41,749 nt of DNA from a virus. Positions 1-41,749 of the stretch are shown piece by piece. The notes beneath the pieces are model-generated. The model made no database searches. It was given only the letters and a program-made list of their open reading frames with translations, and was not told the DNA's origin. The stretch's first letter is position 1, and each line of letters opens with the position of its first letter. Position numbers and translations under genes: made by a program. The stretch is from IMG/VR virus record IMGVR_UViG_3300048547_000017, positions 1-41,749 of that record; one strand, written 5' to 3'.

Positions 1-7
1 CTATCAT
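1..7 (-). CDS. Possible first codons of the next gene (partial at window edge)
   Basis: An ATG at 7-5 overlaps the uvsW stop (TGA, 6-4) in an ATGA arrangement, the coupling seen at several other junctions here. An AGGA stretch lies at a suitable distance inside the uvsW end. Only the start codon, one further codon and one base are in the window, so the product cannot be told. In related phages the sigma factor gene 55 often follows uvsW, but nothing here shows that. Confidence 0.35.
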
Positions 8-1443
8 AAGTTAATCCTATGTATTGTATAATCAAATTGTTCTTCGTTGTATATATTTATTCGTTCCATAAAATGACGAAGTGTGAAGTTTTGTCTATTT
101 TTATATGTAAAATCATCTGCAATATCAAATAATTTACATTCAGTTTTGTTATCACCTAATCTTAAACCTCTACCTATGGATTGTAAAACTCTAATTTTAC
201 TTTTAGATGGTGATGAAAATATTATGTTATGTAAATTTTTAATATTAATACCAGTAGAGAAAGTTCCATATGATGCAACAATAATTGCATCTTTAGATTT
301 TTCAGTCATAGCTCTAATTTCTTCTCTAGTCAACGCATCAACACCACCACTTACAAAAAATACCTTTCTACCTTTGTAGGTATTCTTCATTAATTCATAT
401 AAAGGCTTTCCGTGTTTCTCTACAAATTGATATAACACTAATGTATTTCCTTTTAGTGGATTAACTAATTTATTTACAAAATGCAATCTTCTTTTATCAT
501 TGACAATATAATCTATTTCATCTGCATATTTTAAATCTTTTACAATCTTACAATCATTTTCAGTATATCCTAAAATTAAACTGTTTATTTTAAGATTAGA
601 TAATGTTTTCTTTTCTATCAATTCCTTTGTAGTTATAACTTTATTTGTTGTACCAAACAATCCTTCTAAAACTAATTTATGAGTTTGTAAATCATCTAAT
701 GTACCAGTAAGTCCAAAGCGATACTTACATAAATGTAGTTTAGTCATTATAGATGTAAGTGATTTTGCTTTAAATAGATGAGCCTCATCACCTATAACAC
801 AACCAAACTGTTCAAAATATTTTTTAGGAAATTTATGTAAAGATTGCCAAGTAGATATCACAACATCTTTTTCTATCTTTTTACTATGACCAGAATATAC
901 TTTTTGTATGTATGATTCTAACCAACCATAATCAATAAAATCACTTGACATTTGTTCTACTAAACTTGTTGTGGGTACAAGTATCAATGTTTTAAGATTC
1001 TTTAAATGACACCATCTAGTTAGACCATAAATGATTAACGATTTGCCAGATGCAGTAGGACAAACAAAAAGACCACGACATTTTCTGGCACCATAAAGAA
1101 TACTAGAAATCTGATAATCACGAGCTTTGTATGGAATTTTAAGGTGTTTAATAAATGATTTAATAGTTGATTCATCTAAGTTTTCTGGTCTTGTATTAAA
1201 ATCTAATTCGTATCTAATGTCATTTCGTTTACAGAACTCTCTGATGTATGGTAATAATCCCAGATAGATCTGTCCAGTAGCAACTGAGAATAATCGTATT
1301 TTTCCATCCCATATTTTATTTCTATAACTGGGCATAAATTTTGCACCAGGCACTTCAAAGGTAAAATACTCTGAGAGTTCTCTTGCAATATGTGGTTCGG
1401 TTTCAATTCGTATGTATACTTCATTTTTTTTCTCTATTTTCAT
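4..1443 (-). CDS. uvsW: UvsW-type DNA/RNA helicase
   Basis: A 479-residue superfamily 2 helicase close to T4 UvsW in length and layout. In T4, UvsW unwinds branched DNA and R-loops, restarts stalled forks and helps switch from origin-dependent to recombination-dependent replication. Visible motifs are an N-terminal UvsW substrate-binding region (about 1-100, with the N-K-I-W-D-G-K-I-R-L signature at 42-51), Walker A PTASGKS (129-135), the DEAH-box box GDEAH (218-222), a GLTGT motif III near 248, and motif VI QSIGRGLR near 424-431. The C-terminus matches the end of T4 UvsW in character. The start overlaps the preceding oxygenase gene by 23 bases. It is the last complete gene of the uvsY-oxygenase-oxygenase-uvsW block, which probably starts at the sigma70 promoter before uvsY. 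Identity is secure by motif and neighbourhood. Confidence 0.95.
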   Translation of the reverse strand: MKIEKKNEVYIRIETEPHIARELSEYFTFEVPGAKFMPSYRNKIWDGKIRLFSVATGQIYLGLLPYIREFCKRNDIRYELDFNTRPENLDESTIKSFIKHLKIPYKARDYQISSILYGARKCRGLFVCPTASGKSLIIYGLTRWCHLKNLKTLILVPTTSLVEQMSSDFIDYGWLESYIQKVYSGHSKKIEKDVVISTWQSLHKFPKKYFEQFGCVIGDEAHLFKAKSLTSIMTKLHLCKYRFGLTGTLDDLQTHKLVLEGLFGTTNKVITTKELIEKKTLSNLKINSLILGYTENDCKIVKDLKYADEIDYIVNDKRRLHFVNKLVNPLKGNTLVLYQFVEKHGKPLYELMKNTYKGRKVFFVSGGVDALTREEIRAMTEKSKDAIIVASYGTFSTGINIKNLHNIIFSSPSKSKIRVLQSIGRGLRLGDNKTECKLFDIADDFTYKNRQNFTLRHFMERINIYNEEQFDYTIHRINL

Positions 1444-2155
1444 AAGGTACTTCTTCTTTGTTCAATTTTGGAAAAGCATCTTTTTTAGATAAAAGTTCTG
1501 CATCTGCCTTTGTAGCAGCCGCAATCTTTTCCTTATCTTTCGTTGAGTGTGAAAGACCAAGTGATGGTCTAGAATCAAATTTACAAAAATCAGCAAATGG
1601 CCCATTTTTGTCTACATAATGTAAAAATACTTGTGTTTGCCAGGCACCCTCTGGTGCATCAAATGCTTCTCTCCAATGTTCCACTTCACACCCACGATAG
1701 ATTACTCCATCACCAGGCTCCATAGGAATCATCTTACCCTTTGTACCTCTTTCACCATCTTCTGGGCCAACAAACATACCCCAGTTATAATCTTCTTTAC
1801 CCTTGTAATCATATCCTAAACAACAAGTAATAGATACTTCACAAGATGGTCTATCTTTATGTCTTTTTAATATATCACCTACTTTGTACAATCTATAATA
1901 AGAATAAGTAGGCCACAATTCTAAACCAGTAGATTGTTCTATTTTCTTTCTACCAAAATTCAAAAGTGTTTCCATAAGTGGGTCACCATAAACACTATGA
2001 CTGCCTGGAATCTGAGCACTTTCTGCTTCTGGTTGAAATAGTCTTGCTTTATCGTAATGTGAATATTGTGCCCCTACTTTTGCAATATCTTTAGGTATCA
2101 TTTCTTTTATAAGAACATACTTTTTTTCTTTAAAAAATTTTACAGTATCAATCAT
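1421..2155 (-). CDS. 2OG-Fe(II) oxygenase-like protein (uvsY-uvsW block, distal copy)
   Basis: A 244-residue protein with a double-stranded beta-helix dioxygenase signature. H99-K-D101 forms the HxD iron motif and H160 (in EVEHWRE) is the likely distal histidine, about 60 residues later. The usual 2-oxoglutarate-binding arginine is not obvious; the matching strand reads WQTQVFLHYV. The start at 2155 was chosen over an in-frame ATG at 2179. It overlaps the previous stop as ATGA and has AGGAAAG upstream at good spacing. The substrate is unknown. Family members hydroxylate proteins, nucleic acids or small metabolites, and marine T4-like phages often carry several. It differs clearly in sequence from the other three oxygenases here, so it is not a recent duplicate. 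The oxygenase call is good; activity is inferred. Confidence 0.75.
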   Translation of the reverse strand: MIDTVKFFKEKKYVLIKEMIPKDIAKVGAQYSHYDKARLFQPEAESAQIPGSHSVYGDPLMETLLNFGRKKIEQSTGLELWPTYSYYRLYKVGDILKRHKDRPSCEVSITCCLGYDYKGKEDYNWGMFVGPEDGERGTKGKMIPMEPGDGVIYRGCEVEHWREAFDAPEGAWQTQVFLHYVDKNGPFADFCKFDSRPSLGLSHSTKDKEKIAAATKADAELLSKKDAFPKLNKEEVPYENREKK

Positions 2156-3015
2156 TTGAACATCTTTCCTAAATTCCATACTACTAAAGAGTATCTAGTT
2201 CCCTCAGTAACTGGAGTAACCAAGTGGTGTATGAATGATGGAAATACTATGATAGAACCTCTTGGTCTTATTTCCGTACAAGTGTGATATCTTTTACTAC
2301 CCATATGAGGCCCTAAATCAAATTTAAGATTACCACCTTTGTAATTTTTTGGATTGGTTAAATTTACTGTTACGGATAATTTTCTAGTCTTCCAGAATTG
2401 ATTTGGATTATCTACAAAACCAGGCGCTGGAATATATCTTGGCAATCCTTCAAATTTACCACCCCTATATGTTTTATCAAACTTTATTTCTTTACCAGTA
2501 TCATCTTTTGCAACTATATAATTCCCATCATTATCTTTTCTTCTTTGTTCTTCTACTGTTGGGTCAAATGGTATGTATGGTCTTGAACCACCATCAGTAT
2601 GCCAAGAATAAAACTGGCCTGGATTGTAAACTGTAAACTGACAAGTTTCAGAAAAATCCCACTCAAAATTCCAGTTTGCTTTTTGATTTGCTTCTCGTAT
2701 AAATGGGTGTATTAAATCATATATCCATTTATCTGCTAACCACCCAACTTTAGTATCTCTAACATAAACATCTTCTTCTTTAATACCTTTTTGTCTTCTA
2801 CCTTGTGCAGTCAAATGATTTTGTGCGATATTACCAGCGTTAGATGTTTCACCACCCTTTTGTCTAAAATCAAAAGTAGTAGCATCAGTTGCTTGCTTTC
2901 CATTTTTTTGTTCTGTGAGAGTCATATCAGATAACCCTCTTTCTATAATTGCATTACATTGTTGGTCATTTAATGCACCTATGAAATAATAGTAGTTATT
3001 TTCACATATACTCAT
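2152..3015 (-). CDS. 2OG-Fe(II) oxygenase (prolyl-4-hydroxylase-like)
   Basis: A 287-residue oxygenase with the complete iron and cosubstrate signature: H139-T-D141 in WHTDGG, distal H264 in FPSFIHHLVTPVT, and R274 in EGTRYS for the 2OG C5-carboxylate. An insertion of about 70 residues rich in K, D and G (142-210) lies between the HxD motif and the next core strand, longer than in compact phage homologues. The start overlaps the uvsY stop as ATGA (3012-3015), so translation is probably coupled to the recombination mediator. Function is likely hydroxylation of a protein or nucleotide substrate in the infected cell. The substrate is not visible from sequence. The fold and catalytic call are strong. 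Confidence 0.88.
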   Translation of the reverse strand: MSICENNYYYFIGALNDQQCNAIIERGLSDMTLTEQKNGKQATDATTFDFRQKGGETSNAGNIAQNHLTAQGRRQKGIKEEDVYVRDTKVGWLADKWIYDLIHPFIREANQKANWNFEWDFSETCQFTVYNPGQFYSWHTDGGSRPYIPFDPTVEEQRRKDNDGNYIVAKDDTGKEIKFDKTYRGGKFEGLPRYIPAPGFVDNPNQFWKTRKLSVTVNLTNPKNYKGGNLKFDLGPHMGSKRYHTCTEIRPRGSIIVFPSFIHHLVTPVTEGTRYSLVVWNLGKMFK

Positions 3016-3422
3016 AATGCACCCTCCGTATATTTAATCCAAGTTGTTATGTTTCTTAATTGAAATCCTCTACTATGCAAATTTTTTACTATATGTTCTA
3101 AATAACCAGAAACTACTTTAAGATAATCTAATTTAGATTGTAGTCTAATCATATCTTCATCTGATTCTAAATATGTCGGAATATCTTGTCTAAGAATTTT
3201 TAACTCAAATGGTTTCTCTGCTTTACCAGAATAGTATTCCCATTTTTGTTTTTTTAATATTTTCATATCAGTTTCAGCCTTACTTAACATAAGTCTAAAA
3301 TTAGTGTAAAGTTTTAAATATTTATTTAATAATGCTGGACTTCTAGTCTCTTCTAGATTGATATTAGTTTCATCAATCTTTGAGTCTTTGTCAAACATTT
3401 CTTGTATTTTTGTTAAATCCAT
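3012..3422 (-). CDS. uvsY: UvsY recombination mediator
   Basis: 136 residues, matching T4 UvsY in length and end-to-end pattern. The N-terminus M-D-L-T-K-I-Q-E-M-F-x-K-D-x-x-I-D parallels the T4 start. A KWEYYSGKAE segment lies where T4 has its RLDYYSGRG segment, and a SRGFQLRNI segment near the C-terminus matches the SRGFAIKHI region. UvsY is the ssDNA-binding accessory protein that loads UvsX recombinase onto gp32-coated DNA during homologous recombination and recombination-dependent replication. It heads a tightly overlapping block with two oxygenases and uvsW. A perfect sigma70 promoter lies directly upstream with only 5 bases between its -10 box and the ATG. There is no Shine-Dalgarno, so the message should be leaderless. 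The match to the T4 N-terminus argues that this start is correct. Confidence 0.95.
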   Translation of the reverse strand: MDLTKIQEMFDKDSKIDETNINLEETRSPALLNKYLKLYTNFRLMLSKAETDMKILKKQKWEYYSGKAEKPFELKILRQDIPTYLESDEDMIRLQSKLDYLKVVSGYLEHIVKNLHSRGFQLRNITTWIKYTEGAL

Positions 3423-3427
3423 ACTAT

Positions 3428-3456
3428 ATTATATACCATAATTAAAAAGTTGTCAA
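3428..3456 (-). promoter_or_regulatory. Perfect sigma70 promoter for uvsY
   Basis: Read on the minus strand: TTGACA (3456-3451), a 17-bp spacer, then TATAAT (3433-3428). Both hexamers match consensus exactly. The pentamer ATAGT follows and then the uvsY ATG (3422), so a start about 6 bases after the -10 falls on the A of the ATG. This resembles a host-RNA-polymerase early promoter, unlike the T4-type late motifs before the head and tail genes. Confidence 0.88.
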
Positions 3457-3459
3457 GTC

Positions 3460-4050
3460 TTATAACGATTCAAATTTAAATAATTGATATTGAAAGGTTG
3501 CAGTCGCACTCATATATTGAGTATCTGCTTGGTCATTTGTATATTGTAATGCAGAAAGTGTTACTGGATATACATTTGAAAAGTTAACATTCAATACTGG
3601 GTTATTCTTATTAGATAGTATTGTTAATGTTGCATCTGAGTACATTGCACCGTCTGGTGTTCTAGGTTTAGGTGTATCTGAAGGTGCATTTATTTTTGAT
3701 TGAGATGTAGGAAACTGGTCTACATTTTCTTGTCTAAAACTTTTGAACTGAGCTCTATCTTCTGGAAATCCAATCGCCATAATCCAGTTAAAAAGTTCTT
3801 GATAATTCTGTAATTTTTCATCTACTAAAAAAGTTATTTCAAGATTTTCAAATGTTACCTTATCTGGTAAAACTGGAATATCTTTGAAAGGTGTAGGAAA
3901 TATTGCATCACCCATATTAACGCCTGGTATATTACACGCAGTAGTAAAGAATTGTACTTTAGGTAATTGTATAATAGAGAACCTATACTGACTCGGTGCA
4001 GAATAGTCTATCTCTTCTGGTTGTCGTGTGAGTGCGTTTAAATCTGTCAT
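3460..4050 (-). CDS. Tail-tube-fold protein downstream of gp23 (gp3 or gp19-paralogue candidate)
   Basis: 196 residues from the ATG at 4050; an in-frame TTG at 4068 would add six residues but overlaps the late-promoter motif. The segment YRFSIIQLPKVQFF, the CNIPGV turn, the ITFLVDEKLQNYQELFNWI stretch and the C-terminal beta strands (ATFQYQLFKF) resemble the tail-tube superfamily (gp19, gp48/gp54 and relatives). The true gp19 is at 9744-10277. In T4-like cyanophages the gene in this slot, between gp23 and uvsY, is usually annotated gp3, a tail completion and sheath-stabilising protein; this is recalled from family gene order, not proven here. A hairpin terminator separates it from gp23, and a TATAAATA motif ends 5 bases before its ATG with no Shine-Dalgarno, suggesting its own leaderless late message. 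Confidence 0.7.
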   Translation of the reverse strand: MTDLNALTRQPEEIDYSAPSQYRFSIIQLPKVQFFTTACNIPGVNMGDAIFPTPFKDIPVLPDKVTFENLEITFLVDEKLQNYQELFNWIMAIGFPEDRAQFKSFRQENVDQFPTSQSKINAPSDTPKPRTPDGAMYSDATLTILSNKNNPVLNVNFSNVYPVTLSALQYTNDQADTQYMSATATFQYQLFKFESL

Positions 4051-4055
4051 ACTAT

Positions 4056-4063
4056 TATTTATA
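4056..4063 (-). promoter_or_regulatory. T4-type late promoter motif TATAAATA
   Basis: An exact TATAAATA on the minus strand lies just after the gp23 terminator and 5 bases (ATAGT) before the ATG at 4050. The spacing would put the transcript start at or next to the ATG. It is the only exact late motif here with no ribosome binding site between it and the gene. Confidence 0.65.
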
Positions 4064-4066
4064 ATC

Positions 4067-4097
4067 AAAAAAAAAGGGGAGCGAACTCCCCTTTTTT
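4067..4097 (-). terminator. Bidirectional intrinsic terminator after gp23
   Basis: A GC-rich stem GGGGAG/CTCCCC (4076-4081 with 4086-4091) closes a four-base loop that reads TTCG on the minus strand. It is flanked by A and T tracts that lengthen the stem and give a run of nine T's in the minus direction. It lies 23 bases past the gp23 stop and should end the abundant capsid message. The plus-strand reading also has a six-T tail. It is the clearest terminator in the window. Confidence 0.93.
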
Positions 4098-4119
4098 GTG
4101 GTGTGGTAGATTGTAGTTA

Positions 4120-5460
4120 TTACATTAAGTTAGAAACTTTAACTCTTCTGTAATATTGGTTAGTTTCTTTAGTAAATGCAGTATTTGAAGAACCAGCATC
4201 GTTGTTATCAGCTAACGCACCAGCGTCAACTGCGAATGGGTTATCAATCATACCGTATCTAGTTTTAAAACCGATTTTTGGTTGGAAAGTTTGCTCACCA
4301 ACTGCTCTCACCATTTGTAGTGGAACATATGGGCAATAGAAAGTACCAGCATCATAAGGTGAAGTACCTTTATATCCAACAACATAGTATTGACTTGCAG
4401 CTACATTTGCAGCGTATGGGTCAACATATACTCTGTAACGACCATTCAATACACCAGCAAAAGTGTTTTGAGTGTCATCAACTTGTAGGTTGTTGTTTAA
4501 TGCAGATTGGTAATCTAGAATTCCAGCCATTTGTAAAGCAGAAGCAACATCAGCACTTACTAGTAAGATGTTACCTTTTCCTCTACGAGTTTTTTGACCG
4601 ATTGCATTTGCATCTCTTTCAATTTGGAACATTAGACCTTTGAATTTTTCAACAGACCATCTACCGTTAGAGTCTGTATCTAAGTCAAAAGTACCAGCAG
4701 TAGTTGTATTTACAGCAGCACCTTCTACGGCAGTTCTGTAAATTCTTCTTACTACTTCCCTATTGATTTCTGCAAGAATTTCAGCAGAAAGGATGTTTGC
4801 AAGTTCTGTTTCTGCATCAAGACCGTGAATTGCTTTTAAGTCTTGTGCAAGTTCCATTGTGTACTCAGCTTTAAGTGCTCTAGACTTTGCAGTAACAGTT
4901 GATTTCTCAATAGAGAAAGCCATTTGTGCAAAGTGGTTTTGAGAACTATCACCTAATGCTTCTGCCTGTGCAGCAGTCATACCTTGTGCGAAAGTATAAG
5001 CGCCTTCTGGAGAGTCATTAAGTACACTTGGGTTAGTACCTTGTTGTGCAGCTGTCAGTGAAGATGATGAGTTATCAGCAGAATGTTCGCCATCTGCTTC
5101 ATCAACTAGTGCTTCTGCACCAGACTGGTCATCAAATCTTGAACGCATAGCAAAGATTAAACCAGTTGGGCCAGTCATTGGTTGCACACCACAAATGTCA
5201 TATGCAATTAAGTTTGGCATAGCTCTTCTTACTAATGAAATTAGGATCGGATCCCAATTTGCCATTGGATTAGCACCAGCTGCAGTTGCGTTAGTAGGAA
5301 CTGATTCTGACAAGAAAGAAGCATCTTCTCTAAGTGCTTTTTCTTGATTTTCTAAAATAACAGTAGTGACGGCTCTTCTATAACTATCATTGATTTTTGG
5401 TAAATCTGGATGGTCTAGAACGGGCTGCCACTTCTCTTGTAAATGTGTTGTTTGAAACAT
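4120..5460 (-). CDS. gp23: Major capsid protein gp23
   Basis: A 446-residue HK97-fold major head protein of the T4 gp23 family. Diagnostic stretches are the N-terminal scaffold-binding region with LQEKWQPVLDHPDLPKI, the motif PNLIAYDICGVQPMTGPTGL, and the C-terminal KIGFKTRYGMIDNPFAV. A likely gp21 maturation site is L50-S51-E52 before S53, fitting the family L/I-x-E rule. That would remove a 52-residue propeptide, an inference from the motif. It follows gp22 and gp21 in the transcription direction, has a good Shine-Dalgarno (AAGGAG) and a late-promoter-like motif upstream, and is followed by a strong terminator, fitting the most abundant virion protein. gp23 is also the usual phylogenetic marker for these phages. 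Confidence 0.97.
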   Translation of the reverse strand: MFQTTHLQEKWQPVLDHPDLPKINDSYRRAVTTVILENQEKALREDASFLSESVPTNATAAGANPMANWDPILISLVRRAMPNLIAYDICGVQPMTGPTGLIFAMRSRFDDQSGAEALVDEADGEHSADNSSSSLTAAQQGTNPSVLNDSPEGAYTFAQGMTAAQAEALGDSSQNHFAQMAFSIEKSTVTAKSRALKAEYTMELAQDLKAIHGLDAETELANILSAEILAEINREVVRRIYRTAVEGAAVNTTTAGTFDLDTDSNGRWSVEKFKGLMFQIERDANAIGQKTRRGKGNILLVSADVASALQMAGILDYQSALNNNLQVDDTQNTFAGVLNGRYRVYVDPYAANVAASQYYVVGYKGTSPYDAGTFYCPYVPLQMVRAVGEQTFQPKIGFKTRYGMIDNPFAVDAGALADNNDAGSSNTAFTKETNQYYRRVKVSNLM

Positions 5461-5486
5461 CTTAGTTTCTCCTTATATATTTACTA

Positions 5487-5494
5487 TATTTATC
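5487..5494 (-). promoter_or_regulatory. Late promoter-like motif (GATAAATA) for gp23
   Basis: GATAAATA, one mismatch from TATAAATA, lies 26 bases before the gp23 ATG with AAGGAG between them. It sits immediately after the gp22 stop. Confidence 0.6.
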
Positions 5495-5495
5495 A

Positions 5496-6707
5496 TTACG
5501 ATTTATTTACTGCCCTTTTATGGGTTTTGTTAATTGCAGCCGTATATGCCGCCATTATATCTGAGTTTGCTTCAATAGTCTTAGGACTTTCAGCGTCTTC
5601 AGATAATACTTCTTCAACTTTTTTCTCTGAAGGGAAGTATGATTCTTTCAAAGTAGATAGTTTTTCTTTAAAAGATTCTTCATCAGAAAATTCAACATCA
5701 GCAGTTAAAGAATGAAATTTTTCTTTTTCTGTTTCTGCTAAATCTTTTGATACTTCAGAAATTAATGATTCACGAACAAGTTCACCAACTTTATTCTTAG
5801 CTGATTTATCTTGTTCCATCAAATCGTTCACTTTTGCTTTTAGTTCCTCAATTTCTTTAGTCTGTGCTTCAAGAATGTCATATTTTTCGTTTGGAACATC
5901 AATATAGTGGTCTTCAAATAAAGATTTAAGACCAGTAATAAAGTCTTCAGCGATTTCTCCCTTTAGACCTCTTTCAATAGCAAGTTGATTTTCTTTCTTC
6001 CACTCTTCAGTAACATAAGTTAGATATGAGTCAATTTTCTCAACCATATCTTCTTTTGCTTCTTCAATAGCTTGTACTTTCTCTTCTTGTAAAGCTCCCT
6101 TTACTTCAGAGATTTTAGATGATACTGCAGCTTCAAATATTGTTTCAGCTTTAGCTTTAAACTCATCAGAAAAATCTTCACCTTCTAGTAATGCATCAAC
6201 ATCTTTTTTAACATCAACACTCTCATTTGTCTTCTTCTTATGATTTTTACCATAAATTTCAGAGGCAAGTTGAGTTTTAGTCATACCTTTGGTGTATTGA
6301 TTAACGAGTTCAGTTTTAGAAAGTTTAGATAATTTTGATACAGCTTCTTCCATATCGTCATCATCCTCATCTTCTTCATCATCTGTTTTCATATCTTTAG
6401 GTTCTTCTTCGTCCTCATCATCGTGTTCGGCTTCTTTAATAGTATCTGCCTTTTCTGGAGGAACAGCACCTTTAGTGGGTGCAGAAGTGTCCTTTTTAAC
6501 TTTTTTTGCGGCGTCTGGTTTTCCAACCATATTCGCATCTTTTTCGGGCGTTGGGCCACCTACATCTTCTGGTTTTTCACCATCTTTCATTTTTGGCATA
6601 GGGTCTGCCTTACCACCAGTAGAATTAGGTTTTTTGCCGTTGGCTTCATCTAGTTCCGCTACGACTTCTTTTTCCAACTCCTCAATAGTCTTATCTAGTT
6701 CTGACAT
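5496..6707 (-). CDS. gp22: Prohead core scaffold protein gp22
   Basis: A 403-residue protein, highly charged and acidic, rich in E, K, D and A with predicted long helices, and placed between gp21 and gp23 where the T4 scaffold gene 22 lies. The N-terminal third is low-complexity, with proline/lysine-rich stretches and a long D/E run around 93-120. The rest looks like coiled coil with many L-x-E tripeptides (LSE, LEE and the like), possible cut sites for the gp21 protease during core breakdown. It is expected to build the internal core on which gp23 assembles. The N-terminal D/E-rich extension makes it longer than T4 gp22. A TATAAATA motif and AAGGAGAACC lie upstream. Confidence 0.88.
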   Translation of the reverse strand: MSELDKTIEELEKEVVAELDEANGKKPNSTGGKADPMPKMKDGEKPEDVGGPTPEKDANMVGKPDAAKKVKKDTSAPTKGAVPPEKADTIKEAEHDDEDEEEPKDMKTDDEEDEDDDDMEEAVSKLSKLSKTELVNQYTKGMTKTQLASEIYGKNHKKKTNESVDVKKDVDALLEGEDFSDEFKAKAETIFEAAVSSKISEVKGALQEEKVQAIEEAKEDMVEKIDSYLTYVTEEWKKENQLAIERGLKGEIAEDFITGLKSLFEDHYIDVPNEKYDILEAQTKEIEELKAKVNDLMEQDKSAKNKVGELVRESLISEVSKDLAETEKEKFHSLTADVEFSDEESFKEKLSTLKESYFPSEKKVEEVLSEDAESPKTIEANSDIMAAYTAAINKTHKRAVNKS

Positions 6708-6738
6708 TGAAGGTTCTCCTTGTTTTAATTATCATTAT

Positions 6739-6746
6739 TATTTATA
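6739..6746 (-). promoter_or_regulatory. Late promoter motif TATAAATA for gp22
   Basis: An exact TATAAATA lies 31 bases before the gp22 ATG, with an AAGGAGAA ribosome site between. It is in the short gap between gp21 and gp22. Confidence 0.75.
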
Positions 6747-6749
6747 GTT

Positions 6750-7397
6750 TTATAACTTTTTAAGAAATTTTGCAAACGCAAGAGCTTCCACATTTGGAAG
6801 TTTTTTACGCACAGAACTCTCTATAGTTTCAACTATGTCACTTATTTCAACTTCTTTTAGAAGTCCATTATTCCAAACCCATTCCTTACCTTCCATAATT
6901 CCGTTTACGAAAGCTTTAGGTGCAGAGGGGTCTGCAACTATATCAGCAGCAGCTGCCAACATAAAATCTTTTTTCACATAATTTGCACCGTTTTTTTGTT
7001 CAAGACTACCCATACCTCTAGAAGAAACACCAAGTGTGCCACCTTCATCTATGATATTTTTTACAATCTTACCCATTGGTGTGTTCATAATTTTTGCTTC
7101 ACCTATAAAATCATCTCCATCTCTTTGTAAAGAAGTTACCATATGTGAAACTCTATCCAGATTTACCGTTGGGCCTTCTGGGTGTCCAAGTTCACCATAT
7201 GCACGATTTTTTTCAATGAATTTTTCAGAGTATCTTTTTACTTCATTTTCCAAAACATCTGTTGGATATACTCTACCATTACGGTTCTTTATGTTACCTT
7301 GCATAAATACACCTTGAATTTTGTAATTTTTGCTACCTTTATCGTCTTCTTCAGTAAGAAATTTTACATTTTCAAGTGCTTCAGATATTAATTTCAT
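6750..7397 (-). CDS. gp21: Prohead protease gp21
   Basis: A 215-residue serine protease of the T4 gp21/herpesvirus-assemblin-like group that cleaves scaffold and head proteins during maturation. The GELGHPEG motif gives the likely catalytic histidine H72, and GVSSRG gives the nucleophilic serine (S125 or S126), at family-like spacing. The N-terminal SRV/NRNGRVYP segment (around 38-45) is also typical. It lies between the small core genes and gp22, as in T4-like genomes, with an AAGGAAAG ribosome site directly before the ATG. Self-cleavage sites cannot be fixed from sequence alone. Confidence 0.94.
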   Translation of the reverse strand: MKLISEALENVKFLTEEDDKGSKNYKIQGVFMQGNIKNRNGRVYPTDVLENEVKRYSEKFIEKNRAYGELGHPEGPTVNLDRVSHMVTSLQRDGDDFIGEAKIMNTPMGKIVKNIIDEGGTLGVSSRGMGSLEQKNGANYVKKDFMLAAAADIVADPSAPKAFVNGIMEGKEWVWNNGLLKEVEISDIVETIESSVRKKLPNVEALAFAKFLKKL

Positions 7398-7407
7398 TCA
7401 TCTTTCC

Positions 7408-7794
7408 TTATGATAGGTTATTATAACCAGAAACTTTTCTTAACTTTAAAATAACAAAACCGACACAAGCGGCATCGTTTTCCATATGTATATCACCAGA
7501 TATACCACTTCCAGCATTATTAGTAATTGGTGGTAATTGTTGACTACCAATGTTAAAATTACCATTACTATTTAATGTAAGTGCAGTTGTATTAGATGTT
7601 GCGTGAAATTCTATTTCAGTTGTTGAACTTACACTCCAAGTGCAAGAAACAATCGCAAGTCTAGGATTTGTTGAGGCTCCAGCAAGTCCAGATGCATCTA
7701 CAACTTCAGTTGCAGTTCCGTTTGTTCCAGTAATAAGAACAAGAACTACTGTTTCAAAATCTGTATCTTTTAGATTTCTTACTGTAAAAGCCAT
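7408..7794 (-). CDS. Small beta-rich protein in the head cluster, function unknown
   Basis: A 128-residue protein rich in T, N, S, V and G, with alternating hydrophobic residues that suggest a beta sandwich. No catalytic motif or signal peptide is seen. It lies between gp21 and the gp68-like gene, 10 bases before gp21 and one base after the gp68-like gene in transcription order, so it is co-expressed with prohead genes. An accessory head protein, perhaps a decoration protein, is possible from location and composition only. A small fibre-type protein is an alternative. The extra gene inside an otherwise conserved 67-68-21-22-23 set is notable. Confidence 0.6.
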   Translation of the reverse strand: MAFTVRNLKDTDFETVVLVLITGTNGTATEVVDASGLAGASTNPRLAIVSCTWSVSSTTEIEFHATSNTTALTLNSNGNFNIGSQQLPPITNNAGSGISGDIHMENDAACVGFVILKLRKVSGYNNLS

Positions 7795-7795
7795 A

Positions 7796-8044
7796 TTACT
7801 TTCCTATTGTTAACATTTCTCTTTCAAAATAACTCATTAATTCTTTGTTAGTTACTTTGTGTTTCTTAGAAACTAAATTAATATTGTTCTCAAAACTATT
7901 TATAAAATCTGAAGAGTTAGAATCCATTTTATTGAATATTTCATCAACTGCCTTCTTCATTTTAGGAGTCAGTTTTCTGTATTCCTTACTTCTTTTATGT
8001 TCGTCTTTTTCTACTATTTTAGAATAAAAGCTATCAAACTTCAT
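7796..8044 (-). CDS. gp68: Prohead core protein gp68-like
   Basis: An 82-residue, lysine-rich helical protein (for example KLTPKMKKAVDEIFNKM) in the exact position of gene 68 between portal and protease. It overlaps the gp67-like gene by 11 bases. gp68 is a minor core component needed for correct head length in T4. The assignment rests on size, charge, helical character and gene order. Direct similarity to T4 gp68 is weak by eye. Confidence 0.65.
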   Translation of the reverse strand: MKFDSFYSKIVEKDEHKRSKEYRKLTPKMKKAVDEIFNKMDSNSSDFINSFENNINLVSKKHKVTNKELMSYFEREMLTIGK

Positions 8045-8219
8045 CTTCCCCTACCTCTGGTATGTGTGATGTTACCATATCTTTTGAAATAGTTTGTCTT
8101 TCTTTTTCTAAAGTTTCTCCAACCTTATCAGACATAATATTTTTGAAATCAGATTCTGATTCTAAATTATTTCCGTTAACTATATTATCAACCATTGATT
8201 TTATTTTTTCCTGGCTCAT
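8034..8219 (-). CDS. gp67: Prohead core protein gp67-like
   Basis: 61 residues from the ATG at 8219. A longer reading to 8279 is possible but lies inside gp20, and AAAGGAG sits just upstream of 8219, so the shorter start is chosen. The protein is small and acidic toward its end, with helical segments (KIKSMVDNIVNGN and DKVGETLEKERQTI). It overlaps the portal gene by 32 bases in another frame. T4 gene 67 lies directly after gene 20 and encodes a core protein cleaved by gp21, so position and size support the call. Sequence similarity alone would not. Confidence 0.65.
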   Translation of the reverse strand: MSQEKIKSMVDNIVNGNNLESESDFKNIMSDKVGETLEKERQTISKDMVTSHIPEVGEDEV

Positions 8220-9708
8220 TACCATCTCCTTTTTGTTCAAAGTTGTTATCGCCATTTTCTTCGTTATCGTCACCCTCACCCTCTATTTGTTTTTGCATTT
8301 CACCTATTTCGTCATCTGTTAAGTGTAATACATTCTTTTTTACCCACTCTTTAGAGAAGTATGTACCAACATAGTTTTCTACTTGTGATAACATTTCTAA
8401 TCTTTCTTTGAGTAATTCTGCATTTTTTAATTCAGTAAAGTTATTATCTTGTAAGAAATCAAACTGTATATGTTCTGACATCTGTTTCCATTCCTCTTCT
8501 GCAATAACACCAGTAAGAATTAATTGTGTTCTAAGTAAATCATTAAAGATTACAGAGAATTTCTTTCTTAACTTACCTACAAATTTAGTAAATTTTAATT
8601 CGTCTCTTGTAATCTCAGTTGACCTACCTAACGAAAAGTTTTGTTCTGCTTCTAATCTTGAGATAGGAACATTTAATGAACGATATAACTTTCTTTGAAA
8701 GTATGTAATATCATCTATCTCACCAAGATTTGCACCACCAGGCAGTGTAGTAATCTCTGTACCTCTACCACCTTCTCTTCTTGGCAACCAAAAATCTTCT
8801 AACATAGACATATGATTTCTATCGTCACGAATTTCACCAGTAGATGCATCATATACTAGTTTGTTGCGATAACGATTCATAACATCTTTTAGATATTGTT
8901 CTGCTTTTATTTTAGGTAAATTACCTACATCAATATAAAATATTCTTCTTTCTGGAGCTCTTGATATTCTATAAATTACCACAGAGTCCTCAATCATTCT
9001 TAATTGATTTACTGGTTTGATTGCTTTATTAAGATACGATAATACAGTACCTTTATGCATATCAATAAGTCCAGATGGACAATATGCGATTGAATCATAT
9101 GTTAATTTAACACCAGTAGAAGTATTATTTACTTGATGTCCTTGTTGATTATAAATGTAAAACTCTTTAAACTTTTTTACAACATCAACTTGACCTTTTT
9201 TACTAGTCTCTACTTCTCTAACTTTTTTAATTTTTCTAGGGTCAATGTAACGAAGTTGTTGAACACCCTTTCTGGGATTTTTTGCATCAATAACTTTGTG
9301 ATAGAATAATCTTCCATCAACATACCATCTTCTAAAAATATCGTGTGCTTTATTATTAAAATCTAATAATTGTAGAACTTTTTCAAATTCTTCTTTAATT
9401 CTTTTTTTAATTGAAGTAGAAACTTGTAAATTATCTAATGCGATAGATACACACATATCTCTTTCATCAGATGCGATTGCCTCACTTACGATATCTTCTA
9501 TTGCACTATCACACTCTGGTTGTATTGCAATATCTCTATATCTTCGGATTAAATCATCTTCTGTGCGTGAACGACCATCTGTATCTAGGATTGTGGAATA
9601 GAAACCACCACCAGATATATCGTATGTACCATCATCAGTAGCTGGAGGCGTTACTGCCCCCAACTCCTTTTCTTTTCTTTTTATTTCAAAACCAAAAAAC
9701 TCAGCCAT
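8188..9708 (-). CDS. gp20: Portal vertex protein gp20
   Basis: A 506-residue portal of the T4 gp20 family, which forms the dodecameric channel for DNA packaging and initiates head assembly. Recognisable stretches are GGGFYSTILDTDGRSRTEDDLI near the N-terminus (34-55), an acidic-basic wing region, the YRISRAPERRIFYIDVGNLP segment, FWLPRREGGRGTEI, and the ISRLEAEQNFSLGRSTEITRDE segment before the clip/crown region. The C-terminal tail is an acidic, N/G-rich low-complexity stretch. It is preceded by AAAGGAG and a late-promoter-like motif and is followed by overlapping gp67. Length is close to the family norm. Confidence 0.96.
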   Translation of the reverse strand: MAEFFGFEIKRKEKELGAVTPPATDDGTYDISGGGFYSTILDTDGRSRTEDDLIRRYRDIAIQPECDSAIEDIVSEAIASDERDMCVSIALDNLQVSTSIKKRIKEEFEKVLQLLDFNNKAHDIFRRWYVDGRLFYHKVIDAKNPRKGVQQLRYIDPRKIKKVREVETSKKGQVDVVKKFKEFYIYNQQGHQVNNTSTGVKLTYDSIAYCPSGLIDMHKGTVLSYLNKAIKPVNQLRMIEDSVVIYRISRAPERRIFYIDVGNLPKIKAEQYLKDVMNRYRNKLVYDASTGEIRDDRNHMSMLEDFWLPRREGGRGTEITTLPGGANLGEIDDITYFQRKLYRSLNVPISRLEAEQNFSLGRSTEITRDELKFTKFVGKLRKKFSVIFNDLLRTQLILTGVIAEEEWKQMSEHIQFDFLQDNNFTELKNAELLKERLEMLSQVENYVGTYFSKEWVKKNVLHLTDDEIGEMQKQIEGEGDDNEENGDNNFEQKGDGNEPGKNKING

Positions 9709-9733
9709 TATCTACAACTCCTTTATATTATTA

Positions 9734-9741
9734 TATTTATG
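9734..9741 (-). promoter_or_regulatory. Late promoter-like motif (CATAAATA) for gp20
   Basis: CATAAATA, one mismatch from TATAAATA, lies in the gap between gp19 and gp20, 25 bases before the gp20 start, with AAAGGAG between. Confidence 0.55.
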
Positions 9742-9743
9742 AG

Positions 9744-10277
9744 TTATAAATTAATGCCCGTGACTCTGAATGTGTCATATCTCCAAATGATATCAAATTG
9801 TTCAATAGCATCATTAGTATCATATGCAAGTTCTATTGCACCTAATGATTGAGGAAAACAACCCTCAAGTACATATTGATGAAGAATTGTATCATCTCTA
9901 TCTAATTGTTGAACAATCATATCTACTCTGTAATCAGCTGGGTTGGTTGCACCAGTATTATTAACTAAGTCATTAATACCGTTCATCCATCTTTCAACTT
10001 CTCTACGAACTCCAAAATCTGTATCGTTAAATACAGAAGTAGTCCAAGTTTCAAATGTTCTTTCACCAGCAACATAAAGAGTTCTACCTCTGAATGGAAT
10101 TGCAATTTCAGCAAGTGTTTGACCAGGCAAAGATGCTGACCTACACAGAAATGCAAACTGTTCAGTATTGATAGCTGCAGTTACTTGTCCGACTGGGGGA
10201 GGTAATATTACCCTAAACTGATTGGCACGAGCACCACCACCAGCAAGTCTTGATTTAAAGTCATTAATATTTGCCAT
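9744..10277 (-). CDS. gp19: Tail tube protein gp19
   Basis: A 177-residue tail tube monomer of the T4 gp19 type, which stacks in hexameric rings to form the inner tube of the contractile tail. The signature runs N-D-F-K-S-R-L at the N-terminus, then RANQFRVILP, FLCRSASLPGQ, IPFRGRTLYVAGERTFETW and a C-terminal QFDIIWRYDTF strand. It lies between the sheath gene gp18 (gap of 4 bases) and gp20. GGAGGGTAA stands before its start. Very clear by motif and position. Confidence 0.96.
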   Translation of the reverse strand: MANINDFKSRLAGGGARANQFRVILPPPVGQVTAAINTEQFAFLCRSASLPGQTLAEIAIPFRGRTLYVAGERTFETWTTSVFNDTDFGVRREVERWMNGINDLVNNTGATNPADYRVDMIVQQLDRDDTILHQYVLEGCFPQSLGAIELAYDTNDAIEQFDIIWRYDTFRVTGINL

Positions 10278-10281
10278 CTAA

Positions 10282-12294
10282 TTACCCTCCTATCTCTGTA
10301 AACGCAACACCAGTTCTTACAGCGACAAAGTTAAGAGTGATAAAGTTGATAGACCTTGTTGGCTTGACAAAAATGTCAGCAATAAATTCGTTTCTATCAA
10401 TTACTTCACCAGTGTTATTAGATTCGTCTGAAACTACTTTAAAGTCAGTAATACCTCTTCGTCCTTGAATTTCTCTCAAGAAAGGTTCTACTAAGTTTTT
10501 AAACTGAGCTCTTGTGAATTCATCATTGAACTCAAATAGTTGGAACTTAGCTGCAGTAGCGATTGCTTTTTCAAGAATAATGAATAGTCTTCTAACATTA
10601 ATTCTATCAAACGCACTTGGTTTTGCAAGAGCAGTCTTATCACCAAATAACACAGTACCTTGGCCAGGAAATGAGTTAACTGGATTAATTCTTGCTTTAT
10701 ATAATGTATCTCTTTGGTCTTTATTAGGTTCGTATGCAAGTTTAACTGCACCTCTAATTTGACCTCTAGTAAAACCAGCAGGTGAGAAAAACGCATCTGC
10801 AACAGATTCAGTATATGCAGTTACACCAGCGATATCACCATTTAATGGTACATAACGATATACATCGTTAAATCTATCATATTGGTATTTGTATCCACTA
10901 TCAAAAACTGCAAATGATGTACTTGGAAGTAAATCAAAAAAGTTCTTGACATTTGTAGTTTGTGTATTAGAATCGGCAGCACCTACAACATCAGCTCTTT
11001 CTGGAGAAATAAAGACTAATGCATCTTTTCTTTTCTCAACAATAGTGATTAAGTTTGTTGCAAGAGTTGAACTTGCTTTTGCAGCCATAATTAGATTTAC
11101 ATCAACTGCTTCACCGTCATCAAATCTTCCGTATGCAGTAAGTTGTTCACCATCTGTAACAGCATAATCGTCTGTTCCATTTGCAAGTGTAGACCTATCT
11201 ACATTTTCTACACCAGTTGTAAATTTATTAAAAGCACTTGAACCTTGTACTGATAAATCAGATGAAAGAGGTTGACCCCAGTCACCAGATGCATCAATAG
11301 CTGCAGTTGGGTGGTCTCCCCAATAAACAAATTTAGAATCCCTATAAACTACATCTGGATAATAATTTGAATTACCTTGAGGTGTAGTTGCTTCTGGGTG
11401 TTTTGATACAAAAGCAAATGTTTCTAGTATAGAGTTTAATCTCTCACCAGCAACATCGTTATCAAAACCAGTTTGTCTTCCAGATGAATCATATACAACT
11501 ATGTGTATTTCATCATCAAGAACACCTCTTGCAGTTGCAAATTCAGATGTGCCTGGAGCAGTATCAAATAAATCTGCAAATCTCCAGTATCTTTTTATAT
11601 AAGAATCGTCTGCTAAATCTGCAATTAATCCACTTGCAGCAGGGTCATCTAACTGTCTGATTGTAATTGTTTCACCAGATGTATCTACTGCTGTAATTTC
11701 GTATTTTTGTGCTTCGTGTCCTACAGCGAAAACTGTACCACCAGCGTTTGAATAAAATTCTATAACTTCACCTACTGCAAAATCAGTAGCATCAATAGCA
11801 TCCATTGTAATTGTTGTATCACCAGCACTTGCACTGGCATCATTAGTTTGTTTGTTTGACATTTCTGAAAAATTGTTTTTATCACAAATGTCTATTTTAA
11901 TTCCGTTTGCGTGAATACCAGCCGTTCTTGCTGACCAAGTACCGTGAGTACCTTGTCCGTCTGCGAAAGCCTCTTGATAATGCAAAGTGTTTCTGATTAA
12001 AATACCAGAACCACCAGAAGATGCATTTTTCAATGTACTTTCAGTTCTTACAACTCTTAGTGAATTTGAATACTGTAAAAAGTTTGCAGCTGTGAAAAAA
12101 TACTCAAAATTGTTTGCATTTGGTTTACCAAATACTTCAACGAGTTGTTTTTCTGAACTGATACTTGTTATTTCACTTACTGGCCCTTTTTCAAAGGGGC
12201 CACAAACAGCACCAATAGTTGTAGAAACAGCAGGAACGATATTCGTTAGGTCAACTTCTTTGACTTCTACGCCTGGAGAAACTTGAAATCCCAT
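10282..12294 (-). CDS. gp18: Contractile tail sheath protein gp18
   Basis: A 670-residue sheath protein. The N-terminus G-F-Q-V-S-P-G-V-E-V-K-E-V-D-L-T is the classical sheath start, followed by GAVCGPFEKGP. The C-terminus carries the conserved handshake/core region (RRLFIILEKAIATAAKFQLFE about 588-608, then EPFLREIQGRRGI and the final TLNFVAVRTGVAF strand). The middle (about 130-330) holds a variable, more exposed domain. It contracts around gp19 during DNA injection. It heads the gp18-gp19 unit with a TATAAATA motif 42 bases before the ATG and GGAG upstream. On the other side of its start lies the only divergent gene of the window. Confidence 0.97.
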   Translation of the reverse strand: MGFQVSPGVEVKEVDLTNIVPAVSTTIGAVCGPFEKGPVSEITSISSEKQLVEVFGKPNANNFEYFFTAANFLQYSNSLRVVRTESTLKNASSGGSGILIRNTLHYQEAFADGQGTHGTWSARTAGIHANGIKIDICDKNNFSEMSNKQTNDASASAGDTTITMDAIDATDFAVGEVIEFYSNAGGTVFAVGHEAQKYEITAVDTSGETITIRQLDDPAASGLIADLADDSYIKRYWRFADLFDTAPGTSEFATARGVLDDEIHIVVYDSSGRQTGFDNDVAGERLNSILETFAFVSKHPEATTPQGNSNYYPDVVYRDSKFVYWGDHPTAAIDASGDWGQPLSSDLSVQGSSAFNKFTTGVENVDRSTLANGTDDYAVTDGEQLTAYGRFDDGEAVDVNLIMAAKASSTLATNLITIVEKRKDALVFISPERADVVGAADSNTQTTNVKNFFDLLPSTSFAVFDSGYKYQYDRFNDVYRYVPLNGDIAGVTAYTESVADAFFSPAGFTRGQIRGAVKLAYEPNKDQRDTLYKARINPVNSFPGQGTVLFGDKTALAKPSAFDRINVRRLFIILEKAIATAAKFQLFEFNDEFTRAQFKNLVEPFLREIQGRRGITDFKVVSDESNNTGEVIDRNEFIADIFVKPTRSINFITLNFVAVRTGVAFTEIGG

Positions 12295-12336
12295 ATTTCT
12301 ACTCCTTATATTAGTTTAGTTAATCTACTACAACTA

Positions 12337-12344
12337 TATTTATA
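12337..12344 (-). promoter_or_regulatory. Late promoter motif TATAAATA for gp18
   Basis: An exact minus-strand TATAAATA lies in the roughly 100-base divergent gap between gp18 and the plus-strand gene, giving gp18 a 5' leader with GGAG before the ATG. Confidence 0.78.
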
Positions 12345-12393
12345 AAAAATCGTTTTTTGTATGTTTGTTTTTATACCAAGTCTAAATATAAAT

Positions 12394-12720
12394 ATGAGTG
12401 AACATTATCAAAAATACCGTAATACCATACGAAAAGTTGCAAGAAGACACCGTAGACTAAAAGATAAGTGGATTAATGAACAATTAAGAGATAAGTCTTG
12501 TAAATATTGTGGTGAGTCTGAAATAGTGGTATTAAAATTTTATCCAGATGATAGAAAGATTCGTGCAGATTCTAAAAAGAAAAGTTTAAAAAAAGATACT
12601 AGAAAATTGTTATTAGAACATATAGACAACAATGTAATAGTTTGTCATAATTGTTTTTTAAAAAAAGATAATGATTTAATTGATGAAGATGCATTTACCA
12701 ATTTGTATCATACTTCCTAA
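12394..12720 (+). CDS. Zinc-knuckle protein, degenerate HNH-like, antisense to the late operon
   Basis: The only plus-strand gene: 108 residues from the ATG at 12394 (an ATG at 12361 would add 11 residues). The first third is very basic (YRNTIRKVARRHRRLKDKW). Two Cys pairs, C36-x2-C39 and C84-x2-C87, form a likely zinc site in the layout of small HNH-type proteins. The usual HNH residues are absent: where family members have a histidine pair after the first strand this has Y50-P51, and F88 replaces the histidine after the last cysteine. It may therefore bind nucleic acid without cutting it. It lies between gp17 and gp18, converges on gp17 with a 26-base 3' overlap, and has no clear Shine-Dalgarno. 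A plus-strand TATAAATA (12387-12394) overlaps the ATG, so either the start or the promoter reading is uncertain. Confidence 0.75.
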   Translation: MSEHYQKYRNTIRKVARRHRRLKDKWINEQLRDKSCKYCGESEIVVLKFYPDDRKIRADSKKKSLKKDTRKLLLEHIDNNVIVCHNCFLKKDNDLIDEDAFTNLYHTS

Positions 12721-14335
12721 CAACTGGAGTCCATCTTTCACCATATTCATCTATTTGTGGTATAGGGTCATCAATACCATTATCTAAGAATCCAAATGGT
12801 GCAAGGTCTTGTTCTAACTGATTTTGACTTTCTGCAAACAATTTAGCTCTAACATCACTATCAGTAAGTTCTTTAAAATAAGTTTGACCAGATAACCACG
12901 CAAATAATACACAACACATCATTAAATCATCGTGGTGTCCTTCTTCTGCCTGATATGACTGTCCGTGAAGAACAAATGAAGACATCTCTGCAACTATATC
13001 ATAATCTTCTAATATAATCTTATTAGACTCTACCATTGTTTTTAGATTAGAACAACCAATTTTTTTGACTGCCTTAGTTGTTCTCACACCAAGTTGTGAT
13101 TTACCACCACTAAAACCACCACCAACTATCTGACCAGCACGACCTCTCATACTTGCCATTATAAGATTATCATACTCTAAGTCAAATTGTAAAGAATTTG
13201 CAACTTGGTCACCAATGTCATTTACTTCTATTAATACAAATGCTTGATTGTATGCAAGTGCAACATCTTTGATAATGTTTGGAAATAACATAGGCTTTAT
13301 TTCATTATTTTTATATTTACCTACTAATCTATATGGTAATTGAGATACATCCATAACAGTAAACGCAGATGCATCTCCTTGAATACCCCTAGCTACATCT
13401 GCAACAATAACATATGTGTGTCCTTTTTTAGGTTTTTCATATACATCAAGACCAGCATTAGATGTTAAAGGCGTTCTTAAAGGAATATTTTTTATTATAG
13501 ATGCATTTATTAATGTATTTGTAGAACCTAAAAACTCACACTCAAATTCTTTTTGAAATTGTGATTCACTTGTATTTGCAATCGTTTCTTTCTTCCACTT
13601 TTCATCTCTGCCTGGAACTTCAGACCAATGAACTTCTATGGGTACATAAGTATTCTTTTTTGTTTCTGCATCTGTCCATAATTTATAATACATATTCATA
13701 CCGTTTGGTGTTGATACAATAATAACTTTTGTAGATTGACCAGATGAAATAGTAGGATAAACTGAACTAAAAAACTCTTCTGCAATATTTGTAGGTACAA
13801 ACGCAAACTCATCTAAAAATATCATATTGTATGAACCACCACGAACTGCACTTGATGATGTTGAGGCTGCAACTATGCGTGAACCATTCTCTAATTCTAA
13901 ACTACCTTTGTTCCACGATAGTATTCCTTGTTGCAACCATTTAGGTAAATGTTCATATGCAAGTTGTAATCTGGATAAAATATCTCTTGCAGTTGCAGCT
14001 TTGTTTGCAAGTATTGCCACATTCATATTTTGATTGAACAAAACATAATGTAATATATACGAAACCATTGTGGTTGTTTTACCAGATTGTCTGGGTAGTT
14101 TACAGATTGTAAAACGATTGTTGTGAAATGTACCAACCATTTCTTTTTGAAAAGGATACATATCAAATGGTATCAGACCTTTGTCTAATGATACAATTTT
14201 AATATATGTTTCTATAAAATACTGTGGGTCGTTCATACATTTTTGAAACTCAAGAATATTTTCTTTTGTAAACTCTTGACTTACAAATGCTTTTTTTAAA
14301 TTAGGATTTCCTAGATATTGATTTTCTATGCCCAT
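12695..14335 (-). CDS. gp17: Terminase large subunit gp17
   Basis: A 546-residue packaging motor with N-terminal ATPase and C-terminal RNase H-fold nuclease. Visible are Walker A RQSGKTT (82-88), Walker B MIFLDE (171-176), coupling motif VSTPNG (207-212), the nuclease aspartate in VADVARG (D313), E370 in VLIEVND, and a late HHDDLMM segment near 478 that would supply the final acidic residues. It pumps DNA into the prohead through gp20 with gp16. Its ATG lies inside the last codons of the preceding fibre gene (10-base overlap). Unlike T4, three fibre-type genes separate it from gp16. Its 3' end overlaps the plus-strand zinc-knuckle gene. Confidence 0.97.
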   Translation of the reverse strand: MGIENQYLGNPNLKKAFVSQEFTKENILEFQKCMNDPQYFIETYIKIVSLDKGLIPFDMYPFQKEMVGTFHNNRFTICKLPRQSGKTTTMVSYILHYVLFNQNMNVAILANKAATARDILSRLQLAYEHLPKWLQQGILSWNKGSLELENGSRIVAASTSSSAVRGGSYNMIFLDEFAFVPTNIAEEFFSSVYPTISSGQSTKVIIVSTPNGMNMYYKLWTDAETKKNTYVPIEVHWSEVPGRDEKWKKETIANTSESQFQKEFECEFLGSTNTLINASIIKNIPLRTPLTSNAGLDVYEKPKKGHTYVIVADVARGIQGDASAFTVMDVSQLPYRLVGKYKNNEIKPMLFPNIIKDVALAYNQAFVLIEVNDIGDQVANSLQFDLEYDNLIMASMRGRAGQIVGGGFSGGKSQLGVRTTKAVKKIGCSNLKTMVESNKIILEDYDIVAEMSSFVLHGQSYQAEEGHHDDLMMCCVLFAWLSGQTYFKELTDSDVRAKLFAESQNQLEQDLAPFGFLDNGIDDPIPQIDEYGERWTPVVRKYDTNW

Positions 14336-16125
14336 TGAAGTGAAACACCGTGAATAGTATTAATGTGAGATAACCCAGCACCAACTATTTTCCAACGAAC
14401 TTGAACTTGAGGACTTGCAGTTCCAGTCAAAGGTGTACTACCAGTGAATATTTTTGCACCAGATGAACCAGTCACATATCCATTATCAGTCAAAGTTATC
14501 GCATTAAAAGTTGTATTATCTCTAGTTGCAGATGCACTTAATTCTGAATTTAATGTACTATTAATTTCTGCAAAAACAACTATTCTTGCTTTAGTCGGAG
14601 TAGAACTTGCAGTAAATGTATCAGATATTAAGGTTGTTGATGTATCTGATATACTACCTTGTATTTCTTTAACAATAACAACACCAGGGCCACCATCTCC
14701 ACCATGAGCACCACCAGCAGGAGTGGAAGGATTAATATTTCTTGCACCAGCTCCTCCACCACCACTATTTACAGCACCAGGCAAGCCAGGAAACCAATTT
14801 GGTTGTACTATTGGGGTTTGGTATGTATCTCCACCACCGAAAGGTACTGAAGTACCTTCTGGAAATTCGCCTACACCAGCACCAGCACCACCACCAGCAT
14901 AACCTACTGATGTAGTACCATCTGCAATATTATAAAGTAAACCATTACCACCTTCTCCACCGATAGTCCCTTCTCCATCTCCACCAACACTACCAGCGCC
15001 ACCACCACCAGCAGTTGCTTGTTCACTTCCAGCATCTGGTTGATTTATACCACCATCATTTCCAAAACTTCCAGGCGAGTTAACTGGTAAAATTGATGGA
15101 GTCAATGGAATTGGATGATTTTCATCTTGTTTACCTTCTCCACCAGGCCCCATATATGGCCCAGGCCCACCACCACCTCCGCCACCACTTCCACCTTCGT
15201 GATAAGTTTCACCAGATACACCACCCATATATGGATGCGAACCAGAAGTTAGATAACCACCACCAGCACCTCCACCTTCACCTATAAGAGGCCCAAAAGA
15301 TGAATCTGTACCAGTTTGGCCAGGTGAATAATATGTATGTGCCATTGGGTATGAATATTGTGGGTGTTCATAACCACCAAATTCACCAGTTCCTACACGA
15401 CCATCTGGTCTTGCAGTTGGTGTATAAGGTGTTGAATCAGACGATGGAGGATTATACGCAGCACCTTCTCCACCAGCACCAACCACTACTGCAACTGAAC
15501 CACTAGGCGTTACTGGATAATTTGGATAGTAGATTAAACCACCAGCACCAGCACCACCACCTTTAACAGCATTATAACCACCAGAGCCTCCACCTCCACC
15601 ACCACCAACAACTAAAACATTAACACTCGTAACTCCAGACTCAACAGTATATGTGTGAGGGCCATTTGCTGTAAATGAAAATATATTTTGAGTTGGTGGA
15701 GTCTCGCTACTGAAACCAGTACCACCAGAGTAAAAATCTGAAGAACTATCATATGTCACATTAGAATTTTCTGCTGTGTCTATTCCACTCTCATCATTAA
15801 ACTCATCTACTACACCATCTTTTAAATTAAATATTGTGAGTCCTTCTGCGACTGCCATCTTAAACCCTAATAAACCAATATTAAAAGTATTTGTATCTGT
15901 TTGTGCTACATTTGCAACTTGAAATCCACCAGCACCATTTAATAAATCTGACGAACTGCCAGGCAAACTTAATTTTGAAAATGCAATACTTGCTTGTGGT
16001 GATACATCTGCATTGATAATGGTATTGTCTAATATCTCATCTGCACCAATACTACCATCTGCAATTTTATTACTATCTAATGCACTATCACCAATAAGAT
16101 TTTTATTTACTTTTGTTATTCCCAT
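14326..16125 (-). CDS. Glycine-rich tail fibre/adhesin-like protein, copy A
   Basis: A 599-residue member of a five-copy family. The N-terminal module (about 1-145) has NADVSPQASIAFSKLSLPG, then FNIGLLGFKMAVAEGLTIFNL and DEFNDESGIDTAENSN. The middle (about 165-485) is a glycine-rich domain with VLVVGGGGGGGSGGY, GGGAGAGGLIYYPNYPVT and VVVGAGGEG, like glycine-rich domains of phage adhesins. The last 105 residues are the shared C-terminal module, from TLISDTFTA to VRWKIVGAG and the end SLQWA. A role in host binding at a fibre tip is inferred from family style. The gene starts inside the end of copy B, and gp17 starts inside its own SLQWA codons. Confidence 0.72.
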   Translation of the reverse strand: MGITKVNKNLIGDSALDSNKIADGSIGADEILDNTIINADVSPQASIAFSKLSLPGSSSDLLNGAGGFQVANVAQTDTNTFNIGLLGFKMAVAEGLTIFNLKDGVVDEFNDESGIDTAENSNVTYDSSSDFYSGGTGFSSETPPTQNIFSFTANGPHTYTVESGVTSVNVLVVGGGGGGGSGGYNAVKGGGAGAGGLIYYPNYPVTPSGSVAVVVGAGGEGAAYNPPSSDSTPYTPTARPDGRVGTGEFGGYEHPQYSYPMAHTYYSPGQTGTDSSFGPLIGEGGGAGGGYLTSGSHPYMGGVSGETYHEGGSGGGGGGGPGPYMGPGGEGKQDENHPIPLTPSILPVNSPGSFGNDGGINQPDAGSEQATAGGGGAGSVGGDGEGTIGGEGGNGLLYNIADGTTSVGYAGGGAGAGVGEFPEGTSVPFGGGDTYQTPIVQPNWFPGLPGAVNSGGGGAGARNINPSTPAGGAHGGDGGPGVVIVKEIQGSISDTSTTLISDTFTASSTPTKARIVVFAEINSTLNSELSASATRDNTTFNAITLTDNGYVTGSSGAKIFTGSTPLTGTASPQVQVRWKIVGAGLSHINTIHGVSLQWA

Positions 16126-16835
16126 TGTAAAGACACTCCGTGTATTTTATTTGTACCAGTCAAAGAAGAACCTACTATTTTCCAACGAACTTGAACTTGA
16201 GGACTTGAAGAACCAGTTAAAGATGTGCTACCAGAAAATATTTTGATACCACTTGAACCAGCTTGATAACCTTCATCAGTTAATGTTATGTTATTAAATG
16301 TTGAGTTGTCTCTAGTAGCACTTATTGTAAAGTCTGAAGTTCCATCTGGTAATTCTGCGAATAAAACTATTCTTGCTGTACTTGGTGTTGTATTTGCAGT
16401 AAATGTATCTGATATTAATGTCATAGAAGTTGTTGAATTACTAAATGTATCTGCACTTGCATCATATGTTGCATTTGAACTTTCAGCAGTATCTACACCA
16501 GTGTTATCGTGAAATTCGTCTACTACACCATCTACTAAATTAAATATTGTGAGTCCATCATTAACTGCCATCTTGAAACCTAACACACCAACATTAAATG
16601 CATTTTCATCAATACCAGCTGTATCAATAGCACCAAATGAACCATCACCACGAACAAATTGTGATGGTGGGCCAGGTAGTGCTAACTTAGTTGCTGAAAT
16701 ATTTGCACTAGGAGAGATGTTTTCGTTTTTTACTTCTGCACCTATCTTAGAGCTATCAACTGAACCAGTATTTATTTCACCACTTCCAATAGCGTCATTA
16801 CTTAAATTTTGATTCTCTAACTTTGTTATGCCCAT
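16116..16835 (-). CDS. Short fibre paralogue lacking the glycine-rich domain, copy B
   Basis: A 239-residue protein made only of the N-terminal module (NISPSANISATKLALPG, FNVGVLGFKMAVNDGLTIFNL, DTAESSNATYDASAD) joined almost directly to the C-terminal module (TSMTLISDTFTA to SLQWE). It is a natural minimal form of the family: the join at about residue 138 is where the other copies carry several hundred glycine-rich residues. The reading frame is intact and the gene sits in frame-overlapping chains with both neighbours (10 bases each), so it looks functional rather than decayed. It may cap, trimerise or compete with the longer copies, or be a deletion product from recombination. Function is inferred. 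Confidence 0.7.
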   Translation of the reverse strand: MGITKLENQNLSNDAIGSGEINTGSVDSSKIGAEVKNENISPSANISATKLALPGPPSQFVRGDGSFGAIDTAGIDENAFNVGVLGFKMAVNDGLTIFNLVDGVVDEFHDNTGVDTAESSNATYDASADTFSNSTTSMTLISDTFTANTTPSTARIVLFAELPDGTSDFTISATRDNSTFNNITLTDEGYQAGSSGIKIFSGSTSLTGSSSPQVQVRWKIVGSSLTGTNKIHGVSLQWE

Positions 16836-18724
16836 TGTAGTGCAACTCCGTGAATTTTATTTGTACCAGTAAGTGATGACCCAACAACTTTCCACCTCAT
16901 CTGAACTTGTGGACTAGCACTTCCAGTTAAAGGTGTACTACCAGTATATATTTTAATACCACTTGAACCACTTACATACCCAGTATCAGTTAATGATACT
17001 GAATTGTATGTTGTATTATCTCTTGTTACTGATATTGCAACATCAGTATTTAAATCATCTGCTATTTCTGCAAACAACACAACTCTTGAAGTAGATGGTG
17101 TCGCACTCGCAGTAAATGTATCTGATACTAAAGTCATACTTGTTGCACTTGAACCAGCATCAAAAACTAAAAGAATACCACCATCACCACCAGCATTTGT
17201 TCTACCACTAGTTGACCCTTCACCTCTAGCTCCATCAGCAAAAAGTGCTTGTCTTGGTGAAGGCAATCCAGTATAATATGGTGCTTCGTCAAATACACTT
17301 AATGGAGTAGGATTTGATGCACTACCAACTGCTGCTTCATATTCTAAAGATGGAGTTGCAACATATGTAGGATTAGAGTATCCAGCACCTCCACCAGCAC
17401 CACCAGTATAACCGCCTGGGTCAGATGTACCACCACCTCCGTGATATCCAGAACCACCACCACCATAGTGATAAGGTGGATAACCCATACCACCACCTTG
17501 AAAATGTATTGCATCTGGGTGTGGAGACTCTTGTGTCCACTCTGCTGGCCCAAATCCAGAACCCTCACCAAAAGGATATGCCCCTAAATGTCCGTTTGCT
17601 TCTTGGTCTGCACCCCCACCAGATGCATTACTACCACCAGAACTAGCAGTAGGTACACTAAACCCACCAGAACCATTAGTTCCAGCAGTAAATCCACCAC
17701 CACCACCTTGTGCTGCTGGAGCACCGTTTGAATTTTCACCAGCACCACCAGAACCTACAATTAAAACTGCTTCACTAGCATTAGTTGGAGAAACTGTATC
17801 TGAAAAACCTGGCCCTTCAAATGGATAATTATTAGGTGTGCCTGGTGTATGATAATTTCCAGTTTCATTATATGTACCACCCTCTATGATTGTGACTTCA
17901 CTATCAAATATACCAGTAAAACCACCACTTCCACCAGTAGAACCATAAGCACCACCACCATAACCACCAGTAGCACCTATATCTGAACTTGGATATTGGG
18001 GGGTACTGTATTGTGGGCCAGCTCCTCCTTCACCTACAACATAATCCCAAGTAGCACCAGCGATTGATGGACTTGCTATTGTACCTTGTACACTACCACC
18101 AGAACCTCCAGAACCAGCGGCATTGTTTCCAGCACCAGCACCAACCATAGTTGCTTCTATTGAAGTTGTTAATGTGGGAAATGTTATACTACCTTGAGTT
18201 CCAAATGCACCGAATGTAGCTTCTTGAGAAGTGTATGTAATTAATGGTGCGTGTTCTGGGTTTTCAAATGTAACTGCATCTACACCAAGATGCATTGCAA
18301 CACCAGGCGTTGGTGATAAATTTTGATAAAAATCTGATGCTGATTCGTAAGATGCGTTTGAGTTTTCGCCAGTATCAATACCACCTTCACTATTAAATTC
18401 GTCTACGATACCATCAACAAGATTAAAAATAGTGAGTCCTTCATTGACTGCGAGTTTAAAACCTAACACACCAACATTAAATGCATTAGTACCTACTGCA
18501 CTTAAATCAACAGTACCAAAACTTCCATCACCTTTTAAAAAATCTGATGAACTTCCAGGCAAACTAAATTTATTTAATGCGATTGCAGCTGATGGAGAAA
18601 TATCACTATTGGTGATTGTTGCATTTGATATATCAGCAGTTGAAATTGAATTAGGTTGAATCTGTCCAGAACTAACTTTACCAGATTCTTCAATCATATT
18701 GCTGTTTACTTTAGTATCAGACAT
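16826..18724 (-). CDS. Glycine-rich tail fibre/adhesin-like protein, copy C
   Basis: 632 residues. The N-terminal module resembles copies A and B (NSDISPSAAIALNKFSLPG, FNVGVLGFKLAVNEGLTIFNL, SNASYESASDFYQN). The centre (about 175-525) differs from A, D and E: it starts with a beta segment (ITFPTLTTSIEATMVGAG), lacks the GGLI-Y-PVT block, and runs on with GSGGSGGSVQG and many GG repeats with aromatic residues. The C-terminal module is conserved and ends ALQWA. It is the first gene after gp16 (gap of 5 bases) and the first of the three-gene array. A receptor-binding role is likely but inferred. Confidence 0.72.
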   Translation of the reverse strand: MSDTKVNSNMIEESGKVSSGQIQPNSISTADISNATITNSDISPSAAIALNKFSLPGSSSDFLKGDGSFGTVDLSAVGTNAFNVGVLGFKLAVNEGLTIFNLVDGIVDEFNSEGGIDTGENSNASYESASDFYQNLSPTPGVAMHLGVDAVTFENPEHAPLITYTSQEATFGAFGTQGSITFPTLTTSIEATMVGAGAGNNAAGSGGSGGSVQGTIASPSIAGATWDYVVGEGGAGPQYSTPQYPSSDIGATGGYGGGAYGSTGGSGGFTGIFDSEVTIIEGGTYNETGNYHTPGTPNNYPFEGPGFSDTVSPTNASEAVLIVGSGGAGENSNGAPAAQGGGGGFTAGTNGSGGFSVPTASSGGSNASGGGADQEANGHLGAYPFGEGSGFGPAEWTQESPHPDAIHFQGGGMGYPPYHYGGGGSGYHGGGGTSDPGGYTGGAGGGAGYSNPTYVATPSLEYEAAVGSASNPTPLSVFDEAPYYTGLPSPRQALFADGARGEGSTSGRTNAGGDGGILLVFDAGSSATSMTLVSDTFTASATPSTSRVVLFAEIADDLNTDVAISVTRDNTTYNSVSLTDTGYVSGSSGIKIYTGSTPLTGSASPQVQMRWKVVGSSLTGTNKIHGVALQWA

Positions 18725-18729
18725 TTTAC

Positions 18730-19119
18730 CTACTTGTTATTTTTTAACATTTTTTGTAGTTCTGTTGTAGAACCAACAAACAATGCATTAGTTACATTCT
18801 TCGGCCCTTTGTCTGGTAATTCTTTCAACTTTTGCATCTTCAAATGTAAATCACCAAGTTTCTCTGTGACCTCTGCAACATTTTTTATGAGTTGTCCAGC
18901 AACTTCATATGTTCTTGGATGTTCACTTTCTCTTGCAAGGTCTAATATACCCTCTATTGCATCTTGTCCTTTTTCAACTAATGAATAAAAATTTTGTCTT
19001 TGATATTCAAAATCATTACCTTCATTATTTGTTTTGACAACAGTTTTTGGTTTATCTTCAACCTTCATAATTTGTTCACCTATCAATGTTTCATCTAGAA
19101 TATTATTTACTTTTGACAT
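18730..19119 (-). CDS. gp16: Terminase small subunit gp16
   Basis: 129 residues with the predicted central coiled-coil hairpin of T4-like small terminases. YQRQNFYSLVEKGQDAIEGILDLARESEHPRTYEVAG (about 39-75) is the typical central region, followed by a second long helix (VTEKLGDLHLKMQKLKELP). gp16 oligomers recognise DNA and stimulate gp17. The start overlaps the stop of the upstream fibre gene by one base. In T4 and most relatives the next gene is gp17; here three fibre paralogues intervene. Confidence 0.9.
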   Translation of the reverse strand: MSKVNNILDETLIGEQIMKVEDKPKTVVKTNNEGNDFEYQRQNFYSLVEKGQDAIEGILDLARESEHPRTYEVAGQLIKNVAEVTEKLGDLHLKMQKLKELPDKGPKNVTNALFVGSTTELQKMLKNNK

Positions 19120-19982
19120 TATTCATTTACACCATAAACAATAAATTTTCCCTCATCTATTGTACCACTTGCTGGATAAAACCTTATCCAATTCATTGCA
19201 GATGCTAATGAACTTGTAAAGTAATTTATAATACCATAATGATTATTATTGTTATTATAATGAATCCAATTAACTATATATTTTTTGTAATCATTAGTAT
19301 CTGACCTACCAAAATTCACACAATCAATCTCAAAATAATTTCCTATATTTGCTTTAAAATTCCAACCAGCAAATTCATAATAGTTTGTATCAGTAGCAGC
19401 ACCCAGAGAGTGAGATGCAGAACCTAACTGTGAATAGTGAGAACCATAAGAACTAGTAAATGATACAGTTGAACCATTATCTGGTGAATCAGACATTCTT
19501 AAATCAACTGTGCCTGAAAGTGTAAGATTATGAACTACGATTTTAAATCTAGTATAACCAGTCATTACTGTATTATTAAATATTACTTCAGAAACACTGC
19601 CTGTAACATCTGTTTCTGCAATTTTAACATTAGTACCAGCAGAACCAAATTCAAATGCACTACCAGCATCATTAACTTTAAGAGCTTGTCCACTTGAACC
19701 CAATGTGTTTATGTTAAATAAGTTTACTTTATCAATAAAAGTTTCGTCAAAAAGTATTCTATCATCTGCATTTGTACTAGAACCATCTGTACCATTTAAT
19801 GATAAAAAGTCGCCCTTGTTTGCACCAGCGCCATCTGTTCCATCTAATATAATTGAATCGTTTTGCAGACCTAATCGTGTATCTGCATCTATTTTTGTTT
19901 TTGATATACTAGAGTTTGCAATATCAACAGCCTGTATTGATGCATCTGCAATAGCTCTACTTGGTAATGTTCTTATTGCCAC
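19119..19982 (-). CDS. Tail-fibre-like protein between gp15 and gp16
   Basis: A 287-residue protein that starts with GTG, preceded by AGGAG at correct spacing. The N-terminal part has short fibre-shaft phrases (ADASIQAVDIANSSISKTKI), then a block DDRILFDETFIDKVNLFNIN and GSSGQALKVNDAGSAFEFG, nearly the same as in the gene at 39454-40389. The C-terminal half (about 125-287) is a different, beta-rich domain rich in N, Y and S, perhaps the receptor-facing head. The pair therefore shares a stem and differs at the tip. The final IDEGKFIVYGVNE also resembles the end of its partner. A tail-fibre role is inferred from composition and the paralogue. Confidence 0.7.
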   Translation of the reverse strand: MAIRTLPSRAIADASIQAVDIANSSISKTKIDADTRLGLQNDSIILDGTDGAGANKGDFLSLNGTDGSSTNADDRILFDETFIDKVNLFNINTLGSSGQALKVNDAGSAFEFGSAGTNVKIAETDVTGSVSEVIFNNTVMTGYTRFKIVVHNLTLSGTVDLRMSDSPDNGSTVSFTSSYGSHYSQLGSASHSLGAATDTNYYEFAGWNFKANIGNYFEIDCVNFGRSDTNDYKKYIVNWIHYNNNNNHYGIINYFTSSLASAMNWIRFYPASGTIDEGKFIVYGVNE

Positions 19983-20001
19983 TTTATTCTCCTACTTTTA
20001 T

Positions 20002-20802
20002 TTATTCATCACTACCAGTTTTTGGATTAAACTCTTTTGCATCTTGGAAAAAAGATGTTGTTTCATTAAATCCAAAGTTATCATCAAAATCAGCAGATAC
20101 TGGTTCTGGTGTGACACTATATCTTTGTTCTCTCTTAGGTGATTTGTCTGGTAAATCTGTAAACTGGTCAACTTGAACTGATTTGATAACAGACTGTGAA
20201 GTAACAGGCCCATACAAATAAAATTTTGCAGTAAAAGATAATGTATAAATGATTGCTCGTCTTGTTGTGAAATCACCCTCGTAATTATCTTCGTAATCTA
20301 TACCAGTCAATACAATAGGTACATCTCTTTTTTGTTTCATATCTAAATTATCATTGACTGTGATTGTATATTCTGGTTGAAAAAAAGGTAATATCTGTTC
20401 TATAATTTGTAGTGCATCATCACCACTTTTTGCCATAACAAATAATTGTAAATCAACATTATAAGGTACAGGCATATATTGTGTTTCTAATTTAGAAGAA
20501 CCTTTTGCACTTGTTTTTCTAATCTTTGTAACACGATTTAATTTTCTAGTTGTATCGTAAGAAAGTGTTTGTATCTCAAATGCAATTCTAGGTAAAGTAA
20601 TCGCAGTTGTTTTACTAATACTTGCATCTTCTCTAATTCTTGTAAGGAACTTTTGTTTAGGCCCATATGCTAATGGAACTTTCATAGATTGTGTAATATT
20701 ACCAGAACTATTCTTTCTGATAATTTGAATATTATTAAAAATAGTACCAAATGATACTATGATTTTTCTAATCGTTTCGTGATAAAATTGTTGTCCTAAC
20801 AT
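20002..20802 (-). CDS. gp15: Tail terminator/sheath completion protein gp15
   Basis: A 266-residue protein matching the cyanophage-type gp15. The start GQQFYHETIRKIIVSFGTIF and the segment KVPLAYGPKQKFLTRI are recognisable, followed by a DLQLFVMAKSGDDALQIIEQILPFF region and a YTITV strand. In T4, gp15 caps the tail and joins it to the head neck. The C-terminal part is acidic and N/D-rich. It follows gp14 with a one-base overlap. A weak AATAAATA (19999-20006), one mismatch from the late motif, lies at its end before the next fibre gene. Confidence 0.9.
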   Translation of the reverse strand: MLGQQFYHETIRKIIVSFGTIFNNIQIIRKNSSGNITQSMKVPLAYGPKQKFLTRIREDASISKTTAITLPRIAFEIQTLSYDTTRKLNRVTKIRKTSAKGSSKLETQYMPVPYNVDLQLFVMAKSGDDALQIIEQILPFFQPEYTITVNDNLDMKQKRDVPIVLTGIDYEDNYEGDFTTRRAIIYTLSFTAKFYLYGPVTSQSVIKSVQVDQFTDLPDKSPKREQRYSVTPEPVSADFDDNFGFNETTSFFQDAKEFNPKTGSDE

Positions 20803-21971
20803 TATGTTTCCTTCCCAGCGTCACCAAATGGATTTGATTCACTAAAGTCTAATATTGTATTATCTAAGTTTTCAAAATCTTCAATCTGAGATTTTTCATC
20901 AATAGTATCTACATTATATTCTTCATTAATTAGATAATGATTTTCTTCTTTCATTTCAGTTATTGTTGCAGTAAACCCATTGTTTCTACCAGTAATAACT
21001 TCATCTTTTGCAAATGTTCCAGTTATATATTCAAAGTGTAATGTGTTACTATTTATTAACTTAATATAAGCCTGTCCACCGTTTGCACCAGTGATAACTT
21101 CGTCTAATTCAAACGCACCAGTTTCATCTTTAACTGTAATGTAATAAGTATCAGCAGTTTCAAGTAGTATAGAACTCGCACCAAACTGTGTTTCAGAAAT
21201 TAAATTATCACCAGCATCAGAATCACTACCATCTGTTCTATCTAATAATAATAAATCATTATCTTCTAATGAAATTTCTTCTGTGTATGTTCCAGTTTGT
21301 TCTAATGTGAATTGATATGAAAGTGCATCTAAACTACTATCAGTTTCTATTTGGTCAATCGCACTTACACCAGTATCAAGACCCTCACTACCATATTCAA
21401 ATAATCTACATTTTAATTTATAGACTGGATTGTTATCTAATTGAAAGAAAGGTTCATCGTGGTCAACAAAACTGATTTCAAACATTTTATTAATAATAGG
21501 ATGAAAAACTAAATCACCCTCTAAAGGTCTATCTGCATCAGTAGATTCATCTTCATTTACAAGATATGCACTTTCACTTGTGGTTGTTTCATCTTCTAAT
21601 AATACTGCACCAAAAGTTTCAGTAGTACCAGACTCTAAAACAACTTGTTTTGTTATGTCTTGAAATCTTTCTTTACTTACGACAAAAGTAACTTCATCTT
21701 TGATATCTAAACCAAACTTTGATACTAATTCTTTCTCACCCTCAAGACCACCCTCTGCATTTTCTACATACATTTCTATAAGTTGTGATTCAGAAAAAGT
21801 TGAAGATGTATCTTCACCAAATAAAGTATCTTCATTTACAAATGTTCTATTTACATAATAGACATCGTGTCCGTGAATCTGGATAGCTTCTTTGATTAGA
21901 TTTTTATATAAGTTTCTCTCGGCAGATATAGAAGTTTTATTACTGTCGTGAAAAAATTTGTTGACTGCCAT
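20802..21971 (-). CDS. gp14: Neck protein gp14 with a C-terminal repeat module
   Basis: A 389-residue neck protein. AVNKFFHDSNKTSISAERNLYKNLIKEAIQIHGHDVYYV at the N-terminus is characteristic of the marine T4-like gp14, as is the PEFFQLDNNPVYKL-like segment near 190. It forms the neck collar with gp13 and links head to tail. An inserted beta repeat (about 275-335) has two copies of a pattern F-x-x-D-E-V-I-T-G with a following glycine-rich turn. The same pattern is seen in gp8 and the gp10-like protein (see findings). It overlaps gp15 by one base and starts 3 bases after gp13. Confidence 0.92.
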   Translation of the reverse strand: MAVNKFFHDSNKTSISAERNLYKNLIKEAIQIHGHDVYYVNRTFVNEDTLFGEDTSSTFSESQLIEMYVENAEGGLEGEKELVSKFGLDIKDEVTFVVSKERFQDITKQVVLESGTTETFGAVLLEDETTTSESAYLVNEDESTDADRPLEGDLVFHPIINKMFEISFVDHDEPFFQLDNNPVYKLKCRLFEYGSEGLDTGVSAIDQIETDSSLDALSYQFTLEQTGTYTEEISLEDNDLLLLDRTDGSDSDAGDNLISETQFGASSILLETADTYYITVKDETGAFELDEVITGANGGQAYIKLINSNTLHFEYITGTFAKDEVITGRNNGFTATITEMKEENHYLINEEYNVDTIDEKSQIEDFENLDNTILDFSESNPFGDAGKET

Positions 21972-21974
21972 AAC

Positions 21975-22793
21975 TTATCCTACCATATAATTTATTGGTA
22001 ACTCAAATCCTAGTTTCATTTCTTCTTCTAACTTAGTGATTTCATCTAACGCTTGTTGATAGATTGCTTCACCGTTCATAGTAACTCCACCTAACATTTG
22101 AACACCATTAAATTTTGATAGGTTAGAACCCCATTGTTTTTTAATTAATGCAGTTGCATATCTTTTTAAATACATATCATCAAATACATCTGTGTATACT
22201 GCTGGGTCTAATTTTCTATAACATTCAATTAAAAGAAAATCACCGTTATTGAAATCTTTTTCCATATCTGCGTGAATGTATAATCTGTTTTGATGTTCTT
22301 TAAAATCTATTGGATATTCACCAGTAAGAATGTGGTCTAGAAAATCTAGATGCCTCATTGTCATTTCATAGTGAATTATTGAAGTTGAACTGAAATCATA
22401 TAAATCATTTAGTCTTAATTGATAACGAACATCAAATAAATTTTGAGTTAATTTATCTGTTACTGGGTATACTTTTACAACTGATAATACACTATCTGGA
22501 ATAGGTAAATAATTTTCTTGTTGTAAGAAGTCTGCTGTAATTGAACTATCAACCTTATCAGTTGCTGTAACTGCACTTTCATTACTTCTCATTCTTGTAA
22601 TTTCAGTGGTTGTCAGTTGATGTTTTAAATATACTCTTTCAATACCATCATAGTGGTATTTTGAAAAATATTGTAAAGCTTCATCTACTCTATCATCTAA
22701 TTGGTCATCAGATATATTGATATCAATGACACCTTTACCTAATGCTCTTAAACAATATTCTTTAAATGTTGACTTTGAAGTAGGTACTGCCAT
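21975..22793 (-). CDS. gp13: Neck protein gp13
   Basis: A 272-residue head-completion protein. The N-terminal TSKSTFKEYCLRALGKGVI and DINISDDQLDDRVDEALQYF, the YHYDGIERVYLKH stretch, and the C-terminal KRYATALIKKQWGSNLSKF are family hallmarks. It joins gp14 at the portal after packaging. It is the first gene of a run gp13-gp14-gp15 and has AAGGATT before its ATG and a TATAAATA motif 20 bases upstream. Confidence 0.94.
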   Translation of the reverse strand: MAVPTSKSTFKEYCLRALGKGVIDINISDDQLDDRVDEALQYFSKYHYDGIERVYLKHQLTTTEITRMRSNESAVTATDKVDSSITADFLQQENYLPIPDSVLSVVKVYPVTDKLTQNLFDVRYQLRLNDLYDFSSTSIIHYEMTMRHLDFLDHILTGEYPIDFKEHQNRLYIHADMEKDFNNGDFLLIECYRKLDPAVYTDVFDDMYLKRYATALIKKQWGSNLSKFNGVQMLGGVTMNGEAIYQQALDEITKLEEEMKLGFELPINYMVG

Positions 22794-22812
22794 AACTAAT
22801 CCTTTTTATAAC

Positions 22813-22820
22813 TATTTATA
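22813..22820 (-). promoter_or_regulatory. Late promoter motif TATAAATA for gp13
   Basis: An exact TATAAATA lies in the 38-base gap between the oxygenase block and gp13, 19 bases from the ATG, with AAGGAT between. It marks the switch from the sigma70-led oxygenases back to late virion genes. Confidence 0.78.
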
Positions 22821-22831
22821 ATAAAAAGAGA

Positions 22832-23578
22832 TTATGTTCGTTTTTCAGCACCCTTCATAGTAAGAAAACCTTTCGCATCGTGTCCTTCTCTTTCGTCTTT
22901 AAATTTAAGACCTTTTTTTATGTGAAAAGATAAATTACCAGAAACACTTACTCTTAGACCTTTTTTACCTTTTAGTTCTGATAAATTAGGTTCTACTTCG
23001 TGTACTGCCCAAGATGGAAACATAATTAATCTGCCTGGAACTGGAGCCCAATATACTTCATTAAGTGTTTCTCTTTTTCTTAGTTTTTTTGGATTGTAAG
23101 GTAATTGAACTGCGATTGCTTGTGCTCTAGGGTCAGAAAACCATATTTGTCCACACTTTTCTGGAGATTGTAAATAGTAAACAAAACTAAAATGTGAGCC
23201 TGGGTGAGTATGATTACGATTATGAGCACCAAACTGAGAAACATTTGCCCACATATTATCAATGACTGGTTCTGTGTCTGGATTTAAATCCATTATTTCT
23301 TGTATTCTCAAACCTATTTTAAGTGCTTCTTTTCCTAAATCTTCATATTCCTCTCGCATATGCATATCTACTGCACTATGCCAACCTCTTGAGTTAGAAC
23401 GAACAATACCCCTATTGTCGTCATCTCTCCATTTAAAAATATGTTTTAACCATTTTTTATTTCTTTCTTCATAATTTAAAATATCTTTAAAATGAAATAG
23501 TGTAGGAAACCATATCTCAGATGTTATCTTTCCCCTATTATTTAATGGTACTTCTTGTGCGAGTTTATTAAATGTCAT
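22832..23578 (-). CDS. 2OG-Fe(II) oxygenase (TIGR02466-like)
   Basis: A 248-residue oxygenase of the family recognised by an H-T-H-P-G motif. H123-T-H125 occurs in NRNHTHPGS, H193 in FPSWAVHEVEP, and R209 in GLRVSVSGN as the likely 2OG-carboxylate ligand. Using H-x-H in place of H-x-D is normal for this family. The start at 23578 gives an ATGA overlap with the preceding oxygenase; an upstream ATG at 23602 is less likely. Family members are common in marine phages and bacteria. Their substrate is unknown. It is translationally coupled to the partner oxygenase at 23575-24234, whose metal site is damaged, suggesting the two may work as a pair. Confidence 0.85.
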   Translation of the reverse strand: MTFNKLAQEVPLNNRGKITSEIWFPTLFHFKDILNYEERNKKWLKHIFKWRDDDNRGIVRSNSRGWHSAVDMHMREEYEDLGKEALKIGLRIQEIMDLNPDTEPVIDNMWANVSQFGAHNRNHTHPGSHFSFVYYLQSPEKCGQIWFSDPRAQAIAVQLPYNPKKLRKRETLNEVYWAPVPGRLIMFPSWAVHEVEPNLSELKGKKGLRVSVSGNLSFHIKKGLKFKDEREGHDAKGFLTMKGAEKRT

Positions 23579-24234
23579 ACATAACTTGGGCCGTGTAACC
23601 AACCCTCAATACAATTTCTTACACCCTTTGTAACTTTAGTAACACGCCAAGGAACAAAAGATGGGAATATAATTATTTGACCTTTTTGTCTAAATAATTT
23701 ATTATCCGTAGTCATATTCATTAATTCAATATGTCCACCATCATAATCTTTGGTGTCAGATAATTGAATAATAAAAGTTAATTTTCTAAATGGTGCATTG
23801 TTTCCAATGTCTAAATGATAATTATAGAAGTTTTTGTTCTTATAACAAACTATTTGTGGATTGTCTGCTTGATAAAAACCAGCAAGTTGCATTTTAAAAT
23901 TTTTATCATTAGCTTGTTGTGCAAGTTCTAACACTTTAGTATAGGGCCAACCTTTATCGTTCATAGGTAAAGATTGTTGTGTTGCTTTTCTCACACCTTT
24001 TAATGAACTATCAACCCATAATTCTTTAACTGTTTCTTTTACTATTGCATCACATTCTTTTTCTGCAAAAAACTGTGATGTTAATATAGAAACTATATTT
24101 TTATTACCTACCAGTTTGACAATATTTTTATCATCTGGTTCAACAATATTTTTTTCTTGGGGTTCTTCTTTTTTTTCTTCCTCTTTTTTAGGAAGTTCCA
24201 GAGTATCAATCTCTGAGTCTGTAAATGTATTCAT
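23575..24234 (-). CDS. 2OG-Fe(II) oxygenase-like protein with altered iron site
   Basis: A 219-residue protein with a charged, K/E/P-rich N-terminal tail (10-40) and a prolyl-hydroxylase-like core. H140-L-D142 forms the HxD motif, DYDGGHIEL is the central strand, and R206 in KGVRNCIEGW is the 2OG arginine. The distal histidine, expected in FPSF-x-x-H-R-V-T, is replaced: the sequence reads FPSFVPWRVTKVT with W196, confirmed in the DNA as codon TGG. One of three iron ligands is therefore missing. It is either inactive or uses another residue. It is led by a consensus sigma70 promoter and an AAGGTG ribosome site and is coupled to the next oxygenase by ATGA. Confidence 0.8.
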   Translation of the reverse strand: MNTFTDSEIDTLELPKKEEEKKEEPQEKNIVEPDDKNIVKLVGNKNIVSILTSQFFAEKECDAIVKETVKELWVDSSLKGVRKATQQSLPMNDKGWPYTKVLELAQQANDKNFKMQLAGFYQADNPQIVCYKNKNFYNYHLDIGNNAPFRKLTFIIQLSDTKDYDGGHIELMNMTTDNKLFRQKGQIIIFPSFVPWRVTKVTKGVRNCIEGWLHGPSYV

Positions 24235-24253
24235 AATTTTTCACCTTTTAATA

Positions 24254-24281
24254 ATTATACACTATTTTTTTTCAATGTCAA
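24254..24281 (-). promoter_or_regulatory. Consensus sigma70 promoter for the oxygenase pair
   Basis: Minus strand: TTGACA (24281-24276), a 16-bp spacer, then TATAAT (24259-24254), both exact. The -35 lies inside the end of the upstream hypothetical gene. The ATG is at 24234, with AAGGTG in the leader. It resembles the uvsY promoter and differs from the late motifs of the flanking genes. Confidence 0.85.
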
Positions 24282-24774
24282 TAGGGTTTTTAATTTGGTC
24301 AACATCTGCACTAGTTGGTTTTATTAACCATTGTTTTGTTCTGTGTTTTTGTCCATTAAAAACTTTTCCCTCTTTTGCATTTTCTAACCATTTATGTAAT
24401 CGTGTAGATTTTACTGGTTTATATTCTTCTACCCAACCACCATCTAATTTTCTAGATAGTCTACCACCAGTTTTAGGTTTAGGCATTTTATTCCAGTGAA
24501 AATGTTGTTTATTAGTATTATTACTCATATAATAATTTTTTTTATGATATGTTCCTTCTTTGATTGCAATCCAAGTTTTAATTTGTTCTTTTTGTCTTTC
24601 TTTTTTACGAATCATTCGTTCCCAACGAAACAATCTTTGTGTTTCATCTTCTACTGTATAGAAACGACCTTGTTCATCAACCATTGTACCATTATATCTT
24701 TTATCGTGATAACTTATGATTGGAGGAAATTCTTCTTTTGATGGGGTTTTGTATTTCTGTTTAAATATCTTCAT
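24262..24774 (-). CDS. Basic hypothetical protein
   Basis: A 170-residue, lysine/arginine-rich protein with many aromatic and charged residues and no recognised motif. Charged helix-forming stretches include FRWERMIRKKERQKEQIKTW near 49-68, and later basic patches GGRLSRKLDGG and RLHKWLENAKEG occur. There is no membrane segment or signal peptide. The base at its end is shared with the -35 region of the next promoter. It lies between the glycine-rich fibre copy D and the oxygenases. No Shine-Dalgarno is clear before its start at 24774, so the start is tentative. A DNA- or RNA-binding role would suit the charge but is a guess. Confidence 0.6.
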   Translation of the reverse strand: MKIFKQKYKTPSKEEFPPIISYHDKRYNGTMVDEQGRFYTVEDETQRLFRWERMIRKKERQKEQIKTWIAIKEGTYHKKNYYMSNNTNKQHFHWNKMPKPKTGGRLSRKLDGGWVEEYKPVKSTRLHKWLENAKEGKVFNGQKHRTKQWLIKPTSADVDQIKNPIDIEKK

Positions 24775-24787
24775 AATAATATATATT

Positions 24788-26557
24788 CTATGCCCACTGG
24801 AGGGCTACACCGTGAATTTTATTTGTATTAACTTGGTTACTTCCAACAATTTTCCATCTAAGTTGTACTTGAGGACTTGCAGTACCAGTTAAAGGTGTAC
24901 TACCAGTAAATATTTTTATACCAGAACTTCCTGCTTGAAACCCTTCGTCTGTTAGTGTGACTGCATTAAATGTTGTATTATCTCTTGTTACTGATGCGTT
25001 GATATCGGTATTTAAATCATCTCCTATTTCTGCAAACAATACAAGTCTTGCTTTACTTGGTGTTGAACTTGCAGTAAATGTATCAGATATTAAAGTCATA
25101 CTAGAGTTAGCAATATCACCTTTACTTTCTGCAACAACAATAATACCAGAACCAGCAATACCACTTACACCAGTGCTTGCCGGAGCAGGGCCTTCCATAT
25201 GACCACCACCAGAACCACCACCAGTATTTACAACTGCATCAGTTCCAAAGAAACCCTCTGTGCCTGTAACGAAAGGACTATATGGACTTGATGTTGGAGC
25301 CCAAGGTGCAGATGCTTGATTAGTTGTTACTTGTCCTACTCCACCACCATAAGGAACACTTTCACTAGGAGGTGCAGTATCAGCACCACCTCCACCACCG
25401 CCGCCAGCATAACCTACTGGTGTTGAACCATCTGCAATATTATAATTTAAACCTATACCACCAGAACCACCTCTTTGTCCTTGAGGTGATGTTACATCTC
25501 CACCTTCTGCTCCTGCTCCTCCACCGCCACCAGAGTTTGCAAGTTGACTCTGTGGGCCAGTATGAAAACCTAATCCACCAGCATTTCCAAAAGAACCTCG
25601 TGCATTTATTGGTGTGCCTGGTAAAGGGTCGTTTGACAAGCCAGGAACTGGATGATTTGTTGTTTGAGTTGATGCGTGTTCAGCAGCTGGAACTACTGGG
25701 GCATTATTTATAGAACCAGTTCCACCAGCACTACCACCTTGTATTTGTGTGTGTTCTAAACTTCCAACATAACCTTCGTGATAATATCCACCACCAGCAC
25801 CACCACCCTCAGCAGTTAGAACTAACGCTGGAGCTGAACCAAAAACTGAATCTGTACCTTTTTCGCCTGGCGAATAAAGTTGTTGAACGGGAGTCTCTGG
25901 CATTGGGTCGTAAGCCCAAGTAAATCTTTGTGGTTGAAATGGTTCATAACCAGATGATGCAACTCCAAGAGGGCCACCTCCTCCAGCACTTCTACCACCA
26001 GCACCTACTGATACTGGAATACTTGTTCCACCAGTTACTGGATAATCTTCATAAAATATTAAACCACCAGCACCTCCACCACCACCAGCAGTATTATTAT
26101 ATCCACCAGCACCACCAGAACCACCTCCTCCAATAACTAAAATATCAACTGCTGATGTTGTAGGTTCTACTGAGTAAGTTCCAGAACCAGTATCAGTAAT
26201 AGATGTTCTTTGTATTGATGGAGAGGGTAAAGGTTGATTTGGATTTGTATTTGCATAAAAATCTGAAGAAGAATTATATACTGCGTTTGAATTTTCTGAA
26301 GTATCTATACCACCTTCACTATTAAACTCATCAACAATACCATCTACTAAATTAAATATTGTCAAACCTTCATTGACTGCGTGTTTAAATCCTAATACAC
26401 CAATATTGAAAGGTGTATTTGTGTCTGCTAAATCGGTATCAATTTCAGTTTTTGTAGATGTGATACTTGCACTAGGTGATATGTCTGCATCAGTGATAGT
26501 TCCATCTGTGATGTCAGTTGATTTTATCTGAGTTAAACCAGTTAAGGGATTTGGCAT
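24788..26557 (-). CDS. Glycine-rich tail fibre/adhesin-like protein, copy D
   Basis: 589 residues. The N-terminal module has NADISPSASITSTKT-like phrases, then FNIGVLGFKHAVNEGLTIFNL and DEFNSEGGIDTSENSNAVY. The glycine-rich centre (about 130-480) has VDILVIGGGGSGGAGGY, GGGGGAGGLIFYEDYPVT and VSVGAGGRS, close in layout to copy A. It ends with the shared C-terminal module (SSMTLISDTFTA to VRWKIVGSN-like, ALQWA). It has HKIH-type residues just before the end, like every copy. It follows copy E with a 3-base gap. A fibre-tip role is inferred. Confidence 0.72.
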   Translation of the reverse strand: MPNPLTGLTQIKSTDITDGTITDADISPSASITSTKTEIDTDLADTNTPFNIGVLGFKHAVNEGLTIFNLVDGIVDEFNSEGGIDTSENSNAVYNSSSDFYANTNPNQPLPSPSIQRTSITDTGSGTYSVEPTTSAVDILVIGGGGSGGAGGYNNTAGGGGGAGGLIFYEDYPVTGGTSIPVSVGAGGRSAGGGGPLGVASSGYEPFQPQRFTWAYDPMPETPVQQLYSPGEKGTDSVFGSAPALVLTAEGGGAGGGYYHEGYVGSLEHTQIQGGSAGGTGSINNAPVVPAAEHASTQTTNHPVPGLSNDPLPGTPINARGSFGNAGGLGFHTGPQSQLANSGGGGGAGAEGGDVTSPQGQRGGSGGIGLNYNIADGSTPVGYAGGGGGGGADTAPPSESVPYGGGVGQVTTNQASAPWAPTSSPYSPFVTGTEGFFGTDAVVNTGGGSGGGHMEGPAPASTGVSGIAGSGIIVVAESKGDIANSSMTLISDTFTASSTPSKARLVLFAEIGDDLNTDINASVTRDNTTFNAVTLTDEGFQAGSSGIKIFTGSTPLTGTASPQVQLRWKIVGSNQVNTNKIHGVALQWA

Positions 26558-26560
26558 AAT

Positions 26561-28249
26561 TTATTTCCACTGCAACGCAACACCGTGTATTTTATTTTCA
26601 GCAGTTTGATTACTTCCAACAATTTTCCAACGGACTTGTACTTGAGGTTGGCCAGGTGCAGCTCCAGTTAATGTAGTAGAACCAGAATATACTTTTGTAC
26701 CACTACTACCACTTACATAACCAGTATCTGTTAATGTGATTGCATCGTAGTTAGTGTTATCTCTGGTTGCAGAAACTGACACATCTGTATTTAAATCATC
26801 ACTTATTTCTGCAAATAAAACTATTCTTGCTTTAGTTGGTGTTGAGTTTGCAGTAAATGTATCTGATACTAATGTGCTACTTGTGGATGTAGTTAATGCT
26901 TCCATTTCCAATACGACTATTTGTCCACTACCACCATCACCGCCTGGAATATTATAATAAGAGGGGCCTGAGCCACCTGGCCCACCACCGTGTGAACCAC
27001 CTCCACTACCAGTGTTTACAACACCAGCATATCCAGTATCAGCTGCTAAAGTATGTGTGCTCTGTGGATTGTGGTTTCCATCACCACCACCACCTTCACC
27101 ACCTTCTGTTTCACCGCCTGGAGCATATCTACCACCAGAACCACCGCCACCAACTTTACCATCTGAATGACCATAACCAGCAGGAAACCAATTTAATTGT
27201 GGATTAGGAGGCCCTACTGCAATACCATCACCACCAGCACCAGCGTTTGCACCACTAGCAGCATTACCTTGTTCACCAGCACCACCGCCTCCTCCACCAG
27301 CATAACCTGGCCCAGAAGCATAACAGATACCACCGTCAAATCCTTGTTGTGTTAAATCTCCAGCAGGATGTCTATTTTCTCCAGTTTCACCTTCACCTAC
27401 TGTACCTTCTTCGTAACCACCACCTCCACCAGAACCACCAGGCAATCCGTCTGTTACTTCTTGGCCAGGAAAATCTTGGTCAGACCCAGATTCGTTAATA
27501 GTATATGCATGGCCACCAGAACCACCACCCTCTGCCGTAATTGTTGGGCCAAAAGTTGAATCATCGCCTGGTCGTGAGTTTCTTCCTGCTGGATTATCTG
27601 GGGTTGCTATTGAAAGGGGAAAGATAGTTGGAGCATCGCCAGGAAAATATGGTTGTATTGCTGTTGGATAAGATGGGTGCCAAGGATGAAATCTACCTTC
27701 ACCACCAGCACCAACATTTACTGCAACACTAGCACCACCAGTTACTGGAACATCAGCATCTAAAACAACACCACCAGCACCGCCGCCGGCACCTCCACCA
27801 ACACCCATTCCACCGCCACCACCAGCGCCACCACCACCGATTGCAAAAACTTTAACGACAGTTGTAGTTGGTTCATTTGAAAATGTACCAGGCCCAGTTG
27901 ATGTTAATCTTGTTAGAGTTGCTTGAGGTGTAGGAATAGGAGTAGGGCCGTCTAAATTTGAATAAAAATCGGAACTAGCATCATATTTTGAAGTTGCATT
28001 TTCTGATGTGTCTATACCACTTTCATTGTTGAATTCATCAACAATACCATCAATTAAATTGAAAACAGTAAGTCCTTCACTTACTGCCATCTTAAAACCT
28101 AAGACACCAATATTAAATGCGTTTGTACTAATTTGAGCTGCATCTAATCCAGCAACTTTAGATTCTGCAATACCAGCAGTTGGACTAATGTCTGCATTTT
28201 TTACTTCAGCGTCTTTTATGTTTGATGATTTGATAGTTGTTAATGGCAT
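26561..28249 (-). CDS. Glycine-rich tail fibre/adhesin-like protein, copy E
   Basis: 562 residues. The N-terminal module is NADISPTAGIAESKV followed by FNIGVLGFKMAVSEGLTVFNL and DEFNNESGIDTSENATSKY. The glycine-rich centre (about 120-450) includes VKVFAIGGGGAGGGGGM, GGGAGGGAGGVVLDADVPVT, VNVGAGGEG, and many GG and proline-rich turns. It closes with the C-terminal module and the terminal ALQWK. It differs from A and D in the central repeats and has no PNY/EDY-type aromatic block. It lies directly after the gene at 28252 and before copy D. The ATG follows a weak ribosome site within the end of the upstream gene. Confidence 0.72.
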   Translation of the reverse strand: MPLTTIKSSNIKDAEVKNADISPTAGIAESKVAGLDAAQISTNAFNIGVLGFKMAVSEGLTVFNLIDGIVDEFNNESGIDTSENATSKYDASSDFYSNLDGPTPIPTPQATLTRLTSTGPGTFSNEPTTTVVKVFAIGGGGAGGGGGMGVGGGAGGGAGGVVLDADVPVTGGASVAVNVGAGGEGRFHPWHPSYPTAIQPYFPGDAPTIFPLSIATPDNPAGRNSRPGDDSTFGPTITAEGGGSGGHAYTINESGSDQDFPGQEVTDGLPGGSGGGGGYEEGTVGEGETGENRHPAGDLTQQGFDGGICYASGPGYAGGGGGGAGEQGNAASGANAGAGGDGIAVGPPNPQLNWFPAGYGHSDGKVGGGGSGGRYAPGGETEGGEGGGGDGNHNPQSTHTLAADTGYAGVVNTGSGGGSHGGGPGGSGPSYYNIPGGDGGSGQIVVLEMEALTTSTSSTLVSDTFTANSTPTKARIVLFAEISDDLNTDVSVSATRDNTNYDAITLTDTGYVSGSSGTKVYSGSTTLTGAAPGQPQVQVRWKIVGSNQTAENKIHGVALQWK

Positions 28250-28251
28250 AT

Positions 28252-29052
28252 TTATCTCTGGTATCTTGCAACTACAACATCACCGTCAGATAATGCAGAT
28301 GCAAATGTTACGGTTGTACCACTTACAGAATAAGCAGATGTTGGAATTTGACAAACTCCATTGATAAAAATAAATACATCATTCACTAAAACTTCGTGTG
28401 ATAATGTCATAGTGGTTGTTGAACTGCCACTTACAGTAAGTGTGTCTAAATTAAAACCAGTTCCTCTTCTTACTGATGTTTTAATTCCTAAATCTCTAAC
28501 TTCTATTTCAGCAGATGCAGCTGGGGCAGATGTAAATGTAACAGTTGCACCAGAAGTAGAATAGTTTGTTGATGGTTTTTGAACAATACCATCAATCGTT
28601 ACTAATAACGCACTTGCAGCTGAAATTGTTGATGATGTGACAAATGCAGTTGTTGAATTATCACCAGTAAATGTATCTAGTGTAAATGTTTTTAAAGTAT
28701 CGTCTAAAAGAGATGCAGTAATAGAACCAGCTGCAATTGCAGTTTTTTCTGTACCAGGCCCTAAACCTTTATGAATGATATAAACTTCATCACTTCCAGC
28801 TAATGCTTCAGAAAATTCTAAAATCTTTGGAACACCGTTTGCATCATCTTTGATAAAATATGCAACATCTGGTTCTTGTCTAATATTATTTACAAACACT
28901 TCTACATTTGATGCATTTAAGCCAGGAATCTCTCTTGAAAGAACAAGTGAATTTGCAATACTATTATTTGTACCAGTATCAGAACCTACAAAGTCTTCTT
29001 TTGCAAATGTGTTTGCTGGAATATTTAAAAATGAACTACCTATATATGCCAT
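28252..29052 (-). CDS. Tail-fibre-like protein with FTGD(N/G)ST repeats
   Basis: A 266-residue protein starting A-Y-I-G-S. It contains beta repeats of a phage-fibre type, with LDTFTGDNSTTAFVTS then an IDGIVQKPSTNYS turn and VTFTSAP, and a later repeat with FINGVCQIPTSAYS and VTFASAL. The gene at 40605-41402 has the same repeats and the same first residues, so these are paralogues. The N-terminal 80 residues include another related unit (VEVFVNNIRQEPDVAYF). It has GGAG before its start. A structural fibre or fibre-attachment role is likely by motif; which fibre is unknown. Confidence 0.72.
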   Translation of the reverse strand: MAYIGSSFLNIPANTFAKEDFVGSDTGTNNSIANSLVLSREIPGLNASNVEVFVNNIRQEPDVAYFIKDDANGVPKILEFSEALAGSDEVYIIHKGLGPGTEKTAIAAGSITASLLDDTLKTFTLDTFTGDNSTTAFVTSSTISAASALLVTIDGIVQKPSTNYSTSGATVTFTSAPAASAEIEVRDLGIKTSVRRGTGFNLDTLTVSGSSTTTMTLSHEVLVNDVFIFINGVCQIPTSAYSVSGTTVTFASALSDGDVVVARYQR

Positions 29053-29064
29053 TTACAAACTCCA

Positions 29065-29661
29065 TTAAGTTACATCTTCAAGAATTGATGCAACAACATC
29101 TAATGTAGCTGCACTTCCATATACTAATACTTTATCGTCACTATTTAAAACAACCTTTTGTCCAGACACAATTTTAAGAGTTGATTGTGGTGGAATAGGT
29201 GCATCTTTTACAATATGAAATGCTTTGTAGATTACTATCGTACCAGCTGCAGTTCCATTTGATGCACTTGAATTTTGTGCGTATGTAAATGTAGTTGCAC
29301 CAGTTCTTGTAATCTTGTAAATTCCATTAACATAGTTTGTTGTAGAACCAGTTACATTAACATACATACCAGTTTGTAATCCGTGTGCAGTACCACAAGT
29401 TACTGTTGCAACATCACTTAATGATACCACACTTGAAATTGTACCTAGTGTTGCACTAGTGTCTTGAAGATATGCAGTTGCTGTTATTGCAGTATTACCA
29501 GTATTGGCTGCATCTAATTCAATAAGAATTGAATTTACTCCAGAACCATTGTTTGCAGTATAAACTGTTTGTGGGCCTGTTAAAGAATCGGTTGCAGTTG
29601 ACTGATAATATTCTCCAGCAGAACTTACACTTACGAATGAATTTTTAAAATTATTTGCCAT
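29065..29661 (-). CDS. Small beta-rich virion protein candidate
   Basis: A 198-residue protein rich in T, S, A and V with no catalytic motif. The N-terminal TVYTANNGSGVNSILIEL phrase, a middle region LSDVATVTCGTAHGLQTGMYV with a KITRTGATTF strand, and the final KVLVYGSAATLDVVAS strand suggest a beta sandwich; the first and last pieces look like a virion surface domain. It lies between the fibre gene at 28252 and the small gene at 29678. A structural role is inferred from composition and neighbours only. Confidence 0.6.
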   Translation of the reverse strand: MANNFKNSFVSVSSAGEYYQSTATDSLTGPQTVYTANNGSGVNSILIELDAANTGNTAITATAYLQDTSATLGTISSVVSLSDVATVTCGTAHGLQTGMYVNVTGSTTNYVNGIYKITRTGATTFTYAQNSSASNGTAAGTIVIYKAFHIVKDAPIPPQSTLKIVSGQKVVLNSDDKVLVYGSAATLDVVASILEDVT

Positions 29662-29674
29662 TTGTGTCTCTCTT

Positions 29675-29682
29675 TATTTATC
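29675..29682 (-). promoter_or_regulatory. Late promoter-like motif (GATAAATA)
   Basis: GATAAATA, one mismatch from TATAAATA and the same variant as at gp23, overlaps the end of the gene at 29678 and lies 13 bases before the ATG at 29661, with GAGAGA between. Confidence 0.45.
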
Positions 29683-30019
29683 CAAGTGCAACTGCGACTG
29701 CAATCGCAAACCCTTGTGTTGTTGCAGCTGTTGATTGTGAAGTCCCATCAGCAAATGTTAATGCACCAGAACTTAATGTTACACCAGCAAAAGTGCTACT
29801 ACCAGAAAATGTATTATTACCACTAAAAGAAATATTTGCAGTTGCATCAAAGGCAACAGCATTTAGTGCTACTATCGCTTCTACTACATCTGTTGAAGAT
29901 GCAATAGTACCAGTTGCAGCTAGTAAGTTTGCGATATCACCAACATCACTCGCAGTTGAGTTAAATGTCGTTCTAAAAGTTTCAAACGAATTTGATGCTA
30001 ATACGCTTCTATCTGCCAT
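29678..30019 (-). CDS. Short fibre-type/virion protein
   Basis: A 113-residue protein. SFETFRTTFNSTASDVGDIANLL at the start resembles the N-terminal attachment segment found in marine phage fibre proteins. The rest is low-complexity A/S/T/F with a NISFSGNNTFSGSSTFAGV stretch and ends FADGTSQSTAATTQ plus a hydrophobic A/V tail (GFAIAVAVALG) that could be a membrane- or protein-contacting end. It overlaps the preceding gene by 11 bases, so translation is coupled. Function is not known. Confidence 0.6.
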   Translation of the reverse strand: MADRSVLASNSFETFRTTFNSTASDVGDIANLLAATGTIASSTDVVEAIVALNAVAFDATANISFSGNNTFSGSSTFAGVTLSSGALTFADGTSQSTAATTQGFAIAVAVALG

Positions 30020-30251
30020 TGCTCTTCTCTAACATTTGTTTCATCATACTTTTCATTTCGTGCATTTCTGACTTAATAGTATTTATCTCACGAACTGCGT
30101 TTCTTAATTCATCTCTTTGTCTTTGTGCTTCCATTCTTCTTTTTCTAATTTTATTAAATGCACTTTCATCTGTATTTAATATTGCACCAGAGTAAGTATC
30201 TCTTACTAAATGGTCTTTATCCTTTACTTTTAATTCTGATATTTCTGACAT
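30009..30251 (-). CDS. Small coiled-coil protein after the baseplate giant
   Basis: 80 residues, highly charged. An extended N-terminus carries KVKDKDHLVRDTYSGAILN, then a continuous coiled-coil or helix from about 30 to 75 (KIRKRRMEAQRQRDEL, then VREINTIKSEMHEMK and SMMKQMLEK). It sits 3 bases after the giant gp10-like gene and overlaps the next gene by 11 bases, so it is part of the baseplate/fibre unit. A connector or assembly helper is possible but unproven. Confidence 0.65.
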   Translation of the reverse strand: MSEISELKVKDKDHLVRDTYSGAILNTDESAFNKIRKRRMEAQRQRDELRNAVREINTIKSEMHEMKSMMKQMLEKSNGR

Positions 30252-30254
30252 ATT

Positions 30255-33200
30255 CTATCCAGTTGCAACAACCCTTAATCTTTTTATAATTGGTGGATTA
30301 GTTGAATCTGTTCCTCTCATTCTTATTTTGATTTGGAACGCATTAAAGTCTGCAAGGTCTTTCGCAGAATATTCGTGTTCTATAAAGTCATCTCTTGTAG
30401 TAGATGAGTTAGTAGTAATATCTGGTTGTCCATTTGTATTAAAGAAAGTATAACCAACATCATTAAAGTCTGATGAATCATCAGTTCTTAATGTTTTAAA
30501 CATTACATCAATAGTTGATGTTGCTGGTCTGACTGCATCAAATTTTACATTAATCTGATTGGCTGCACTCTTCATTTGAACTTGTCGTGTTAGATATATT
30601 GCTTCTAAACTATCACCCTCTGGTTCAGTTGCTGGAACATATAATGTAGTTGGATAAACATCTGATGAACTTTGAACATTGTTAAGTCTATGAGTTATAG
30701 TTGCAATAGATGCTCTATCTAAATCAATAACTGGTGTTAAGTTATCAAACTCTGAAGACATAGTTAAAGTTAAGAAGAATGATTTAGATGAATTCAATTC
30801 GTTTGTTTCATTAATTGTTGATGTAATCATTCTTGGTACATCAAAATAATAGTTTCTACCTAATACTATTGGTCTAGATGCACTAGTAGATTGTAAATTA
30901 AATGATGTTTGTGTACCGTCAACAGATGTTGCAGTTGTTGTTCTAATATTTGCAGTAATTTTTGTATTTGGATATTCAACATTACTTACAAGTGGTTTCA
31001 TAACATCCATCATTGCATTTTCAGTTACAACAGTTGTTGAATCACCAAATTTAATACCAGAGGTTGCATTTGAAGCTGTTGTTGCAGTTGCAGTCTGGGT
31101 TGCAAGTGTATTTGCAGTTGTAATTGTATACGAATCAATTCCTACATTTCCGACTGATGTATGAGTTCTATTAATTTGGTCTAATGGTATTCCATCTACT
31201 TCATATAATTCTATACCAGCACCAGAACTATGTGCAATCGCACCAGTAGGTCTTGTTATACTGGTTACAGAAGAACCAGAAATAGTACCACTAAAGATTT
31301 CATCTTCTCTAATATCACCAGTAGTTGAATCTCTTGGAACTGTAATTTTTAATCTTACTGAACCACTGCCTGGGAAACCAGTATTACTAGTTAATGTTAG
31401 TGAAGTATCAGAGGCACCAAAAGCACCGTTAAGAGTAGTTGAAACTCCAGACGATACACCACTAATTGCAACATTATTTGTTGTTGCATACATATGGTGG
31501 TTTCTATGTGTAACTTTTACTACACCAGAACTTGCAAGTGATTCTAATGAATTTTGTTTTAATGTTCTAGTTTCTACTGAATCATTTGTTAATACTAGAT
31601 TTGATGTTTTACTTGTATCAAATTTTGCACGATAAAGTGAGAACTTAATATCTTCATCTTGATATGCGTTCCAAGTTCTATTGTTTTGAGATTTAAATAA
31701 CACACCAAGATATGGTTGGTCATTAACAATCGTTCCAGTATCAATATCTGCATCACCTAATTTAGAAATCCAAAGTTTATAATCTCTTGAATCTGTTTTC
31801 ACAACCAATGCATATTCACTATGGTCTGCAACATAAATTGGTGATTCAAATTCAAATGTTGTAGCAGTAGTTGCGTTATCTGATAATAATATTTCAGAAG
31901 ACTCTAGTGTTTTAGATGCAAGTGGTAATAATTTCTCAGTTGGATAACCATCTCTCATTTCTCTGATTTGAACAGTTACTGGAACTCTTTCATCTTTTTC
32001 TTGGAAATATAAATCTACTTTTGTAATAAACTCACCACCAACACTATCAACAATAAATGATTGTGCAAGCGGATCCCAAGGCTGTATTAAAGTTCTACCT
32101 CTATGTTGGAAACTTCTTGATTCAAAAACTTCCTCTTGGAATAATTGTCCGTTTCTTGTTCTTGTAACAGTTTCTTCAATAGTGTTTAAGAAACCTCTTG
32201 CAGTATAGATACCCTCTGCATATGTTTCTACACCTTCTAAATTGACATCATCTGCTTCATTAATTCTAGAAGATGTTAATCTGAATTGTCTTTCACCAGT
32301 TTTAAATGCTGGGTTGCCTGGAGCGTTAGGGTCTGGAATACTAAAGACACCACTTATTGAACCAGTAGGGCCTGTTATGAAATTATTACCATCTTCACCT
32401 GGCGGTAATAGTTTTTGTACAGTTCCACTTTCTGGAGTCTGTGTTCTTGTTCCAGTAAATAAATTATATGTAATCTGAAGAACAGAATCTCTAGGAGTGC
32501 CTGGAGTTTCTGCACCAACTGGTGGTACTATTCCGTCAATAGTTGCACTTGGATTTGTTAAATTCTGGAATTGTACAACAGAACAGAATTGTGTTAAATC
32601 AATATTAGTTGTTGCATCTGCATTGAAAAATTCTACACCATATAATCTATGTCCAGCACAAGTATGAATAGGGTCTTCTGCTCTTTCAATCTGAATTCTC
32701 CAAAACTTTTCACCTTGAATGTTAGGGCCAACTACACCCTCAGCTGCAGTTGTAAAGTCATAAGTATAAAATGCATTACTATTTCTTGAGATGTTTATTG
32801 TTGTATGTAATGAGAACTGTCCTACTGTATTAAATCCATATTCAGAATCAGAACTCATAATTTTTGCAACATAATCGTGTGCAGTATCGTTATTATCGTA
32901 ACCAAATCTAATTTTACCTATGGCAGTCCAGTTTGGAGTTTCTGGTAAAGTGATTGTTGTTAATGTTCCACCAGGCTTACCACCATCTGGAACACAGAAA
33001 TCACCAATATATTGTCTATCAAAGAAAGGATAAACTCTTGTTTTAGGTTTCATTTTAGATGCTCTAAATGTAACATTTCTAGAACGAATAAATGGAACTA
33101 CATCTTGTCTAATTAATTCATTACCGATAGGTTTATGGTCATTAACTTCAGTTACAAAAGTTCTTGTACCATTTCTAACTTGGTCTGTTAAAACTAATTC

Positions 33201-36200
33201 CCAAAGACCACCTCGTCCCCAACCATTACTAGTTTGTCCGATAACACCAGATGAAATAGTTTCCCAAGCATTCCATATAGTACCTAATGCATCTTCACCA
33301 CCAGCGGCTTGTAATATCTGGTCAAAGTTACCCTCTAAGTTAATTACAATTTGTGGAAGTTTATTTACTTCAAACCATTCATCACCAGATGGGTCTAATT
33401 CTAATACACCAACCCAAGCAAAGAAGTATGCAGCTTGAGCACTTTCTACTCTAGTTGCAAACTTATTTCCAACAGTTTCAACAGAAGTAAATGGTAGCAT
33501 ACATTGGTCACCAATTTTAGAATAACCATCATTTGCTCTTGCAGTAGAATCTTCGTTTTGTTCTATAAGTGCAACATTCTTCATAGAGTATTTTGGTCTT
33601 AGTGTTCTGTTTTCATAATCTATTGCACAACTATAATCTTGGTGAGATACATCACCAGTTTTATGTCCAGTAAAATTATCAACAACAAAACCAGATTTAA
33701 ATCTATCAAATCCGTTTGCATCTAATACTTGGAAGTTTTCTGTTTCTGCTTCTAATAAGTTAAGAGTTGTATAATCTTCTAGTCGTTCTATTCTATTTTC
33801 TAAACGACCAATATCTCTCATTGTAAATCTGTTATTTTTTTGTATTCTTAAAAATATATCTTGTTCTGGTTCTTTGACATAAGGTTGCATTAATACATCA
33901 ACTATTTTCATAGCTTCATTTTCAGATAATGGTTTAGGTGGTTCTGTTATTTCTGTTTCAACATCTAAACCTTCTTTAACTACAAACTGTTTATCTTTAG
34001 TTAAGAAAACACTATCTGTTCTACCTACATAAAAATCTAAATCATATTGAAAGTTAGAATTGTCTTGTGGAATATTTGAAACTATTGAACCAGCTGCAGA
34101 GAAGTTTCTTTGTGCAAAGTTAAATGTATAATCATTTACTCTTTCAGTAGATAAACTTTGTGATGATGTTGTTACAGTAGATATTGTATCATCATTTGCA
34201 ACAGTAGGTCTAAAATCTATTGAGTCGTGTAATAAGAATCTACCTCTAGGTTGTCTTTGTTCTGTGTCTACTCTTGTTGCAAGGTATGTAGGAATTTCTT
34301 TATAATCTATGTTTGAATATGAATCTACATTGAAGAAATCACCAGTACCGTGAGTAAAGTGGTCGCATACAATTAATAATTTACCAATAGGAACATCAAC
34401 ATTTGTTTTTCTGATTATTCTAGAAATATCATAATATGAATCTCTCATACCATCATCTAATACATAATTACTAGTTACTACTGTATCACCAGCAGTAACA
34501 ACAGTAGTTGTACCAGTTGCACCACTTGTTAAACCAGTAAATGTTTCACCGTCTGAAAAGTTTTTATTAGATAATAAAACATAAAAGAAAGTAGTTGGGC
34601 CTGTGTTAATAAGAGAACCTATTGCACCACTAGTTGTACCTTTTATTCTTTCACCTTTAGTAAATGTTCCACTTGAAACTGTTCCAGTAAATTGTGGAAC
34701 TAATGGGTCGGTAGATGCGTTTGCAGATTCGTATATTGCTCTTATTTTATATACATCAGTTCTACCTAAAGAAATCTCTTTGTGATGTGCAGATGTACCA
34801 TATTGTACACCACCACCTACACCATTGTTATCTACAATAACTAAATGAGCAGGATTGTTTGTTTTGTTTTTTTGTTGTGCAGTAGTTTTTGAAATTGTTG
34901 CAGTCACTTTAACTACACAATCTGAAGATGTTCCGAAAACAGTTGTATCAGTAATTGTTGCAGTTTTAGAATCACCAGCCAATACAGCAGAAGTCATATC
35001 ATCAATATCAATAATATCTCCATCATTACACCCACCAGAACCATCATCTAAAATAGTAATTGCATAATTTGTATTAGATAGTGCATTAAATGTTTCGTTA
35101 GTTCCAGCAGTTATTACTATCTGTCCAGATGCATTTGATGTAACAATAAATTGTTTCTTAAATGTATAAGAAGTTTGTGATACACCATTGTTGTCCGTAG
35201 TCAACATTGTTTTTGCATATTTCTTAACTGTTTTTCTTAAAAGAATATTTTTGTTTACATCATTAATTTTTGTTCTTGTTCTAATTGCACCAACACTTGT
35301 TACATTACTAGAGATTAAAACTATATCTGAATTACCAGTACCAGCAGTATCTGGAGTTGTAATACCAGAGTTTACTGGATATGTAGCTGTATTATTTGAT
35401 GCATATGTAATAGTTGCTTTACCATTATATCCGTTAATTGCGTGGTCTTTAAATACAACAGTTCTACTTCCAGAACCACTTAATACTGAACCAGTAGTTG
35501 CAGTGAACGCTCCAGTTGCAGTAAATGTTGCAGTACCACTAGAACGAGTAGTATTAGATGTGTTTACAACTGCACCACCTTGAATACAGAAATAAGTTGC
35601 AGAAGTATTATTTGTTACACTTTCAATAACAATTTTTTCTGTTGCACTAGCAGCACCAGTTGGAACTTCTAAAACATCACCAGCTTTTAATTCAGTATTA
35701 AATAAAGTGTTTTGTCCAACTAAAGTATTTGTGTTTCTTGTAAGTGATACTGTACCAGTAAGACTGAATCTACTTTGCATAGTACAATCAGCACTAAAGT
35801 TTGCTTGATTTGAATCATCATCATTCATAAAGACTTGTCTTACTTGACTAATGTCAAATGACTCTATTGCACTAATTGTTAAATCTGTTGTTGTACCATT
35901 TTCGTGTACTAATTCATCTGATTGAGTTGATGCACTTGATTTTACTTTTTCACCACTTGAGAATATACCATTTACATTTGTAAGATAAACTGCATCTGAA
36001 CTAACAGAGTGAACAAATCCAGTTGCACCAGAATTTGCACCAGTTATTTTTGCCCCAGCAGCAAATTCAGATGAAGTTACTACTCCACTAAAATCAATCT
36101 CTGTAAACATTTTAATATCAAATAATCCAAGATTAAATGTTGAATCATTATCTGCACTATTTGATAAAAAGTCAGTTACTGTGGAATTATTTGCAGCTGT

Positions 36201-37580
36201 ATCAAAACTTCTTACTCTTGCAACACCAATTTTTCCACCGTCTTCTGTTAAAATACTATCTGTTTCTATTCCTCTTCCTGGCCCGCCAGTTGTTCCAGTT
36301 ACTTTAGATGCTGTAAAATTATCGTGAAGTGAAACTTCCATAAATGGTTCATCAATAGAACCAGGCGTTTCTGGAGATATGTCTGGAGAACCAAATGTAT
36401 TTTCTACTACGATTGTATTACCAACTTCAACTGGTGTGATTGCGTTATCAACATTATCAGTTGTTCTTGGTTTTCTAATATCTATAAATGTTGGGTGACT
36501 TTTTTCTATTTCATAACCAGCAACATATGCCTTACCAGGCGTTAGATGTAAAGTAAGTAAATCTTCAGATGCTGTATTTCCACTATCAGTAGTAGCACCA
36601 GATTCAAATATTCCATTATTAATACCATCAGCTAAAGTTTCTCTTGCATCTGGTTTAAAATCTCTAACAATATAGTGTCCAGATTCGTCATAAGTTCTTC
36701 TTGCAAGTGTTTCACCTAATACTGCATATTCAGTATTTCTTGATGCAGATAAAACATTACCAAGATTTACTCTCATTATTTCTACAAAATTTGTATCATT
36801 AGTATCTGTTAAAGATAATTTAGAAAGTGTTAATGAGATTTTTAATCTATGAGCACCAGCTGCGTTTTCGTTTGATGTACCAGTTGCATTATCATATAAT
36901 GTACTATCTTCTTCTGGAGTTACTAAATCTTCTGTAACTGTAAAACCTATTCTATATGATGGTGTGTTTCCATACTTATCTAAAACTAATGTTTGTTCTG
37001 TAACATTTACAAAAATACCTCTAACAAAATATGTTCCAGCCGCAACTGTTACTGCTGAACCTATTGCAGTTGCATCTGTTGATTGACAAGTTAATGATTC
37101 TTGTCCAGCAATAAATGAACCGACTGCACCGTTAGCTGTTAAGTTTTCACCATTAGAAAATACAAAAGTTTCACCAGTTAAATCTGGATTTAAATATTTT
37201 ACAAATAAAGTGATTGGGTCATCACCACTTGCAGCTGCAGTTCCTACAACTTTTGCAGATACTCCAGATGTTGCACCAGTAATAACTTTATCTACATAAG
37301 ATGAAATATTAGATGTAATGTCTGTGGTATTAAATGTTCCTTGAACTTTAACAGCATAATACTGTTTGTCCATTCCAACTTCACCACCAGATATAATTGC
37401 ACCTTCTTTAAAGATGTTTCTACCCATTTCTTCAACTTGATTTTGAAGTATAGATTGTTGTGTGGTTAGTTCTCTAGCCTGTACTGCAAAGCCAGGTCTA
37501 TATAATACTTTATGAAAATTTTTACTTGTATCAAAATCATCATAATATGGTGATACATTTAGATTTGTTTTTTGTGCCAT
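30255..37580 (-). CDS. Giant gp10-like baseplate/tail protein (DUF4815-type)
   Basis: A 2441-residue virion protein, by far the longest gene here. The N-terminus (NLNVSPYYDDFDTSKNFHKV, then LYRPGFAVQARELTTQQSILQNQVEEMG) is the hallmark of DUF4815-type baseplate proteins of cyanophage-like myoviruses. The middle has repeated beta units with E-R-I-K-G-T-T-S-G-A-I-G-type turns. RFLLHDSIDFRP occurs near 1110, a helical segment RIERLEDYTTLNLLEAE follows the middle, QHRGRTLIQPWDPLAQSFIVDS lies near 1830, and a jelly-roll-like C-terminal region ends RMRGTDSTNPPIIKRLRV. It is thought to form the baseplate periphery and fibre attachment region. It lies between gp8 (gap of 2 bases) and a small coiled-coil gene. 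It has only a weak ribosome site. Whether it is the gp10 counterpart is uncertain. Confidence 0.82.
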   Translation of the reverse strand: MAQKTNLNVSPYYDDFDTSKNFHKVLYRPGFAVQARELTTQQSILQNQVEEMGRNIFKEGAIISGGEVGMDKQYYAVKVQGTFNTTDITSNISSYVDKVITGATSGVSAKVVGTAAASGDDPITLFVKYLNPDLTGETFVFSNGENLTANGAVGSFIAGQESLTCQSTDATAIGSAVTVAAGTYFVRGIFVNVTEQTLVLDKYGNTPSYRIGFTVTEDLVTPEEDSTLYDNATGTSNENAAGAHRLKISLTLSKLSLTDTNDTNFVEIMRVNLGNVLSASRNTEYAVLGETLARRTYDESGHYIVRDFKPDARETLADGINNGIFESGATTDSGNTASEDLLTLHLTPGKAYVAGYEIEKSHPTFIDIRKPRTTDNVDNAITPVEVGNTIVVENTFGSPDISPETPGSIDEPFMEVSLHDNFTASKVTGTTGGPGRGIETDSILTEDGGKIGVARVRSFDTAANNSTVTDFLSNSADNDSTFNLGLFDIKMFTEIDFSGVVTSSEFAAGAKITGANSGATGFVHSVSSDAVYLTNVNGIFSSGEKVKSSASTQSDELVHENGTTTDLTISAIESFDISQVRQVFMNDDDSNQANFSADCTMQSRFSLTGTVSLTRNTNTLVGQNTLFNTELKAGDVLEVPTGAASATEKIVIESVTNNTSATYFCIQGGAVVNTSNTTRSSGTATFTATGAFTATTGSVLSGSGSRTVVFKDHAINGYNGKATITYASNNTATYPVNSGITTPDTAGTGNSDIVLISSNVTSVGAIRTRTKINDVNKNILLRKTVKKYAKTMLTTDNNGVSQTSYTFKKQFIVTSNASGQIVITAGTNETFNALSNTNYAITILDDGSGGCNDGDIIDIDDMTSAVLAGDSKTATITDTTVFGTSSDCVVKVTATISKTTAQQKNKTNNPAHLVIVDNNGVGGGVQYGTSAHHKEISLGRTDVYKIRAIYESANASTDPLVPQFTGTVSSGTFTKGERIKGTTSGAIGSLINTGPTTFFYVLLSNKNFSDGETFTGLTSGATGTTTVVTAGDTVVTSNYVLDDGMRDSYYDISRIIRKTNVDVPIGKLLIVCDHFTHGTGDFFNVDSYSNIDYKEIPTYLATRVDTEQRQPRGRFLLHDSIDFRPTVANDDTISTVTTSSQSLSTERVNDYTFNFAQRNFSAAGSIVSNIPQDNSNFQYDLDFYVGRTDSVFLTKDKQFVVKEGLDVETEITEPPKPLSENEAMKIVDVLMQPYVKEPEQDIFLRIQKNNRFTMRDIGRLENRIERLEDYTTLNLLEAETENFQVLDANGFDRFKSGFVVDNFTGHKTGDVSHQDYSCAIDYENRTLRPKYSMKNVALIEQNEDSTARANDGYSKIGDQCMLPFTSVETVGNKFATRVESAQAAYFFAWVGVLELDPSGDEWFEVNKLPQIVINLEGNFDQILQAAGGEDALGTIWNAWETISSGVIGQTSNGWGRGGLWELVLTDQVRNGTRTFVTEVNDHKPIGNELIRQDVVPFIRSRNVTFRASKMKPKTRVYPFFDRQYIGDFCVPDGGKPGGTLTTITLPETPNWTAIGKIRFGYDNNDTAHDYVAKIMSSDSEYGFNTVGQFSLHTTINISRNSNAFYTYDFTTAAEGVVGPNIQGEKFWRIQIERAEDPIHTCAGHRLYGVEFFNADATTNIDLTQFCSVVQFQNLTNPSATIDGIVPPVGAETPGTPRDSVLQITYNLFTGTRTQTPESGTVQKLLPPGEDGNNFITGPTGSISGVFSIPDPNAPGNPAFKTGERQFRLTSSRINEADDVNLEGVETYAEGIYTARGFLNTIEETVTRTRNGQLFQEEVFESRSFQHRGRTLIQPWDPLAQSFIVDSVGGEFITKVDLYFQEKDERVPVTVQIREMRDGYPTEKLLPLASKTLESSEILLSDNATTATTFEFESPIYVADHSEYALVVKTDSRDYKLWISKLGDADIDTGTIVNDQPYLGVLFKSQNNRTWNAYQDEDIKFSLYRAKFDTSKTSNLVLTNDSVETRTLKQNSLESLASSGVVKVTHRNHHMYATTNNVAISGVSSGVSTTLNGAFGASDTSLTLTSNTGFPGSGSVRLKITVPRDSTTGDIREDEIFSGTISGSSVTSITRPTGAIAHSSGAGIELYEVDGIPLDQINRTHTSVGNVGIDSYTITTANTLATQTATATTASNATSGIKFGDSTTVVTENAMMDVMKPLVSNVEYPNTKITANIRTTTATSVDGTQTSFNLQSTSASRPIVLGRNYYFDVPRMITSTINETNELNSSKSFFLTLTMSSEFDNLTPVIDLDRASIATITHRLNNVQSSSDVYPTTLYVPATEPEGDSLEAIYLTRQVQMKSAANQINVKFDAVRPATSTIDVMFKTLRTDDSSDFNDVGYTFFNTNGQPDITTNSSTTRDDFIEHEYSAKDLADFNAFQIKIRMRGTDSTNPPIIKRLRVVATG

Positions 37581-37582
37581 TC

Positions 37583-39100
37583 TTAAAACTCAACTATGAT
37601 TTTAACATCCTCTGTTTGGTCAGATGCTCGTGAAATAGGTCTTCTGTTTTCTATATAAATTATGTCCCCACTATCTGGGTGCATTTCTGGATTTGCATAT
37701 CCACTTGAAAATGCGATACTATCAACAGTTTCAGAACCAGTTGATGATGGAGTGCCAGATGCACTAGAGTCTGCACCAGATACTGCATTTGCACCAGAAA
37801 ATAAAACTGTGTTACTTGCAGTATTAACACCATAATTTGTAAATCTTTCTTGTTGATAATATAAAATCTTATTTGTTGCATCCCATTCAACGACTCTACC
37901 GATTGCACCAGTAGTTGCTTGAGTTATTTTTTCATCTGCATCAAAATCTCCACTTGGTGAAGGAATATAAATTGCATATGTTTGTCTGGCAGTAGATGCT
38001 GTAAATAATGACGAACTGTTAAATTGAGTAGGATTTTTCATAATACCTACTTGTCTAAAGTCGTTTGCAACAGTAATATCATTACCTTCTTCTTGTTCAA
38101 ACTTTGTATTTAAAATTATATAGTGTCCACCTAATTCTTCAACTGCATCGTGTCCGTGACCAACTTGAGGTGATATAATTGGAGTTATAGTTCCAGCACT
38201 AGCTGAATTCCAAGTTGATAAAGTACCTCCACTTATTAAAGATGTTGCACCAGCATTTGTATAAACATTAGTTCCTGCCAAATCTACTGTTGCAAAAGTA
38301 TAATTTGCACCACTAGCTTGTACTGATGATACACCAGTTTCACCAAATCTTGTTATTACATTTGAACTCACAACAACCTTTAAGATTCCACCAGTTCCGT
38401 CTCCAGCAACTTTAACATAATAAGTTCCATCTGGATATCCACTACCTTGACTTGTTACCAAGAAAGTATCAATAGGAGCACCATTAAAAGGTGCAGAGTC
38501 TGTACTTGTTGTTACTGCACCAGATGATACAGTTGAGTCTGTTGCGACTGCCATAAAGTCAGTTGTTAAAAATTTGTCTACTTGAGTGGTTGTCAATGTG
38601 TACATATATTGTAAATAATAACCACCAACAAATTGTTTTACTGGGGAAGTAAAAGTAGGTTCTGTTGAAAGTGCGATTTTTACTCCAGAAGAATTTAAGT
38701 TATATAAAACTTTGTAAACTCTGTAATCTGAAGTTATGAAAAAATATGTAGAATCAACAAGATTACTTGCACCAGTTTGATTTGAAGGATTAGCTGCACT
38801 AATGTTATGTTCGTACATATCGTAAGTAGTACCAGATGTATATGTTCTTCTAGGAACACCTCTTGATACATCAGAAGATGCAATCGCATTTGCACCTAAC
38901 ATTGAGTCCCATCTATAATTCTCTGATGTAATATCGTCTACTGGACTTGGTGGAGAAGTATCACTTCCACCAGAAGTTCCACTAGTAAAAGGAGTTGATT
39001 TTCCTACAAACATATAATAGTTTTCGTTTGTTTCAGAAAATGATTCCTCAAACTGAGCAGCATTTGTTTGTCTAAATTTTTCTGTAATAATTGCAGCCAT
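37583..39100 (-). CDS. gp8: Baseplate wedge protein gp8
   Basis: A 505-residue baseplate wedge protein. The C-terminal SGDIIYIENRRPISRASDQTEDVKII closely parallels the T4 gp8 end (SGEMIYMENRPPI then AMDQTEEINILF). The N-terminus has KFRQTNAAQFEESF and YYMFVGKSTPF, also as in the family, and DDITSENYRWDSMLGANAI corresponds to the T4 D-x-W-x-x-M-x-G segment. It is longer than T4 gp8 (334 residues), with an added region (about 230-440) that includes a FDADEKITQATTGAIGRVVE repeat unit seen in gp14 and the giant protein. gp8 connects the wedge to gp10. AAGGAAAT precedes the ATG, and an ACTAAATA motif lies upstream. Confidence 0.9.
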   Translation of the reverse strand: MAAIITEKFRQTNAAQFEESFSETNENYYMFVGKSTPFTSGTSGGSDTSPPSPVDDITSENYRWDSMLGANAIASSDVSRGVPRRTYTSGTTYDMYEHNISAANPSNQTGASNLVDSTYFFITSDYRVYKVLYNLNSSGVKIALSTEPTFTSPVKQFVGGYYLQYMYTLTTTQVDKFLTTDFMAVATDSTVSSGAVTTSTDSAPFNGAPIDTFLVTSQGSGYPDGTYYVKVAGDGTGGILKVVVSSNVITRFGETGVSSVQASGANYTFATVDLAGTNVYTNAGATSLISGGTLSTWNSASAGTITPIISPQVGHGHDAVEELGGHYIILNTKFEQEEGNDITVANDFRQVGIMKNPTQFNSSSLFTASTARQTYAIYIPSPSGDFDADEKITQATTGAIGRVVEWDATNKILYYQQERFTNYGVNTASNTVLFSGANAVSGADSSASGTPSSTGSETVDSIAFSSGYANPEMHPDSGDIIYIENRRPISRASDQTEDVKIIVEF

Positions 39101-39115
39101 TGTATTTCCTTCTAC

Positions 39116-39123
39116 TATTTAGT
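39116..39123 (-). promoter_or_regulatory. Late promoter-like motif (ACTAAATA) for gp8
   Basis: ACTAAATA lies 15 bases before the gp8 ATG, with AAGGAAA between. It keeps the TAAATA core of the late motif but differs from TATAAATA at two positions. Confidence 0.45.
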
Positions 39124-39128
39124 CCATC

Positions 39129-39422
39129 TTATGACGGTTCTGTTGGCCAAGTGACTTTATTTACTTTGTCCTCAGTATCTAATCCATTTGTTAAATCTCT
39201 TAACTCTTGTCTATAAGTTTTCCAATCAGAACTCATTGTCACATCAGAGTTTGCTCTCCAATCTGATTCACTTAATTTATTATTTCTTTCATTTCTTAAA
39301 CCAGCAATCGCTCTATCGTAAGCACCTTTTGCCCACTCTACATCTCTTGCTTCAAGTTCTTTTATTTCTGAATCGGTCAAAGGTATTTTTTCACCATTAA
39401 CCATTTTATGTGTGTATGCCAT
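39129..39422 (-). CDS. Tail assembly chaperone-like protein (Phage_tail_APC type)
   Basis: 97 residues. A mixed N-terminal region (PLTDSEIKELEARDVEW) leads to a segment LRNERNNKLSESDWRANSDV and SSDWKTYRQELRDLTNG that matches the signature of the phage tail assembly chaperone family, in which S-D-W and W-x-x-Y-R-x-x-L-R-D-L are the fixed points. Such genes lie beside fibre genes and help them fold or trimerise, though in many phages the assignment is only by motif. It lies between gp8 and the fibre gene at 39454 and has GGAGATAAAA before its start. Confidence 0.8.
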   Translation of the reverse strand: MAYTHKMVNGEKIPLTDSEIKELEARDVEWAKGAYDRAIAGLRNERNNKLSESDWRANSDVTMSSDWKTYRQELRDLTNGLDTEDKVNKVTWPTEPS

Positions 39423-39453
39423 TTTTATCTCCTATAATTATTGACATTAACCA

Positions 39454-40389
39454 TTAACTAATTCCATATAGTTTAATAAATCCATTAGCAAAGTTACCAG
39501 TGCTTGGATAAAATCTTAAACCATCTTGTGCTTGTGCAGTCGTTGAACTTGCAGCTATCGTATTTGCTACTAAGTTTGTACTACCAGACCAAAGACTTTG
39601 TGACCCTATAATAGTTGTATAATCATTTGCATCGTTAGGATTAACAATATAAAAATATCCATTTACTGGAGTGGTTGTAGCACTTTCTTGTGAAGACCAA
39701 GTTGCAGTATTATTCATAAATCCTTGTGAATCATCTCCATAACTGCTTATACCACTTCCGTGAGCAGAAGCACCAGTTGAATGATATCCAGAACTTAGTA
39801 TACTTGCACCACTCATAAAATACACTCTTATAATCAAATCTGTACTTCTTTGTATATTATAAACACATTTATAAGAATCATATCCAGTCATTAATCCTTG
39901 AAACTGTACATCAGAAGATGATGATAATGTTGTTTTATTTAACAATGTTAAACCACCAGCAGTACCAAATTCAAATGCATTTCCAGCTTCATTAACTTTA
40001 AGTGCATCTCCAGCAGAACCTAAAGTATTAATATTAAACAATCCTACTTTATCTACAAAAGTTTCGTCAAATAATATTCTGTGATTTGCATTTGTACTAG
40101 AAACATCTGTTCCATCTAAAACTAAAAAATCACCAGCATCAGCAGTACCATTAGTAGAATTTAAAATTATAGAGTCTGATGAAATATTATTTACTGCAGC
40201 TGATTGTAACTCATCACGAGTGACTGCATTAGAAGAAATTTCTGTTGAACCAACTGCATCATTTGGAATTTTTGCAGAGGTAACATTATCGTTTAAAATC
40301 TTTGCAGTAGTGACAGCATCATCAGCAATTTGAGAAGTCCCAATCGTTCCAGATTGTATTGCACCTACTGGTATTTTACTTATTGGCAT
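39454..40389 (-). CDS. Tail-fibre-like protein, partner of the gene at 19119
   Basis: A 311-residue protein. The N-terminus (about 1-65) has short shaft phrases repeating D-A-V-T-T-A-K-I / N-V-T-S-A-K-I / A-V-G-S-T-E-I, followed by HRILFDETFVDKVGLFNIN and GSAGDALKVNEAGNAFEFG, nearly the same as in the gene at 19119-19982. The C-terminal 160 residues are a different beta-rich domain with S, G, Y and T (GYHSTGASAHGSGISSYGDD). The two fibres share stem and differ at the tip. The final FANGFIKLYGIS resembles the end of the partner. AAGG upstream at the end of the small gene serves as the ribosome site. Confidence 0.72.
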   Translation of the reverse strand: MPISKIPVGAIQSGTIGTSQIADDAVTTAKILNDNVTSAKIPNDAVGSTEISSNAVTRDELQSAAVNNISSDSIILNSTNGTADAGDFLVLDGTDVSSTNANHRILFDETFVDKVGLFNINTLGSAGDALKVNEAGNAFEFGTAGGLTLLNKTTLSSSSDVQFQGLMTGYDSYKCVYNIQRSTDLIIRVYFMSGASILSSGYHSTGASAHGSGISSYGDDSQGFMNNTATWSSQESATTTPVNGYFYIVNPNDANDYTTIIGSQSLWSGSTNLVANTIAASSTTAQAQDGLRFYPSTGNFANGFIKLYGIS

Positions 40390-40557
40390 TTATGAAACCT
40401 TCTTTCCAAAGTAACCAGTTGTTTCATTAATTTTCCTAGTTTCACCTTCTTTGTTTGCATCAAAAGGTGTTTTTGGTAATTCTATATAAGTAGAACCATC
40501 TGGTCTTTTTAACTTTGCACCACCAGTTGGTGATTGTTTTGTGATTCTAGTTACCAT
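40390..40557 (-). CDS. Small 55-residue protein between fibre genes
   Basis: An ORF of 55 residues from the ATG at 40557 to a TAA at 40390, directly adjoining the fibre gene at 40389 and with AAGGAATA before it. The composition is charged and polar (MVTRITKQSPTGG, then KLKRPDGSTYIELPKT) and it ends KINETTGYFGKKVS. The ribosome site, exact adjacency and gene density argue it is real. A late-like AATAAATA (40570-40577) lies upstream. No family is recognised. It could be a fibre accessory or assembly peptide, by location only. Confidence 0.65.
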   Translation of the reverse strand: MVTRITKQSPTGGAKLKRPDGSTYIELPKTPFDANKEGETRKINETTGYFGKKVS

Positions 40558-40604
40558 TCTTATTCCTTTTATTTATTTATTATTTCTTAGGATATTTATT
40601 TTTC

Positions 40605-41402
40605 TTATACCACTAAATATCTAACACCAACTTGTACTGTATTGCCTGGTGCAGAAGAAAAAGTTAAGGTTGTACCAGACACACTATAATCAGTTGTTGG
40701 TTTTTTAATAACTCCATTTTCTGTAACTATAATACTATTTACTGTATGTCCAGTAGTAATTGTAAATGCAGTTGTTGAACCATCACCAGTAAAATAAGAT
40801 GATGTATAAGTGAAAGCTGCTTTTGCATTTGTTACTGCGTTGTCTTGAATTTTTGCAGTACCTACTGAATTATCATCTGGAGAACCTAAATTAACTTCGT
40901 TTGTTGTTGATAAATGAACTACCACTATGACAGCAGATGTTTCTGGTGCAGAAGTAAAAGTTATAGTTGTACCAGCGATTGAAAAGTTTGTTGTATATTT
41001 TTGAAACACACCATTCACAAATGCAATTACAGTTGATGATGGGTTTTGAGGAACTCTTGATAAAGTAAATGCAGTTGTTCCACTTCCTCCAGTAAATGTA
41101 TCTATTGTTGGAGTTGTATCTGTGGCTGCTCTTGCTTGAACTATTTGTTGTCTACCAAGATAAACTACAAAACATCTTACAGAGTTTGCTGGAGCAGAAG
41201 CAAAATTAATTTTTTGTACACCACTAACCATTGCGATATCATATGCACTTCCAGGCTCTTGAATAACACCACCTAAAGAAACTATAATAGAAGTTGCAGA
41301 GGCAACATTATGTGTCAAAGTAAATTGTGTAGTTGAACCATCACCAGTGAAGATGTCTTTTTCAAATGCACCAAATGTAGGTTCTTTTCCAATATATGCC
41401 AT
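40605..41402 (-). CDS. Tail-fibre-like protein with three FTGDGST repeats
   Basis: A 265-residue protein. It starts A-Y-I-G-K and has three beta repeats. Each has an F-T-G-D-G-S-T-T-x-F-type start (IFTGDGSTTQFTL, DTFTGGSGTTAFTL, YFTGDGSTTAFTI), an I-x-x-x-G-V-x-x-x turn and a T-F-S/T-S-A-P strand. Between the second and third lies a short shaft phrase GTAKIQDNAVTNAKA. It is a paralogue of the gene at 28252-29052 and likely part of a fibre. AAAGGAT precedes the ATG. A gap of 47 bases separates it from the small gene at 40557; only late-like AATAAATA motifs are seen there. Confidence 0.75.
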   Translation of the reverse strand: MAYIGKEPTFGAFEKDIFTGDGSTTQFTLTHNVASATSIIVSLGGVIQEPGSAYDIAMVSGVQKINFASAPANSVRCFVVYLGRQQIVQARAATDTTPTIDTFTGGSGTTAFTLSRVPQNPSSTVIAFVNGVFQKYTTNFSIAGTTITFTSAPETSAVIVVVHLSTTNEVNLGSPDDNSVGTAKIQDNAVTNAKAAFTYTSSYFTGDGSTTAFTITTGHTVNSIIVTENGVIKKPTTDYSVSGTTLTFSSAPGNTVQVGVRYLVV

Positions 41403-41405
41403 TTT

Positions 41406-41696
41406 TTATCCTTTAGGGTGTTTATCTTTTATAGCTTTAATTTTTGTTTTCCAACCATCAATTCCATTATGATATAAATCATCTAGTTGGTCTTCTATAC
41501 TTGGATAGTCATCTTTTCTATCCCTTTGGTATTGTAATTTATCATATGCAGTTTTAAGTTCTGCCATTTTTGTTTTAACTTTATCTTCATCAACAGAAAC
41601 TAATTTTCCATCTTTATCAAACGCACCAGCAGTATCGTCAACAGTAACGACATCTGAATATAATTCTCTGATTGCTTCGTGTCTAGTATAACTCAT
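41406..41696 (-). CDS. Small XkdW-like tail/fibre accessory protein
   Basis: 96 residues from the ATG at 41696, which overlaps the preceding stop as ATGA and has GGAG upstream; an ATG at 41714 would add six residues. Features are MSYTRHEAIRELYSDVVTVDD at the start, a K/E/L-rich central helix and YPSIEDQLDDLYHNGIDGWK near the end. This last motif is typical of the XkdW-type small proteins that accompany phage tail fibres. A fibre assembly or chaperone role is suggested by that family and by position. The family call is by motif only. Confidence 0.75.
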   Translation of the reverse strand: MSYTRHEAIRELYSDVVTVDDTAGAFDKDGKLVSVDEDKVKTKMAELKTAYDKLQYQRDRKDDYPSIEDQLDDLYHNGIDGWKTKIKAIKDKHPKG

Positions 41697-41749
41697 CCAC
41701 CTATCTCCATACAAATTAAACTTGTTGAACCTCTAAATAAATCATCAGA
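41693..41749 (-). CDS. C-terminal end of a gene cut by the window edge
   Basis: Reading in from the edge gives 18 residues, SDDLFRGSTSLICMEIGG, followed by TGA at 41695-41693. The frame is open to the edge and the stop overlaps the next ATG as ATGA. Product unknown; a fibre-type protein is likely from its neighbours. Confidence 0.5.
   Translation of the reverse strand, partial: SDDLFRGSTSLICMEIGG

Follow-up and report, generated by a model that had tools for sequence, protein, structure and literature searches.

A conserved sigma70-type promoter precedes an overlapping pair of 2OG-Fe(II) oxygenase-like genes in a pelagimyophage-like marine virus

Introduction

2OG-Fe(II) oxygenases of the families discussed here (PHROGs 61 and 81) have been described in cyanophages and pelagimyophages, such as P-RSM4, Mosig and HTVC008M, and a comparison of T4-like cyanophages proposed that they affect 2-oxoglutarate signalling in the host, or else DNA repair (PMC3037559). 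In pelagimyophages the host recognition cluster, which runs from VrlC to the neck gene, is a hypervariable island (PMC7029224). At the neck-gene junction Mosig carries a larger oxygenase/ferrochelatase cassette of eight genes and HTVC008M an opposite-strand operon, both with oxygenase clusters, and Melnitz has no such cassette. An attempt to predict middle and late promoters in pelagimyophages failed (PMC7029224), and a study of Melnitz identified no MotA-type middle promoters (PMC9004378). One precedent for the regulation of an auxiliary gene is psbA of cyanophage S-PM2, where sigma70 early elements are joined by a late element for gp55 (PMC5931967).

Here we describe two oxygenase-like genes, OX2 and OX1, which belong to the same families as those phage enzymes and lie at the same neck-gene junction as the Mosig and HTVC008M clusters. 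Identity to the best matches in named phages does not exceed about a third. Unlike the Mosig and HTVC008M cassettes, which have no near-perfect sigma70 site and whose oxygenases keep the distal iron-ligand histidine, the pair is preceded by a perfect sigma70-type promoter and OX2 has lost that histidine. It also differs from S-PM2 psbA, a photosynthesis gene in which both promoter elements occur together, since OX2 has no exact late motif nearby.

Results

The DNA analysed (41,749 bases, hereafter the window; GC 34%) belongs to a T4-like marine myovirus of pelagimyophage type, whose major capsid protein shares 72% identity with that of the methylophage Melnitz, 71.6% with that of the pelagiphage Mosig and 69.5% with that of HTVC008M. 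One edge of the island is the neck / head-tail adaptor gene (21975..22793, minus strand), assigned by synteny with Mosig, HTVC008M and Melnitz, and the other is a VrlC-like baseplate gene (30255..37580, minus strand) with a DUF4815 match and a gp8 neighbour as in Mosig. Between these limits, 30255 and 22793, the OX2/OX1 pair falls within the host recognition cluster and, because the neck junction is one edge of that cluster, it sits in a known cargo island and not in a fixed structural operon. At the same junction of Mosig, a SAR11 phage, the cassette (L143:39650-44735) is annotated with phycocyanobilin:ferredoxin oxidoreductase, heme oxygenase, ferrochelatase and endonuclease V, and additionally holds four 2OG oxygenases. 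Elsewhere in the window, glycine-rich tail-fibre-like paralogues with N- and C-terminal segments in common (14326-18724 and 24788-28249) straddle the neck and sheath-stabiliser genes, and a small gene on the plus strand that has CxxC pairs and an HNH-like look (12361-12720) lies between sheath and terminase, where Melnitz also has a small opposite-strand gene.

OX2 (23575..24234, minus strand) is a PKHD/PiuC-like member of the 2OG-oxygenase family (PF13640, 47.8 bits, cut-off 27), and OX1 (22832..23578, minus strand) is a 2OG-Fe(II) oxygenase of PF13759 (75.8 bits, cut-off 27). The two genes overlap by four bases, ATGA; a listed TTG start of OX1 at 23602 is less likely. In OX1 the HxH at 123-125, His193 and Arg209 are invariant, and the HxH and His are common to the structures 3bvc and 2rg4. 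The core of OX2 aligns with PKHD-type hydroxylases including PiuC (PDB 3dkq, 9ghl), with which it has in common the HxD motif (140-142; H140 and D142 invariant) and the 2OG-binding Arg206. However, the distal histidine of these hydroxylases aligns with Trp196, which occupies the third iron-ligand position of OX2 in 21 of 21 distinct sequences of the clade, whereas histidine is present in 10 of 10 distinct deeper homologues, in the PKHD hydroxylases of known structure and in the other aligned phage oxygenases. This conserved His-to-Trp replacement in one member of an overlapping pair is new here, and it was unexpected. The Trp-bearing sequences form one group (support 100/99) in a tree whose root is not fixed, a grouping consistent with a single change in OX2. 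Estimates of dN/dS were 0.04-0.22 for OX2 and 0.11-0.34 for OX1, and OX2 is under purifying selection. AlphaFold2 models built from shallow alignments (mean pLDDT 34 for OX2 and 60 for OX1) were too poor for use.

The sequence-only reading of this DNA had noted a perfect sigma70 promoter close to the start of the pair, and it is there: a 12/12 match (24254..24281, minus strand) with -35 TTGACA at 24281-24276, a 16-nt spacer and -10 TATAAT at 24259-24254, ending 19 nt ahead of the OX2 ATG, with a predicted transcript start at about 24247. The -35 box lies in the last codons of g170 (24262..24774, minus strand), a conserved gene with no assigned function, and a Shine-Dalgarno-like AAAAGGTG (24242..24249, minus strand) can be read ahead of OX2. 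Only two 12/12 matches occur in the 41.7 kb, one before OX2 and one before uvsY, against a shuffle expectation of 0.05 + 0.03, or about 0.08 per window (0.05 for an OX2-type site). Weak matches (at least 9/12), when pooled, were at or below shuffle counts in the window, and the promoter claim therefore rests on the perfect matches.

As had also been claimed, no site of this quality lies at the start of any structural gene in the window. The description of the pair as flanked by late-motif genes holds downstream, where the neck gene has TATAAATA just past OX1 (22813..22820, minus strand), 19 nt before its ATG, but not upstream, where the two adjacent genes have no late motif of their own. In the window, OX2 has no late motif within 90 nt. 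A candidate inside the OX2 -10 region (TATAATTA, one mismatch from TATAAATA) was set aside, as relatives do not keep it.

The second perfect promoter (3428..3456, minus strand; spacer 17) stops 5 nt short of the ATG of uvsY (3012..3422, minus strand; PF11056), with which a 2OG-Fe(II) oxygenase gene (2152..3015, minus strand; PF13640) overlaps by ATGA. Another oxygenase pair had been placed behind this promoter. The site does precede uvsY and the overlapping oxygenase, but a pair is unproven, since the protein encoded at 1421-2179 matches no Pfam family and only PHROGs entries named ferrochelatase; searches of Pfam and PDB for an oxygenase match to it came back empty. The same protein has an HxD and, further downstream, His/Arg motifs that recall those of 2OG oxygenases. 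In many promoters of this kind (window 3422-3456; contigs L204, L210, L211, L213 and L202) only 5-7 nt separate the end of the -10 from the ATG, as seen at uvsY, a DUF3310-like gene and others, an arrangement that would result in leaderless mRNAs; among the 15 sites of related contigs whose downstream gene could be read, 8 are arranged in this way.

A search of other genomes, which had been suggested as a check, found the OX2 promoter retained. Among 20 close relatives, which are not independent of one another, the -35 TTGACA is present in 20 and the -10 TATAAT in 19 (the remaining one has TATACT); spacing is 16 nt in all 20 and the discriminators vary. Some of the -35 conservation could reflect coding of the g170 protein. 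However, the conservation goes beyond coding constraint: the Asp codon within the -35 box is GAC in 11 of the 11 relatives examined, compared with 21% GAC among Asp codons of the window, and the hexamer is intact despite Ile-to-Leu and Ile-to-Lys changes in neighbouring g170 residues. In four relatives (L046, L007, L010 and L053) a DUF2061 gene of 73-75 residues is located between promoter and OX2, and there the promoter leads the enlarged cassette, 7 nt upstream of the inserted gene. This small membrane-protein gene (L046:4777-4998 and its counterparts) is present or absent among otherwise close relatives. Eight related contigs contain 16 exact sigma70 sites versus 1 for the reversed pattern. 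Judged by its conservation, the OX2 promoter is real.

In order to relate promoter class to gene function, we surveyed Mosig, HTVC008M and Melnitz, with gene classes assigned by hand from annotations. Sigma70 matches of at least 11/12 within 110 nt of the gene were found for 0/89 structural versus 11/81 replication, nucleotide or transcription genes (Fisher p = 2e-4), a split that is statistical, since most replication genes lack a near-perfect site close to the start. The late motif NATAAATA, within 60 nt, showed the opposite distribution (31/89 versus 1/81; p = 3e-9). In longer contigs of viruses nearly identical to this one, the genes that could be recognised behind exact sites are uvsY, DUF3310-like and LGT_TIGR03299-like genes (small, of replication type, and named for their resemblance to Melnitz genes) and this cassette, and none of those recognised is structural. 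The suggestion that oxygenases carry this promoter as a rule did not survive the survey: only 2 of 35 oxygenase-type cargo genes in cultured relatives have a near-perfect sigma70 site and 5 of 35 have the late motif, so we rejected it as a general oxygenase trait.

The OX2-OX1 order is kept in homologues of 41-50% identity. In these deeper homologues the operon is OX3-OX2-OX1, behind a g170-like gene (marine viral contigs L187, L191-L193 and L196-L198), and the site before OX3 is a perfect sigma70 promoter in L187 and L192 and TTGAC[A/T]-17-TAGGAT in L191, L193, L196 and L198. Pair order and a sigma70-like operon head are therefore as in the window, but in these contigs a third oxygenase comes first, OX2 has the histidine, and it mostly has its own late motif (TATAAATA-type, 25-26 nt upstream in L187, L191, L192, L194, L196 and L198). 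In another clade (L190, upstream of 783/829, and L197, upstream of 2325) oxygenase genes follow a repeated motif around CTATGTAAAT, which may be a separate promoter type.

Discussion

Our results favor a reading in which OX2 and OX1 form a two-gene cassette in the host recognition island, in that order and probably translationally coupled. The host RNA polymerase, directed by the housekeeping sigma factor, would transcribe the cassette before late (gp55-type) transcription, from a promoter of the same class as those of uvsY and other replication genes; a second, late round of transcription would very likely follow through read-through from the upstream tail-fibre genes. OX1 would be the probable enzyme, and OX2, its distal ligand lost, would most probably serve OX1 as a structural or regulatory partner, or else be an altered enzyme. 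Taken as a whole, we regard this explanation as probable, with some room left for the others considered below.

Judging from promoter class, transcription of the pair is likely to be non-late, that is, early or middle. Early expression, as originally proposed for the pair, agrees with this to the extent that the promoter class goes with non-virion genes. However, early cannot be told from middle use here, because uvsY is a middle gene in T4 and MotA-type promoters were not identified in Melnitz. Exclusively early use is unsupported as well: the search for terminators found none on the minus strand from the upstream tail-fibre genes to the pair, and late transcripts are therefore expected to run on into it.

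This expected read-through is also what gives weight to the view that the pair is late or constitutive cargo, with the promoter in use but most of the product coming from the late tail-fibre operon and acting during virion production. The TATAAATA-type motif before OX2 in deeper homologues, which indicates that pre-late expression is not needed everywhere for function, points the same way, as does the excess of late motifs over sigma70 sites among oxygenases of cultured relatives. However, OX2 of the window has no such motif within 90 nt and its sigma70 site is kept under constraint, and we consider this view unlikely, if the most serious of the rivals. Less probable still is a role in taking over the cell, as the sequence-only reading had it, with host proteins or nucleic acids as the substrates that the oxygenases would modify early in infection. 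The promoter class and the proposal made for the cyanophage oxygenases (PMC3037559) would suit such a role, but nothing in the analysis supports it: no substrate points to it, the promoter class is common to replication genes, the Mosig and HTVC008M oxygenases at this junction do without the promoter, and deeper homologues have the same pair behind a late motif.

That the promoter match is incidental, the product of an AT-rich intergenic stretch and the conserved g170 C-terminus, seems very improbable. At a GC of 34% chance matches have to be considered, and all matches of 9/12 or better are together no more frequent than in shuffles; the perfect sites, however, exceed shuffles, both hexamers and their spacing are kept, and g170 uses GAC where GAT is preferred.

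In the 2OG-oxygenase superfamily, a protein that loses one of its three ligands usually no longer binds iron or works by a different chemistry. OX1, which has the full ligand set of its family, is probably the enzyme of the pair, and OX2 may be its non-catalytic (structural or regulatory) partner or an enzyme of altered chemistry. A more specific proposal, which we put forward tentatively and hold somewhat less probable than its negation, is that OX2 is a pseudo-oxygenase that lost the ligand once, in the ancestor of the clade, and that strong purifying selection then maintained it as the obligatory partner of OX1, translated together with it and controlling or targeting it, the cassette having gained a pre-late promoter.

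OX1 and OX2 are a candidate enzyme/pseudo-enzyme pair open to tests in vitro, for which the His-bearing homologues with late motifs provide a natural contrast to OX2 of the window. For pelagimyophages, the survey tells the promoter classes apart. Few auxiliary genes that still lack an explanation are as common in ocean phages as those for 2OG-Fe(II) oxygenases, and the cassette described here yields a prediction of when in infection its products would act.
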